Assembly (NCBI RefSeq): GCF_003324165.1
Contig: NW_025407839.1
Coordinates: 611,708 to 675,707 of the forward strand
Direction of reading: 5' to 3'
DNA: 64,000 bases
Source: Naegleria lovaniensis
Taxonomy: Eukaryota; Heterolobosea; Eutetramitea; Acrasida; Naegleriidae
Both the position numbers and the translations under genes were made by a program. Shown piece after piece: positions 1 to 64,000 of the stretch (positions within the stretch are counted from its first letter, which is position 1; each line of letters starts with the position of its first letter). Under the pieces are notes generated by a model. That model was not told the origin of the DNA. It did no database searches and saw only the letters and a program-made list of their open reading frames with translations.

Positions 1-1
1 C

Positions 2-1883
2 ACATCTACACCCAAACCCAAAAGAAAATACACTAGAAAAAAAGATAAAGAGGCAGCAGCTGCAACCAAAGATCAGGATGGCACCAACGTAGAAAAAGAG
101 CCATCTCCTGCAAAAAAGAAACGAAAGGCAAAATCTAAATCGGCCGAAGGTGATTCTACAACAACCACACCCAAGAAGAAAAAAACAAAAACAGCTGCAG
201 TGGTCACACCTCCAGTTACGTCTACTGCTAGCACCACTCCAATGAAAGAGGCTACATCTAGCGCTTCATTAGCAACAATCTTACCAAAATCAACTCTAGA
301 AAAAAAGCAAAAAGACACCAACATTTACGCAACTGAAGACGATGAAAGACTATTTATCATGGATCGATACGAATTTCAGGCATCAAAATCATTGAAAAAG
401 ATTGAAGGTATGTTTTGTTTAAACGACGATTATGAACACTTGAATTTATATTTATCTTGGCCATTCATTAGATCCTCCATTTTTCTCTAAAAATTATAGC
501 CACGATAAACTACGAGATGACATCTACGGATTGCCTTGGTGCTTTGTTAAAGAATCAGAAATTAATGGAGCTGACAAGTCGAATAATTTTATGCCCAACT
601 CTTACTTGGAGCATGTGGTAAATGAACATCACAATATTTTCTCTGAAGACGCTGTTGATAATGACATGGATGATGACATTGAAATGAAAACTGCAAAACA
701 AGAAAATGATCCTATTTATGAGCCAGTATCAATCTCCGGATATGATTGTTTAATACCTATTGAGCTCATACAAAATCCCCAACTTTTCAAAACGATATTC
801 AGCATGCACACATGGAATAATGTATTGAAGGAACACCATCGAATGTACCTTAAACAATTTTTACCACCATGCCTTTTCACAAACACCACCAACCATACCA
901 TGATCGATCGCATGTCCTCATCGTTGAAAAACGAAACTATTACTGACAATTCCTTGAATCCAGAAACATCTACGTTATCAAATGAAAAAGACCATACCGA
1001 GAAGAAACATTTTGATATTTCTGAATCACGCGAAGAGGAGCTACGTGAATGGCAACAGCTGATGAATGGATCGTCAGTACGCCACAAGAAGTCTACAATC
1101 TCCTCGAGTGGTCAAACTAATTCTCCCTCACCACTTGTTAAAAACTCCGTGACTCCCAAACCTAGCGAACCTGAGATACTCACCAGAACGCTTTCTCAAC
1201 TCTTCAACCAAACATCTCTTTTATTTAATCAACCCAACTATACTACAAAATTGATTCAAGGTATCACACGAGGAGAATATCATCCTTCTGTACAATTAGA
1301 AAAGCAACAATTAAGCTATTTAAGATCGATTAATTTACGGATGGAATATCATCTCTATGTGGAATGTGAGCTTATGGCGAAACGAAAATTATCTGCTCAA
1401 CTGAAAATCAAAAATTTGAATTTAACTATTCCTGCCATTCTCATGAAACCAACCAAAAAGACCATTCTTGCCATTGAAGATCAAAAACGAAAAATGGCAG
1501 AAAGAAATAACAATATACCCATTCCTCAAGTGCCTTCCTCCCTGATGTTGGATCAGCAAGGAGGATCCATGGAACCTCCTTCGAGCAGCAATGCCTCAAC
1601 CGTTGTCAATGCATCCCAGCAGCAACAGTCAACGACAAGCCAAATAGAACCAGTTGCAAGTTCCACTCCATCGAAAGAGACTGACTCAAAATCAACAAAA
1701 AGTTCACAAGCACCATCCACACTGACGCCCGTGAAAGAACGAAAAAAGCCAGGCCCAAAGCCCAAAAAGAAAAAAGAAGGGGAGCCAGTTGTATTTGAGT
1801 TTGTAAGTTTTAAGGTATCTGGTAACCCTCCACCTGAAGAAAAAGAAGTTATTTCTAAATCGAAAAGAAAAAGTAACAAGTAG
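2..1883 (+). CDS. NFRKB-like INO80-complex subunit (DEUBAD-type), 5' end outside the window
   Basis: The gene enters from the left edge and is read in two exons, 2-407 and 472-1883. Intron 408-471 starts GTATGT and ends TTAG; splicing there joins frame 2 to frame 3 without a stop. The N-terminal part is Lys-rich, with several basic runs that look like nuclear signals. Around bases 750-870 there is a stretch of the form (I/L)P-x-(E/D)L-x-(Q/E)(N/D)P-(Q/E)-(L/I)F ... TW-x-x-VL ... L-x-QFLP. Around 1190-1400 there is a second helical block (LF ... F-x-x-P ... G-x-(Y/F)-x-P-x-V). Both resemble the N-terminal DEUBAD region of metazoan NFRKB, an INO80 chromatin-remodelling subunit that binds the deubiquitinase UCHL5. 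An AT-hook-like basic motif (KKPGPKPKKKK) lies near the C-terminus. Function is inferred from this resemblance. Another Lys-rich chromatin protein is the alternative. Confidence 0.62.
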
Positions 1884-2017
1884 CAGTAAATGATCATTGA
1901 AAATCGAGTTTGCCTTTGGCTGCCTGTTTGACCAGTCACCGGACAGCAGTGTTGAACTGTGGGATTTATTGAGCTTGCGTGTGGAATGAAGGAAGTGGAA
2001 AAGGCTCATTCAAGATA

Positions 2018-4552
2018 CTACTTCTTCTTGTTGGTATCATTTGAACTTGGTTGGATAAATCCAAAGTTTGGTGAATGTTGTTGCGGTTGTTGTTGAAATC
2101 CTCCATATGAAAACCAGAATGGTCCGTGTTGAGGAGTATACGAGCTAGGTTGTTGAGGCAAAAACCCAAATGGATGATGATACACATTTGCATGGTGAGG
2201 AGTACTACTCATTACCTGATGATGAACGTATGGATTGAAAAATTGTGAAGATGGAGGGGGTGGGTAATACATGGGCGGAACCATCATCATGTTGTTGGGG
2301 GGAAAATGTTGTTGAGTCTGCAATGGAATTCCCTCAGGTGAAATGAAATAGAAGGGGTATCCATTGTTGTTGAATGGTTGAGGAGGGACAGGAATGGATG
2401 TGACAGCACAACTCTTACATGAAGGCACTTGGTTGTGTGCGCTCACTGTGGCTGAGTTCGAACTTGTTTGCTTGAGTTTTCCATCCAAATTCACATTTCC
2501 TTCTCCAGTTGATGTTTGGGGAGGACCAGTAGTTGATACTCCAGATGAACCTACGTCAGTGGGCATCATGTTGGAGAAGTCAAGCTTTCTTTTAGCTCCA
2601 AATTCTCTCTTTTGCAACTTTTCCTTTCTCTTTTGCTCCCGTAATCTTTCGATTTGGTTCAAAATGAGAGCCCAGTTTCCATTGAGATAAGGGAACAAAT
2701 AGTTTAGCATTTTCCAAGCGCATTCACTCTTTGCTTGGCGAACGTCATATCCTTTTCCTTCCGAATAGTAAACTCCTTTGTGAGTTTCTAAAACCATAAT
2801 GATTGAATGAATGGTAGGGAGACGATTCAAAACTAATTCACCTTCGCCGTGTTGTGCAGGTTGGCCAGAGATCACTTCGCTTGATGGAAACTCCTTATGG
2901 CGACATGTTGGATAGTTGAAACCTTTCAAATGGATTACTTCATTGAGTACCTTAATGGGTTCCTCTAAAGGAAATGGAAGACCAGTAACTTGGTCAAACA
3001 TTGGAAATGGTCCAACTCTACCGTAAGGATTTTCGGATGGGCTTTGGGCAGTCAATTGTGAATTCGTAGTGTCACTGCATTTGTTTGTTCCTTCACCATG
3101 TGGAGATTCATTACGAGTGCAGACAGTAGAAGTTGGGTTGAAACCTTCCTTAATGACCTTTTCATCAATCAGTTTGAATGTCTCTTCTTGGTGTGCAACA
3201 TCATTCTCGTCGGTAATAATCTTTCTCAGATTAATATTCTTCTCTTTGAGTTGTTGATCCAAATGCTTCATGATTTGCAACACATCTCCCTGAAATTCTG
3301 GATAAAGCTGAATCAACATGCTTGTGGCAGCCATATTTCTTGCTCGAACCCTGCTGTTACTTGTTCCGATTGACGTCAAGACAACTCCCTCGTGGTTCAA
3401 GAGTCTGTACTTGCATTCAAAATCGAATGAAGAAGCATTTGTGACTAGAGAAGGACAAGGAGCTTTCTGCTTGAGAATAGCACAGTGTACGTGGAGTGCA
3501 TGAGGTGCATGTCTTTGTAAGTGAGTCCATTTGTGAAGCAACTTGTTAACCTCCATTGGAAATTGTTCGTGCATGGGTCTACTGATCGTTTTCACTTCTT
3601 CACAAGCTTTGGAAAGTGGCGACCTCAGAAAACTTTTGTCTGAACTTGATACTTGTGGTGTTGACCTGTTGGAACCGGTATTGAACCAAGCTCCTTTGCA
3701 CTTGTTTGGTGTAGTGATCGAATTCGCGCTCATGGTACCATAAGAAGTACCAGACGAAGGTGAAATCTTGGAGACTCTTCTTTTATCAGGAGTTCTTGTT
3801 GATCCAAAAGCAGAGAACAGATCAGAAGGAGAAGACGCTACTTCCTTATCATCCTTAATTCTCCATTCAGGAATTGCTTGTTGCTCTCTCAACATGGGTG
3901 GGCTTGGAGTGAAACAAATATCATCACTTTTAGTTGTTAATGACGATTGATCACTCTCTGTGAATTCATCAACAAGAGCATGGGAGGAGGTTCCTTCTGG
4001 TGAAGAAGAATTGTTTTTGGATGGAAGTTGTAAATGGTTCAATGCACCGTCAACCTCTTCCAACGTGCAATCTTCCATTCGAGCTCCTCCACGAATGGTT
4101 CCAAAGTGATTGGTTCTTGGATCTACGATTGGAGAAGTAAAGGCTAACATGTCCAATTCCGCTTCATCACTTTCCAATGAAGAGTAAGAAGGAGAAATAT
4201 CAGACAAGAGAGGTGAGCTATTTGAAGAATGTTCCTTCAATTTGTTGTTGGTGCAAGGCTTGGTATGAGACTCATTTTGATTGAAATCACTGCTCTCGGT
4301 GTTTTGGAAAGGAGAAATAGCAAGCCTTTGACTTTTCTTCTTGATTGGAGTAGTAACTTGATCATGTTGAAGATTACAGCTCTGGCCATCATGAGTGGAA
4401 TGAGGTGAAGAGCCGTGAGCAGAGTCCACGGGAGTTGATTTGTCTGATTGGCAAGGTGAAGCCTTACTCATGGTCGCTGGTTGTTCTGGAGTTATGATGG
4501 AATCATGATGGTACTGATTTAAAGGAGTACAAGCCTGAGTTGTGTCTGACAT
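2018..4552 (-). CDS. Double-stranded RNA-binding-motif protein with Gln/Pro-rich tail
   Basis: A single uninterrupted exon of 844 codons starts at an ATG (4552-4550) and is convergent with the NFRKB-like gene. The first ~300 residues are Ser/Thr/Asn-rich and probably disordered. Two segments look like double-stranded RNA-binding motifs. One, near residues 380-420, has a beta-beta-alpha pattern ending VRARNMAATSMLIQLYP. The other, near residues 530-640, begins with a short helix (LNEVIHLKGF) and ends GKGYDVRQAKSECAWKMLNYL. Both keep the basic/AA-x-x-(M/L)L helix typical of the fold, although the usual GxG-SKK residues are only partly conserved. The last 150 residues are rich in Gln, Pro, Asn, His and Phe/Tyr, as in RNA-granule proteins. 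A role in RNA binding is inferred; partners are unknown. Confidence 0.6.
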   Translation of the reverse strand: MSDTTQACTPLNQYHHDSIITPEQPATMSKASPCQSDKSTPVDSAHGSSPHSTHDGQSCNLQHDQVTTPIKKKSQRLAISPFQNTESSDFNQNESHTKPCTNNKLKEHSSNSSPLLSDISPSYSSLESDEAELDMLAFTSPIVDPRTNHFGTIRGGARMEDCTLEEVDGALNHLQLPSKNNSSSPEGTSSHALVDEFTESDQSSLTTKSDDICFTPSPPMLREQQAIPEWRIKDDKEVASSPSDLFSAFGSTRTPDKRRVSKISPSSGTSYGTMSANSITTPNKCKGAWFNTGSNRSTPQVSSSDKSFLRSPLSKACEEVKTISRPMHEQFPMEVNKLLHKWTHLQRHAPHALHVHCAILKQKAPCPSLVTNASSFDFECKYRLLNHEGVVLTSIGTSNSRVRARNMAATSMLIQLYPEFQGDVLQIMKHLDQQLKEKNINLRKIITDENDVAHQEETFKLIDEKVIKEGFNPTSTVCTRNESPHGEGTNKCSDTTNSQLTAQSPSENPYGRVGPFPMFDQVTGLPFPLEEPIKVLNEVIHLKGFNYPTCRHKEFPSSEVISGQPAQHGEGELVLNRLPTIHSIIMVLETHKGVYYSEGKGYDVRQAKSECAWKMLNYLFPYLNGNWALILNQIERLREQKRKEKLQKREFGAKRKLDFSNMMPTDVGSSGVSTTGPPQTSTGEGNVNLDGKLKQTSSNSATVSAHNQVPSCKSCAVTSIPVPPQPFNNNGYPFYFISPEGIPLQTQQHFPPNNMMMVPPMYYPPPPSSQFFNPYVHHQVMSSTPHHANVYHHPFGFLPQQPSSYTPQHGPFWFSYGGFQQQPQQHSPNFGFIQPSSNDTNKKK

Positions 4553-4754
4553 GGTTAAGCGATCAAGTCAACTACAAGTTGGAAGAATTAAGTTTAAGGT
4601 CGTTTATCCTTGAGTCTGCGCTAAATCGAGAAGTATTTGAAGTGTTGATATTTTTTTCAACTATTACAAACGAGACCTTACGTTTTGAGAAACTCAACAA
4701 GCCTTAACATGAAAATTATACATTGTAGAAAATTGGCGGGTATAAGCCTCATGA

Positions 4755-5573
4755 TCATTTACTTTTGATCTTCACATCTGTTGATTTCTCAAATGACATC
4801 TGTGAAGAGTCCATAAAGTATGAGATGGAAATTGAAATCAAGTAGGAGAAACAAACAGGAGTGGCATGATCTGGTTGCAACACTGCTTGATCCACAGCCG
4901 TACTAGCAATTTTCCTTGCCGTATCATCATAGAGAGCTACGTAATTTAACACAGTTGCAACAATGGTAAATAATCCACAGGCAATCCAGAAGCTCCATGA
5001 AGTTCCCTTCATGCCCGAGTTCATAATTCTTGTGGCAATGATTCCAGCAAGTCCAATATAAACACATGAGTATTCCAAGAGAAGATTGGACAATCTTGAC
5101 CAATAATGCCAAGCTCCCATTCCAATCAATGTTTGAGTGAAAGGAGGGAAAAGACTCATGTCTGGACGATGGACGACTACATCTAGTAACCAGTGAGAAA
5201 AAACTCCCATGAACATGATTGAGAACAGTGACAGGAACGATCTCTTTCCTCTTCCCTGTATCATCACATATAATACCGTCAAGATCAATGATAATACCAT
5301 CGTTCCACTCAAACTATGAGAAAATGCTGCATAATTATTTGTCGGCATCAATGCATCAGCTCGTATCCATTCCAAATTCAATGTTGAGTATTCACTACAA
5401 ACAAAAGGATATGGACACTCCTGGACTTGCATCTTGCAAACAAATTTACAAAGTAAAACAAACATAAAAAAGGTGATATCAATGAGTTGGGTTGAGATCA
5501 TCAACCAAACCAACGAAACATCGGAAAACAGAAGATGCAACAAGCCAGCCGGGCCATAATGACCTTGAAACAT
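4755..5573 (-). CDS. Multi-pass membrane protein of a bacterial-type hypothetical family
   Basis: The first in-frame ATG (5573-5571) follows an A-run; the frame is open further upstream only from a TTG. The product is 272 residues with about six hydrophobic segments. It opens with MFQGHYGPAGLL, a start I associate with small bacterial integral membrane proteins annotated only as hypothetical or metal-dependent hydrolase-like. The order that follows also fits that family: a (T/A)QL(I/L)D(I/L) segment, then SHSLSG, then SHWLLDVVVHRPD, where the His and Asp residues face the membrane ends. Those conserved His/Asp pairs could bind metal, but catalysis is unproven. There is no clear targeting sequence. 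The function is unknown, and the bacterial resemblance suggests possible transfer. Confidence 0.6.
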   Translation of the reverse strand: MFQGHYGPAGLLHLLFSDVSLVWLMISTQLIDITFFMFVLLCKFVCKMQVQECPYPFVCSEYSTLNLEWIRADALMPTNNYAAFSHSLSGTMVLSLILTVLYVMIQGRGKRSFLSLFSIMFMGVFSHWLLDVVVHRPDMSLFPPFTQTLIGMGAWHYWSRLSNLLLEYSCVYIGLAGIIATRIMNSGMKGTSWSFWIACGLFTIVATVLNYVALYDDTARKIASTAVDQAVLQPDHATPVCFSYLISISISYFMDSSQMSFEKSTDVKIKSK

Positions 5574-5900
5574 TTTTTTGAAACATACATTCCGCAACTC
5601 CAAAAAAACCTTAGTATTTCCTTCCTACTAGAATACTCGAGGGAGATCATTTCTTTGATTTAGATCAAAATGAACAATTGCTATAAAAAACCATGAAATA
5701 TACAAACACCTTCATATATATGAACATGATGAAATCATTTATTTACATCTTCTAAATGATTGAATAATAATTATTCGACTTGGAAAAACGAAAAAGCAAT
5801 GTGATAGGAGTTTCAACACTATATAATGAGGAGTAAAACTCTCTTCGGGCAACAAGCAGCATTAAGAGAGTATATTGAGGATGAAAACTATAAATATACC

Positions 5901-7186
5901 TTACTTCTTTTCCTCCTTAGCCTTCTTCTCTCGTTCTTTAGCAATACGTTTACATTCTCCTGCAAGCCATTCAAAAGCCTCTTCAACTCCATCTCCAGTC
6001 AGAGCAGAGCATCCGAGCATCTTCCATGTACGATCACGCAATCCACTCAAATTACCACTCAGACCCAAGAACTCTTTCAATTGATCTAATTTTCGAGGAG
6101 GATTCAAATCTTGCTTATTGGCCAAAACGAGGAGCAATGATTCACGAAGTTGTACGTTTTGAATAATTCCCTGAAGGATTTCCTTCACTTCTTCTAAACG
6201 TTCATCCGAGTCGGCACTATCCACAACAAAGACAATCACTTGAGCGTGTTTATAGTAGGAATTCCACGTGGAACGGAGTTGTTCCTTACCAGGGAACTGT
6301 TTGTTCATTCAAAGAACAATTGGTCGAATAGGAGTGTGTTGATGGTATTATTATTATTAATATTGAGACGAGAAGATTTGATGATAATTGTTGTTGTTGA
6401 GAGTTAAAGAATGATGAAATCATCGATCATTATGTGAATGGATCCAAGATATATTGGAGAACAGTGAATAGGAGGATAATGATGATTGACAATGGGTTGG
6501 ATGATGTTCATCACACAGAACCGTTTGAGATGGTTGTTGTTGTTGTTTGAAAGGTTGTTGTTGATGTGGGGCATCAAAATATATTTCCAACACAACACAC
6601 ATCATTCCCACACACAAGATGATCGTAACAAGTCATTGATGAATTACCAATAGAGAATCCATCGTTTCATCATTTCAATATTTCACATATTTCCAAATAT
6701 TCAAATATATAATATTATACAATAATCATCACACACAATGATGAAAGAATTCGTTGAAACAGAAATATATATATTAAGAGAGAGAGAACAATCATCATCA
6801 CTTACATCCCATGAAATAAATTCAACTCCTTCTACGACAAATCTCTTAGAATCGTGACCCATGGTAGGAGTGATGCTATCGCGTTGCTCTTGCTTGAGAG
6901 CTTTGAATTTGTTGAGACCAACATTGATGATGGTGGTCTAATGACAGGAATGAGACAATGAAACCGCAAAGTGCCATTTTGAAATTGTGTTGGATGATTC
7001 GAGCAGAAGGTCATCACCACATTTAAACAATAATAAATTATAACATCAAAGGAAATGACAAGTGGCAGGTGTCATTCGTTTTTATCACATTATTCTATGA
7101 ACCAGTATTTAATACTCAAATGTACGTACTTTACCAGCACCATCAATACCTAAGAAGAGAGTGTTCACTGGAATGACGTTACCCAT
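5901..7186 (-). CDS. Arf-like small GTPase, three exons, catalytic Gln replaced
   Basis: Three minus-strand exons, 7130-7186, 6806-6937 and 5901-6296, join in frame to a 194-residue protein. Introns are 192 and 509 nt with GTACGT and GTAAGT donors. The N-terminus MGN could be N-myristoylated, as in Arf proteins. The P-loop GIDGAGKTT is split by intron 1. Switch I carries TPT. Switch II reads WDFPGKEQLRSTW where Arf has WDxGGQ, so the catalytic Gln is replaced by Lys (about residue 67). NKQD and a GCSALTGDGV (SA-box) motif follow. The tail is unusually Lys/Glu-rich. The Gln loss predicts weak intrinsic GTP hydrolysis. It is not an evident orthologue of Arf1 or Sar1; an Arl protein in vesicle traffic is the likely class. 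Confidence 0.85.
6297..6805 (-). other. Long second intron of the Arf-like gene
   Basis: This 509-nt intron is much longer than the 38-92 nt introns elsewhere in the window. It is AT-rich with CAA/TTG-type runs and short AT tracts (for example around 6700-6780). No convincing coding potential or RNA gene was seen. Short open frames here are low complexity. Confidence 0.7.
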
Positions 7187-7403
7187 TTTGTTGTTGTTGT
7201 CGTAAGTGAATCAAATCTGTTGTGTTAAAACTTTTTTTTTTGATGGAGAAAAAAGCTTGTCTCATTTAAGTTGTCATCTCGTGTAACGTCAAGTTGCCAA
7301 ACAGCAATCACAAATCGAACGGTCAGGTAAGGAGTTCTATCCAACAACAGATCATTGAGGGAAGGGTTTCTGTTCACAAACAATAATTTATTATTGAGAG
7401 GAG

Positions 7404-9923
7404 TTAGTTTTGTGAGGAGGAATCACTTGCTTCAACCACAATGGTACGCATCAACTTGTAATAAACTACAATGGCAATGAAGAGAATGATCAATGAGAAG
7501 AAAATAATGGTCGTTGGTCGGAATCCAGTAAGGTTTCTTCTTTGGAACCAATATTTGGTGATTTCCTTGTACTTGACAGAAGTGGCAATGGCTTCGTTTT
7601 CCAATAAGAGAATTCTTTGGAAAGAGAATTTGATTTGACCACTTGTGGTGTCTAAGGAGGAAAGGTTGACTGGATTCACACCACTGTCATAGAACTCTTG
7701 TTGAATTTCATTTTCAAAGGCCTCACTGACTTGAGCGATTTTTTGATTTGAGAATTGCTTTTTCTTTGCAAATCTCTTGAGACCAACCACAGAGTCAGAG
7801 ATGGTGTTCGTAAGGAATGAATTCTTAATTTCCTGGATATTTCCTTCAAATTCTCCATACTTGTATCCTTTTGGTAAGAACACTGCCAAGTTCAATTTGC
7901 TGATTGGACAGTCAATTTTGGCAAGGGTGACATCAATTGTACCAGAAGAACTCATTACTTTGGATGGAACAGTGAAGGTAAAATCAATGTTCATGGCTGT
8001 GGTTGCTTGCTTCTTGTTGAGAGGAATTAGAATGGTTTTGACATCTCCACGAACTTCTTGACCAGGTTTAACAGTTGAGCCGTCAACTGTAGTGGACCAC
8101 ACTTCTGCACCAGCCAATTGCTTTGGTAATGACACTCTGAGATATTGTTTGGTGGTATTGTAGACACTCATAGACATTTTGTGAAGTAACTTGTCACTGG
8201 ATAAGGTGATGCTATACTTGCAATTATCAACGCTTGTTGAGAGAACGGCAACGTCTGCGTGACGAATTACATCCAATTGCAATTCGTGTTGATTCTCGAG
8301 GAATCTGTAACCCATCAAGATTGGAAAGCCTGATTGCTTGTGGACATGTGGCAATTCGGAGACATCAATCTTTCTCAAGTATTTTCTGGACTTTTCAACA
8401 ATTTCAATCACAGTCTTGGCAATAATGGCAAGTGTACCAGTCTCTCTAACAGTATTCAATGTGGAGAGAGATGGTGTCTTTACCAATGCAGACGTTCCAC
8501 CCATATCTGCCTCATGAGTAACTTCCAAAGTGTATGAGCTCTCAATCTCTCTTGAGAAGGTAACCACAAGCTTCTTTCTTGCATTGACAAAGGTTTGAGC
8601 ATCTTCGAGTTGTTCATCTTTCAAGCCTTCTCCACTATTTTCCTCGCTCACAAGGTGCCATTCCTTAATGGAAGAGCCAGTGACAGAAATAATTCTGAAA
8701 GGGAGGCCAAAAGGATTGATTGCAATTTCTAAAGATGTGATACTTCCATTGACGATCGAGTACTCAAATCTACTCTTGGTGTTAATGACACCTTCTCCGA
8801 TGAGACAGCTCGAGTTTTGAGTTGAGCTGATGGATACAGGTAAAGCCACTTTAACAACTTCATCGGATTCCTTCTCTTCGGTAACTGATTCTTGGAGTAT
8901 CTTGTCAATTTTGTTGGTGACCTCAGGAGTCCATTCAATATTCAAAGAACTCAACGAGGGTAGTTGTGTGAATATTCTTGTGATGGTCTTATCATTGAGT
9001 GAAATGTTTGACTGCTCAAAAAAGAGTGCTGGGGTAATTTTCACTTGACACTTCTCAGTCATGATCAAAAATTCAAAATTGCTAGTGACCGCGTTTGGAA
9101 GACTAAGGGAGATTTGTCTTGGAGAAGTCTCGTTCTTAAGACTTTCAATATTTGAATAATTGACATCAACGTTCAATTTGACTTCATAGAGACCTGCAGT
9201 ATCAGTGAGGAGAATGATATCATTGCCGTCAATTGAAACGTGACAATTTACCTTGTCAGTTTCGTTACTCTCATTTCCCAAGTATTTCACCACACAGTTT
9301 CTCAAAGCAATTCTACGTTGAACGTTGGATAAGAGAACACATTGAGTCCACAACTTTTTGCTCAACAAGAGGTTGTTCTTTTGCAAAATAGCTTTTTGCT
9401 TCTTGGACACATTCTCCAAAATGTCAACCATGTAGGTCACCTCAAATTTACAACTGTGAACCACTGGTTCGTCCTTTCCAATTAAATCCTTCAGAGGAAC
9501 TGAATCGTCTGCCTTTTGAACATGATTCTCACTACCTTTAATGTCCATAGATCTCACAATATAGGGTTGATCATCAGCTGATATGACAGAATCATCAAAG
9601 TGTTCTTCCAAAAACTTTTGTTGTTGTTGAAATTGTTGCAGAATTTCCAAATACTTGTCCAAAGGTAAACTGACAGTTGGATTCAAAGTGGTTGGAACTC
9701 CTCCTGCAGCAACACTGCCACTCCAAACTTGTTGCTGTGGAGATAGAACTGGAGGTGGAAGTACAATTGTAGATTCTTTACATGTATGTTTCTGCTTTTT
9801 GGATTCACATGCTTCTCCCTGACCTTGCATTGGAGAACAATTGGATGAAGGTACAGGAGGACCATGAGACCAAATATTGGCCTTTCTTTCCTTGATTGCT
9901 TTTACTTTACTGAACATTCCCAT
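7404..9923 (-). CDS. Large C-terminally anchored protein with bacterial-like beta-rich domain
   Basis: One exon encodes 839 residues from ATG 9923-9921. There is no N-terminal signal peptide. The first ~100 residues are polar, with Pro and Gln runs. Residues ~160-750 alternate short beta-like hydrophobic strands. A single strongly hydrophobic segment (IIFFSLIILFIAIVVYYKLM) lies about 15-35 residues from the C-terminus, so it should be tail-anchored with the bulk in the cytosol, unless an unusual signal is used. The block with GYRFLE, VAVLST and QYLRVSLPKQLAGAEVW ... VDG ... V-x-P resembles a domain of unknown function in large bacterial proteins, where the pattern is (F/Y)LRLxLPxGAxLWSxxVDGxxVxP. 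No catalytic motif is apparent, and the function is not recognised. Confidence 0.6.
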   Translation of the reverse strand: MGMFSKVKAIKERKANIWSHGPPVPSSNCSPMQGQGEACESKKQKHTCKESTIVLPPPVLSPQQQVWSGSVAAGGVPTTLNPTVSLPLDKYLEILQQFQQQQKFLEEHFDDSVISADDQPYIVRSMDIKGSENHVQKADDSVPLKDLIGKDEPVVHSCKFEVTYMVDILENVSKKQKAILQKNNLLLSKKLWTQCVLLSNVQRRIALRNCVVKYLGNESNETDKVNCHVSIDGNDIILLTDTAGLYEVKLNVDVNYSNIESLKNETSPRQISLSLPNAVTSNFEFLIMTEKCQVKITPALFFEQSNISLNDKTITRIFTQLPSLSSLNIEWTPEVTNKIDKILQESVTEEKESDEVVKVALPVSISSTQNSSCLIGEGVINTKSRFEYSIVNGSITSLEIAINPFGLPFRIISVTGSSIKEWHLVSEENSGEGLKDEQLEDAQTFVNARKKLVVTFSREIESSYTLEVTHEADMGGTSALVKTPSLSTLNTVRETGTLAIIAKTVIEIVEKSRKYLRKIDVSELPHVHKQSGFPILMGYRFLENQHELQLDVIRHADVAVLSTSVDNCKYSITLSSDKLLHKMSMSVYNTTKQYLRVSLPKQLAGAEVWSTTVDGSTVKPGQEVRGDVKTILIPLNKKQATTAMNIDFTFTVPSKVMSSSGTIDVTLAKIDCPISKLNLAVFLPKGYKYGEFEGNIQEIKNSFLTNTISDSVVGLKRFAKKKQFSNQKIAQVSEAFENEIQQEFYDSGVNPVNLSSLDTTSGQIKFSFQRILLLENEAIATSVKYKEITKYWFQRRNLTGFRPTTIIFFSLIILFIAIVVYYKLMRTIVVEASDSSSQN

Positions 9924-10229
9924 ATGAGTCGTTGATGATAACTATTATAAGAGAGAGATCAAGAGATCGGAATGAATAAAGGATGATCGGATGAATAAAT
10001 TAGAATGATGATGATGATCAAAGATGACTGTTGCAAGATCAAACAAATATGAAAGACTTGATCAACACACGTGAGAGAGACGATCACAGCTAAAGGCAAT
10101 AACCAATTTTTTTTTGAATGAAAGAAACTTGGTCATGACGGCAAGTTCATAGTTCTACAACACAGAGTTCACCTTTGGGTGTTACACAGCAATTGAATAT
10201 TGTATTTACAGGTCGTCAAGATTTGAACT

Positions 10230-11834
10230 TTACAAATCACTTCTTGGCTTGAGAAGCACTTTTAAATTTCCAGGTCGAACCGTCACTCCAGGAATGTCAT
10301 GCACACGATCCTTTGGATTCGATTCATCATTCAACAATTCCAATTCATAAAATTGCAACAATCGACTCAAAATCATACAAGCTTCAATTAAGGCAAATTT
10401 GTATCCAATACATTTACGATTTCCCATTGAAAATGGAATAAACGTGAAATCGTGTTGAATTTTCAATTGAGCATCAGCATTGAGAGGAAATCGTTCGGGT
10501 AGGAATTCGAGTGGTTTCTCCCAATTTTTCTCCGATCGATTGGCCGAGTAAATGTCAATGGCCACGGTGGTATCTTTTGGAATCGAATAGGGACCAATCG
10601 TGGTGTTTTTACGAGCTGCTCTAAACACTCCCAACACGGGTGGATGTAATCGCAGAGCTTCCATAATTACAGCATTGACATAATGCAATCGAGTGTAATC
10701 ATCGTAATAAGGTTTTCGTGCATTGGTTCCTTTTCCCAAGACTCGATCCACTTCTTCACGTGCCTTGCATTGAATTTCAGGTCGTTTTCCTAACTCGTAA
10801 CACACCCATTGCATGGCAGTTGCTGTGGTTTCATGTCCTGCCAAACTGAATACATATGCATCGGATTTCAATTCTTCATCGGTGAGAATTCCTTTCTGTT
10901 CCATATTGGCACTGACCATGACACTTAATAAATCTCTTCGTTCTTCGGTGGAATCGGCAGAAAATTCGGAACTTGCGTTCGATTCCAATTCTTTTCTTCT
11001 TTCTGAAATAATTCGATCGAGTGTGGAACTGACGACTTGTACCGATTTTTCAACGCCTGTCCACTTGTTGACATAGGGCAGCAAGAACGATAGTGCTGGA
11101 TACAAGTTGGTAAATAAGAATCCCCACATGACTCCAGTGGATAACATAAATTCGAGAGAACGTCTGAACACTTTTCCATCAGGATTGACCTCATCAAAGA
11201 TGGAGAAATCGAGACCAAATCCAGCCTTTCCTAACACGTCCAAAGTGACATCACTGAAATCAGCATTGGCATCGAGTAGAATTCCCTTTTTGCCTGATTT
11301 CAAAGCTTGTTCCATGTCCTTATCCCATTTAGCAGAACGAATCAAATCGACGCTATTGACTGCTACTTGTGACATGTATTCCAAATTCTTACTAGAAAAC
11401 GCACCCGATGCAACACGATGATGTCTTTTCCAATTATCACCTTGAATTTCGAGTGCTGACAGAATATTCTCACCAAAGGTGTTAAATAAGGCATAGATTT
11501 TTTTCTGCTTGATAAAATCATGAGATTTCATGACCATGACTTCCTTCAATAGATCCTTGTCACATATGGAGACACTATTATGACTCCATAAACTCATTCG
11601 AAGAGTATGAGTCTTGGGATCTCCAATAGTTTTTCGGAGTTGTTCTATTGCTTCATGACATCCCCAATACAAATAGGGACTCAGGAAGGGAGTTTTGTTA
11701 AATAAATGCAAAGGTTGCCACGATCCAGGAATGTGTCTTACTTTTCTCCAATTATTAAAAGTCGAGAGAGCCATGAAAATGGCATAGGCAAGCAACAATA
11801 CGAAAGCAACGAACAAAATTTCCCAAATTGACAT
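10230..11834 (-). CDS. Cytochrome P450
   Basis: A 534-residue single-exon gene starts at ATG 11834-11832. It has an N-terminal membrane anchor (residues ~5-25), a Pro-containing linker, the I-helix oxygen-binding motif AGHETTA, the K-helix ExxR as EALRLHPP, a PERF motif (LPERFP), and the haem-binding loop FSMGNRKCIG with Cys at about residue 475. The length is normal for an ER-bound P450. The overall pattern (HETTA, EALRLHPPV, PERF) fits the broad CYP3/4-like eukaryotic clan. The substrate cannot be told from sequence. It is divergently arranged with the Zn2Cys6 factor downstream, a layout that could allow shared regulation. Confidence 0.95.
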   Translation of the reverse strand: MSIWEILFVAFVLLLAYAIFMALSTFNNWRKVRHIPGSWQPLHLFNKTPFLSPYLYWGCHEAIEQLRKTIGDPKTHTLRMSLWSHNSVSICDKDLLKEVMVMKSHDFIKQKKIYALFNTFGENILSALEIQGDNWKRHHRVASGAFSSKNLEYMSQVAVNSVDLIRSAKWDKDMEQALKSGKKGILLDANADFSDVTLDVLGKAGFGLDFSIFDEVNPDGKVFRRSLEFMLSTGVMWGFLFTNLYPALSFLLPYVNKWTGVEKSVQVVSSTLDRIISERRKELESNASSEFSADSTEERRDLLSVMVSANMEQKGILTDEELKSDAYVFSLAGHETTATAMQWVCYELGKRPEIQCKAREEVDRVLGKGTNARKPYYDDYTRLHYVNAVIMEALRLHPPVLGVFRAARKNTTIGPYSIPKDTTVAIDIYSANRSEKNWEKPLEFLPERFPLNADAQLKIQHDFTFIPFSMGNRKCIGYKFALIEACMILSRLLQFYELELLNDESNPKDRVHDIPGVTVRPGNLKVLLKPRSDL

Positions 11835-12259
11835 CTTTGAGATACAAAGTGTAATTCAACAGAGTGTATGAGTGAGGAGTCTCTGATGTTTTTTTGTTGG
11901 AAGGAAAATTCAAGGTTTGGGGAATTTGTGTTTTTAAGAAGAACCAAAATTGGATTGACGGGAAACGTTTGAGCCCGCTCGATGAGGTCCGCTTTGTGTA
12001 GACTCCGCCATTGAGGTTAAAGAAGATATTCCAATTCAACGTTTTCAATGTTTCATCAATAATTACAAATGCAACGTGGATTTGGTTGGAGTTCAATGCG
12101 TGGAAATTCATGTCAAGCACTTTAGAAGGTTGTTGTTGGATCTGGAAAGAGTGCGCACGAGAACAACTTGCTGTAACAAAAAAAATAGCCTCAACACTTT
12201 TTCAACTATTTCCGATTTTTTGGAAAAGCGTCTCGGAAAGAGTGCAACCAACTCGGTGT

Positions 12260-14392
12260 ATGATGATTCTGGAACAATTAAAAAAGATGAATAACGCCAA
12301 ACGGATCAATACTTCTTCTTCAATAACAAAGATCTCATCGGATGTAACGACATTATCAAACAGCAACATTCATTGGAATGGAAGTTTCAATAATAATCAC
12401 GACTCTAACAATCATCAAATAGTTTTCACTTCTTCCTCACAAATTCCGCCGTCTCAATTCATATCACCAACGAATACGACATCTTCTTCATCCTCCTTGT
12501 CTGGATCCAGCGAAGATATTTCGCAAGAGAACCAATCACAAACAGGCTTTCATCCTATATCATGTATTCATTGTAGGCGTCTTCACAAAAAGTGTGACAA
12601 AATGCTTCCTTCGTGTTCGAAATGTATCTCTAGGGGAGTGAAATGTGAGTACGGAAATCCACAACGAAAGGGTAGAAATACATGGAAGCCTCAAAACCAA
12701 GATTCAGATACGACCATGAATTCTGGTCATGTATTGGAGACAGCTGGTTCAGGAGGGGTTCCTTATCCTGCTGGAGTAATGCATCAGCAACCCACAGAGA
12801 AACATCTTGACAAGAGAAAAGTTCTCGACTTGTATTTTACTCTAAATTCTGAACGTCTCATTGAACGACAAGAGCTTGAGAGGTATCTTAGTAGTCGAGC
12901 AGGTTCAAAGTTAAAAGATTCCGAAGAAGACCTTGAAAATACTGAGCTAGCTGTTGATAACAAGAAGGAGGTTTTTACCATGTTTTTAGCCATGAAAGCA
13001 TATTATGAACAACAAATGGGGCTGGAAGGTGCTGAAGAAACGTTTAAAAAGGCTCATGAAGCGCTTTCCAAAATGTTCAACAAACATTCGAATTTTTATG
13101 TGGCCTGTACATATGCATTCATGGCTGGATACGAATCTGCATGTGGACGACTCAAAATGGCAAAATTTTATTTACACTTTTTGAATTTTTATTTTGATGA
13201 GATGTCAGACGAGGAAAAACAAAACCTTTCAATTTATCAAAAAAATTTGAAAAAACACCAACAATTCATCACACTCGGTTGTAAAAACGATTCAAGTATT
13301 ATGACTCTCATACGAGATTGGTTAGAAGTTTATGAAACATTTTTAGGAATTTCTTTTCCTACAGAATGGAAAACTTTTGTCACGCAACATTTAAACATCC
13401 ATAACTATCTACTAATAATTAAGATTATTGAATCCATGGAACAACTAGGACGAATTCACGTGAGTAAATCCGGTGATGGAACAATGCTCACAATATTTAA
13501 CGACGCCGCGACGTTTGTCGTCAATGGAATTAAAATTGGAATTCTTAGTGCTGTAGGATGTGGAAGAGACATGATTGAGGAAAGTGCGTTCAAGATTACA
13601 CAGGGCACGGAATCGAATTTCTTTAATTTGTTACCTCCATTTATTGTACCTCATCTTGTTGCAGCTACCAAAGTTCACATGCATATTGTAAAGTCCATTG
13701 AACGAGGTGAAAGAAACATGACCAGCTCTCCGAATAATGGAAATTCCACATTAACATCCATTGATTACTATGATATTTTGTCGAAAGACTTGAGAGGTTT
13801 ACGATTGTTAGGAAAACGATTTAAAAAGGTTGTACTTCAGAACAAAAAATTGTTGGATGAAGTAGAAGAAATTCTTCAAAGAAAACAACTATTTGCGACG
13901 TTGAGATTAGCTACTCAAACCTTTGCTGACCAATCCACACAATTATTACAACACCATCATCAACCATTGGTCGCTGATAATTCTATTCAATCTGGAGCAG
14001 TACAGGCGTCAACGAATTATAATAATCTCGAAAATCACTTTGCATCTCAACACCACATGGACTTCTCTGCTTTGGGAAACATGGCATCAGCAAAAGACTT
14101 TTTCAAATTCATTTCTAACCAAGCTCAACAACTGAACTTTCACTCCACTCCTCAGGAGCAACAGCCTCAAAACATGACGACCACGAGTTATCAAGACTTG
14201 TTGAATGGTATTTTTCAGTCGTCATCAACGACTCCCATATCCAACGTCAATGGCTTCAACATGCACGAAAATCAAACAAATGATTCATTTGAACCATTCC
14301 TAGATTTAGAAGATATTCAACAGTTATACGGAACTACCTATAATGATAATGATAATTTACCTGATTATTCATCATTCTTGAATAATAACTAA
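12260..14392 (+). CDS. Zn2Cys6 (fungal-type) transcription factor
   Basis: The frame is open from a TTG at 12011. In-frame ATGs are at 12110, 12260, 12263 and 12287. I favour 12260 because the preceding stretch does not look like protein. With that start the product is 710 residues. Residues ~102-133 carry C-x2-C-x6-C-x5-C-x2-C-x6-C, the Gal4-type binuclear zinc cluster, preceded by GFHPIS and followed by a basic segment. A central ~350-residue helical region is shared with the product at 26793-28526, so the two are paralogues. The C-terminus is rich in Gln, Asn, His and acidic residues, like an activation domain. The gene is divergent from the P450 and may regulate it; that is inference. Confidence 0.85.
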   Translation: MMILEQLKKMNNAKRINTSSSITKISSDVTTLSNSNIHWNGSFNNNHDSNNHQIVFTSSSQIPPSQFISPTNTTSSSSSLSGSSEDISQENQSQTGFHPISCIHCRRLHKKCDKMLPSCSKCISRGVKCEYGNPQRKGRNTWKPQNQDSDTTMNSGHVLETAGSGGVPYPAGVMHQQPTEKHLDKRKVLDLYFTLNSERLIERQELERYLSSRAGSKLKDSEEDLENTELAVDNKKEVFTMFLAMKAYYEQQMGLEGAEETFKKAHEALSKMFNKHSNFYVACTYAFMAGYESACGRLKMAKFYLHFLNFYFDEMSDEEKQNLSIYQKNLKKHQQFITLGCKNDSSIMTLIRDWLEVYETFLGISFPTEWKTFVTQHLNIHNYLLIIKIIESMEQLGRIHVSKSGDGTMLTIFNDAATFVVNGIKIGILSAVGCGRDMIEESAFKITQGTESNFFNLLPPFIVPHLVAATKVHMHIVKSIERGERNMTSSPNNGNSTLTSIDYYDILSKDLRGLRLLGKRFKKVVLQNKKLLDEVEEILQRKQLFATLRLATQTFADQSTQLLQHHHQPLVADNSIQSGAVQASTNYNNLENHFASQHHMDFSALGNMASAKDFFKFISNQAQQLNFHSTPQEQQPQNMTTTSYQDLLNGIFQSSSTTPISNVNGFNMHENQTNDSFEPFLDLEDIQQLYGTTYNDNDNLPDYSSFLNNN

Positions 14393-14611
14393 TGTTAATA
14401 TGTTAATAATTAGAACCTACACAAAATTCCAAACACTTATCAATGAATTATGTATTGGCTTGAACGTAAAGAGAATTGAAGACGTCATTCCAGCTGTGAA
14501 GCGGCTCGTGAAAGTTTCTAAAAGTGTAAATTTATTACTGTAACAATTCGACTTGTTACAAAATATTTGAAGTTCTGTTGATAACAAACATGATCAGCTG
14601 TACGTACACAT

Positions 14612-15372
14612 TTATTGATCCACATGACGGTGATCACAAAAAGCCATCTCAACAAACTTTCGATAGTTAAACTGTCCAGTGCCAAAGGGGTCCAACACAC
14701 TCATGACTTTTGAAAAATCATGTTGCAAAAACTTTCTCACTTCCTCGCTTAGAAACGATTTATGAGAAGACTCAGTTGTGGTATGTGATCTGTCTGTGTG
14801 ACACAACTCCTCAAGAGAATAATCTGCATGACTAGCTTCAAACGCTTTTTCTGTATGATACGAAAAATTCATCAAATAATTTTCTAGTACCTGACAATCC
14901 ATCCATTCATTTTCAGAATCTTCATTTAGAATTTTGAAAGCTTGCAATACTTGATTTTTTGTGACAAGAGTGCCTGGTGGATTTGTATTGGCCATTGAGA
15001 GAAATTCTGCAAATCCTTGGTTAAGGGAGATGTGCGTGAATTACGTCTTGATTTTTTCGAGGAGGATCTGCTTGACCTTGCTCTGCTGGAATGAATAATT
15101 TCTTGCATTGTTCGGTCACTCACTTCATATCCTGTACGTTTGAATAAACTTTTCAATTGTTTGACCGTTAGCCGTTTTTGGAGCAACTTTGATAGAGATG
15201 CTGAGTTTGGTATTAACGCTTGCTGCTGACGAGGCGTCATGATGAGATACTCTCCTGCATTGTTTGCTGTGTGGTTTCGTTGCATCTCCTGTTTGTAATC
15301 ATCAATCATTAGAAATTCATACAGATTCTGATATTCAGCAAGCTCTTTTTCGCTCAATAGCTTTCGATTCAT
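14612..15372 (-). CDS. EF-hand-like protein, two exons
   Basis: Two overlapping reading frames are best joined by a 38-nt intron (15007-15044, GTAATT...TTTGCAG). The exons are 15045-15372 and 14612-15006, encoding 240 residues from ATG 15372-15370; a TTG-only extension upstream is rejected. The N-terminal half is helical with an LTVKQLKSLFKRTGYEVSD segment resembling an EF-hand helix-loop. A short Ser/Arg-rich stretch lies at the splice site. The C-terminal half contains a loop DPFGTGQFNYRKF that matches an EF-hand loop (D1, G6) but ends in Lys, not Glu, at position 12, so calcium binding may be weak. The arrangement resembles calmodulin-like or cilium-associated EF-hand proteins. The specific role is unknown. 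Confidence 0.65.
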
Positions 15373-15597
15373 TTTGTTGTAGATGTGAGAGATTTTTAAG
15401 AGAGATGACACCCCAAACAAACGAATGGGTCTTCGTTAACAGTCATCTGAGGTTTGACATGACAATTTTGACTGGCAGCCACTCTGACTTAATACAACGT
15501 TAAATTTGTGACGTTTTAATGAAACATAACTTTACAAACTAGAGAGGAACAATGATTTGTACTTGAGATGGTGTTGTTGCGTTGGGTGATGAATAAA

Positions 15598-16554
15598 TTA
15601 TTCTTCCTTAGGTGTTGATGATGCACTGGCATCTCCATTTGTTGTGGTATGTTCTTTCTTCTCTTTTTTAGATGAAGATTTTCCAGTCTTACGTTTTCTC
15701 TTCTTTTCAGTAAAGCCCTTATTATTAGGATCCTCATTGAATGCTATAATCCTCTTAATAAGATCTTTCTTATTTCCTTGACTCTTAATGTCGTTTTTTT
15801 TACAGAAATCTCTTAATTCATCAACCCAGTAATTTTGGAAAATGTCATCAAAGGTTTTGCAATCAGGAAGATCAGGTCTTTCACGCTTAATCTTTTCATT
15901 CATCTCTTCCCGTGTTTGCTTTGCGCTCGACTCAGATGACTTCTTAGACTTTTTTTCTTTCTTTGGTTTCTCTTCCTCTTCTGGGCTGAGACCTGGAAAT
16001 ACTTCGTTCAGAAGAATATCTTGGACCACTGATTTCGATGCTGATTTGGGAACTTTTAAGTTCAGCTTTTTAGCAGTATGTTTCAAGGTATCACCGTCAA
16101 CAAAATCGAATAACATGCGTGTTCCGTTAAGTAACAGCTCGTCAGAAATGTCTTCAGCATATTGTTGTTGATCTTTGGCGTCTGTTTCAAATCCCAGAAT
16201 TTTCACAAAATTTTTCAGAGTGGCAATCTCCATTTTTGACAAGAATCCTTCAGGCCCGCCCTCGTCTTGCTCAACACCATCCAAAAATCTCTCACCTAGA
16301 GCTTCTTTGGTTCCATTTGCATCAATGTCTTTCACTCCAGCCTCTGCCATGGATTTTTTGAGAGTAGAGGCGTCGAGTTGTCCAATAAATTTCTTAATGC
16401 CTTGTTCATAGGCCCAATCTATGAGATCGTTGCTGAGTTCTTGGACATCATCTTGTTTTGTTTCAGAAAGAGCCTTCTGAGCCATGGTCTTTAGAACCCC
16501 CAATTCGAATTTTTGGAGGAATTTTGAAAGGCTATCTACAGTACTTGATGGCAT
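15598..16554 (-). CDS. SAP-domain nuclear protein with four helical repeats
   Basis: The start is the first ATG (16554-16552); an upstream GTG is in frame but unlikely. The product is 318 residues. The first ~190 residues contain four diverged repeats built on a hydrophobic-x-x-(G/K)-x-(D/E)-x-x-(T/V)LK-x-x-(A/V) pattern: LGVLKTMAQ, ASTLKKSMA, IATLKNFVK and GDTLKHTAK. An acidic/Lys-rich linker with KKEKKSKKSS follows. Residues ~245-280 (WVDELRDFCKKNDIKSQGNK and KKDLIKRI) form a SAP motif, a DNA-binding helix-extended-helix. The tail is basic with runs of Lys/Arg. A chromatin- or nucleic-acid-binding role like that of DEK- or SAP-type proteins is inferred. Confidence 0.7.
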   Translation of the reverse strand: MPSSTVDSLSKFLQKFELGVLKTMAQKALSETKQDDVQELSNDLIDWAYEQGIKKFIGQLDASTLKKSMAEAGVKDIDANGTKEALGERFLDGVEQDEGGPEGFLSKMEIATLKNFVKILGFETDAKDQQQYAEDISDELLLNGTRMLFDFVDGDTLKHTAKKLNLKVPKSASKSVVQDILLNEVFPGLSPEEEEKPKKEKKSKKSSESSAKQTREEMNEKIKRERPDLPDCKTFDDIFQNYWVDELRDFCKKNDIKSQGNKKDLIKRIIAFNEDPNNKGFTEKKRKRKTGKSSSKKEKKEHTTTNGDASASSTPKEE

Positions 16555-17392
16555 TTGTGGTAATTTAGCGATCACGATTAATAAATAATGATTTTAGTTG
16601 GTAATGTTGTTGTTGTTGTAATATAAGGATTAGTTGAGGATCAGTTGTGTTCTCTAAAAAATATTTTGCTGATCAAAAATGTGTGTAATGATGACGATTG
16701 AGGAAGACTTTGGAATATTTGTTTTCAATAATAAAATAGAAAAAGCTGTTGTATCGGTGGTAGGCGTGTTGTTGTAATTGTTGTTGATGTTCAAATACTC
16801 AAAATATTCAAACACTAACAATGATGATAATATACCGATGATGTTGTGTATTAATACACAGATGTACAATCCTCCTGCTCAAACACGGTTGCGACGATTC
16901 TCAAAACAAAGCCTCTCGCTCACAAACTTGCAACACAGCAGCGTGTGGTGTTGAATATTTTTTTTGTGTTTGAATTTTTTAATTTTTACAATGAAAATCC
17001 TCCAATCCCAGAAATACTTTCTCCCATCAGATTTCAAAAATTCCATCACCCTATCATCGCGATGTAATCAATTATTCATGCCTTTTGGTTCATTTCAAGT
17101 GATCATGGAGAGAGTAATTTTGATAGCAAGACCAATGAGCATTAATTTTTGTGCTAATTATAAAATCATCATGAATACTATAGATTCCGTGTGATAATAT
17201 TTGATGTTGGAACTATCTCTCTCTAATTGGTAGTGATGACCCGTACGGGTTGTATCAAATTCATAGGATGTAATTCGTAGTTGTTGCTTTGGCGCATTCA
17301 AGAGTTTATGTAATATTAATACATCATCATCATGGCGAAAAACAACAACAACTTCTAGTACCATACATCACCCCTCTCTTAATCATCTTTGA
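16555..17392. promoter_or_regulatory. Divergent intergenic region between SAP gene and BK channel gene
   Basis: This 838-base AT-rich gap separates two divergent genes and must hold both promoters. It contains CAA/TTG-rich and homopolymer runs (for example near 16600-16620 and 16955-16980). No tRNA-like, rRNA-like or conserved coding stretch was seen. The short frames at 16654-16869 and 16964-17194 show no family likeness. Confidence 0.45.
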
Positions 17393-20300
17393 ATGTACAC
17401 TTCGTGCGAAACGAGTGAGCCAGCGGTCATGACTGGCTACACACTCCCTCCAACATCATTCCCGAAGGATTTTGAACTACAAGGCTTTGCAGAAGAATCC
17501 AATTCCAATGACAAGGCTATGACCACTCAGACCTCTGAAGTCTACAATGTCCAACAACAGGAGGATGCTACCACCAGGGAAGCAACAGTTAGAGCAAAGA
17601 ATGATTTCAAAGTTCAGTTTGACCACCACCGAGGAAATGCAAAGGTCATATTAGACATGGAGCAAATCATCAAACGGAATGTATTCAATGAATCTGAGGA
17701 ACATGAAAGAGCCAATCACATCTTTGGTTCGAAGAAAGTCAATTGGAAGCAAATACTCTCGAGTTTTACTTTTGATATGGAGGTGTTTCAAACTGTGTTG
17801 AGTGTGTTGTCAGCAGCTTTTTTCATCATTTCTTCATACATTCAAATGGATATTGATGGAAGTCTATTGTCACTGCGTGTTGTGGATTTGATCTTTTCGA
17901 GTTTATTTATTGTGTTTTTTGTCATCAACTTTCTATTAGCTAAGGACAAGTAAGTGTTGTAGCAAATTAAGATCATTTTGTGAAACAACAATACTTTGCT
18001 GACCCTATGCAGAATCAAGTACTTCTTCAAACCACTTTCAATACTCGACTATGTCACTGTCATTCCTTCTCTAACCATTTCAATAATTTCATTCAATCCT
18101 TCCATTGATGTTGACAGTCTGTATGCATTTGTAGGTCTATTAAGAGTGTTGAGATTGTTGAGACTAATTCCACTCGTTCAGAAGGTTGCTTCAAAGGGAG
18201 ATATTAATTCTGTACTGGCCAAAGTTAGTGAGCTAGCTTTTACCGTGTTGTGTTTGCTGGTAATTTTCACTGGCATCTTTCAATGGATGGAAAAGTTTTT
18301 TGGAAACAAGGATATTTATTTTCACGATGCGTTATATTTCATTGCCATCACAATATTTACAATTGGATACGGAGATATTGTAAGTACTGTTGTTATGGCG
18401 TCAATCATTGTTGACATCACCTTTCATAGTCGCCCACAACTGTACCATCGAGATTTGCTGTAATTATATTCTTCGTGATCGGCGTTTCTCTAATTCCACT
18501 ACAAATATCAGGAATTTACGAACTCATAACCAGTGAAAAGAGTGTTTTTAAGGTTAAGAACCCAACACTTAAAAATCATGCAGTTGTAACAGGAAAATGT
18601 AGAGTGGACGAAGTTGTAGATTTCATCAAAGGTAAGTTTTTAATGATCGGTCATCGATTTAATCTTGAAAATGGTAAGAGTGCTTTCAATACAAGAGCAA
18701 GAAAGTCAAAAAAATTATTTGTAAGTGAACTAATTTTAAATCTTGTTTGTGATAGATTACAAGCACATTTTTTAGTGCTATTCAAACAACGAGAGTTTTG
18801 TGACCAATTGAAGGAGAGTTTGAGAAAATGCAATTTTAAAAACAAGATTCATGTTCTTTGTGGTGATATTATGAATTATGACATGCTGAACCTGTTGAAA
18901 ATTTCCCAAGCTCATAGTGTATTCTTGTTGAACAGTCCAAAGATGGGCAATGCAAGAAAAGAAGACACATCAGTGATCATGACCACTATTGCGCTCAAAA
19001 ACTTTAATCAAAATTTGAAGGTTTATGCTCAAATCAACCTCATCGAATCGCGACATTATGCCATCAAGGCAGGAGCAAATATTGTGGTTTGCAATGACGT
19101 TTTATGCTCCAAAGTGCTCTCTGCCTCTGTTAACTCGGCTGGTTTTTGCTGTTTTTTGTTTAATTTATTAAGCGGAGCTGATGTTTCCATTTCCAAAGAC
19201 AACATTCCAAAAGGTCTATTGACGGGCAACGACTTTAAATTGAATATGAACACAGTTAAGGACCATTCCTCTATTGAACATGACATCAAGTGGCTGGTTG
19301 AATATTCGGAGGGTCTAAATTGTGAAATCTATCGAGTTCAATTCAGTACTGTATTCTCGAACAAGCTTTTCATTGAGGTTGCTGAGTTGCTATTTACAAA
19401 GTTAGAAATCATTGTATTTGCTATCGAAGATGGAGCTAATGGTAGAATTTATTTAAATCCTTCCAGATATGTCATTCGAGAAGAGGATAAATGCTTTTGT
19501 ATCGCTCGAGACATTGAACATGCCAAGCAAGTTGAGGAATTCAAGTTTACTGAAGAACTCTCTCTCCATTTCAACAAGAGGAGAAAACTTCAAAACTTTG
19601 AAGTGTCTACTATTGTACCAAAGAAAGAAGATATTATTGATTTGGAATGCTTCAATTCCAAATTTTCAGAATACATCAGATCGGAACAGGTTAGTAACGA
19701 CGAGAAAACCAAAGGAGAACTGGAAATTATGGAGCTAGAAGAAGAGCAAAAGAAAGTTGCAACTCTATCACCCAACACATCAAGAACAGACTCCAAGGAA
19801 CAGAAAAGACTTTCAAAAACATTTTCTGTTAGGAGAGAGCCAAAGAACAATGTCAAAAAATCTCGAAGTAGATCTACAACTTCTACCACCAAACATAGCG
19901 CAGATATTTATTTGCTCAGAGGAAAGCATGAAGAAACTGAAGAAGTCAATACGCTTCATTTGGAAATTTTACTCAAACTCATTTCCCCTGAACCTTACTT
20001 TATAGAGAAGAGAATGATGTTGAAGTCTCTTAGAGAAAATCTTACTGGTCAAGCACTTGAAGAAGCAGAAAAAGATTTTTATGCTAGTATCATGAAAAGT
20101 TATAACATGACAACAAATCCAAGACCAAAAGAAGAATTTCTAATCTCAAGTTTTAAAGTTCCATTTGCAATTAAGGATCATATTTTGGTGTTAGGAGAAT
20201 TTAAGCAGCCATTGATTATCTGCTCTATTGTTAGATCTTTGCAGAGAAAGAACAGGTTTACACCCATAGTATTTATGACACATTTGGTAGACAAGTATTT

Positions 20301-21365
20301 TAATTATTTATACGAACGGTTGAAACATTTTTCTGGAGTTTACTTTCTTTCTGGTAATCCAATGAAAAGCCATGATTTAAGACGAGCAGGTTTTTCTGTT
20401 GCCAAATCGGTGATGTACTTTACACAAGATCAAGCCTTAATGGAACTCGGTGGATTTGACAATTCAGAGGATGCCACAAGCGCCGAAAACGAATACACAG
20501 TTGACTCTGAGGCTATTAAATTGGCACTGAGTATCGCTGTCATGGACCCAGAGAAAAACCACTTAATCGAATTAGTGAACAGATCTAACTTGAAATTCTT
20601 CCAGCATGCAGGCATTCCTACTTATCAAAAAGTGAGATTTTTGAGAGATAGAGGGTTATTGGATTACGATATTGACGAATTTGATCAATTTTGCTTATTT
20701 TCAGATTTTTATATTTCTGGTATGTATGACACACCTTAATTTACAAATTGTCATCATATTATAATTACGAAAATATTCAGGCAAAATATTTCCTTCTTCG
20801 TCATTCCTTAGTAAGGTTTTGGCACAATCTTTCCACAACAAGAAAATTGTTGATTTGGTTGACCAAATGTGTGCTGATGAATTTGTGGCTGGAGACAACC
20901 AATCCGTTATTTTTGAAGTGCCTTTGCCCTCAGTTTTTTCCAACTTGACAGTTGCAGATCTAGGTATGTGATAGTTTTAATTTACATGTAGTATTGATTC
21001 CAGTTGATCAAACAGCGAATGCATGTTTTGAGCATGACCTCGTTCTTCTGGCCATCAGCAGACTTAAATTTGGTGAACAACAACGATACATTTATACCAA
21101 TCCATCTCTCACGGTGTGTTTACAAACGACAGATATTCTCTTTTTATGCGGACATCGAAAGAATTTCAGAAATTTGTTAAGGAAGCAAAAATGTGAAGAT
21201 TCTCAATATCAATCGGAATGGACCCAATACACTTTACCTGATGATGTAGTTGTGGAAATTAACTTATCTCCAAGAGTGGCTGCTGATGATGAGCCGCAGC
21301 TCTTTACACCAACTAGTGCTGGTGATCTGCAGACACCTCTTGGTGCCAGTATTCAGTCAAAGTAA
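17393..21365 (+). CDS. BK/Slo-type potassium channel alpha subunit, five exons
   Basis: Exons are 17393-17949, 18013-18379, 18430-20719, 20781-20963 and 21004-21365. Introns have GTAAGT or GTATGT donors and join without frame breaks, giving 1252 residues. After a polar N-terminus come the voltage-sensor helices. S4 carries repeated Arg (LLRVLRLLRLIPLVQK). S5, a pore loop with the K+ selectivity filter TIGYGD (~residues 302-307) and S6 follow. The long cytoplasmic region holds two RCK-type nucleotide-fold modules, the first around FLVLFKQREFCDQL ... GDIMNYDMLNLLKIS, the second around HILVLGEFKQPLIICSIVR ... GNPMKSHDLRRAG. This is the layout of Ca2+/voltage-gated Slo channels at the plasma membrane. 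A calcium-bowl-like acidic run is not obvious, so the ligand is uncertain. Confidence 0.88.
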
Positions 21366-21450
21366 GTGACAAGAAACCTGAGAGTTGGAACATCAATTGT
21401 TTGATCAAAATGTGAACTTGAGCGGGTCACATACACACACAAAAAATATC

Positions 21451-24400
21451 ATGATGTCACTTTTCAACACCATCATGACCTCACAAACATCATCCACACC
21501 AACCACGTGGTTGTTTAGAACTCAACAACAACGCAACATTCTTATATCCTTCTCATCTTCGCTGCTTTTGTTGATGATCATCCTGCTAAACTCTCCCGCA
21601 GTTTCTTCGCAATCCATCAACAACAACACTCTCTGGTATCCCACCTCTCAAATTGTCGTGTGGGGTTTCAACGAAAATAACAGATGCGGATATCCCTACA
21701 TTCCCACGTCGACAAAGCCCATCAGGAATAAACGGTTTGAACAATTGGCATTCAACAATACGTATTCTTATAACCCTACGCATGGAGCGTTGGATATTCA
21801 TGCAAATCCAGTGATGGTTGCCGATGGATATTCGTTCAAGATGGTTCTAGTGCATTATTTCAATTCTTTGGGTGCTTATGTGAATGAAACTATTTTGGGC
21901 TGTGGTGATAACGGAAACAAGTAGGTTTTTTATTCAAGTGTTGTGAATTGATGATTGTTATTATGTTGTATATAGTCAACTTGGATATTATTATGTGCCT
22001 CCCTATGGTGTTTCTCCTATGGCTCCTATTTATACATTCAGTAACGATAGTTTATTGGCAATTAATCCTTTGAGGAATGAAAAAGTAGTTCAGCTTACGT
22101 GTTGGTTCACTTGCCTTGCATTGACAAGTGACGGCAAAGTGTTCATTCATGCCTTGTATTCGAGAGCTTGGACTCAAGTGACTGACATACCTGCAACTAT
22201 GATTCATCCTGATACTTTGGCTGAAATTCCTGTGAATATTACTCAAATTGATGAAGCAGGTAATTTTGGAGATGAAACTTACTTTGCATTGACAAGTGAC
22301 GGTTTTGTGTTTTCATGGGGAGGAAATAACACGGGCATTCGAGGACATAGTTTCGAAAACATTTCAGCAACCCCTAACTTAATTCCAACCTTAAGAAACA
22401 TCTCTAAAATTGTCGTTGGTTCCAATGACGACTCACAATCTCACATTGCTTTGGCCATCAATTCCACAGGTCATTTATTCACATGGGGAAGCAATCAAAA
22501 CGGAGGTCTAGGACTTGGAATTTCTGAAACGACCAAGGAAACCATTGTGGTCATACCTCAACTCATTGCATTGGATTATGATGTGACTGGACCTTTTGTT
22601 GGAGCTGATATTATGCACTCCCATGTTGTGGCATGGACGAAAAATGGTCAAATTTACACATGGGGATCTGATGAAAATTATGAAACAACCATTATTGGAG
22701 AAGGAACTCAAATTTTACCGTATAACCTTACCGAAGCTTTTTACAACGCTGCTGCCTCAGCGTCAATTTCTTCACCCGAGTTAAAAGAATGCAGTGCTGC
22801 AAAAGGAGCCACTGCTTGTTTGATTAGTGGAAAGATTTTCTCATTTGGAGCATCGCCTCAACAAGGAACAGAGCAATTGTCAACCCTTGCTGTCGTTCCT
22901 AATTTACCAACAGATGTGGTTCATTTCAAGTTATTAAGGGAAGGAGGAATTGCTTTTTTATCCAATCAACAAGTATTTACTTGGGGTGAAAATTATAGAG
23001 GACGCAATTGTTTTGATGATTATCTACAAATTCAATATGCACAACCCATCAGTCAAAATCCACCGACTCCCTATCGACCTTTTATGAATAGCACAGAGTC
23101 GACTCCATTGAGCAAAGTCATTGTTCGAAGTGGAGAAGAATGTAATTATGCTCTCGTGATCAAACCAAATTCCACAAAATCGTCGCTGCATGTTTGGGGA
23201 GCTTGTCCCAACAAGTTGAGTTTGGGAATGGAACCAACTGTGACTTCACCTTCGGACGATCAATATTCTTCTTTGAATACTGTGGAAAATATTGTCGATG
23301 TGAGCTATATGAAAGCTCATGCGCTTGCATTGACCGATCAAGGAACAGTAATTGGTTGGGGTGACAGCAATTCGTATCAATTTGGAGTGAATCCAGCAGA
23401 TAACTTGTCCCCTTTTGCATTGTTACAAGATCATGTCGATTGGAAAGCCAAACGAATTTCTGCAGGTATTGGTTTTTCTCTCATCTTGCTTAGTAATGGA
23501 ACATTGATTGGAGCTGGAAAGAATGATAAGGGAAATTTGGCGAGCTCAACAAGTCCTGTCACAACGTTTACATTTTTGAACACCTCAATTTTAGGCTCAG
23601 ATTCCATTATTGATTTTGCAGCATGTAATGAAGTTTCGTATATAGTTTCGTCGAGTGGAAAAGTATTTGGAGCTGGATCTAATACTGGACGTCGATTGAC
23701 CAATGCAACCACCGAAGATCCAATTCCTTATTTTGTACAATTACAAGGTGGAATCATTGATTCTAAACGAATTATTAAGGTCGTTTGTTATGATTATGCA
23801 GTATTATTATCAGACGATGGAGTTGCAATGGTATATTTGGGAGGTACTTCACAAGTATTGAATCTGACGGATCCAACAGATTCTGTGATTGATATTTCTT
23901 GCTACAGAAATGAAGATGTAAGATCTACTAGTAATAATTTCGACGTTCATTTAATGACACGAAAAGGAAGTGTCTATGGAAAGGGTATGAATGAATATTT
24001 TGAAGTTAGTCCAACACTTGAAAGTCAGATTTCTGATACTCCAACTCTGACATTTTCAAAACAACTACACGGTGCTATTCCCTATGCCATTGCCACTGGT
24101 TTTCGACATGGTATTTCAGTACTAGGAACCGAATGGACATGTTTCTCTAAGAACGCCACCGACGACTCGGTTTGTAATTCACTAGGATTTTGTGTGGCAC
24201 CTGACACTTGTCGTTGTAAACATCATGCCATCACTGGAGAGGATTGTGGAATCTATAGCTGCTTTGGAATTTTACGAAATGAATCCAACGTGTGTTCAGG
24301 AGCCGGAAATTGTACCTTTGTGGACACTTGTCAATGTTCTGAAGGATTTGTAGGTGCGAATTGTTCTGTGGCCTTACCTAAATGTTATGGAAAACTTTCA

Positions 24401-24598
24401 ACAAAACCTGACGTTTGCAATGGAAGAGGAACGTGTGTTGCAAATAACACTTGTGTATGCAACGATGGATATTTTGGAGCTCAATGTGAAAAGAATTCAT
24501 GTTATTCATTTTCTCAATTTGAAAAAGAATTGGCAGCCACTCGACGATTTTCAACGATGAAAGCTAATTTGTGTCAAAAGATTTTAAATGAGTTATAA
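21451..24598 (+). CDS. Secreted RCC1-repeat protein with C-terminal EGF-like modules, two exons
   Basis: Exons 21451-21920 and 21976-24598 join (GTAGGT...TATAG) to restore the phrase GDNGNNQLGYY, a classic RCC1-blade sequence; the product is 1030 residues. The start is the ATG pair at 21451/21454; 21385 is only a TTG. A strongly hydrophobic segment (ISFSSSLLLLMIILL, residues ~30-50) followed by Ala/Ser suggests a signal peptide or anchor. Repeats of the type (F/H)xWGxNxxGxLG recur through residues ~60-880 and should form one or two beta-propellers. The last ~140 residues have Cys-rich EGF/tenascin-like modules, including CVAPDTCRCK, CTFVDTCQC and CVANNTCVCNDGYFG. No C-terminal membrane segment follows. 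A cell-surface or secreted recognition role is inferred. Confidence 0.8.
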
Positions 24599-24737
24599 AC
24601 TAAGAAATGGATACATTCCTTGCAGGACAAGAACTCTCTCACTTTTTGAGTTAATGAAAATGATCAGTAGGACAAACTTGAAATTTGGATAAGTGAATTA
24701 TTCTCCGAGAATAATAATTTAAAAAAAATCAAAAAAA

Positions 24738-26495
24738 ATGCTTCGTCAATCATCATCCGCAAAGACTCTCCTCCGTTCACTTTCCACTCAAAACAAATCC
24801 TTGTCATCCTTGTTGATGATGAGAACAGCAGTTGGAGCTACCAATTCAGCATGTTATTCAACAGGACCTAATTTCAAGTACGAAGATTTATTCCAACTTG
24901 GAGAGGATGAAACCGAATACCGATTAGTTACCAAAGATTACGTTTCAACTCTTAAAGTGAGAGATGAAAAGTCTGGCGAGACGAGAGAAATTTTGAAAGT
25001 AGATCCACAAGCATTAACCGCCATTACTCAGACGGCCATTTCCGATATTCAATACTTGTTGCGTCCAGCTCACTTGAAGCAACTCTCAAACATTTTGAAG
25101 GATCCCGAGGCTTCGGACAATGATAGATTTGTTGCCAAGACTCTTTTGAAGAATGCTGTGATTGCTTCTGGAAGAAAGCTTCCTGGTTGCCAAGATACTG
25201 GTACTGCCATTGTGATGGGTAAGAAGGGACAATATGTTTGGACGGATGGTCAAGATGAAAAGCACATTTCTGAAGGAGTATTCAAGACATATACTCAACA
25301 ATATTTGCGTTATTCACAAGTTGCACCACTCACCATGTATGAGGAGAAGAACACTGGTTGTAACTTGCCTGCACAAGTTGACTTGTTTGCTACCGATGGT
25401 GATGAGTACAAGTTTTTGTTCATTGCAAAGGGAGGAGGTAGTGCCAACAAGACATACTTGTATCAACAAACAAAGGCATTGTTGAATCCAAATTCATTGA
25501 TGAAGTTTTTGGAAGACAAAATTAAATCCATTGGTACTTCTGCATGCCCACCTTATCACTTGGCAATCGTGATTGGAGGATTGAGTGCAGAGCTTACCTT
25601 GAAGACTGTGAAATTGGCTAGTACTAAATATTATGATGAGTTGCCAACAACAGGCAGTCCAGGAGGAAGAGCATTCCGTGATGTTGAATTGGAGAAGGAA
25701 ATTTTGAAGCTCACCCAAAAGATGGGTATTGGAGCTCAATTTGGAGGAAAATATTTCTGTCACGACATCAGAGTGATTCGTTTACCTCGTCATGGTGCCT
25801 CCTGTCCAGTGGGTATTGGTGTTTCATGCTCTGCTGATCGACAAGTTAAGGGTAAAATTACAAAGGATGGTATCTTTTTGGAACAATTAGAAACTGACCC
25901 AGCTCAATATCTTCCAGAAGTTGAAGAAAAGGATTTGAGTGAACATGTGGTAGAAATTGATTTGAATAGACCAATGAAAGAAATTTTGAGCATTCTCTCC
26001 CAGTATCCAATCAAGACACGTCTTTCATTGAGTGGTCCACTCATTGTTGCCCGTGACATTGCTCACGCTAAATTGAAGGAACGTTTAGACAGAGGTGAAG
26101 GTTTACCTGATTATATTAAGAATCATATTATTTATTATGCTGGTCCTGCAAAGACTCCAGAAGGTTATGCTTCAGGTTCTTTCGGTCCAACAACTGCAGG
26201 TAGAATGGATTCATATGTTGATTTATTCCAACAAAACGGCGGAAGCTTGATCACACTTGCTAAGGGTAACAGAAGTCGTGAAGTGACACAAGCATGCTCC
26301 AAGTATGGAGGATTTTATTTGGGATCCATTGGTGGTCCAGCTGCAATTTTGGCTGCTAACAACATTAAGAAGGTTGAAGTTTTGGAATACCCAGAGTTAG
26401 GAATGGAGGCAATTTGGAAGATTGAAGTCAAGGACTTCCCTGCTTTCATTGTGGTTGACAATAAGGGCAACGACTTTTTCAAGGAATTACAATAA
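24738..26495 (+). CDS. Mitochondrial class I (iron-sulfur) fumarate hydratase
   Basis: This single exon of 585 residues has ATG preceded by an A-run. The first ~40 residues are rich in Ser, Arg, Leu and Thr without acidic residues, a mitochondrial presequence. The body is a class I fumarase, which interconverts fumarate and malate using a [4Fe-4S] cluster and is unrelated to the class II enzyme of animals. Candidate cluster cysteines are Cys151 (LPGCQDTGT), Cys270 (GTSACPPYH) and Cys364 (GVSCSADRQ); their spacing of 119 and 94 matches bacterial FumA and trypanosomatid fumarases. KGGGSANK and [18 protein letters not shown] are further family motifs. The C-terminal domain with [15 protein letters not shown] completes the enzyme. 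It is full length, with a role in the TCA cycle. Confidence 0.95.
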
Positions 26496-26792
26496 AACCA
26501 AATTTTTTGTTATTTTACTTTGTGCGACGTAATTGTAAATCTTTTAACTGATGTTCATGAAAAACAAAATGCCAAGACAACCATTGCAATCTCATGAAAC
26601 CTCTCAAACAGTGCAAACTGCTACCATTACCAACAATGTCACATCCAGTTCAAACAGGCAACCCGATTTACAAGGAGACACTTAATACCGCCAGCAAGAT
26701 AGTGATGGAATTCCTACCGCTTCACGGTGCAGTTTGACTATGCTTGTTTCCTCGAACAATAATAAAGCCATTAATTTTCTTGTGAACCAATC

Positions 26793-28526
26793 TTACGCCA
26801 AAAAATCACTAAAATCATCAACATTAAACTCTGGCAGCGTCGGCTCTTGTTGTTCAGTATACATCTCTTTCACAACAATTTCGAGTTCATTCAAGAGACT
26901 CGAATAATATTTTTCCACTCTGTCGAATCGTCCTTTCAAAATGTTGAGAGCTCTTAAATCTTGAAAGATCAACGCTTTGATGTCATAACTCTCAAGCACC
27001 GATGGAGGAACAAATCCTAATTTAAGCATTGAGAGAGCTCTCAAGTGCTGCTTGGATGCATGAGCAATGTGTGAAATTGAAGCAGACGGAATCAAAAAAA
27101 AATATTCACTCTCTGTGAGTTTTGTAATGTTCGAAGAGTAAAGCATGATCTGTTCCAAATTATTCGAGTCTACAGTCAAAATAGCTGCCAGTTTCATACC
27201 ATTACTGACAATGACTCGCATCATGTCCAGTACAGGCCTCTTGTCACCAGCCTCGTCTTGCATTTTCATGTGTTCATGTACAATTTGCGTGACCATATCA
27301 ATGACAGTAAAATATTCATCCAATTTGTCTTTTTCAAGCTTTGCAAGTTTTTCTGTAAGCTTTGACAGTTCTTGCATTCCAGTTGCAGCAAACACCATAT
27401 TGGGAAACAATTTAGCAATGGCCAAAGGATTTTCAACATCAATTTCACTCGATGTTTCTAAACTCATCTGTAAAAAGTTTGCAACTTGCATAAGCTTTTT
27501 CATTCGTGGTTGAATTGGAAGATTTTTTGACTCGAGCTGTCTCACTTGATTGACGAAGAAACCTAAAATGTTGGAATAAAACTGTGCCCGTTTGTAAGCA
27601 CCATTTGCCACTTCAAACATTCCAAGAAATAAATAGGTACATCCAACATAAAAATTGTCAAATTCGTCAAAATATGGTTGAATTAATTCACGAGCTCTTT
27701 TAAATGAAAGTTTTGAGGAATCTTTGAGTCCTATTCGTTGTTCTACCACTGCTTGCACAGCAAATAATACAGCCTTAATATCGTTTGTACAATTAGTATC
27801 AGATTCAGCTTGAATAAATAACCTTTCTAATTCAATCTTGGATATTGGAGAGTCTCTAATGTCACATTCACTATTGGTAAATGGTATAGAATTAAAAGAA
27901 AAAACTCACATCAATGTACACATATCTATAGTTGCTCTTTTAAGCGCCACTATACTATAATAAGAATCATCGATCCTAACCATACTCGTATCATACGGTT
28001 CAGAAATGTGTTGTTTCGAATATACCTCATCTTTTTTTGAGGTAGTAGCGTGTGGAGATCCATCTATTTGATTGGAATGCATTTCATTCATGGAATGGGA
28101 GGATGCTTCCTTATTTTGGTTTTTTTCATTCTTTTTCTTGCGTCCTTTCTTTCTTGGATCCGAATAAACACATGCGACTCCCTTTTTTATGCAATTGGTA
28201 CAGGATGGTTTTTTACGATCACATTTACGATGATTTTTTCTACAGAATGCACAAGAGATTGGATGAAAACCTTCTACGTCGTATTCATGAAGGTTAGTAC
28301 TCATGATGGGTTCGTTAGAATATTCTTCCTGATGTGGTTGCTGTGGTTCATCATGAAATTCCTCCGATCCGAGAATTGCTTCAAAATCATTCATCATCAG
28401 TGAAGGAGTAGATGATGAAAATAATTCGGGAAAATTATTCATTGCTTTCTCTCCAGATGAATGGTGCTCCGAAATCCTTTCATTGGGAGACGCCGAAAAA
28501 AACTCCTCTCTTTGAAATTCGCTCAT
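26793..28526 (-). CDS. Zn2Cys6 transcription factor, paralogue of the 12-14 kb gene, two exons
   Basis: Exon 1 (27910-28526) and exon 2 (26793-27870) flank a 39-nt intron with GTGAGT and AATAG ends; splicing restores an in-frame helical domain. The chosen ATG is 28526, after an A-run; an ATG 33 bases upstream (28559) is possible and would add 11 residues. The product is 564 residues. A C-x2-C-x6-C-x5-C-x2-C-x6-C binuclear cluster sits at ~92-123, again preceded by GFHPIS and followed by a basic DPRKKGRKKKN. The downstream region (IELERLFIQA ... VQAVVEQR-IGLKD ... YVGCTYLFLGMFE) aligns by eye with the paralogue at 12260-14392, but the Gln-rich tail is missing. DNA binding is inferred; targets are unknown. 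Confidence 0.85.
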
Positions 28527-28751
28527 TTTTTGTTGAAAATGTATTAACAACAAGATCATTCCATTAAGGTAAATATTTTAAAAACACATCATACTTTTAT
28601 TCACAAACAGACAATATATAAGCTGTCTTTTCAAAGAATTGTCTCAACAACATGGTGAAAAATTTGGTGTGGTCACTTGTTGAAATTTCAATTAAAAATT
28701 GAAGAAGCAATAAGCAGCACTGGATAGTGTCACAATCTATGGGGTTTGTTT

Positions 28752-29162
28752 TTAACATGGTTTTGCTGCCGTTGCAACAATCACTGGAGTTGCTGCCACA
28801 GCAGGTGCTGCATAAGGTGCTACATAAGGAGCTGCATACGGTGCTGCATACGGTGCGGCATAAGGTGCTGCATACACTCCTCCATAAGCATAAGGAGCTG
28901 CATAAGTGACAGGAGCTGGCAATGGAGCAGCTACTGGAGGTGGACACGGTGGTGCATAGGCAACGGGAGCTGCATAGGTTACAGGTGGTGGAGCATAGGC
29001 AAGAGGAGCAGCATACGTGATTGGAGCTGCTGCGTATGTGAGAGGAACAGCAACGGCCGTTCTTGGAAGATAGGTATCGGCACCTTCTGTCGAGCATTCC
29101 ACATGTTGGAATGCAACAATGAGGAGGAAACAGATAAGGAAGAGCGAGGTAAGGGTGTTCAT
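28752..29162 (-). CDS. Small secreted Ala-Pro-Tyr-rich repeat protein
   Basis: ATG 29162-29160 opens a clear signal peptide (LFLICFLLIVAFQHVECS); an ATG further upstream at 29219 adds only a basic leader and is less likely. The 136-residue product then consists almost entirely of short Ala/Pro/Tyr/Val repeats of the type (T/V)YAAP, AYAPP and AAPY, with a GGVY break. It ends in ATAAKPC. Such AAPxY repeats resemble low-complexity structural proteins (insect cuticle and similar), but homology cannot be claimed from composition. An extracellular or surface structural role is inferred. There is a single Cys at the extreme C-terminus and one in a CPPP turn. Confidence 0.65.
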   Translation of the reverse strand: MNTLTSLFLICFLLIVAFQHVECSTEGADTYLPRTAVAVPLTYAAAPITYAAPLAYAPPPVTYAAPVAYAPPCPPPVAAPLPAPVTYAAPYAYGGVYAAPYAAPYAAPYAAPYVAPYAAPAVAATPVIVATAAKPC

Positions 29163-29589
29163 AGTGGTGAGAGGAATGTGTTTGAATTTTGTTTTGATTT
29201 CTGGAGAGTGAAGGAACATAATAACGCAATCTCTTTAAAGCAAACCTCGTCATCCATGAAATTAGAAGATTTCCGTTGTTAGCAAGCAATGCATATCAAG
29301 TGCCTTTCTGGAAAAATTCTAAATCAAATTGTTCAAAAGGAAAAATAGATAATGTGTAAATATGGTCAACACCCAATTTCAAAAGTTGCTGATCTTCAAC
29401 ACATGGTGTGAGCCTAAAATTGAAAATGGTTGGCGATTTCACTTCTCATCTTGACCAAGGTGAGTTTACTAGATCATGATCGGTTTCAATTAACTAGTTA
29501 ACTAGTTTCAAATCAATGAATATTATTATTAATATTAACATTCAAATTTTGTAATGTAGTATATATATTAATATAATTATATGATTGTA
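29163..29589. other. Intergenic region, nothing recognised
   Basis: These 427 AT-rich bases lie between the Ala-Pro-Tyr protein and the short EF-hand gene. They include a TATTATTATTAATATTAA-like tract around 29520-29580. No coding, RNA or repeat feature can be supported. Confidence 0.4.
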
Positions 29590-29937
29590 TTATTCATCTT
29601 TCATATCAACAGTTATAAATTGTTCGGGATGAATCTTTTTAAATTCCTCAAGCTTATTTAGAAAATCAATAAATCCCATACGGATCGTTGGCTCTTCCAT
29701 TTCCTGTTCATTCATTTGTGCTTCTTCAATTCTCTTCCTTTGAATTAAATCTCCATTCTCCTGTTCAATTTCATTCATAATTTTCGTTATTTCTTCTTCG
29801 GAAGGCGTTAATCCAATCAACAACATTAATTGGCCCACTTGTCTTACATCTATGGAACCATCCCCTTCTGTATCAAATTGTGAGAAGGCTCCGATATATT
29901 GTTGGACTTGCTCCGGAGTAAACGATCGATTTTTCAT
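29590..29937 (-). CDS. Short EF-hand protein, calmodulin-like
   Basis: ATG 29937-29935 opens a 115-residue single-exon protein. An EF-hand with loop DTEGDGSIDVRQ (~residues 22-33) follows a typical entering helix, SFTPEQVQQYIGAFSQF. It is close to canonical except that Gln replaces Glu at position 12. The rest (GLTPSEEEITKIMNEIEQENGDL ... FIDFLNKLEEF) looks like a second, degenerate EF-hand whose loop is interrupted by an insert of polar residues. The size and pairing suggest a light-chain or calmodulin-like regulatory protein. The partner is unknown. Confidence 0.7.
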   Translation of the reverse strand: MKNRSFTPEQVQQYIGAFSQFDTEGDGSIDVRQVGQLMLLIGLTPSEEEITKIMNEIEQENGDLIQRKRIEEAQMNEQEMEEPTIRMGFIDFLNKLEEFKKIHPEQFITVDMKDE

Positions 29938-30365
29938 TTGATGAAAGAATTTTGTGTGTTCGGATGGTTGTCAAATTTTTTGTAAAGTGATTGTCTTCAT
30001 TAACTATTTATTGAGGACATTTATTTAACTTTGATTCAAGAAGATGTTGTGCGTTTGTGATTTTTTGACACTAATCGTAGAAGCGATTCACACGGCCAGA
30101 TATTTTGTTCTGTTTTAGTTTGTTACCTTTCTATAGGCAGGAAATGCCAATCTGGTTTGTGTTGCGTTCTATTAAAGTTTTTTCGAATCCGCGCTTCTTC
30201 ATCTCTTTTCAAAATCACAAACAAAATAAGCACAACCTTGCCACAGTGTTTGATCACACCTGCCACTTGTCAATTTGCCACTGCACTCGTTCACTCGGAT
30301 TCCAAAACAATAACAGTAACACCACGATCAAAACAAGTCCTTACAGACCCCACAACTTGTCCAAC

Positions 30366-32488
30366 ATGACCACTCCATTCTTGGGCGATGATAGAAACAT
30401 CTTTAACATTATTCCGAGTTTGGCCATCTCGAGCAATGCCACCACATTAGCCTTCATAGTTGCTGGCGCAGTAGTTGTGTTATTGACCAAAGGTTTTCAT
30501 TTCAAAGCAAAAAAGACAATCACCAATGAATATTTAAAACAACGACAAATGACATTCCGATTGGGCAAAGATCCGAATTCAATACCTCTGCCGAAATTTG
30601 CCAACGACACGGAATTGGAAGCAGAGGATAAAAAGTTGATTTATAATAGGTGAGTTTTGTGTTTGGGTTTCTTATACATTGTTGTTGTTATTATTACAAC
30701 TCATGATGATGGTGTGGTTTGAAACATGACTATTTTGGAATTTGAAAAACAATGTTTCAAAAATTTGCAAAATTGGGAATGTTGGGCTCTTTCCGATGGA
30801 CAATTGTCTCACTTATTTCACTATAATAATGATATGGTTACATGAACATCATATTGACATCACAACAACAACAGACTTCACGATCCCTCTCAATTTGTGT
30901 TCGAAGGATTTGCCTTCAAACGACCTCTCACCATCCTCCTCTACATTTATCGAGTCATTCTCGCTTTATGGATGGTCATTATGATGTGTGTGGATGTGGC
31001 CTATTTCCGACCCAAACCATTTCTCACCTACTTTTCATTTCTTACCAATACTTCAGCGTTTGTGTTTGCCATGTATTATGTGTTGCAATCTGTGTTTGGA
31101 TTGTTTTACATTACGACGTGTTACAAATTTTTCAATGATTCGAAAAAAACAGGAAAGGCCAAACGAAATGTGGAAGAATTGAATGTTTGGGTTCGAAAGA
31201 TATTTACTTTTATTTCGACTGTGATTTGGTTGTTTGCAGAATTGAATCATGTGGCTGCCACATTGGTGGCATTTGGATATTGGATTATTGTGATTCCACA
31301 GTATGCAATTAATGGAAAGGTGACGACAGATCCTGATGTACTTTCGTATTTGTAAGTGGTGGCGTTGTGTGTTTGTGTTAGAATACTTAATTTGGTAATA
31401 TCACATGGAATTGTAAATATTTTCACAACACACGATTTTACAACATTTTTACGATCATTGTCATTCACAATCAAACACAACTCAGTACCTTTGGATATCA
31501 CGGTTTACAAATGATTTTCAATTTGATTGAATTTTTAATGTCGAATGTTGTTTTCAGAATTTGGCACTTATTTATCTTAATGATCTATCCCACAATTTAC
31601 TTGATTTGGATTCAAACGAACATGGAAGCAAGATGGGTCAACATTTGGCCCTACGATGTGATTGACTATTACAGAAATCCATGGTTCGCAATCATTGTTT
31701 ATTCATTTGGACTTTTCCTTGTCTTTTGTTTGTCATTCTTTTGCTATTGGTTGGCCACAACAATTCGATTGAAAATTCTCACGAAACGTTTAAAGAAGAT
31801 TCGTTTCACACGAAGAAACACTCAAAAGATGAATGCTCTATTGAAAAATTCAGTTGCTGCGTTGGTTAATACAGCCATTGAATTGGATACCATCATGGAT
31901 TCACCTCATCAGCAATATCCAACAGTGGTCTATACAACAGGAAACACTTCGATTGCAACAGCCAATACTGTGACACCTCCGAGCTCATTAACTTCGAGTC
32001 CAGCAGCATTGCATCCACAACTCCATCATCATCGACATGAAGAAGAAGAAGAAGTCGTATTAGATCATGAGGACATGATATTAAGTGGCTCCAATCCTCA
32101 CAATCAACGTCATCACACTCCAATGGGTATTCTATCAGATCACAACGTGAATGAAGATTTAGATGTCTTGGACGCTCCTCGAGGCAATAAGAAGACATCT
32201 GACGTCGTCTCCAAATTGGTGAAACTCTCCAAGAATCAAATTCCACCAAATGTTGTTTCATCACCCGCTTCATCGACACCTTCAAGTACCACGAATTTAA
32301 TACCTACCCTTAATACGACGAAATTGCATCATGAAGGTGCTCACATTGGTGAAAGACATCAAGGTGAAGAAGTGTTGATAGCTATTTCAGAGGGTCATGA
32401 TGATTCACGACATGGTACCACTGTGATTACTCTCTCCACGCCGACACCACGAACTCAAGCGCACTCCGTTAATATTGAATTTATTTAA
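30366..32488 (+). CDS. Multi-pass membrane protein of rolling-stone/AIG1-like type, three exons
   Basis: Exons are 30366-30649, 30875-31351 and 31486-32488. Introns of 225 and 134 nt have GTGAGT and GTAAGT donors; splicing restores the frame through LHDPSQFVFEG and YTFGYHG. The start is uncertain: 30366 gives 587 residues, while an upstream in-frame ATG at 30144 adds a stretch that looks like leader sequence. There are about seven hydrophobic segments. Helices with conserved His (LNHVAATL, GYHGLQMIF, IWHLFILM) are arranged as in the metazoan rolling-stone and FAR-17a/AIG1-like families. The C-terminal ~190 residues are polar, with His and Ser/Pro runs, presumably cytosolic. The function in this organism is unknown; a lipid-related hydrolase role is possible if it belongs to the AIG1 group. 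Confidence 0.6.
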
Positions 32489-32640
32489 CTACAGTACATA
32501 GGGAAGCCATTTATATATCTCATACATTTCATGTCGTGTATTACGCAATTACTTGCTGTGTGATGATTAATAATTTTGAAGAGAAAAAAATTAATTCAAT
32601 CGATTTTGGAAGGAATCCGTTATTAGTGGTTGGAATCAAA

Positions 32641-35382
32641 ATGAAAGCCTTGATGAGAAACACAAACATTCATGGCAATTTTAAGGCTTTCACTATTCTC
32701 TTAATGACATTAGTATTGGTAGGCCAAGTATGCTTAATAGTCCAAGCAAATGAATCATCGGATGAAGCCTCATTCCATGCTCAAAAACTTGTTCGGAGCC
32801 TTATTCAACGACAAAATATCAGAGAATTTGCACTTCTCTATGGCTTGAAAGTGCCAGAACCAATGAAGAGCAGTACAATTGAGGAAGGAGGATTTGATGA
32901 ATCCTCTTTTGATTGGGATTTGGACGAGAGAGTCAAAGTTACGAATCATTTCGACGCTCTTTCTCTGAATTGCAGAAAGACCGTTGTTTCATGCTTGTAC
33001 GCCCAAAAAGCAATCAAAACTCACTTTGAACAAACTCAATCTTTGCAAAACTTTATTCAACAAAAGCTCGATCCTTGTGGTCCTGAGGCCAAAAACGTTT
33101 TCCATGAATTGTATTCGAACCACGCCAAGGGAATTTCGGACCTCATCTTCGAGGCTTTGATATTGAAGGCAAACACCAAGCTATCGATGCCTCTTGTGGG
33201 TGCAGTCGTTGGAGCTTTCTTCATAATGGTGTACCTTGTTTCGCAAATGAATCAAACCTCTGCTCAACTTGCTCAATCTAAAAAGGAGAGTACTAAACTA
33301 CATCATGATATGAAAACGGTAATCGAAAACCACAAAGAAAATGAGGCAAAAGTTTCAACTCTCAAGCAACAACTAGAAGACAAGAACACGCTACTGAATG
33401 AGGCGACAATTTCTCTACAGGAAAACAAACGTGCTATGCAGTTCACTAAAGATCGTTTAGAACGATTGGAAAATGAAAAACAAGACTTGGAAAAAAAGAA
33501 TAGAGATCAAGAAAAACAGATCAAAGATTATACGAGAGAGTGCTTGCAGAGAGATGCAAAATGGAAAGAATCTAACAAACAGTTGGAGAAGGACCTTTCA
33601 CAAATGTCGCAAGAAGTCAACAAGTTGAGACAGGAAAATAATTCTGCTTCACAAGTCATTTCATCATTGGAGTTTGACAAGCTGCAACTAATGTCAAAAG
33701 TTGAAGATGATACGTTAACTGTCTCAAAACTTAAGAATGAAGTTAACAACGTCAGAAAGCAACTACTATCACAGATCGAACAGCATACTGCAGTAGTGTT
33801 ATCCATGCAGAAAGAAATTTCTAAACTTCAAACCGAAATAACAAACAAATCTATGGAATATAACAAAATTTGGTCGGAACTCAACACTCTCAACGTAGAG
33901 AAGAGTGAATTGGAAACAGACAACAAAATATTTGAGAGCGAAAACAAGAATCTCAAGGAATCATTGAATCATGCTTTGAAAGATCTATCTGTAGCAAGAA
34001 GCGAATTGAAATCTAAAAGTGTCGATACTGAAAAGCTTGAAAAGCATTTACAGGACACTAAACAACAGTACGATCACACACTTCAGCTAATGGATGATCT
34101 TAAATCAAAATTACAAGTTCAGGAATCGGAATTATCAAATGTTAAACATACGTTGGAAGAACAGAACGAGAGATTGACCGGTGAAATTTCAAAGCACGAA
34201 CAAGAAAACATGCGCTTGACACATATTGTCGAGAAGTATAGACTGGAAATTCAAATGAAAGAGAAAGAAATTGAAGAAAAAGATCAAATTATCTACAGTC
34301 TTAAATCAGAATGCATTGTCATTGAAGATCTACGAACAGAAATTACAAAAAAGAGCTCTACCTTAGAAGAAAAGATTATGGAGATGGGTAAACTTCAACA
34401 AGATTTGATACTGCTCAAAAAGAACAAAGATCTTCAAGAAAAATCTTATTCCGAATTAGGGTCTGCATTGAAGAAGCAACAATCTGAATATGAAGAAAAA
34501 ATTACTTCACTTACCAGAGAATTGGATGAAGCTACCTCTACAGCAGCCCATTTACTCAACGACAGTAACAAGATGAAAGAAGCACTTGACAGAGCAAATT
34601 TAATGCAAAACGAATTAGAGTCGCAACACACGGCTGCTATTAATGAATTGAACCACAAACTGCAAGAAAATGCGTTATTAATGAGCGAAAAAGAAGAAGA
34701 AATCAAGAAACTTTACCAACAGATCGATGCCCAAACATATGCCAGTATGAAAAAGAATGAAGAACTTATCAAATATAAGGAACAGATTGACTCACATCAA
34801 AAAGTTCTTGAGAATATCAGTAGTTTAGAGAACGCGAATGCATCATTGAATTCTCAACTAGAAACGATTAGAAATGCCTATGAAAAACAGTTAAACACTC
34901 TCAAGGAATCCAAGGCCGCTGAAATTAAGGTGTTTAAGAAGAGTATTATGGAATTAGAACACCGAGTGGGTCTATATGAAAAGAAAGTAGCCCAATCAAA
35001 CACTCAAATTACAGAACAACTCAAGAAAATTGACGAACTTCAGAACAAGGCCAAAGAAAAGAACAGTGATTCTGCGTTCACAACAACACTGGAACAGAGA
35101 AGTCAACAAGAACGAGATTTGGAACTCCTCTTGGAAAAGAAAGATACCGAGTTGAACAGTTTGAAGTCACAACTATCTGACCTTTCTCTCAAATATCAAT
35201 TGTTGCAGGGTGCCAATGCGACAAGTCTACTCGATGAAAATACCAAACTAAAAAAGCAATTGGAAAATTTGCAAGACACCAAACAAAAGCTCATGAACAA
35301 TTACAATCAAGAAAAGGCTACTTGCGAAAAACTGAGAACTGAGCTCTCACGATTGAACAGTGCCATGAAGAAGAAAAAGTAA
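32641..35382 (+). CDS. Signal-anchored coiled-coil membrane protein with KKKK C-terminus
   Basis: The preferred ATG at 32641 is followed by a signal sequence (FTILLMTLVLVGQVCLIVQA). Upstream in-frame codons to 32536 start with GTG or lack Kozak-like A-runs. The product is 913 residues: a short lumenal domain of ~140 residues with a few Cys, one transmembrane helix (LVGAVVGAFFIMVYLV, ~183-200), then ~700 residues of nearly uninterrupted heptad-rich coiled coil. This predicts type I topology with the coil in the cytosol. The last residues are MKKKK, which fits a di-lysine (K(x)Kxx) ER retrieval signal. The architecture recalls ER or Golgi tethers such as kinectin/p180-type proteins, but this is topology, not homology. 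Confidence 0.75.
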   Translation: MKALMRNTNIHGNFKAFTILLMTLVLVGQVCLIVQANESSDEASFHAQKLVRSLIQRQNIREFALLYGLKVPEPMKSSTIEEGGFDESSFDWDLDERVKVTNHFDALSLNCRKTVVSCLYAQKAIKTHFEQTQSLQNFIQQKLDPCGPEAKNVFHELYSNHAKGISDLIFEALILKANTKLSMPLVGAVVGAFFIMVYLVSQMNQTSAQLAQSKKESTKLHHDMKTVIENHKENEAKVSTLKQQLEDKNTLLNEATISLQENKRAMQFTKDRLERLENEKQDLEKKNRDQEKQIKDYTRECLQRDAKWKESNKQLEKDLSQMSQEVNKLRQENNSASQVISSLEFDKLQLMSKVEDDTLTVSKLKNEVNNVRKQLLSQIEQHTAVVLSMQKEISKLQTEITNKSMEYNKIWSELNTLNVEKSELETDNKIFESENKNLKESLNHALKDLSVARSELKSKSVDTEKLEKHLQDTKQQYDHTLQLMDDLKSKLQVQESELSNVKHTLEEQNERLTGEISKHEQENMRLTHIVEKYRLEIQMKEKEIEEKDQIIYSLKSECIVIEDLRTEITKKSSTLEEKIMEMGKLQQDLILLKKNKDLQEKSYSELGSALKKQQSEYEEKITSLTRELDEATSTAAHLLNDSNKMKEALDRANLMQNELESQHTAAINELNHKLQENALLMSEKEEEIKKLYQQIDAQTYASMKKNEELIKYKEQIDSHQKVLENISSLENANASLNSQLETIRNAYEKQLNTLKESKAAEIKVFKKSIMELEHRVGLYEKKVAQSNTQITEQLKKIDELQNKAKEKNSDSAFTTTLEQRSQQERDLELLLEKKDTELNSLKSQLSDLSLKYQLLQGANATSLLDENTKLKKQLENLQDTKQKLMNNYNQEKATCEKLRTELSRLNSAMKKKK

Positions 35383-35515
35383 AGAGAAATTAGAGGGAGG
35401 TGAACCTCTCTTTGTATGAATTGAAAATAGCACAATGAACAAGTTCATCTTCATAATTTTGTAACCGTTCAAAAACAGCCTTCCCAACACCTGTCATGTC
35501 GATCATCAAAAAAAA

Positions 35516-38500
35516 ATGTTACCTCAAGAAATCGACGATATTGCTGAACTAGATCCAATGATTGAAGACGATGAAGAGAATCAAGACTCCTCTTCCGATT
35601 CAACCATTGATCTCCAATTTCATAATCGACAAGCATACGTATTGGGTCTCGCTGCCATGAAACGAATGAAAAAGTCCAACGTTCTCATTTGTGGATTGGG
35701 AGGTCTCGGAGTTGAAGTGGCCAAGAATGTGATATTGATTGGTGTTCGAAGTGTTACTTTATTTGATACCAAGACTGTTTCAATGGAAGATCTCTCTTCT
35801 CAATTCTATGCCTCCGAGAAGGATGTAGGAAAGAATAGAGCACAAGTCTCTCTACCACAATTGAAAAGTCTCAACGATTACGTTCCTGTGCAAGCCATCG
35901 GCGATCAAGGAGAGACACTCACTGAAGAGTTCTTGACTTCTCATTCGATCCATGTGGTCGTGTGTACAGATACACACATTCCTCAACTCGTAGAATTGAA
36001 TGAAATTTGTAGGAAACAATCGATCAAGTTCATTGCATGTGAGAGTAGAGGTTTGATCGGATCTGTATTTTGTGATTTTGGAAGTAAATTTATGGTCTAT
36101 GATGAAGATGGAGAAAATGTAGTGTCAAACATTGTGACTGATATTACGAATGGATATCCAGCCACCGTGACGGTTCATGATGGAAAAGCCACTACTGGCC
36201 TCTATGAAGGTGATTACGTTCAATTCAAAAATGTTGAAGGAATGGTTGAAATCAATACGGTTAAAAAACCAATCAAAGTCTTGTCGTGTGGAAAACATAC
36301 GTTCAAGATTGATCTTGATACAACTCTATTTAGAGAATACCAAACGGGATCTGGTGGTTATGTGACACAAGTTAAAGTTCCAAAACGACATTCCTACCAA
36401 TCGTTGAAGGAACAATTGCCAACTCCTTCATGTATTGATTTTGATTTTGCAAAGATGCAAAGACCACTCCAAATTCATGTTGCAATGTTGGCTCTGAGTG
36501 AATACGAAAAGAGACATCATTGTCTTCCAAAACCTTACAATGTAGCTGACGCAGAAAGATTATTTGAAATTGCAAAGGAAGTGGTTACTGAAAAATATCC
36601 CTCTCTCACCACACATTTGAATGAGAAAATTGTCAAAGTATTGGCATTTACTTGTCGGGGTAATTTAAATCCAATGGCTGCATTCTTGGGAGGAATTGTT
36701 GCTCAGGAAGTTCAAAAAGCATGCAGTGGAAAATTCTCTCCATTGAATCAATATTTGCATTTCGATTCTTTGGAATGTTTACCTGAAGATGAAACGTTAT
36801 ATCCAACCGAAGACGAATGTCAACCTATGGGTACAAGATATGATGGTCAAATTGCAGTCTTTGGAAAGAATTTTCAAGTCAAGTTGGGAGATGTTAAAGA
36901 ATTTATTGTCGGTGCAGGTGCTCTTGGATGTGAAATTTTGAAAAACTATGCCATGATGGGAGTTGGATGTGGACCAAATGGAAAAGTATGCGTGACTGAT
37001 ATGGATTCTATTGAAAAATCAAATTTGAGTCGACAATTTTTGTTTCGATTCAAGCACATTGGTCATCAAAAATCAACCACCGCGGCCGCTTCAGTTAAAA
37101 CCATGAATCCTTCGTTCAATGTTGAGGCCTTGCAAGAAAAAGTGGCACCAGAAACAGAAGACACTTTTCATGATAATTTTTGGGAAGAGCTGACAGGTGT
37201 GACCAATGCTTTGGATAATATTCAAGCACGTCTTTATGTAGACTCCAAATGCATCTTTTATGGAAAGCATCTCATTGAATCAGGAACTCTTGGTACTAAG
37301 GGAAATACTCAAATTGTCATTCCATTCAAAACAGAAAATTATGGAGCAACAAGAGATCCAGAAACTCCAGGAATTCCACTCTGCACATTAAAGAATTTCC
37401 CTAACGCTATTGAACATACCATTCAATGGGCAAGAGATGAATTTGAAGGACTATTTAACAAGACTCCAAGTGACGTGAATGCCTATGTCACCAAGTCCCA
37501 TTACATTAAGGATCTCGATACTCAATTTGCGAAAAAGATGGTTTTGGAAAATGTCTATGAATCTCTAGTGACACACAAACCCATCTCATTCGAAGATTGT
37601 ATTGCATGGGCAAGACTTAAATTCGATCAATTGTTCAACCACAAGATTCAACAATTAATGTACAATTTCCCTATTGACCATGTGACCTCGAGTGGAACAC
37701 CATTTTGGGGAGGAGCTAGAAGACCTCCTCTTCCATTACAATTCGATCCTAATGATTCACTTCATTTAGATTTTATTGTCTCTGCTGCAAATTTAAGAGC
37801 CCATGTTTTTGGATTGACTGGACATGGAAAGGAGGACTATGATTTCAAATCTGTATTATCCAACATTTCCATTCCTGAATTCCGACCAAAGAGTGGCTTG
37901 AAAATTCAAAGTGATGAAAAAGAAAACAAAGAACCTGAACAAGAATTTTCGGATGACGACGAAAAAGAAATGCACCATCTCCAATCAAGTGTTCCAAAAC
38001 CAAGTGAAGTTGTAGGATTTCACATGAATGTCATTGAATTTGAAAAGGATGACGACACCAACTATCATGTTGACTTTATCACAGCAACAAGCAATTTACG
38101 TGCAAGAAATTACAAAATTCCTGAAGCAGACAAGCATACCACCAAAGGAATTGCTGGAAATATTATTCCTGCCATGGTGACCACGACTGCACTTGTCACT
38201 GGTCTTGCAGGTTTTGAATTTTACAAGCTTATCCAAGGATTCGACAAGATTTCATGCTACAAGAATGCTTTTGTGAATATTGCCCTGCCTTTCATTACCC
38301 TTACAGAGCCAACAGCACCTCAAACAGTTCCATACATGAACGAAAAAACTTTTTCAATTTGGGATCACATTGTCGTGGATGAAAAGAGAGACGTCACAGT
38401 AGAAGAATTAATCGAAATTTATAGGACCAGATTTGGACTTGAAGTCGCCATGATCTCATCAGGGAAATCATTGATTTACAATGCATATGGAGATGCTCGA

Positions 38501-38653
38501 GTCAATCAAGAAAAATTGAAAACTCCTGTGAGTAAGCTCTTTGAAATGATCACCAAGACCTCTCTCTCTTCAAAACGAAAATACTTGACCATGGAAGTCG
38601 CTTGTGACAATTGTGACGATGTTCCTACTTTGAAGTACAAATTCATACCTTAA
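35516..38653 (+). CDS. UBA1: Ubiquitin-activating enzyme E1
   Basis: This intronless gene of 1045 codons has an ATG after an A-run (35516). It activates ubiquitin by forming an adenylate and then a thioester, feeding all E2 enzymes. The inactive adenylation domain is visible near residues 40-150 (VLICGLGGLGVEVAKN). The active one has FIVGAGALGCEILKNYA with the DMDSIEKSNLSRQFLFR motif (about 460-520). The catalytic Cys is in PGIPLCTLKNFP, Cys623. A C-terminal ubiquitin-fold domain ends the protein. Length and order match UBA1 rather than the shorter NEDD8 or SUMO E1 subunits; UBA6 is a less likely alternative. It lies next to the PBZ/ADP-ribose gene cluster. Confidence 0.93.
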   Translation: MLPQEIDDIAELDPMIEDDEENQDSSSDSTIDLQFHNRQAYVLGLAAMKRMKKSNVLICGLGGLGVEVAKNVILIGVRSVTLFDTKTVSMEDLSSQFYASEKDVGKNRAQVSLPQLKSLNDYVPVQAIGDQGETLTEEFLTSHSIHVVVCTDTHIPQLVELNEICRKQSIKFIACESRGLIGSVFCDFGSKFMVYDEDGENVVSNIVTDITNGYPATVTVHDGKATTGLYEGDYVQFKNVEGMVEINTVKKPIKVLSCGKHTFKIDLDTTLFREYQTGSGGYVTQVKVPKRHSYQSLKEQLPTPSCIDFDFAKMQRPLQIHVAMLALSEYEKRHHCLPKPYNVADAERLFEIAKEVVTEKYPSLTTHLNEKIVKVLAFTCRGNLNPMAAFLGGIVAQEVQKACSGKFSPLNQYLHFDSLECLPEDETLYPTEDECQPMGTRYDGQIAVFGKNFQVKLGDVKEFIVGAGALGCEILKNYAMMGVGCGPNGKVCVTDMDSIEKSNLSRQFLFRFKHIGHQKSTTAAASVKTMNPSFNVEALQEKVAPETEDTFHDNFWEELTGVTNALDNIQARLYVDSKCIFYGKHLIESGTLGTKGNTQIVIPFKTENYGATRDPETPGIPLCTLKNFPNAIEHTIQWARDEFEGLFNKTPSDVNAYVTKSHYIKDLDTQFAKKMVLENVYESLVTHKPISFEDCIAWARLKFDQLFNHKIQQLMYNFPIDHVTSSGTPFWGGARRPPLPLQFDPNDSLHLDFIVSAANLRAHVFGLTGHGKEDYDFKSVLSNISIPEFRPKSGLKIQSDEKENKEPEQEFSDDDEKEMHHLQSSVPKPSEVVGFHMNVIEFEKDDDTNYHVDFITATSNLRARNYKIPEADKHTTKGIAGNIIPAMVTTTALVTGLAGFEFYKLIQGFDKISCYKNAFVNIALPFITLTEPTAPQTVPYMNEKTFSIWDHIVVDEKRDVTVEELIEIYRTRFGLEVAMISSGKSLIYNAYGDARVNQEKLKTPVSKLFEMITKTSLSSKRKYLTMEVACDNCDDVPTLKYKFIP

Positions 38654-38718
38654 AATTCGACTCTTTCATCCAAGTTGTAAATTGCTGACGAGTCGTTTAA
38701 TAATTGTTACAAAATGAA

Positions 38719-40242
38719 TTAATGTGAAAATTGCAAACTGTGTTCCTTGTCGCTCTTCTTCTTACATTTCTTACCATCTTCACAAGGATGGACGAACCTA
38801 TTGATATGCACCTCATTCGAAATATTTCTACATTTGGCTCCATTTCTACAAGGATGATAATATTCTTCTACATGTTCCTGATTGGAAGTCTCCGTACATT
38901 CGTCCCAATCCTTACACTTTTTCTTGTTCACGATCGACTTGGGTTTTGAAGCACTGGAAGTCATCGTACCTTGTTTTTGCTGCTGGCTTGATGTTTGAGA
39001 CTGTTGTTGAGCTTGCGAAGGTTGTTGTTGCAGTTTGGACGCGTTACTACTTTTAGGAGCCAGTAAGGAAACATCCCAAGCTTGTTGGGAGTAATAGTTG
39101 GGAGGAAGTGGTTGATGATGGGATGCTCCAGGTGTGAAATTTGTTGTTGTCATGCTATTCATCATTGGAGGTTGTTGTTGAGTATGGTAAAATGTGTGTG
39201 GAAAATTTCCATGCTGCATTTGTTGTTGCTGTTGTGGATGAAAGGATGATGAATACATGGAGGGCATAGTTGGTTGTTGGTAATTCATTATTGGTTGTTG
39301 TTGTTGTTGTTGTGATTGCAACATCTGATAATTTGCATTCATAACCAAATTTGGATGAGAGACTTGTGCATTGTTTTGATAGTATTGGGAATATGGATTG
39401 GAGTTTGACATGGTGCTTTGAGTCATCGTTGGAACACCTGAATTCTGAATAGATGAAGACTGCATCATGGAAGGAGGAGGACCTTGATACGTCGAATGCA
39501 TGTTCGTTGTTGTTGGTTGAAAACTCATTTGAGAATTTGACATGAAGGACATGTTTTGTGATTGGATGGTTGAATTCCCATTTCCCTGCTGCACGATCGG
39601 TGATGGTTGTGAAGAAGAAGTTACATTCATTGTAGGTGTTAAATTTTGATTCAATTGTTGATTTAAGCTAAACAATGAATTTGACAATTGAGAATTCCCT
39701 TGTATGGATGTTTGTGAAATTACTTGTGGTGGTGTGGAATTGGTTCCATTCGAATATTGTTGCTGCTGCTGATGAACCATTCCTTGCTGCATTGGTTGAT
39801 TCATTACGGAAGAGCTAACACTCATGTTATTGTTGTTGATGTTGTTAGGATTGATGAACGGATGATCATAACCATTCAGTGATTGTTGTTGAAAAGGTGA
39901 AGTCTGACTGGTCGAGCCATGATGGTTCTGTGGTTGTTGCAAATTCATATCTTGATGGTGGGAAGGTCGTGGGTTCAAATCTTGTCCACCTGATGATGAT
40001 TGCTGCAATAAGAGCTTCGCTTGCTGGCTATTGAAATTACATTGTGCCAACGCGGAAATGATGGTATTTTGTGGGAGATGGGGAAATTGTTGACTGAGAA
40101 CGGATATTATAATTTCTTTGAGTTTGGCTGTTTTGTTTTCTTGTGGAATGCTGCTGTTGTTGTTGGTGATGGTGGAAGAAGCTTCGACGTGATTTTCATG
40201 TTGGAAAGACTGGTGTGGTTGGTTGTTGGTGTTTGGTTCCAT
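38719..40242 (-). CDS. Gln/Asn-rich protein with CUE-like N-terminus and three PBZ-like zinc fingers
   Basis: The first in-frame ATG is 40242-40240 (an upstream TTG is rejected), giving 507 residues in one exon. Residues ~35-75 (IISVLSQQFPHLPQNTIIS ... ALAQCNFNSQQAKLLL) resemble a CUE/UBA-type ubiquitin-binding helix bundle with an FPHLP turn. About 300 residues follow that are very rich in Gln, Asn, Ser, Met and Pro, including a run of 6-7 Gln, as in prion-like proteins. The C-terminal 65 residues contain three tandem fingers C-x5-C-x7-H-x5-H (CKDWDEC, CRNGAKC, CEDGKKC), a PBZ-type pattern. There is no enzyme domain, so an adaptor or granule-scaffold role is inferred. Its nearest relative in the window is the neighbouring PARP. 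Confidence 0.75.
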   Translation of the reverse strand: MEPNTNNQPHQSFQHENHVEASSTITNNNSSIPQENKTAKLKEIIISVLSQQFPHLPQNTIISALAQCNFNSQQAKLLLQQSSSGGQDLNPRPSHHQDMNLQQPQNHHGSTSQTSPFQQQSLNGYDHPFINPNNINNNNMSVSSSVMNQPMQQGMVHQQQQQYSNGTNSTPPQVISQTSIQGNSQLSNSLFSLNQQLNQNLTPTMNVTSSSQPSPIVQQGNGNSTIQSQNMSFMSNSQMSFQPTTTNMHSTYQGPPPSMMQSSSIQNSGVPTMTQSTMSNSNPYSQYYQNNAQVSHPNLVMNANYQMLQSQQQQQQPIMNYQQPTMPSMYSSSFHPQQQQQMQHGNFPHTFYHTQQQPPMMNSMTTTNFTPGASHHQPLPPNYYSQQAWDVSLLAPKSSNASKLQQQPSQAQQQSQTSSQQQKQGTMTSSASKPKSIVNKKKCKDWDECTETSNQEHVEEYYHPCRNGAKCRNISNEVHINRFVHPCEDGKKCKKKSDKEHSLQFSH

Positions 40243-40334
40243 TTTTTTTGCGTGATTGGCATGTGTCAAATGTTGTGAACATGTGTGAGAATTCAGTCTT
40301 TAATTTCAAAAATAGATGTAAAGAATGTGAGGAG

Positions 40335-42185
40335 TTAATTGTAGGTAATCAAGTATTCTGGATACACTTGAGTTTGGTCATAAAACATAATTTCCTGTCC
40401 ATTCCACCCAGTCACACTATCATACAATTGTGTTGTTGAACCTGGTTTCACTGGAGGCCTTTTAATTGAGCCCATCGTTGTGATACCTGGTATTGTATAT
40501 GTGTCTCCAACAAGTCCTCTCACCACAAATATATATTTTGGATTATTATTATTTGCTGATGCATAGGTATCTGAATATCTCGAATAAGGGCTGGTATAGA
40601 TTGCAAAGCCAAATTTACCACTTCCGCTTACACGTGGATCTAATCCCTGTTCAGCAATTAAATCAATATATGCTAAATGGGTTCCATGAAATAATTGTGT
40701 TTCGTTGTGTAAACTTCCCATTTTCTTTCTTTTTTGACAAAATCTAAACCATAGTAAATAATTTTCAATTCTCTCAATAGAGATAATGGTCTTGGTAGTT
40801 GTTATGGTTTTGTTGAAGAATTGTTGCACTTGTTGATATTCAGCAGTGCTGGATGCGATTTTCACTTTGGCAAAGTGAGGCTTTTCTAAGGGATTTTTGC
40901 TTAATTTTGGTGGAGGTGGTGTCACCCAAGTCTGTGGCCATTCATATTTCACGAGGTTGGAGCTGTCAGAACCAACTGGATGAGAAAAAAGAACAATGTG
41001 AGGCATCATATCAATTCCTTCCAGGAATTTCTTACAACTCGAACCTTCAGGGCATGGATGAATAAAGTTTCGAGAATGAGCTTTGACGTTTTTCTGGGTA
41101 CATTGGGATTTGAATCGACATGGATGGAGAAATAAATTCTTGTGCTCCTGATTTGAATCTAATTCCTTACACTTTTCGCCTTCTCTACATATGTGTCTAT
41201 ATGAAACCATGTGATACCTATTGGAACTCTTGGAACATTTCATAGCGCTGATACAAATGTCTTTAGCTCCTGGATACGTGTATGTTGATGTGACTGGCTT
41301 ATCATCTCTATAATGAATGAAAAAGGTGCAATGCTCTCTGTCTTGTAATTTGGTGCATTTGCCTTGAGGTTGGCTGCATGGATGTAAATAACGATTTCGA
41401 TGTCCTGGTTGATTCATATTCTTACAAGAAGTGCCAAATTTACATGGGTGAAAGAAGTTTTCAACATGATCTTGATCATTTGTTTTTTTGCATAAATCCC
41501 AATCTTGACAAGGTTGTTTTTCAGTGATGGATTTGATAGGTTTCATCAGGGTGTCATCTGTGTTAGTACGTGTGGACAGAGAAATGGGAGGCATTGAAGA
41601 GAGCGTATTGCTACTCATCATCAAATTGCCATTGACAAATGAAGGATTGCAATAGGGTCCGCAGTAACTTGTTGATAACATGTTGTCATGAAAGTGATAT
41701 GGTGGCACCGTGCTGTTGTTGACAGGAGTTGCTGTGATCATGGAATTTGGTATGGATGGATTCACATTCATAGAAGGATAACTGGAAGTTGACGCAAAAT
41801 GATACTGATACGGTTGTGTATTATTTCCCATCATGGAATTCTGTGGATACAAATTACTGCTACTTGCATGCATGGATGGACTGATCATCACAGAATTCAC
41901 CATGGATTGTTGTTGCGATAAATTCATCGGCGCCATGGAAGGGGATGTATGAGAAAAATTACAGGGCTGTGAATGTGCGAATGATGAATTCCCCATTGAT
42001 GTACCTTCCTGGTGGCTCATGTTCTGTAAGACTGTCAGCACTTGATCCTTCTCGTAATTCGATTGTTCCAATAATGTTTGAATTGTACTTTCATTCACGT
42101 GCGGAAACTGAGTGTGCAACAGATGAATGACTTCACGTTGTAACGGGTCTTCCTGTGAGAAATTGTTGTTGCTTGGAACGAACAT
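40335..42185 (-). CDS. PARP-family ADP-ribosyltransferase with CUE-like domain and about seven PBZ-like fingers
   Basis: ATG 42185-42183 gives 616 residues; the GTG at 42257 is rejected. Residues ~15-60 (EVIHLLHTQFPHVNESTIQT ... EQSNYEKDQVLTVL) are CUE-like. A Ser/Met/Asn-rich linker precedes a block (~210-400) of seven fingers, mostly C-x5-C-x6-8-H-x5-H. The last has a longer Cys-His gap. The catalytic domain begins near IERIENYLLW and contains the NAD-binding H-Y-E set: His in LFHGTH (~500), Tyr in AIYTSPYS (~530) and Glu in GQEIMFYD (~598). The sequence up to YPEYLITY is typical of the PARP7/10-15 group, but Glu is kept where many of those have Ile/Leu, so polymer formation is possible. 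The fingers should bring it to ADP-ribose. Confidence 0.88.
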   Translation of the reverse strand: MFVPSNNNFSQEDPLQREVIHLLHTQFPHVNESTIQTLLEQSNYEKDQVLTVLQNMSHQEGTSMGNSSFAHSQPCNFSHTSPSMAPMNLSQQQSMVNSVMISPSMHASSSNLYPQNSMMGNNTQPYQYHFASTSSYPSMNVNPSIPNSMITATPVNNSTVPPYHFHDNMLSTSYCGPYCNPSFVNGNLMMSSNTLSSMPPISLSTRTNTDDTLMKPIKSITEKQPCQDWDLCKKTNDQDHVENFFHPCKFGTSCKNMNQPGHRNRYLHPCSQPQGKCTKLQDREHCTFFIHYRDDKPVTSTYTYPGAKDICISAMKCSKSSNRYHMVSYRHICREGEKCKELDSNQEHKNLFLHPCRFKSQCTQKNVKAHSRNFIHPCPEGSSCKKFLEGIDMMPHIVLFSHPVGSDSSNLVKYEWPQTWVTPPPPKLSKNPLEKPHFAKVKIASSTAEYQQVQQFFNKTITTTKTIISIERIENYLLWFRFCQKRKKMGSLHNETQLFHGTHLAYIDLIAEQGLDPRVSGSGKFGFAIYTSPYSRYSDTYASANNNNPKYIFVVRGLVGDTYTIPGITTMGSIKRPPVKPGSTTQLYDSVTGWNGQEIMFYDQTQVYPEYLITYN

Positions 42186-42322
42186 TGTGTTTTTTTCAAA
42201 ATGAAAATTATTAATAATTTCAAGATAATGAATTCTATTGACTAAACAATCGATCACGTTAACTCCCTAGACATTGACATCTTGATTTCAGGCCTTTCAT
42301 GTCATGGGCAACAAGATAAAAA
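42186..42322. promoter_or_regulatory. Divergent promoter region, PBZ-PARP / EEP nuclease
   Basis: Only 137 bases separate the two divergent start codons, so their promoters must overlap. The + side start is preceded by an A-run (AAAAAATGG). Confidence 0.5.
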
Positions 42323-43918
42323 ATGGTTCTTTCTTCATCATCTACAGGTCGCCGGAATGAGACTCCCTCTCATCATCAGCAAAATATTTCATTTGATGAA
42401 ATTGATGAAGGCCTACTCTCGCAGTTTCAACAAGCTCTTCAACAAAATGGAACCACATCATCCTCTCCTCGCTCTATAATCGATCATGATGATCATCACC
42501 CGAACCCAATTTCATCCTTTCTCCAATTCCAAATGAAAAAGGAAAACGAAGAGTCTTGTTCCTTTCTCATTTTTTTAGTATTCGATTTGGAAACGAATCA
42601 TTTCACTCCAATGAATAATTTCCCATCCTTGGCTCGACACCTATGCTACCACGAGAATTCTGTAAAGCAATTGATTGACACTCGAGTGCTCGAGTTGAAA
42701 AAATTTGGAACCACTCGTATCCGAATGGATTATGTCAGAACAACAAGTTCACAACAACAAGGTTCAACAAATCATCATGATTTTCTTCCGTGGCATGGTC
42801 ATGTCGTTATTTTGACAAAACAATATTTACAGAGCTCTTTGATCGATGCTCAGTCATGCATGGAAATGATGCGTGAATTGGCCAAGAGAATTTCCTTTGA
42901 TTTGAATTATTATCAAGTTAAAACGTTGATTCTATTTCCTCTGATGTTTCATTCGCAATTGTATGAGTTTAAATATTGGAACAAGTATGGATGCAAACCT
43001 GAATTCTGGAAGGACGCGTTTTCTACTCATTTGCAAACCGTTCAACAATGTTATGTCATTTCACAACCAGGAACGACATGGGACAATCGAAGAAACAACT
43101 TTACAGTGGTCACTTACAATTTACTCGCTCAAAGTTATATCAGAGACAAGCTCTATTATTACTGCAATAAGGAAGATTTGAAAGAAAATGTTCGTGCTCA
43201 GAGAATACTCAAACAATTGCAAGAAATAGAAGGAGACATTTTAATGTTTCAAGAAATAGAGAGCAATGTGTTGCGAGTCGTCAAGAATGCTGTCACCGAT
43301 GCGTTTTCAATTTTTGAAAAGAAGAAAGACCGTGAAGAAGGATTGGCTCTTGTTATTGACAAGATGTATTGGGATGTCCTGGATTCTGGCTGTTATGTAT
43401 TGAAATTAGATGAACCTCAGAAAATGGTCTATGCCATATGTGTTCACAAAAAAACCAAACGCAAAATTATTGTTGCCACAACCCATCTAATTGGTGATCC
43501 ACAAAAGTTAGATGTGCAAGCCGAGCAAGCGAACTCTGCCATTAATTTACTTACTTTTATACGAGAGCAGCATGATTTTAAATCGGATATCAAGTGTTCT
43601 GCAATCATTATTGGAGGAGATTTCAATGCAGATGTTCGTTCTAAATGCTATTCTCTCTTTTTGAACAATGGATACAAGAGCTCTGTTAAGGAAATTCATG
43701 GAAACGAACTTGAAATTACTTTTAACACCAATTCCATTCATAAGTGCATTGATTTTTTGTTTGTGAAAACATGTAGTCCACTAGGTCAGCAGCCCCAAGT
43801 GGACTGCAATAAGAGTATACATCAACCTCAAATTATCATTAAGGAAAATGAATTTCTTCCCAACCAAATTCATGGCTCAGACCACATTCCCGTCTATGCT
43901 TGCTTTTCTGTGAATTAG
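42323..43918 (+). CDS. EEP-family nuclease (CCR4/nocturnin/ANGEL type), no zinc fingers
   Basis: One exon of 531 codons runs from ATG 42323, after an A-run. Residues 1-250 form an uncharacterised region, with low-complexity His/Ser at the start and then a mixed alpha/beta stretch. Residues ~255-530 are an endonuclease/exonuclease/phosphatase fold. Its metal and catalytic motifs are visible in order: VVTYNLLAQ, LMFQEIE, ATTHL, GGDFNAD and SDHIPV. This set fits RNA 3' deadenylases, 2'-phosphodiesterases and nocturnin-like phosphatases better than DNase I or APE. The active site looks complete. It sits inside the PBZ cluster, and a second EEP enzyme at 46007-47881 carries the fingers instead. 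Confidence 0.87.
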   Translation: MVLSSSSTGRRNETPSHHQQNISFDEIDEGLLSQFQQALQQNGTTSSSPRSIIDHDDHHPNPISSFLQFQMKKENEESCSFLIFLVFDLETNHFTPMNNFPSLARHLCYHENSVKQLIDTRVLELKKFGTTRIRMDYVRTTSSQQQGSTNHHDFLPWHGHVVILTKQYLQSSLIDAQSCMEMMRELAKRISFDLNYYQVKTLILFPLMFHSQLYEFKYWNKYGCKPEFWKDAFSTHLQTVQQCYVISQPGTTWDNRRNNFTVVTYNLLAQSYIRDKLYYYCNKEDLKENVRAQRILKQLQEIEGDILMFQEIESNVLRVVKNAVTDAFSIFEKKKDREEGLALVIDKMYWDVLDSGCYVLKLDEPQKMVYAICVHKKTKRKIIVATTHLIGDPQKLDVQAEQANSAINLLTFIREQHDFKSDIKCSAIIIGGDFNADVRSKCYSLFLNNGYKSSVKEIHGNELEITFNTNSIHKCIDFLFVKTCSPLGQQPQVDCNKSIHQPQIIIKENEFLPNQIHGSDHIPVYACFSVN

Positions 43919-43996
43919 GGTCACTTTTTTTGGAACGTGATCCACACTCTTGACAACTGACAAGAATTCACGTCAATATTAAAACACGCAAAAAAA

Positions 43997-45913
43997 ATGC
44001 TTCCTTCCACAAGTTGCTCTCCCGTGTTTACTATGCCACCATGGTGCTTGGATATTAGTTATAAGAAGCCATGCACAATTCCTAACTGTCCTGTCAATGA
44101 TTTTAGTGATGCACATTTTTACCATTATTATCACGAGTGTCCCTTTGGCCAACAATGTGAGTGGTTCAAACTTTGTTGTTGCAGCCATGATCAAAATGCT
44201 AAATATCACTGCAATCTTTTCAATCACTCTTTAACCGGAGATGAACAATTGTTATTAGAAAATTCATTGGAGCACAATGCTTCTTCCCAAATTCAAGATG
44301 GAAGAAGAATGTCACTCACAAGCGTCGGATCTGCTTGTTCATCTAAATCTTCCTCTTCTCGGCCTAAAAATGTTTGCTGGTATGGCACAAAATGTCGTAT
44401 GGCAGAGAGAAGAGACCAAACTCATCTCTCCAACTACCTTCATGTGTGTCCTAATGTTCAATCCTGTCGAAACAGAGAACCAGAACACCTACAGCAGTTT
44501 TTACATAAATGTCATAAAGGAGAAAAATGCACGGACAAATCACAGGAACATAGAGATCAATACATGCATATTTGTTCGTATGGAGAAAAGTGTAACCATC
44601 TTTCTGACTCTAGTCCTGATTCCCATTGGGGACATTTTACAAGATATTTACATCCTGTATGTTTTGAAGGAAAGAACTGCTCTCAATGCAAGTCTCAAGA
44701 AGTGAAGAGTCAAGGACATAGAGATTTCTTTTGCTTATTGGGCCACCATGACGATGATGTTTCGCCCACCATCCAAAAAAAGCAGCCAGAGATTCAAGGC
44801 CTTACCTCAAAAGACAAGAGCAACATGCGTCCCCATGTCACAGAATGGAAACGATCTGCCTCTATCCCACTTACCTCTCCCTCTGGTTATAAATTCATTG
44901 GATGGGAAAGAGCAACAGGAAACAACACTGCGACTGGAAAAGTTGTCCTGTTTAAAAAGACCGATAAGGGTGTTTTTGAAGGGCATATCAAAACTGAAGA
45001 GGTCACAAATGTCAGTTTTCCCACCAATCAAATTGAGCAACCATGGTATCGAAATAGAGTGTGTATTTATAAGAACCAACTTATCGTGTCAGTATTCAAG
45101 AATGCATTATCTGGGAGGCTCACTGGAGTAACTCCAAGTGCCACGTATCTCGACGTCATGAATTACATTGTAAGCTGTGGAGTACCAGTGTTCATTGTTG
45201 GTGGAGCTGTTAGAGATGTGTTGTATGCTGTTTTGAAGGAAAACGAAACCAATGTTCAAACTATTATTTCAAAGGTCAAAGATATTGATATTGGTTTTGG
45301 TTGTCCAACACAAGAATTTTACAATATTCTTTGCAAAAAGTATTCAGCAGGTATACAACCTCCAGGACCAAGAGGTCTCATTGTCGTTGGTAATACGAAT
45401 GGCAATTTTTTGGAAGGCAAGGCCCTTAATGGATTGAACAACGACAACAAATCAGTGAAAGATGACATTCCACAATGTTTTGGCACTGATTTAGTTGGAG
45501 AAAATATATGTAGAGATTTCACCTGTAATTCGTTGTGGTATGACCCTATCAATGAATGTATTATAGACCCTATTGGAAGGGGACAAGGAATCAAAGATAC
45601 ATTGAATAAGGTTTTAAGAATTCCTGTTAAAGAAAAGTATAGAATCTTTTGGGCAAAGGGAAATCCCTCCAAAATTATGAGATACTACAAATTCCTTCAA
45701 AAAGGATACAGGCCTGCTGATGATGGTACTCGGGAATTCATCATCAAGATGGCAAAAAAGTTTTCGGCAACCGACATGGAATGCCGAAATCAGCTAGTCA
45801 GGGGAGTGATGAACTCAAAAACCGATGCTGAAGCTCAGCAAAAGAAAGCCTCTTTTTTAAAGTTACTGGAAAAAGATGTCGGGACTCAGAGGCTTAAGGA
45901 GTTGTTCCCTTAA
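43997..45913 (+). CDS. PBZ-like finger protein fused to a poly(A)-polymerase/CCA-type nucleotidyltransferase domain
   Basis: ATG 43997 follows seven A's. The product is 638 residues. The first ~240 residues contain about six Cys/His fingers of the PBZ type; clear ones are CPNVQSC-x6-H-x5-H and CHKGEKC-x6-H-x5-H, others have longer gaps. After a variable linker, residues ~390-600 hold a class II nucleotidyltransferase head: VFIVGGAVRDVLYA, then the metal-binding DID (KDIDIGF), then CRDFTCNSLWYDP and an IDPIGRGQGIKD segment. KIMRYYKFLQKGYRP matches the RxxRF-x-x-(R/K) element of the CCA-adding/poly(A) polymerase family. Catalytic residues appear intact. Whether it adds CCA, poly(A) or something else cannot be read from the sequence. 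Fusion to PBZ-like fingers is unfamiliar to me. Confidence 0.83.
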   Translation: MLPSTSCSPVFTMPPWCLDISYKKPCTIPNCPVNDFSDAHFYHYYHECPFGQQCEWFKLCCCSHDQNAKYHCNLFNHSLTGDEQLLLENSLEHNASSQIQDGRRMSLTSVGSACSSKSSSSRPKNVCWYGTKCRMAERRDQTHLSNYLHVCPNVQSCRNREPEHLQQFLHKCHKGEKCTDKSQEHRDQYMHICSYGEKCNHLSDSSPDSHWGHFTRYLHPVCFEGKNCSQCKSQEVKSQGHRDFFCLLGHHDDDVSPTIQKKQPEIQGLTSKDKSNMRPHVTEWKRSASIPLTSPSGYKFIGWERATGNNTATGKVVLFKKTDKGVFEGHIKTEEVTNVSFPTNQIEQPWYRNRVCIYKNQLIVSVFKNALSGRLTGVTPSATYLDVMNYIVSCGVPVFIVGGAVRDVLYAVLKENETNVQTIISKVKDIDIGFGCPTQEFYNILCKKYSAGIQPPGPRGLIVVGNTNGNFLEGKALNGLNNDNKSVKDDIPQCFGTDLVGENICRDFTCNSLWYDPINECIIDPIGRGQGIKDTLNKVLRIPVKEKYRIFWAKGNPSKIMRYYKFLQKGYRPADDGTREFIIKMAKKFSATDMECRNQLVRGVMNSKTDAEAQQKKASFLKLLEKDVGTQRLKELFP

Positions 45914-46006
45914 TATTTTTTTTTACAAAATATAAATTAATTTGAGTGATTTTTTGAAATTGGAGTTTTTGGATAGCGGTGATTTGTTTTATTGCTAGTT
46001 CAGGTT

Positions 46007-47881
46007 TCAATTAAACATTTGAAAGGTGGCAGTAATAGGGATATGATCCGAACCAAATTCATCATTTGGAATGGTGCTTTTCGGAAGGAAAATTGGCTCT
46101 GGATCACTACTTGTCACTTTCAAATTTCCGAAATACATGATATAATCACACACTTTGGTATACGTGGTGGAGAAGGTCCAAAATCCAGTTCGATCTTGAT
46201 GTGCTCTTTTTAAGTTCAAACTTTCCATAAACTTCACTGGAGTTTCATGTGGTTGAGTATTGAAATCACCTACGAGAATTAGGGACACTCGATTCGTAGC
46301 ATACTGTTGAGATACTTGTGAATGGAGAGAGTGAAGAACTTCAGCCATTCGTTTCACTTGATTTTCTCTTGGAGTGATCGTGTCTTGCTGAAATGTCAAA
46401 TGACAATTCATTACAATCAAATAGGAATTGGAGAGAAGGTCTCTCAAAACAACATATTGAAAAACTTCTGGATATCCCTCAATGATTCTTTCACCTCCTG
46501 ATCCTATAGCTTGTCCAAATCGATTAATTTTGAACATGATTGCCACACTATCTTTTTTTCTTGGAAGCTTGTCTGAAATAAAAATGGAATATCCATTGTT
46601 TGTTGCAAAATCTGCAAAGTCGTTTTTGTGGCTTTGATCAACTTCTTGCAGTCCAATAATGTCGAACGGACGATCTTTGAGAGCTTGAAATATTTTTTGC
46701 TTTCTATTGCTCCATTTCAAATGATTGATATTTGCAATGTGTGAATATCGTTCAGCACTCACATAACAATCTGCCAACACATTGTAGGACATGACAATTA
46801 ACGGAGGAATGACAGGTTGAGGAATGCCATCATTGGATGTTAACATGCCATAGTTCGCGTTGTTGGACATGTACATGTTGTTTTGACCTCCTTGTTGGTG
46901 ATTACATGTATCATGTGGTTGCTGTTGTGGAAAGTGTTGCTGGTTTGGAAAAGTGGGTGTCTGAGAATGGTATGGGATGGGTGAAGTGGCACTACCTCCC
47001 ATACTCGAAAGTGGTGGATACATGGAATTGTTGAATGGGCTCGAAACAGCTACATTGGAATACGATGAAGAGGTAATACCATGTACAGAAGTTTGCTGGT
47101 TATGAGGCACCGATGTGTTTGAATACTGTGAATGATACGGATGTCGAGTAGTAGTACTGCTGATGGAATGTCCCATGTTTAAAGATCCTGAATGATGAAC
47201 ATGTTCTCCTGAGGTATTGACTGCTAATGAGTGGTACTGTCCATGGCTTGTTCCAGAAGAGGCTGTGTTGGATGTACTTGTATGGGTCTTCGACTTGGAA
47301 TTCGAATTGGAATTCGAAACGGAATTACCATTATTCTTGGGTTTCTGCGCCACGTGAGGTTTTGTTGGGTTGTGACAATCCATCCAAACTGGACTTCGAT
47401 CCTCATGTAAACAACTAAAACGATGGTATGGATCTTGATTGGTACATTTGGAACCATATTTACAAGGATGGAAAAAATCTTCACAATGCGCTTCATCGTT
47501 GTACTTTCTACATTCATCACCATATCGACAAGGATGATAAAATTGAGTGGTATGTTCAACCTTGTTTGTTAAAGAGCATTGACCCCAATGAGGACATCGA
47601 AGTTTTAAAGTTCCGTTTCCAGAGTCATGATCAAATACAAGTTTGAAAAGTTGTGCCACAAATGTCGGTTTTTCGGGATGAGTGAAAGTCAAGTTATGTT
47701 TGACATCATTCGAAAGTGAACATTTATCTTGGAAGGGACATGGATGAATGAACCATTCGGTGTGTTTTGCGTTGTGTAGCGAACGACACTGTTCTCCGTA
47801 TTTGCATGTGTGGAGATATTGGTTTTTATGATCGGGATCATTTGTGAAAGCACAAAATGTGTCGTGTTTGCATAAAGGCAT
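46007..47881 (-). CDS. EEP-family nuclease with six PBZ-like zinc fingers
   Basis: ATG 47881-47879, preceded by seven A's, begins MPLCKHDTFC, directly in the first finger; the longer upstream frame lacks an ATG in good context and reads as noise. The product is 624 residues. Two groups of three fingers (C-x5-C-x6-7-H-x5-H) occupy residues ~4-75 and ~100-170. A ~170-residue Ser/Asn/His-rich linker follows. The C-terminal ~260 residues are an EEP nuclease with VMSYNVLAD, GLQEVD, MNCHL, LVGDFNTQ and SDHIPI. The active site is complete. The domain resembles CCR4/ANGEL-type RNA 3' nucleases or 2'-phosphodiesterases. It is convergent with the nucleotidyltransferase and divergent (81 bases) from the second PARP. 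Confidence 0.87.
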   Translation of the reverse strand: MPLCKHDTFCAFTNDPDHKNQYLHTCKYGEQCRSLHNAKHTEWFIHPCPFQDKCSLSNDVKHNLTFTHPEKPTFVAQLFKLVFDHDSGNGTLKLRCPHWGQCSLTNKVEHTTQFYHPCRYGDECRKYNDEAHCEDFFHPCKYGSKCTNQDPYHRFSCLHEDRSPVWMDCHNPTKPHVAQKPKNNGNSVSNSNSNSKSKTHTSTSNTASSGTSHGQYHSLAVNTSGEHVHHSGSLNMGHSISSTTTRHPYHSQYSNTSVPHNQQTSVHGITSSSYSNVAVSSPFNNSMYPPLSSMGGSATSPIPYHSQTPTFPNQQHFPQQQPHDTCNHQQGGQNNMYMSNNANYGMLTSNDGIPQPVIPPLIVMSYNVLADCYVSAERYSHIANINHLKWSNRKQKIFQALKDRPFDIIGLQEVDQSHKNDFADFATNNGYSIFISDKLPRKKDSVAIMFKINRFGQAIGSGGERIIEGYPEVFQYVVLRDLLSNSYLIVMNCHLTFQQDTITPRENQVKRMAEVLHSLHSQVSQQYATNRVSLILVGDFNTQPHETPVKFMESLNLKRAHQDRTGFWTFSTTYTKVCDYIMYFGNLKVTSSDPEPIFLPKSTIPNDEFGSDHIPITATFQMFN

Positions 47882-47962
47882 TTTTTTGGAACGTGAATTG
47901 GTTGTGTCGTGTGTCAAATGTCGAGCAGCTAACGTGATGGTTTCATCAGTTGTTTCAAAAAA
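47882..47962. promoter_or_regulatory. Very short divergent promoter, PBZ-EEP / PBZ-PARP
   Basis: The start codons of the two divergent genes are 81 bases apart. Each is preceded directly by a run of A on its own strand. The two genes almost certainly share promoter elements and may be co-expressed. Confidence 0.55.
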
Positions 47963-49417
47963 ATGTATCCCAACAATCATAACCAGCATTATCAACAGCA
48001 AACTCCTTTTAACCAAGTTCCAAATCATGTAGATCATCACCAACAACTCTTTTTCATGAACCAACCTTCCATGATTCATCCCAATGTGTATCATCAATCG
48101 TCGGTTGTGAATGGAACAGCTCCTTCTTCCTTTCCGAATTCCAATTTGAATTACTATCCCAATTCGTCTGTGATGATGAACAACAATCCACAACAAAATT
48201 TTTTTTCAAATTCTCCTCAAAACACGTGTCTTGTTCCTTCGTCTCAACCTTTGCAAATGAATATTCATTCTTCTTTTTACCAAGATCCAGCCTTATCCTT
48301 TGGTCATTGGCAACCAGCCTCTCATTTCAGTGGTCCTGTGATCATGCCAACAGCACACGTACATGGTCAGAATGTTTCTCACATCAAGAATGGGCAAAAA
48401 AGTCCTCAAACAGAAACGAGATCAGCATCATCGTCGACTTCCTCACAACCAAAGAATGATTCTGACAAGAAGGATGAAATTCCTGAAGCTTCGAACTTTT
48501 GCCTGAACTGGAAAAGATGTTCTCTCACTCGAAGCGATCCTCAACACAAGTGTGAATTTCGTCATTTATGTACCATTAAAAATTGTGACAAATGGAAGGA
48601 CAACAAAATTCATAAAGCCAGATTCATTCATATTTGTGCTCATGGAGAACAATGTCGATATCAAGATAACGAAGATCACAATCACAATTTTATTCATCCA
48701 TGTTCATTTGGAGGTAAATGCAAATATTTGAATGATCCACTTCATAGAATTCGTTTTTCTCACAACGATTTAGAAGTTGACGATAGAAATTTTGACTGGC
48801 CAGAGACGTGGACCACTTCTCCACCCTTGTCCATTACCAAATGCTTGGTGAACAAGAAGAATTACACTCGATTATTTTCCCTTCCCAAGAACTCGGATGA
48901 ATTCAAGAAGATCGAATCAAAATTTGTGAAATCTATTCATCACTCTTATTCTTCTGCTCAAGTGGTCAAAATTGAAAGAATCGAGAATGCTCAAAAATGG
49001 GAAGAATATATCACTGCTCGTTTTCAAATCAAGTCAAAGAACAATGGAAAAGCCAATGAAAAGATTCTATATCATGGGTGCGATGATGCAACAGCACTGA
49101 AAATTATTGAAAGCGGTATCGATTATCGTTTAACCACAACTGGTCATTATGGTCAGGGTGCTTACTTTGCTGTCAATGCAAGCTACAGTCATGGTTATGC
49201 ACCTGCAAGCTCCAATGGACATCGAACTATTTTCATGTGTCGAGTGATAATTGGTGAGCCTATGGTCGTTCCAAGCCAAAACAAAAATTTGACAAGACCC
49301 TATGACCCCACCAAGGACAAGATGTATGACAGCGTTCAGGGCAATCCAACAGGAACAGAATTTGTTATTTTTGACAACAAGCAAGCATATGCTGAGTATT
49401 TGGTTACTTACAAATAG
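47963..49417 (+). CDS. Second PARP-family ADP-ribosyltransferase with four PBZ-like fingers
   Basis: ATG 47963 follows an A-run. The product is 484 residues in one exon. The first ~170 residues are Asn/Gln/Ser/Pro-rich. Four fingers at ~180-270 include CAHGEQC-x7-H-x5-H and CSFGGKC-x7-H-x5-H; the second has a shorter C-x4-C. A WPETWTTSPP segment is shared with the PARP at 40335-42185 (WPQTWVTPPP), supporting paralogy. The catalytic domain has His in LYHGCDD (~371), Tyr in GQGAYFAVNASYS (~401) and Glu in GTEFVIFD (~466), the complete H-Y-E set, and ends YAEYLVTYK. It lacks the CUE-like N-terminus of its paralogue. It should transfer ADP-ribose from NAD; the target is unknown. Confidence 0.88.
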   Translation: MYPNNHNQHYQQQTPFNQVPNHVDHHQQLFFMNQPSMIHPNVYHQSSVVNGTAPSSFPNSNLNYYPNSSVMMNNNPQQNFFSNSPQNTCLVPSSQPLQMNIHSSFYQDPALSFGHWQPASHFSGPVIMPTAHVHGQNVSHIKNGQKSPQTETRSASSSTSSQPKNDSDKKDEIPEASNFCLNWKRCSLTRSDPQHKCEFRHLCTIKNCDKWKDNKIHKARFIHICAHGEQCRYQDNEDHNHNFIHPCSFGGKCKYLNDPLHRIRFSHNDLEVDDRNFDWPETWTTSPPLSITKCLVNKKNYTRLFSLPKNSDEFKKIESKFVKSIHHSYSSAQVVKIERIENAQKWEEYITARFQIKSKNNGKANEKILYHGCDDATALKIIESGIDYRLTTTGHYGQGAYFAVNASYSHGYAPASSNGHRTIFMCRVIIGEPMVVPSQNKNLTRPYDPTKDKMYDSVQGNPTGTEFVIFDNKQAYAEYLVTYK

Positions 49418-49502
49418 CAATTTATTGTCTGTACGATCGTAATAATTTAGTGCAACGTTCATGTTCATCAGCTTTTGTTATTAATTAATTTAATTCAAAA
49501 AA

Positions 49503-51005
49503 ATGAGTTCATCATCATCAAGCGGAGGTTCTTCCGATCCAACCAGTAACTCGGCACCAAACAACAAGAGTTATGCCATTGAAGGTGTTGGATTTGCTGT
49601 AGAACCATTACTGAATTGCCCACACTTTCATGATTCCAATTGTTTCAATATGCCGCACAATGATCGAAACGCTTTGAAAACTCTCTTTTCGACAATCATG
49701 ACAAAGGAAGATTCTTCTGACACCACCACCTCTGCACCTTGCTCTGTGTGTGGGGATAGAACGGAGAATTGGTTTTGTCTTCAATGTCATTCTGTTTGTT
49801 GTAGTCGATACAGGAAAGCACACATGATGAACCATTTTGAATCGACTCATCATCCAATGGTGTTAAGCTTGGCCGACTTGAGCATCTATTGCTACGCTTG
49901 CGATGCTTACGTAGACAATCGAGAGTTGACAAGACTCATCTTACGAGAATTACATGTAGCCAAGTTTGGAGAATATCCTGGCGGTCATGATGCAACTGTA
50001 GAAATCGGAGAAGCAATAGAACGATTGAAAGTTGATCAAAGAAAAATACATGAAACTGAACAAAAGGAACAAAAAGAGAATGAGGAAAGAGATCGTGCTA
50101 TTGAAATTTTAGCTGAAAAGATTTCACAAGCAGAAGAACGAGAAATTATTGTATTAACTGGAGCTGGTCTTTCAACTGCTGCAGGAATACCTGATTTCCG
50201 TTCACCAGGAACTGGTCTATATGACAATCTTCAAAAATATGATCTTCCTCGACCAACAGCAATATTTGAACTGGAATACTTTCACGAAAATCCAAAACCA
50301 TTCTTTCTTCTTTCTAGAGACTTTATCTCAACTGGATACAAACCAACACGAGCTCACTACTTTATAAAACTGTTAGAACAAAAAGGAAAGTTACTGAGAT
50401 TATACACTCAAAATATTGATGGTCTAGAGGCAAAATCTGGAGTTTCAAATGAGATATTGGTAAATTGTCATGGAATGTATGATACTGCTCATTGTACAAA
50501 ATGTAGAAAGAAATACACTCTTGCTGAGGTAGTAGAAAAGATGGGTACTGAAGAGGATGTTACTATTCCACTTTGTGACAAATGTTGTGGTTTCATTAAG
50601 CCTGACATTGTTCTCTTTGGAGAAGATTTACCTCACAAGTTCAGCAAATGTGTGAAATCAGACTTGAAGCACACATCTTCAAAATGCAAGCTCTTCATTG
50701 TAATTGGTACATCCTTGACTGTGCATCCTGTAGCCATGTTACCTGAACTTGTCAAGAAAGGATGTACAAGAGCTCTCTTGAACAGAGAAAAAGCTGGTCC
50801 ATTCAAACAACATGAAGGTTATGTTACAGAAATAGGAGAAGAGTCGAACTATTTGGACTTGTTTGTGGGTGGTACAGATCTCACAATTGATGAAAGTGTG
50901 AATCGTCTGTGCAAATTATTGGGATGGGAAAAAGATTTGGAAGAATTGGTAGAACAAGGACCTGTAGACCTTGTTGAGAAGAGTAAAGAGGACGAAGAGC
51001 ATTAA
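49503..51005 (+). CDS. Sirtuin (NAD-dependent deacylase) with N-terminal UBP-type zinc finger
   Basis: A 500-residue single-exon gene starts at ATG 49503 after an A-run. Residues ~25-145 form a ZnF-UBP, the ubiquitin C-terminus-binding finger of HDAC6 and USPs, with CSVCGDRTENWFCLQC ... CSR-x-x-KAHMMNHFESTHHP ... CYACDAYV. Helical Glu/Lys-rich linker follows. The SIR2 core shows GAGLSTAAGIPDFRSPGTGLY, TQNIDGLE, the catalytic His323 in NCHGMYD, a zinc site with CTKC and CDKC, KPDIVLFGE and GTSLTVHP, most like the SIRT2/3 class. The enzyme consumes NAD and makes O-acetyl-ADP-ribose, which links it to the neighbouring PARPs. A ubiquitin-binding sirtuin is unusual for animals, though UBP-sirtuin fusions may occur in protists. 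Confidence 0.92.
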   Translation: MSSSSSSGGSSDPTSNSAPNNKSYAIEGVGFAVEPLLNCPHFHDSNCFNMPHNDRNALKTLFSTIMTKEDSSDTTTSAPCSVCGDRTENWFCLQCHSVCCSRYRKAHMMNHFESTHHPMVLSLADLSIYCYACDAYVDNRELTRLILRELHVAKFGEYPGGHDATVEIGEAIERLKVDQRKIHETEQKEQKENEERDRAIEILAEKISQAEEREIIVLTGAGLSTAAGIPDFRSPGTGLYDNLQKYDLPRPTAIFELEYFHENPKPFFLLSRDFISTGYKPTRAHYFIKLLEQKGKLLRLYTQNIDGLEAKSGVSNEILVNCHGMYDTAHCTKCRKKYTLAEVVEKMGTEEDVTIPLCDKCCGFIKPDIVLFGEDLPHKFSKCVKSDLKHTSSKCKLFIVIGTSLTVHPVAMLPELVKKGCTRALLNREKAGPFKQHEGYVTEIGEESNYLDLFVGGTDLTIDESVNRLCKLLGWEKDLEELVEQGPVDLVEKSKEDEEH

Positions 51006-51230
51006 AAGAGAATATTTAAAGGTCGACAGCTATTGTTGCCATTTTCAATATCTTCCGATCCGTCAGAGATTCTGTTGTATTCACTCGACTTCTCATCTGC
51101 CATCAAGTCACATCAAGAATCGAGATTGATACGAATCTACAATACCATCCTACTAACGGTAGTTGTAGTTTTCCATCTCTCACTAACCAAGTATCACTAC
51201 CATCTCTGTAAAACTGATATCCTTCGATAG

Positions 51231-54044
51231 ATGTTATTAGATGAACCTGTGACCAAACGATCAAAATCCCATTTACACTCAAGAATCATTTGCAGACGCT
51301 CTCTGCATATTTCTACAACTCAAAAAAACAAATCTCAAATCATGACCAAAGTGGTACCAACATCACAAGATAACACCACGGATGCCTCGGGTGGAGATGA
51401 CAGGCAAGAACTTGTTGAATGCAGGGAATCGGTTTCTGCAAAGAAGCCAGTTTCTCTTGCAGGATGTTTCTCAATGAGAGTGGTCATCATTATTTTGATC
51501 ATTTCTTTATTGCTCACTTGTTCCTTGTTTATTTGGCTTGCTTCTTTTATTGGCTCTAGAAACACGGTCAATGAACTCACTACCAATCTCATTGAACAAG
51601 TGGGAAAGAAGATTTTAGTATTCTTGAGTGGTGAAATTTCCCCTATTGCTGGTTTAGCTCGTACTCTTGCCAACGATTTCAATTTAGGAATTGTGGGAAG
51701 ACGACCTCCCTTTGAGTATTTGTTTGCCAAAAATGTCATTTATAGACCTTCAGCCGTTGGATTGTTTTTCCCTACGGGTAAGTTTTATTTACAATGTTGG
51801 GCTTTTTTTGACACACGTCTTGTTTGGTAATGACATACAGAAATGTACAGTTACTTTAACCTCACATTCTTTCCTGATGGTATTCCCAAGCAAACGTTTA
51901 CCATTTATATTAAACCAAAAGATATGGTTGGAATTGAGCAATGGTATTGTGATGAAAAAGATGGTTCCATTTTGAGCCTCGCATATAACGAAACCAAGCC
52001 TTTAAATATTTACTCTCTTGCTTATTGGGTCACTAGCTTCAAATACTATGACCAACTTGGTGTTGACGGAGTGTATGGGGTAAGTTATTTAAGTTATTGA
52101 AGATATGGCTGAACGCTTAATGTTTTTGCACTTTGAGTTAGGATCCTTATATTGTCATTAATTCAACTGCTTGTATCTACTATACAGCAAAGTTGTATGA
52201 TCCCGTCGCATATATAGCCAATCGAACCAAAAATGTTGTTGGTATTTCAAAAGTCAACCTGTCTCTGCTTAATATTGAAAAGTATCTCACAAGCTTGTCA
52301 TTACTTGGAAGAGGTTATGTTTTGGTTTCAGAATACAATGATTTGGTTATTGGTGGATCTATTAATACCACAGCTCTTAACAAAATCTCTCGTGTTTCCT
52401 TGTTTGAGCTCACTGACAAGAATGCTGGAAAATTAATGTCAGATATCAAAAAACAGTATGGAAAAATGTCTGAAACTCCTCAGAGCTTTGAAATTAATAG
52501 TCTAGGAATTGATTACATGATACGTCGAATGGAGTTTGTATTGGAAAACATCCGTTGGAATGTTTATCTAATTGTCTACACTGAGGATGTATCCAAAACA
52601 ACTACCATCAATACTGCCATCTCAGCTGGAGTTGCTACTGCTGTCATCATTGTTGGATTATTACTAAGTATAGTAATTGGACGAGTAATCACAGGACCTT
52701 TGACATACTTGGAAAAACAATTCATGAAAATCAAAAAATTTGATCTCGTTAATGTTAAATTCACTTCCAGTAGATTTAAGGAAATCGATTCAATTTATGA
52801 AGATCTTCATGAAATGGTAATTTGGTTAAACGAATTCAAAAGCTTTTTGCCAGAAACAATTTTCAATCAACTCAGAAACATGGAAGGTGACCAAGACAAG
52901 CCAAATGGCAAGACCAATGATAGTAATGAAAATAGCAAGCTTGAGAGAAATGAAACAGGCATTGGGTCATCAAGTTCAGCTCATACATCTTCATACAAAT
53001 CGAATCATCAAGAGAGCAAGAATAGTCTTCATGCTGAAGGTGGTGCAATTTCCTTGTTCAAACTTGGTCTTCATGAAAAAGATGTGAGTGTTGTAAGCAT
53101 TCAAATTTGTAACATGTGCAAACACATGTCATCTTTGGAGATTGGTAACATCTTTGCCAAAATAGCTACCGGATTAAGCACTCTTTCCAAAACCATGCAG
53201 TCAGATTTGCAAATTTTGTCTGTCGATGAGTATCAATGCTCATTTGTCGCCAATGGTAAAAAGAAACCTAATGTGTCTGCTTTAGAGGCGGCTTTGAAAA
53301 TTTCAAAAACTCTCGCTAATATTCTAAAGGGATATGAGGGAGTTAAGGTTTGTATTGGTGTTACGACAGGAAAAACACAAGTTGGTAATTTGGGCACAAA
53401 TTCTTTACGATTCTACTCTATCGTAGGCCCACTTCTTTCCAATGTAAAAAAACTCTTATCTCTATGCTTAGCGACTGGATGTACCGTATTGGCAGATTCT
53501 CATACCATGACATCAGATGCTAGGAATGCATTTGTCAGTAGACCTGTAGAAAGATTAATGCTTGAAAATGAAAAATTTGATCAATCCATTTCATCTATTC
53601 ATGAAATTATCAAGGAAAATAGCTTCGAAAAAGATGGTAAGTATTTTCATTTAATTTGAGACTATGAATTGAGTGAATAACTTTGTGTCGATAGAATGGA
53701 TGTACGAATTGGAGCAACAAAAAGCAAATTCTAGGTTTAAGGACTTTGAGGTGGCCTTTTCTATCTTTGAATCGTCCATTCAGTCGATTGGAAATAATGC
53801 AATGGATCATCTTTCCAAGTCTGAAAACATTCTCAAAGAACATTTGAAAAATTATCCTGACGATTATGCCATTACCAATCATATCCTACAAATATTTGAA
53901 CAAATTCGTTCTAAGACTTCGCAGCAAAATGGAGATATTGCAAGTGTATTGACTACTTATCGTGCTGAAATGAGCAAGTGCTTCAAGTACGAAGCTAGTT
54001 CTTTGTCAGACTTGTTAGAATTAGGGTCAACCACTTGCAATTAA
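51231..54044 (+). CDS. Two-TM receptor-like protein with degenerate class III nucleotide cyclase domain, four exons
   Basis: Exons 51231-51777, 51841-52079, 52142-53636 and 53695-54044 are joined by 58-63 nt introns with GTAAGT donors, giving 876 residues. An ATG at 51342 is an alternative start. One transmembrane helix (VVIIILIISLLLTCSLFIWLAS) precedes a ~350-residue extracellular region that looks like a dCache sensor, with VYGDPYIVIN at the exon 2-3 junction. A second helix (AVIIVGLLLSIVIGRVITGPL) leads to a HAMP-like segment. A class III cyclase-like domain spans ~590-770: VSIQICNMCKHM, SVDEYQCSF, GVTTGKTQVGNLG and SIVGPLLSNVKKL. The first metal-binding Asp is absent (VSIQICN instead of F-x-D-I-x-x), so catalysis is doubtful. 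A helical tail follows. Confidence 0.78.
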
Positions 54045-54174
54045 TAATGCATCGAAATAATTGCAAAAGATATGACAAAAGGATGACTGCTGAGAAAGGG
54101 AGCAATAACGATTTTAGGTTCTGTCAAAAATTGACTGGAGCCAGATAACCATAGTGAATTACCGTCCTGAAATA

Positions 54175-54295
54175 CAGTCATTCCTCGAGCCGTTTTTGAG
54201 GACTCCCCTCTATTTAAGCAACAAATCAATGCTCTGATTTTTCAAAATTCGACACTCCGCTCTATTAAAAATCTGTTGTATTTGAGGAACGACTG
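54175..54295. mobile_element. MITE-like element with CAGTC(A/G)TTCCTC inverted repeats flanked by TA
   Basis: The left end reads CAGTCATTCCTCGAG and the right end, on the other strand, CAGTCGTTCCTCAAA. Thus at least 11 of the first 12 terminal bases form an inverted repeat. Both ends abut TA dinucleotides (54173-54174 and 54296-54297), the target duplication of Tc1/mariner/pogo elements. The 121-bp interior is non-coding. The ends somewhat resemble Tigger/pogo termini (CAGxCATxCCTCG). Confidence 0.7.
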
Positions 54296-54452
54296 TATGG
54301 TTATGCCAGAAGCAAATTAGCATTAACACTGACCCAGTTTGTTACTAAGGTGTTGAGAGTTTCGAGGAAACTTGCACCTGTGAAGAGTTCTATTCTTTGC
54401 TTCTCTTGATTTTCGGGCCAGTGTCAGGTTGTCGAGATTTGAAACGCATATT

Positions 54453-54515
54453 TGAGAGCAAGTATGTTGTTTGTATCATGAACAGTAGTTTATTATTGAA
54501 TGAATCAGCTTCTGC
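54453..54515 (+). repeat. Diverged direct repeat, left copy
   Basis: The stretch around ATGAACAGT ... TTGAATGAATCAGCT recurs in the same orientation near 59432-59507. The two copies lie on either side of the large NTPase gene (54556-58159). Confidence 0.5.
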
Positions 54516-54555
54516 GTGAGTCTACTAGCGACCTGAAATTTCTTCCACCCATCGT

Positions 54556-57500
54556 TCATTCAAGATCTTCCGTGTTCAAGTTATCAATAGTTGCAGTCTC
54601 AAATAGATTCTTCCGTAAAAGTTGAAACAAATCAGGACAGAGTGACCTTAAACCATTTGAATCAGGGTTCATAATTAAATATTTTCCTTTTTCAGTATAA
54701 TCTTCAGTAAAACCGACACCTTTCTTTGTTGTGATTTGTTTATATTTTACGTGTATGTGCGCTATGAGGGGTATTAGTCTCTCATTGTTTGTTAACGTGG
54801 TTATAAACTCCTGTTTCTCAGTTGTCCACCAGCTACAGCCTGCAATAAGGTTGGTACCAAATTTTTCTTTGTAAAAGTTATTCGCGTTCACAGATTTGAC
54901 TCCTTTTTTAACATGTTCTAAAAATTTGTCTCTCTGGCAATTATGTAATTTGTTGCTCACAATAATACCATAAGGTTGCTCCGAAAAGTTCAAACAAATA
55001 CCATCAGCATGACAATATTCCGAGGGATAAAAATATAATCCATCAATTATGTCTGCAAATGTACTGATATTATTAGCAGAGCTCTCATACTCTTCCATAT
55101 GTTTGTTATAGTTTAACAAGCAATGAAAATATAACACATCTCCCAAAATGTTTTTGTTACTTGAGTTCTCTTTTTTGAAGACTTCTTGAGCCCATTTTGA
55201 CGTGTAATATTTGCGATAAAAATCGTTAGATCGAATAAATGACTTGATCACAAATTTGTGGTCAAGTAATTGAGAATATGGTCTTTTCTTTCTCTCTGTT
55301 GTTGTGTCAGAATTTTCACCTAATATTAATGGTGAAAGAATCAAGTTGTCCTTAATAAACTTTCCACTATGGTGCTGTAATAAAAGAGAAAATACCATTT
55401 CCCATTTCTTAGGATCATGTTGAGGAAGAGTTAATAGAGAATTCAATACTGAGATTGAATTATTGACTTTTGAAATTGAGTTTGGATATTTCTGTTCTAA
55501 AACTTTTCGTGCAACATGCCTAAGAATTGGATCTGAGGTATCAAAATGATACTTGTTGCTGTTGGAACAAAAGTCAAAATTTGGTTTTGCTAAACCAGTT
55601 CCTATTAATGAAGAAGCTAATTCTCTATCGCAACTAATTGATTTCCCTAAAAAGGCATCGTATTCATTTGTTACCACAACGTCCAACAAAAAATTAGCAT
55701 CAAGACGGTCTTTTGACGTTTTTTGACTCAACCTATTCAACACATTTTTTTCCACCTGACCCACAAACTCTTCCCATTTGTCAGTGAAGCTTTTTTTGAG
55801 AGACGTTGTTATTTCTAAATGAGAGGCAACAAGTCCAACTACTCTTCTTCTTGTTGGGAAGATGTGTTGAACAGAGCGATAAAGGTCAGTTTTGGAGGTA
55901 TTGGATAATTTTAAAATTCCTTCAATATCATACATTTTGTCTAATATTTGTAATGCTTGCTCAAAAGTGATGGAGTCTAAACCAACGCATGAGTAAACAC
56001 GAGCTATGTCCTCCAATTTTCCAATAGAGGATTGAATGATATCAATAATGTCAGTGGTAAACATGGTTCCACAATAAATATCACTAATTTTCACACTAAT
56101 TTTCATAAAAGACTTTTGTCTAAGTCGAGAAATTTCGAACGCAATCAGTGACAATAAATCCCTGGGTGTACCATTTGTAGATAACATCGGAGTACGGATG
56201 TTGGAGAAAAGATTTGCCTCGTCAAGAGCAATAATAAATGGTTGCTCAAGATCCAGCTTTAACCGTGAATATAATTGTTCGATCAAAAATATTGTGAAAT
56301 CTCTTAATATTTCAGTAGGTACAGAAAGCCATTGACGTTCTAACAATTTTTTGAATATGGTTGCTGTAATGTATGTATTAACATTCCATTGGGAGTAGGA
56401 CAGCATTTGAAGAGGAGTTTCAAATGGTATTTTGTTATCTGTTTTTTCCCATATGGTTAATGCGGTATGAAGGCACAATAATCTTGCAATAAGATTACAT
56501 TGAACTTGTTGAAGAGCAGTACCATAGAGCTTGATAATAGATTGGTTCATTGTCGCTACAAATACTTCTCTCAACAGAACAGAAGCATGATCAATTCCAC
56601 GCTCCGTAAGCCGATCTTGATCAGTCAGAGATGAGCATGTTATCATGATTCCTGGATTGACTCCTAATCTTCTTGCAAGCTGTAGAACGAATTAGTTTAA
56701 AGTTTGACAAATGAAACAATAATAAAATAATAATTACCAAAGCAGTTTTACCCACACCTGAGGGTCCAATTATGCAAATTGTTGAGCCATCACGAATTTT
56801 TTGGTCCAACGTCTTTCTTTCATCTTCATTGAACAGATCTACTTGTAATTTTGGGATGAAGGGAAACAAATCTTTTGTTATCTTCTTCTCGGAGTTAATT
56901 GGAACAAGAACATCTCTTACAAACTGGGAAGAGCAGCGTTCGTTAAAGGGAGTAAGCAATTTCCTCATAAACAACGCGTCTTCATGAGAGCCCTCCAAAA
57001 GATCATTCACCATGTTTTTCATGACTGTCTCAAACTTAGATTTGTTCAATATACTTTCTGTATTTACGTTGCTGAATACAATATCTCTTGCATTTGAAAC
57101 AAGTGCTATTAAATCGAGAGTGTAACTCTCTTTCTCGGAGGGAGTTCTATTATCTTGAGCATGGCCCTTCATTACTAAATCACAGAACGACAAGTACCAT
57201 CGTTTGTGTGTATCCGGCATGTTCGTCTGTTTTGCATAGAAATCAATTTTACCTTTAAGAATCTCATCTGCCTTAAACAACACTTCTCTTTCACTGCTTG
57301 AGAAATAATGGAAGGGTGGCACCCACATGTCCATATTCTGTAAATGAATTTGAATGTTATTGTTTTGTAGTAGAAATTGTGTGACCCACTGGACAACTAT
57401 TGTGCCCAAATTCAAGTCAAGATTTCTAATGACGGAGGTTTGCTTGGAAGAGACTACATCTTTTGCAATGCTATGGAGAGTTTTGCTATCTAATGAAGAA

Positions 57501-58159
57501 ACTTGATCAAGACTCAAATCAGCACCTCCTTTTGCAATTGGTTCGCCCAATTTTTGTTTAATTTTTTTGCTCACTGGCTCCAATTGCCATAGTGAATAAT
57601 GTCTGGTCATTAATTGATCGAGCACCCAAAATACAACAGTTTGACAAGTGTCGGAGAGTTGAAAAGTCATTTGAAAACCACTGTCTGTTAAAGTGTTCTT
57701 GAATTGATCAAGAGCAAAGTATTCATCCTTCTTCATTATATCCCCAACAATGTTGTGGAGATTTGTGCCTTTAAAATCAGCAACATACAAAGGCTTCACA
57801 TCGGCAAGCGACAAACCAGCACCACCCAAAGATTTAGGAGCAGTAAATACAGAAGCTACTTGTTGCGCGTTCCAACTCTCGTAATCCATCAAATTGAGAG
57901 TGATTGGTTCGGAGGATGAAGGTGCTGAAGTATTTGTAGTTGCGATGGTGTAAGTACGTATTTGGCCAAATGTGGTTGTTGTTGGACAACACAATAATTT
58001 GTTGTTCGGAACAATTAAATTTGGTTTGTTGGACAGAACAGACTTGAAAACACAATTTCTTAAGCAAAAATATTGTCTTGTTGTTTTGGTGAGGCTCGAA
58101 GTGTGGCTGTTGTGGGAAATTAGCCGTTGAACGATGCTACTGGAGCCTGTTCTCTTCAT
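54556..58159 (-). CDS. Large P-loop NTPase, possible Crinkler/RHS-like subtelomeric protein, two exons
   Basis: Exons 56738-58159 and 54556-56679 join across a 58-nt intron (GTAATT...CTACAG) placed within the P-loop region. They give 1181 residues from ATG 58159-58157. Residues 1-70 are basic/Ser-rich and could be a mitochondrial or other targeting leader. Two related helical segments at ~95-250 (SLGGAGLSLADVKPLYVADF and KGGADLSLDQVSSLDSKTLH) look like tandem SAM-like repeats. Walker A is GPSGVGKTA (~465-473) and Walker B FIIALDEANLF (~622-630). A C-terminal region has ADGIC-x11-IVSNKL, weakly like a PD-(D/E)xK nuclease core. This NTPase-plus-nuclease plan and the subtelomeric site recall Crinkler/RHS proteins; STAND-type NTPase is an alternative. 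Confidence 0.6.
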
Positions 58160-58213
58160 TTTGGTAGGAACTACAGTTATATTTTTTTCAACGACTTTAA
58201 ATTAAGATGACTA

Positions 58214-58612
58214 GGCTTTTAATCTTAATTTTTCGACATGCTTAATCATTGGATTTTTAATTTTTATGAAATCGTCGGGGATGGAGGTATATCTATGTGT
58301 TGATATGACTTTCATCCATTAATTAAGGGTAGTTATTGAACTGTATTCGCTTAAAGTAGACCTCACGTGCATGGTCGGGTTTTTCGTCATCTTTGATGTT
58401 GAGCTTGATCCAAGCATTTCATTCGATAGATTTTGAAGAGTAGTACATTCGTGCTAGCGACATCATTGGATAGTGAGCTAAGCTGGTTGAGCAGTTCAAC
58501 AAATGGTAACAGGTGTCAAAATGTCGATAGAGTTTAAGCGACACCTTTTTTGTAGATCTCACGAAAATAATGGGGGTCATGATAGAGCATTCGATCAGGT
58601 TTAGGGTAGTTT
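58214..58612 (+). repeat. Subtelomeric ~400-bp repeat, copy 1
   Basis: It starts at CTTTTAATCTTAATTTTTCG and runs to GGTTTAGGGTAGTTT. Nearly the same text recurs at 60706-61128 throughout its length and at 59698-59952 for the first ~230 bases. Differences are scattered substitutions, so the copies are not recent identical duplicates. Confidence 0.85.
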
Positions 58613-59156
58613 GTTGTAAATCAACAGAAAGATGGTTGGTAAAACGGATTATTTATTCTTCGCCGCGTGTACGTGCGCATGTCTAATAGTTGAATAAATA
58701 AGATTTACATTACCTTTTCTATCCTGTAATTCAGCAAGAGTACAACACAAATAGATGCAACAAACATATGCATCAGTCTCATACAGGGTTTGGCTCCACC
58801 TACTCTTTTTTTTGAGCCATTTTAACGACTTTACTATCAAAAAAAAATTTTGTTTTCAATAAGTCCTGTCCACGGTCCGAAGTTAACTGCTGAGGACGAG
58901 ATATACTCAAATCCTAGGCTAATTTTCATTTGCTTTCTAATGGTGTTGAAATTTCTAAGAGGTGTGAAGTGGTTGTTGAGTTATTTCACTCTGAATTTTG
59001 AAGGTAAATTGGCCCAAAAAAAAATTTAATGTTGTAAATGAAGAGAGGATGATTATTTATTATCGGACTGGTGTTTCAAACTGTAAAACCAGAGAGAAGC
59101 AATGAAATTGGAACACAAGGTTTTTGAGGACTTGTAAATTTTTTTTAAAAATATTT

Positions 59157-59280
59157 TGGACTCAAAAATTCCAAGTTCAAAATGATAGAGAGGTCCAGCG
59201 AAAATATGAAATATAGCTCTTTTTCAATAAATACTGATCAGCTGTATCTCAAATTGATATATGAAGTGTTACTCACCATG
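59157..59280 (+). repeat. Second subtelomeric repeat family, copy 1
   Basis: The stretch with TTCAAAATGATAGA ... CAATAAATACTGAT ... GTTACTCAC recurs, diverged, at 59530-59655 in the same orientation. It has no coding potential. Confidence 0.6.
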
Positions 59281-59431
59281 TAGAACACTAATATTATGGT
59301 TGTGTGCTGATGACTGACTCCTGACGCCGAAATGTGGTACTCCTAGCCGCTGAATATGTCCGTGAGGGTGATGTTGCTTGACATGATATTCTCCTGATAA
59401 TTAAACGTAGATTGTAGTGTGTGAGAGAGAT

Positions 59432-59507
59432 TTGTAGAGTGTTTGTATTGTTTGTGACATGAACAGTGATGTACCTGTTGAATGAATCAGCTCCAGTGTT
59501 GGAGAGT
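59432..59507 (+). repeat. Diverged direct repeat, right copy
   Basis: This matches the 54453-54515 stretch (CATGAACAGT ... TTGAATGAATCAGCT), with several differences. Together the copies bracket the NTPase gene and its flank. Confidence 0.5.
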
Positions 59508-59529
59508 CGGTTTTTCGCTGGAGGTGGAA

Positions 59530-59655
59530 TATTTTTAAAAAATGTCAAAGTTCAAAATGATAGAAAAGTCAAGCCAAAACTTGAAGTGAGGCTCTATTTC
59601 GATAAATACTGATTGATATCATCTCTTATTTGAATATGTTGTGTAACTCACTGGG
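59530..59655 (+). repeat. Second subtelomeric repeat family, copy 2
   Basis: A diverged copy of 59157-59280, recognised by GTTCAAAATGATAGA, CGATAAATACTGAT and the GTGTAACTCAC end. Confidence 0.6.
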
Positions 59656-59697
59656 TGAAATATTGTTATTAGATTTAAATTGAAGAAACAGAAACTG

Positions 59698-59952
59698 GGG
59701 GTTTGGATAGGTGACCCGCTTGACTTTTAATCTTAATTTTTCGACATGCTTAATGATGGGATTTTTAATTTTTTTTTAAAGATCGTGTATGGAGGTATAT
59801 CTATGTGTTGATATGACTTTCATCCATTAATTATGGGTAGTTATTGAACTGTATTCGCTTAAAGTAGACCTCTTTTGCATGGTCGGGGTTTTCGTCATCT
59901 TTGATGTTGAGCATGATCCAAGCACATCATTCGATAGATTTTGAAGAGTAGG
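59698..59952 (+). repeat. Subtelomeric ~400-bp repeat, copy 2 (truncated at the right)
   Basis: Like copy 3 it begins GGGTTTGGATAGGTGACCCG, then follows copy 1 to TAGATTTTGAAGAGTAG. There it breaks into unrelated sequence, while copies 1 and 3 continue for another ~170 bases. Confidence 0.85.
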
Positions 59953-60535
59953 GTTTGGAAAGAGGCATTCCGCGATTTTCTCAACAACCAGACATAATCA
60001 CACTATTTCTTCAAAAGAGACCCCTTAGTCGTTTGAGTTTATCTATCTTTTGATGGTATTCACTTGCTCTAACTCGTTGTGGTTCTTGAGATATGAACTC
60101 TTAAACTACAGGCGTTTTTCTTCATCGGTGATAGAGTGGTCAGAAAACCACCGTCTTTGGGACATGAGATATTTGCATTCAGTGGTGACTATTGATCATT
60201 AAATATTTCAATTCTGTGAAGTAGTTATTGAGATTATAGACCTTAAAGTTGTGATAGTAATAAAATCTTAGTTGTAGATTTTTATTAGGGATTTTGAGAT
60301 CGTTCAAGGACTAGCGTCTTATTTCTCGGATTTAAGGAGATAGACCTTCCCAAAGTTTTAAAGATTCATGAATATTTTTGACTTTTAAAAATTTTTTAAA
60401 AATATTTTTAGCTTTCATGTCAATGTCAGTCTCTGGTGTGACTATTTGAATAAATTAAATTGATATCGGCTCGAAGAGACGATGTCAATCAATGTTTCTG
60501 TTTGATATCATTACATCTCTATTGCAATAAATTAT

Positions 60536-60563
60536 ATTGTGATGGCCGTCAGGCTATCACAAT
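60536..60563. repeat. Perfect-loop hairpin, 12-bp stem with 4-base loop
   Basis: ATTGTGATGGCC, loop GTCA, then GGCTATCACAAT. The arms pair over 12 positions with one mismatch (G-T in RNA). It stands in otherwise gene-free subtelomeric sequence. Confidence 0.6.
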
Positions 60564-60705
60564 TGATTATTAAATTACGCAACATCACTGTTTAGACCAT
60601 CGGAAGCTCACATCACTCAACCATACAAGGCTCTTTGACACATGTTTTGAAAGTAAACTTTCATTTATTTCACATTTTGACATGTGGTCAAAATATTATA
60701 GCAAT

Positions 60706-61128
60706 TGGGTTTGGATAGGTGACCCGCTTGACTTTTAATCTTAATTTTTCGACATGCTTAATCATGGGATTTTTAATTTTTTTATAAAGATCGTGTATGG
60801 AGGTATATCTATGTGTTGACATGACTTTCATCCATTAATTAAGGGTAATTATTGAACTGTACTCGCTTAAAGTAGACCTCTTTTGCATGATCGGGGTTTT
60901 CGTCATCTTTGATGTTGAGCTTGATCCAAGCACATCATTCGATAGATTTTGAAGAGTAGTACATTCGTGCTAGCGACATCATTGGATAGTGAGCTAAGTT
61001 GGTTGCGTCGTTTAACAAATGGTAACAGGTGTCAAATTTTTGATAGAATTTAAGCGACACCTTTTTTGTAGATCTCACGAAAATAATGGGGGTCATGATA
61101 GAGCATTCGATCAGGTTTAGGGTAGTTT
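60706..61128 (+). repeat. Subtelomeric ~400-bp repeat, copy 3
   Basis: This is the most complete copy, carrying both the GGGTTTGGATAGGTGACCCG start shared with copy 2 and the long right part shared with copy 1. A 105-codon open frame on the minus strand (60935-61252) lies mostly within it and is probably fortuitous or a relic. Confidence 0.85.
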
Positions 61129-63466
61129 TCGAGAAAATCAAGTTTAAAGGAGTTTCAGTGAGGTCAAAAATGAAATGAAAATTTTTCAAAAAAAAATTAA
61201 AAAAAAATGAAGCCAAAACTCCCTGCATTTTTGAGGTGATCATCATCAACATCGGGTCATGTTTCCATTCATCATCATGTCATATTTATATTGATCACAT
61301 CAAATGTGTACATCATGATCAACATTTATGAGGAATATTTTGTGTGTATGAATATACATGGAAATGATAATCATCAAATAGTACTGGTTGGAATTGTAGT
61401 GAACTGCTCCCGTTGGATGTGATGATCATGGAATGAATCTGATGATCGGAATGTTGTTACAGTGATCAGAAACCATAGAATTGATCGTTGATTCAGTTCA
61501 AAGCGATGGTCATTTCATGACTTTGTGTGATGTGAAGTGTGATGGTGGCTCTATGGAAGAGCTGAAAAGTACGATCGAGACAAGTACTTCACAGAACTTC
61601 ATGAAATTGTTGTAGATGGATGTTCTGATCATTCAAACAACAAATCATCAGTTTTATTCATTGACATGATTGTTTCATGGAATGGGAGCACTTCGCTTTT
61701 CTCGGAAATGATCATTTCTTGAGGAAGGGTACAACTCTCCTCTCTTGTTCATGTCATTCATTCTATCATCATGACACGTTATGATCATCATTGTAGAAGT
61801 GTTTCATGTGATTATGAATGGTTGAAAGTGATCATACTGAATTGTTGTTGGTGTATGTTTTTTATGATTTAATGATCATTTTATAACAATTGATTGATTC
61901 AATTTTTCGATAAACCGATGATTGAAATGTTGTATAATACATTGTGGAGAGTATTTCTATGACTATTGATGATGGATATGATCATTATTGGTGGAGTATC
62001 ATGATGAATGTTGTAGAGGTGTGATACCATATCCTTCCAAGAGTGATTGTGTCATGAACAATACACATCAACATGTTCATCATGATGAGTATGACACATC
62101 CATGTTGATTGTACTCACTGAATCATCAATTTATGGAAGTGGTGTCTCACTCTTTCAATTCATTTTTCTTTTTCACATGATGTTACGATACTGAATAATT
62201 TCAAGAATATCACAGTGACTTTATATGATAGTATATAGTGTGATATTGTTATTTTGAAATTTTTGGAATTTATGTATATGAGTTGATTTTGTTATGAGGC
62301 ACATGAGCTGTGTTGAAAATGATTATTAATTAATTTTTGAAGATTTGTCAGGAGAGTGATGCAGATAGTTTTTTATGGTAGATGAGATGGTGTACAACAC
62401 ATTGACATTAATTGTTGTACTTGTTCATGTCTAGAATGTATTGTTGTTGAGCACCTGAGAAGATTTTGTCATGAAGTGCATTACAATGTGAGACATGGTT
62501 TTTTCCTAGAGTTGTTGTAATCACCCATGTGTTGATCTTGTTCCATTGTGTTATTATTGATGTTGTGGAGTGCTGTGATTCATTGTGTGATGGAAGGATT
62601 CTGTCAGGTCATGTTTGACACTTTTTCATGGAGATTCTGTGTTGATTCATGATGGCTACTTTGAAAATAAAGAGCTAATTCAGTGATTTTCATGATCAGT
62701 ACATGTGAAATGTGTGGTGTATGTGGTTTGTATGCGTCAATGTTCATGTCATCTTGATTTTGAATTTTGTCTGGATTTACTGACCCTATACTTCCGCATT
62801 TAGAATTTATCCAAAAAAATGTTGTTGTGATTGATCAGTGTTGTTTGGTGTTGTGATGACGGAATCATGATTGAAATCATTTGTAGTGATCGTCGATGTG
62901 TCCTTCAACCGTATTGGATACGTTTACCATGTTCGTTGTTATCACCAAATGGATGAGTGTTCAAAGTTGTTCATGAAGATTGATGAGATGAAACATAGTT
63001 GTTTGAATGTTCATTCAAGTTGATAAACATGATTGTCATGATGGTGTGATCACATGATAGTGATTGTGTTGATCCATCAGTTGTATGTGTGGAGCAATGT
63101 ATCAGTCATTACAATAAAGTTTGATGTTGTGGTGGATGACAACTTTGTTTTGTAATTTAAATAATCTTTCATGATCATGAAGTACTCATGTCATAGTGTG
63201 AGTCCTATCATTTTGAAGTGTTGTGTATAGTTGTGTGCATGGTGTGATATGAAATGTTGAAAAAATTGTGACATTTTCTTTATATGTTGTGATGATGTTT
63301 ACTACTCTTTGTGAAATTGATATATCATGTTTAACATGTGTATGACAACATATTTATGAAGTATTATTGAATGTATATTGATACTTGCTGAGATAATTGA
63401 TAAATGTTGATTTGGAGTGTTTCAAAATTTGTGGTCTTAGTCTCTTTACATGGGTTTGATAAAAAT
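61129..63466. other. Gene-free subtelomeric tract, strand-biased and rich in TGATCA-like words
   Basis: No open frame here looks like protein; the longest is under 70 codons. The + strand is visibly enriched in G and T, with repeated words such as TGATCAT, CATGATG and TTGTTG. There is no tRNA- or rRNA-like structure. The transition to the telomeric arrays occurs at ~63467. Confidence 0.55.
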
Positions 63467-63570
63467 TCTACTCTTTGGGTTTACTCTTTGGGTTTACTCT
63501 TTGGGTTTACTCTTTGGGTTTACTCTTTGGGTTTACTCTTTGGGTTTACTCTTTGGGTTTACTCTTTGGG
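63467..63570 (+). repeat. Array of the 13-mer TTTACTCTTTGGG, eight units
   Basis: Seven perfect units (63480-63570) follow one nearly perfect unit (63467-63479). Each unit ends in the telomeric hexamer TTTGGG and adds TTTACTC. The array directly joins the telomere, so it is telomere-associated sequence or a variant-repeat zone. Confidence 0.9.
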
Positions 63571-64000
63571 TTTTTTGGGTTTGGGTTTGGGTTTGGGTTT
63601 GGGTTTGGGTTTGGGTTTGGGTTTGGTTTGGGTTTGGGTTTGGGTTTGGGTTTGGGTTTGGGTTTGGGTTTGGGTTTGGGTTTGGGTTTGGGTTTGGGTT
63701 TGGGTTTGGGTTTGGGTTTGGGTTTGGGTTTGGGTTTGGTTTGGGTTTGGGTTTGGGTTTGGGTTTGGGTTTGGGTTTGGGTTTGGGTTTGGGTTTGGGT
63801 TTGGGTTTGGGTTTGGGTTTGGGTTTGGGTTTGGGTTTGGGTTTGGGTTTGGGTTTGGGTTTGGGTTTGGGTTTGGGTTTGGGTTTGGGTTTGGGTTTGG
63901 GTTTGGGTTTGGGTTTGGGTTTGGTTTGGGTTTGGGTTTGGGTTTGTTGGGTTTGGTTTGGGTTTGGGTTTGGGTTTGGGTTTGGGTTTGGGTTTGGGTT
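63571..64000 (+). repeat. Telomere, (TTTGGG)n
   Basis: About 430 bases of the hexamer TTTGGG/GGGTTT run to the end of the window. The G-rich strand runs 5' to 3' toward the end, as at a right chromosome end. Occasional units are short (TTTGG or TTGGG, for example near 63620-63630 and 63935-63960). The array shows no other sequence. Confidence 0.93.

Follow-up and report, generated by a model that had tools for sequence, protein, structure and literature searches.

A cluster of Naegleria lovaniensis genes joining arrays of PBZ-like fingers to PARP, nucleotidyltransferase and nuclease domains

Results

Organization of the gene cluster

Seven adjacent open reading frames (g1 to g7), which a sequence-only reading of this DNA had placed at 38719..51005, exist at or near that span in the window, the 64 kb stretch of DNA analysed here. 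The first six are as follows.

38719..40242, minus strand: g1, 507 aa; weak CUE-like N-terminus, Q/N-rich middle, three C-terminal CCHH fingers; enzyme domain not found
40335..42185, minus strand: g2, 616 aa; weak CUE-like N-terminus, seven CCHH fingers, then a C-terminal PARP domain with H-Y-E
42323..43918, plus strand: g3, 531 aa; predicted finger-less CCR4-like EEP phosphodiesterase
43997..45913, plus strand: g4, 638 aa; about seven finger units, a stretch without assigned domain, a PolyA_pol-head nucleotidyltransferase
46007..47881, minus strand: g5; six CCHH fingers, a low-complexity linker, a CCR4/nocturnin-like EEP domain
47963..49417, plus strand: g6, 484 aa; four CCHH fingers, followed by a PARP domain with H-Y-E

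In Pfam, g2 and g6 match PARP, g4 matches PolyA_pol head, g3 and g5 both match Exo_endo_phos, and g7 matches SIR2 together with zf-UBP; these matches include all four enzyme families predicted from the letters (PARP, EEP, PolyA_pol head and SIR2). g1 has no Pfam match at E 0.1; the CUE-like N-termini of g1 (E 0.12) and g2 (E 0.0088) both lie under the cut-off. An A run precedes the start of most cluster genes. The g5 start is more likely at 47881 than at 48094, because the ATG further upstream falls within g6 and has no A run before it.

The short spacers described earlier are real within the cluster (78–137 bp), but close spacing also occurs elsewhere in the window. In a count of unspliced ORFs of 220 aa or longer, three of the 12 non-cluster spacers measure less than 140 bp, and the others range from 202 to 3890 bp. 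The cluster is therefore compact, yet not alone in its close spacing. It lies near one chromosome end, approximately 14–25 kb from a TTTGGG telomere.

Tandem CCHH fingers occur in five genes, and finger-block matches are confined to the cluster

Counted from translations, with one g4 unit near residue 194 added by eye, 27 tandem CCHH finger units are distributed over five of the seven adjacent ORFs (g1, 3; g2, 7; g4, 7; g5, 6; g6, 4). The earlier counts are thus correct for g1, g2, g5 and g6, while g4 has seven units instead of about six, and the fusion partners (none, PARP, nucleotidyltransferase, EEP nuclease and PARP) are as first described. Four g4 units are fairly regular and three have odd loops; the latter were excluded, so that the finger statistics refer to 24 of the 27 units.

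The cluster fingers have the ligand skeleton of PBZ (zf-CCHH, PF10283), C-x5-C-x6/8-H-x5-H. C-x5-C is found in 21/24 aligned fingers, the C-to-H gap is seven residues in 15 and six to eight in 22, and [FY] occupies the second position ahead of the last H in 23. In many fingers, one residue separates the last H from the next C. A strict scan for the skeleton in six frames of the 64 kb gave a single match outside the five finger genes (23347, minus strand), which indicates that the arrays are more than chance. When finger blocks were searched against the 30.7 Mb genome, three runs returned 22 matches, self-matches counted (8/8, 7/7 and 7/7), all inside the cluster (C19:650426-660479). The g1 fingers share 49% identity (26/53) with the first g2 fingers; this likeness and the confinement of the matches support the proposed local duplication.

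The fingers resemble PBZ and diverge from its consensus

A profile of the 24 fingers searched against the PDB has the APLF tandem PBZ as its two best matches (E 3.9e-5 and 4.1e-5); CHFR, a known PBZ protein, is absent from its 18 PDB matches. APLF PBZ1 and PBZ2 score 18.9 and 22.2 bits, above all 200 shuffles that preserve the C and H columns, and ZC3H12A (CCCH) and Notch likewise exceed all 200. In Pfam searches with single fingers (E up to 10), zf-CCHH is matched by 11/24 and any other family by at most two, although zf-CCHH and zf-CCCH differ little in their best E values (0.00051 and 0.00079). With whole proteins, no gene reaches the zf-CCHH gathering score of 22.7 bits, and g4 alone is matched at E 0.1 (13.4 bits).

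None of the 24 fingers fits the full consensus [K/R]xxCx[F/Y]GxxCxbbxxxxHxxx[F/Y]xH as given in excerpts of a review (PMC4030884), and they are therefore named PBZ-like rather than filed as PBZ. At the adenine-contact positions, taken from portions of PMC6264785 and PMC4030884, [F/Y]G is present at the first in 6/24 fingers and in none of g1, and an aromatic residue follows the second Cys at a distance of up to three residues, the site of the other APLF contact, in 5/24. A structure model of three fingers (pLDDT 79) gave four Foldseek PDB matches, all with E of 0.48–3.6, two of which are APLF PBZ (2kqc: 22 columns at 1.1 Å). The PBZ assignment of the sequence-only reading is thus retained as likeness, with APLF as the top PDB match, and not as membership by consensus or Pfam cut-off. 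Judged by sequence, the cluster fingers are a divergent PBZ-like family.

Two PARPs retain the H-Y-E triad

The two predicted PARPs are confirmed: g2 (68.4 bits) and g6 (80.1 bits) both exceed the PF00644 cut-off of 26.7, and both retain H-Y-E in alignments. The top PDB match of g2 is PARP12 (E 3.4e-22) and those of g6 are PARP15 (9e-23) and PARP12 (4.9e-21), both labelled mono-ADP-ribosyltransferases in the PDB. On membership of clade 3 (PARP7/10/12/14/15), these matches stand beside a catalytic-domain tree that took in the PARPs of this genome alone, with three of nine inner branches well supported. In this tree, g2 groups at 85/90 with a macro/WWE PARP on contig C14, which has V in place of E, and not with g6. 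The g6 fingers and PARP domain align collinearly with the C-terminal portion of g2. A WWE match was not found in g2 or g6 at E 0.1.

The nucleotidyltransferase and the EEP domains are of RNA type

g4 matches PF01743 with 33.9 bits (cut-off 23), and its translation carries GGAVRD, DID and RDFT; GG, DxD and RD are the motif set of bacterial-type poly(A)/CCA nucleotidyltransferases. It matches the PcnB model at 8.4e-10, yet with 38 bits against a cut-off of 305.65, and a CCA model with 19.2 bits against 438.8; assignment to either enzyme by curated model was rejected, both scores being far below the cut-offs. A phage tRNA nucleotidyltransferase family is matched at 7.4e-8. Up to E 10, the genome yielded no second match to g4.

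g3, correctly described as an EEP nuclease without fingers, scores exactly the PF03372 cut-off (24.5 bits), and its PDB matches are 4b8c, yeast CCR4 (best, E 1.8e-12), ANGEL2 (2.3e-8) and PDE12 (0.0014). The g5 EEP domain reaches 50.6 bits against the same cut-off of 24.5 and matches CCR4, CNOT6L, ANGEL2, CNOT6 and nocturnin; its top non-self match in the genome is g3. N, E, DxN and SDH, the catalytic motifs of EEP/CCR4-like enzymes, were seen by eye in both translations. The Pfam matches of g3, g4 and g5 and the PDB matches of g3 and g5 agree with the RNA-type enzymes first proposed.

Shared elements lie upstream of the cluster genes

The spacers that hold the starts of g1 to g6 contain the following elements.

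40243..40273, plus strand: g1 upstream region in the g1/g2 spacer, TTTTTTTGCGTGATTGG...TGTGTCAAATGT; aligns with the g5 upstream region
42253..42260, minus strand: AACGTGAT element in the g2/g3 divergent spacer (42186–42322)
43926..43941, plus strand: TTTTTTGGAACGTGAT element in the g3/g4 spacer
47882..47938, plus strand: g5/g6 divergent spacer, with TTTTTTGGAACGTGA (47882–47896), TGTGTCAAATGT (47910–47921) and AACGTGAT (47931–47938)

The 64 kb contain three copies of AACGTGAT, always within these spacers, and CGTGAT is present in all four of them. The first 15 bases of TTTTTTGGAACGTGAT repeat exactly in the g5/g6 spacer, with one further match (two mismatches) in 64 kb. A k-mer statistic of the shared spacers was reached by 0–2 of 1000 random draws, with a motif picked after inspection and random controls that are not known promoters. 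By pair, random draws equalled g1g2-g5g6 in 1/300, g1g2-g3g4 in 1/300, g3g4-g5g6 in 0/300 and g2g3-g5g6 in 2/300, whereas the other two of the six pairs are ordinary (g1g2-g2g3, 159/300; g2g3-g3g4, 110/300). Pairs beyond the four spacers follow close behind (g2g3-g4g5, 4/300; g5g6-E1g1, 6/300; g6g7-E1g1, 8/300). The confinement of the fingers and the shared spacer elements suggest local duplication and common regulation.

Discussion

We favour, at a probability of roughly 0.45, the view that g1 to g6 form an ADP-ribose writer, reader and effector set around one PBZ-like finger-array family, which was locally duplicated and is probably co-regulated. Its observed basis consists of the domains, the finger homology and confinement, the H-Y-E triads and the shared upstream elements. 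From these we infer ADP-ribose binding, chain formation, recruitment, a substrate and co-expression. The finger-PARPs g2 and g6 would most likely synthesise ADP-ribose chains, and arrays of three to seven fingers would grip the adenine-rich polymer by avidity. In this way they would direct two enzymes, the nucleotidyltransferase of g4 and the CCR4-like phosphodiesterase of g5, towards substrates that bear ADP-ribose and may be RNA or RNA ends. g1 would serve as an adaptor of fingers alone and g3 as a partner nuclease without fingers. Extracts of PMC9458441 tie PARP10, 11, 12 and 15 to RNA ADP-ribosylation in human cells, which makes ADP-ribosylated RNA a reasonable idea.

RNA binding by the fingers, as in the CCCH fingers of PARP12/ZAP and in Nab2, is a serious rival to ADP-ribose reading. 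The cluster would then be an RNA-tail or antiviral-type module, possible if somewhat unlikely, in which RNA selected by the fingers gains nucleotides from the nucleotidyltransferase and loses them to the CCR4-like nucleases, and the targets modified by the PARPs are proteins or RNA ends. The nearest relatives of the enzymes are in line with it, namely PARP12/15 for g2 and g6, PcnB/CCA models for the nucleotidyltransferase, and CCR4, CNOT6L, ANGEL2, nocturnin (g5) or PDE12 (g3) for the EEP domains, and Nab2 fingers 5–7 head the Foldseek list (E 0.48). The APLF PBZ is itself structurally most like ssRNA-binding C3H1 tandem fingers, according to passages of a review (PMC4030884). However, the ligands are CCHH with H-x3-[FY]-x-H and not CCCH, each CCCH model matches at most two of the 24 fingers, and the profile favours the APLF PBZ, more strongly after trimming to the finger core (23.2/17.7 versus 13.7 bits).

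An end-processing pathway may also be drawn, in which the PARPs tag ends of RNA or other polymers with poly- or oligo(ADP-ribose), the arrays read the adenines, and the tethered nucleotidyltransferase and phosphodiesterase extend or trim the ends or the chain, all under one promoter element; we consider it doubtful.

Shuffling alone, in which one finger-array gene was duplicated locally and the genes share ancestor and neighbourhood without a common pathway, appears quite unlikely. g1 and g2 do resemble tandem duplicates, g2 and g6 are collinear, and the telomere is near; duplication is common near telomeres. Yet the shared elements also adjoin g3 and g4, two genes with enzyme domains that have no relation to PARP, and one finger family on different RNA-type enzymes would suggest a common target.

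The favoured writer, reader and effector set does not include the sirtuin. g7 exceeds both cut-offs (SIR2, 189.1 versus 24; zf-UBP, 71.6 versus 22.7). Over parts, it has relatives on other contigs with 68% (C29) and 54% (C22) identity, and 76% for the zf-UBP part (C22); no finger arrays were seen by eye in the ORFs listed beside these three. Sirtuins are deacylases and are not known to erase poly(ADP-ribose). The complete make, bind, process and erase NAD system of the sequence-only reading is thus highly improbable: g7 does lie 85 bp from g6 and NAD use is common to the members, but its relatives lie elsewhere, no shared element was found in the g6/g7 spacer, and PARG and macrodomain matches, absent from the cluster, are located elsewhere in the genome. 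g7 is probably a neighbour outside the gene set.

The cluster fingers share with those of APLF, CHFR and SNM1A the CCHH skeleton, C-x5-C, H-x3-[FY]-x-H and tandem use, and SNM1A already joins PBZ to a nuclease. They differ in forming arrays of three to seven, in keeping [F/Y]G and the basic pair in few fingers, and in scoring below the Pfam cut-off. The g3 and g5 EEP domains match those of CCR4, nocturnin, ANGEL2 and PDE12, from which g5 differs by its finger-array fusion. As in PARP12, PARP15 and ZAP (clade 3), fingers precede a C-terminal PARP whose nearest catalytic domains are PARP12/15; the cluster PARPs have another finger type and no WWE match, and keep the catalytic Glu, which isoleucine or valine replaces in the animal zinc-finger subclade 3E (PMC2964712, in part). 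The same portions describe N. gruberi PARPs 72525 and 80603 as short proteins with a C-terminal PARP, H-Y-E, a position outside all clades and no known N-terminal domain, a description that, compared as such, would fit g2 and g6 with their fingers unrecognised.

Excerpts of PMC4245714 report PBZ-PARP fusions in Dictyostelium, Entamoeba, Capsaspora and lancelet, which like g2 and g6 carry a PBZ-type finger and a PARP on one chain. In contrast, the cluster PARPs resemble PARP12/15 and adjoin finger-nucleotidyltransferase and finger-EEP fusions, neither of which is named beside the PBZ-PARP fusions in those excerpts. Rotifers provide precedents for PBZ arrays and end-enzyme fusions, in a PARG of Adineta vaga with several PBZ repeats (PMC4245714, excerpts) and a Ligase K with one or two PBZ fingers, thought to process ends (PMC6264785, excerpts). 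The cluster uses other enzyme families, and the excerpts mention no rotifer gene cluster.

Most known PBZ-type fingers serve singly or in pairs as readers on DNA-repair proteins, and repeated cases, in rotifers, are few (PMC4245714 and PMC6264785, in part). Here, a divergent PBZ-like form is multiplied into arrays, which are fused in two genes to a PARP, in one to a tail-adding-type enzyme and in one to a tail-removing-type nuclease. By their upstream sequences g1 to g6 look like a common regulatory unit, and the fusions hint at ADP-ribose-guided processing of RNA or similar ends. If the arrays bind ADP-ribose, they would naturally connect ADP-ribosylation with the chemistry of nucleic-acid ends and offer the laboratory a multivalent reader; if they bind RNA instead, PBZ and RNA-binding fingers would grade into each other.

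Locus and gene content

The genome comprises 30.7 Mb in 97 contigs (C11, C14 and so on), and the window is the final 64 kb of contig C19. The cluster is subtelomeric, with g1-g6 lying about 14 to 25 kb from the telomere and a TTTGGG repeat running from 63574 to the window end. Seven 13-bp CTCTTTGGGTTTA units precede this telomere-type repeat; both lie within window 63471-64000. An adenosylhomocysteinase of this genome and the Naegleria fowleri enzyme (PDB 5v96) are different at 11 of 440 aligned residues; this and the size of the genome point to another Naegleria, perhaps N. lovaniensis. The seven adjacent genes proposed by the sequence-only reading were all found as ORFs open in single frames, and Pfam assigned the enzyme domains that it had named (nearest PDB entries by sequence):

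g1, 38719-40242, minus strand: fingers only, 507 aa; no Pfam domain
g2, 40335-42185, minus strand: fingers and PARP; Pfam PARP; nearest PARP12, E 3.4e-22
g3, 42323-43918, plus strand: finger-less EEP nuclease; Pfam Exo_endo_phos; nearest CCR4, ANGEL2, CNOT6L, PDE12
g4, 43997-45913, plus strand: fingers and nucleotidyltransferase; Pfam PolyA_pol head; PDB similarity to poly(A) polymerase only weak, E 0.36
g5, 46007-47881, minus strand: fingers and EEP nuclease; Pfam Exo_endo_phos; nearest CCR4, CNOT6L, ANGEL2, CNOT6, nocturnin
g6, 47963-49417, plus strand: fingers and PARP; Pfam PARP; nearest PARP15, E 9e-23
g7, neighbouring sirtuin: Pfam SIR2 and zf-UBP

g4 also matches the NCBIfam PcnB model (8.4e-10), with a score far below the model cut-off. 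The g5 start is probably at 47881, leaving 81 bp of divergent spacer between g5 and g6. On the minus strand at window 54556-58159, two overlapping ORFs, one with weak P-loop matches, are perhaps one split gene near the telomere.

The fingers resemble PBZ

The earlier counts of 3, 7 and, in the last two, 6 and 4 fingers stand for g1, g2, g5 and g6; g4, previously given about 6, is counted as 7, which makes 27 units. The four ligand columns are invariant across 24 aligned fingers, three irregular g4 units being excluded. Pfam zf-CCHH matches 11 of the 24 single fingers and every other model at most two, with similar best single-finger E-values for zf-CCHH (0.00051) and zf-CCCH (0.00079). The top two of 18 PDB matches to the finger profile (E up to 10) are APLF tandem-PBZ (3.9e-5 and 4.1e-5), followed by Notch EGF repeats (4.5e-4, restricted to the finger's first half), with the CCCH protein ZC3H12A at 0.014; CHFR is absent among the 18. 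APLF scores above all 200 shuffles that kept the Cys and His columns, as do ZC3H12A and Notch. With the profile cut back to the finger core, PBZ is preferred (23.2 and 17.7 vs 13.7 and 12.4 bits).

The best profile match, APLF, favours the PBZ type, but none of the 24 fingers matches the full PBZ consensus as published in the available part of PMC4030884. Regarding the adenine contacts described in the available part of PMC6264785, [F/Y]G at the first position is present in 6/24 fingers (by eye, also in two of the three irregular g4 units), and an aromatic residue at most three residues after the second Cys in 5/24. The main rival reading is that the fingers bind RNA, like PARP12-type and Nab2 fingers. 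An AlphaFold2 model of three fingers (pLDDT 79) gave four PDB matches in Foldseek, two to Nab2 fingers and two to APLF PBZ, none significant. On balance, the fingers are most likely divergent PBZ relatives and are putative ADP-ribose binders.

Genomic distribution and shuffling

Whole-genome searches with the finger blocks of g5, g2 and g6 returned 8, 7 and 7 matches (self included), all within the cluster (C19:650426-660479); the search scores the best candidates only and single fingers score low, so a lone finger elsewhere could escape. A strict finger scan of the 18 PARP matches in the genome (match plus 1.5 kb either side) was positive only at the two cluster loci. The non-cluster PARPs have different partners, including a protein kinase on C24 and macro and WWE domains on C14. 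At C24:332597-336181 (kinase by Pfam, 4.7e-34) and C11:360504-363974 (kinase by eye), kinase and PARP share an open frame and the catalytic triad H-Y-E is kept. Apart from itself, the g6 catalytic domain best matches the macro-WWE-PARP at C14:14870-18418, in which V replaces the catalytic Glu. By eye, a PARP at C25:324733-328050 combines ankyrin-like repeats with a CUE-like stretch, resembling the g1/g2 N-termini.

Of the local duplication and domain shuffling also proposed earlier, the duplication is supported. The g1 and g2 fingers are identical at 26/53 aligned residues and share a weak CUE-like N-terminus, and g6, with its four fingers and PARP, is collinear with the g2 segment made up of the last four fingers and the PARP (33% identity). 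A 12-row PARP tree, which excludes fragments at C26 and C38 and one at C27 and has 3/9 inner branches well supported, groups g2 with C14 at 85/90, apart from g6, so two distinct PARPs may each have acquired fingers by shuffling. The g5 nuclease domain has g3 as its best non-self match (24%, E 2.2e-8), with a locus on C21 not far behind (1.5e-7). No second match to the g4 enzyme was found in the genome.

Shared upstream elements

The number of AACGTGAT sites in the window is ordinary, since three in 64 kb compare with a chance expectation of 2.4; all three sit in 296 bp of cluster spacers (g2-g3, g3-g4 and g5-g6). CGTGAT, which occurs 17 times in the window, is present in all four spacers holding g1-g6 starts and absent from the g6-g7 spacer. 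The g3-g4 and g5-g6 spacers have an exact 15-mer in common, and the g1 and g5 upstream regions are alignable over 40 columns. Among 1000 random sets of four noncoding segments, 0, 2 and 0 reached the k-mer statistic for k = 6, 7 and 8; 1000 sets taken from any position gave 0, 1 and 1. When eight spacers were compared pairwise (28 pairs, scored out of 300), four pairs fell at 2/300 or less, all within the four start spacers, whose remaining two pairs are ordinary (159/300 and 110/300). Close behind are g2-g3 with g4-g5 (4/300), and g5-g6 (6/300) and g6-g7 (8/300) with the spacer on the outer side of g1. About 109 kb of other loci hold seven distinct AACGTGAT sites; both sites inspected are coding. 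Because the motif was spotted before statistical testing, a shared upstream element of the cluster genes is graded as suggestive.

The sirtuin and erasing domains

The sirtuin g7, previously placed in the module, has 13 genome matches (self included), with relatives on C29 (68% over residues 239-498) and C22 (54% over 187-488); its N-terminal zf-UBP part has a 76% match on C22. No finger arrays were seen by eye in the ORFs listed around three such sites (one on C29, two on C22), and the g6-g7 spacer lacks the shared upstream element. On these grounds g7 probably does not belong, and the gene is best left out of the cluster. Within C22:218000-223000, a 195-aa ORF (2113-2700, plus strand) resembles the zf-UBP half of g7, with no SIR2 in that ORF.

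All macrodomain (11) and PARG (10, at about six places) matches lie outside the cluster, which is therefore predicted to hold writing and reading functions, with known erasing domains elsewhere. The macrodomain loci C21:522991-523365 and C91:924-1298 score equally; C91 possibly duplicates the C21 end or is an alternative copy of it.

Relation to known systems and proposed mechanism

The finger-PARP fusion of g2 and g6 resembles the PBZ-PARP proteins that the consulted part of PMC4245714 reports from Dictyostelium, Entamoeba, Capsaspora and lancelet; the same part describes a rotifer PARG with similarly repeated PBZ fingers. In Ligase K, PBZ is likewise combined with an enzyme acting on nucleic-acid ends (PMC6264785, in part). 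In the literature searched, we found no report of PBZ fused to a PolyA_pol-type nucleotidyltransferase or an EEP nuclease, nor of a cluster of such finger-fusion genes with a shared promoter element. Two N. gruberi PARPs, placed in 2010 outside all clades and with no known N-terminal domain according to the part of PMC2964712 consulted, are possible g2 and g6 orthologues.

Both cluster PARPs retain the catalytic Glu, which is replaced by isoleucine or valine in animal clade 3E PARPs (PMC2964712, in part), and ADP-ribose chain formation by g2 and g6 is thus possible. PBZ fingers contact adenines of adjacent ADP-ribose units, and two fingers jointly bind more than 1000-fold more strongly (PMC4030884, in part); arrays of 3 to 7 fingers would give strongly multivalent ADP-ribose reading. 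Since PARP10, 11, 12 and 15 mediate RNA ADP-ribosylation in human cells (PMC9458441, in part), RNA is a fair guess as the substrate. The g4 nucleotidyltransferase and the CCR4-like g5 nuclease would then act where ADP-ribose was deposited. The targets of nocturnin, PDE12 and ANGEL2 are adenosine 2' groups or 2',3' ends and, by analogy, NAD(P)- or ADP-ribose-like molecules might be substrates of the nuclease.
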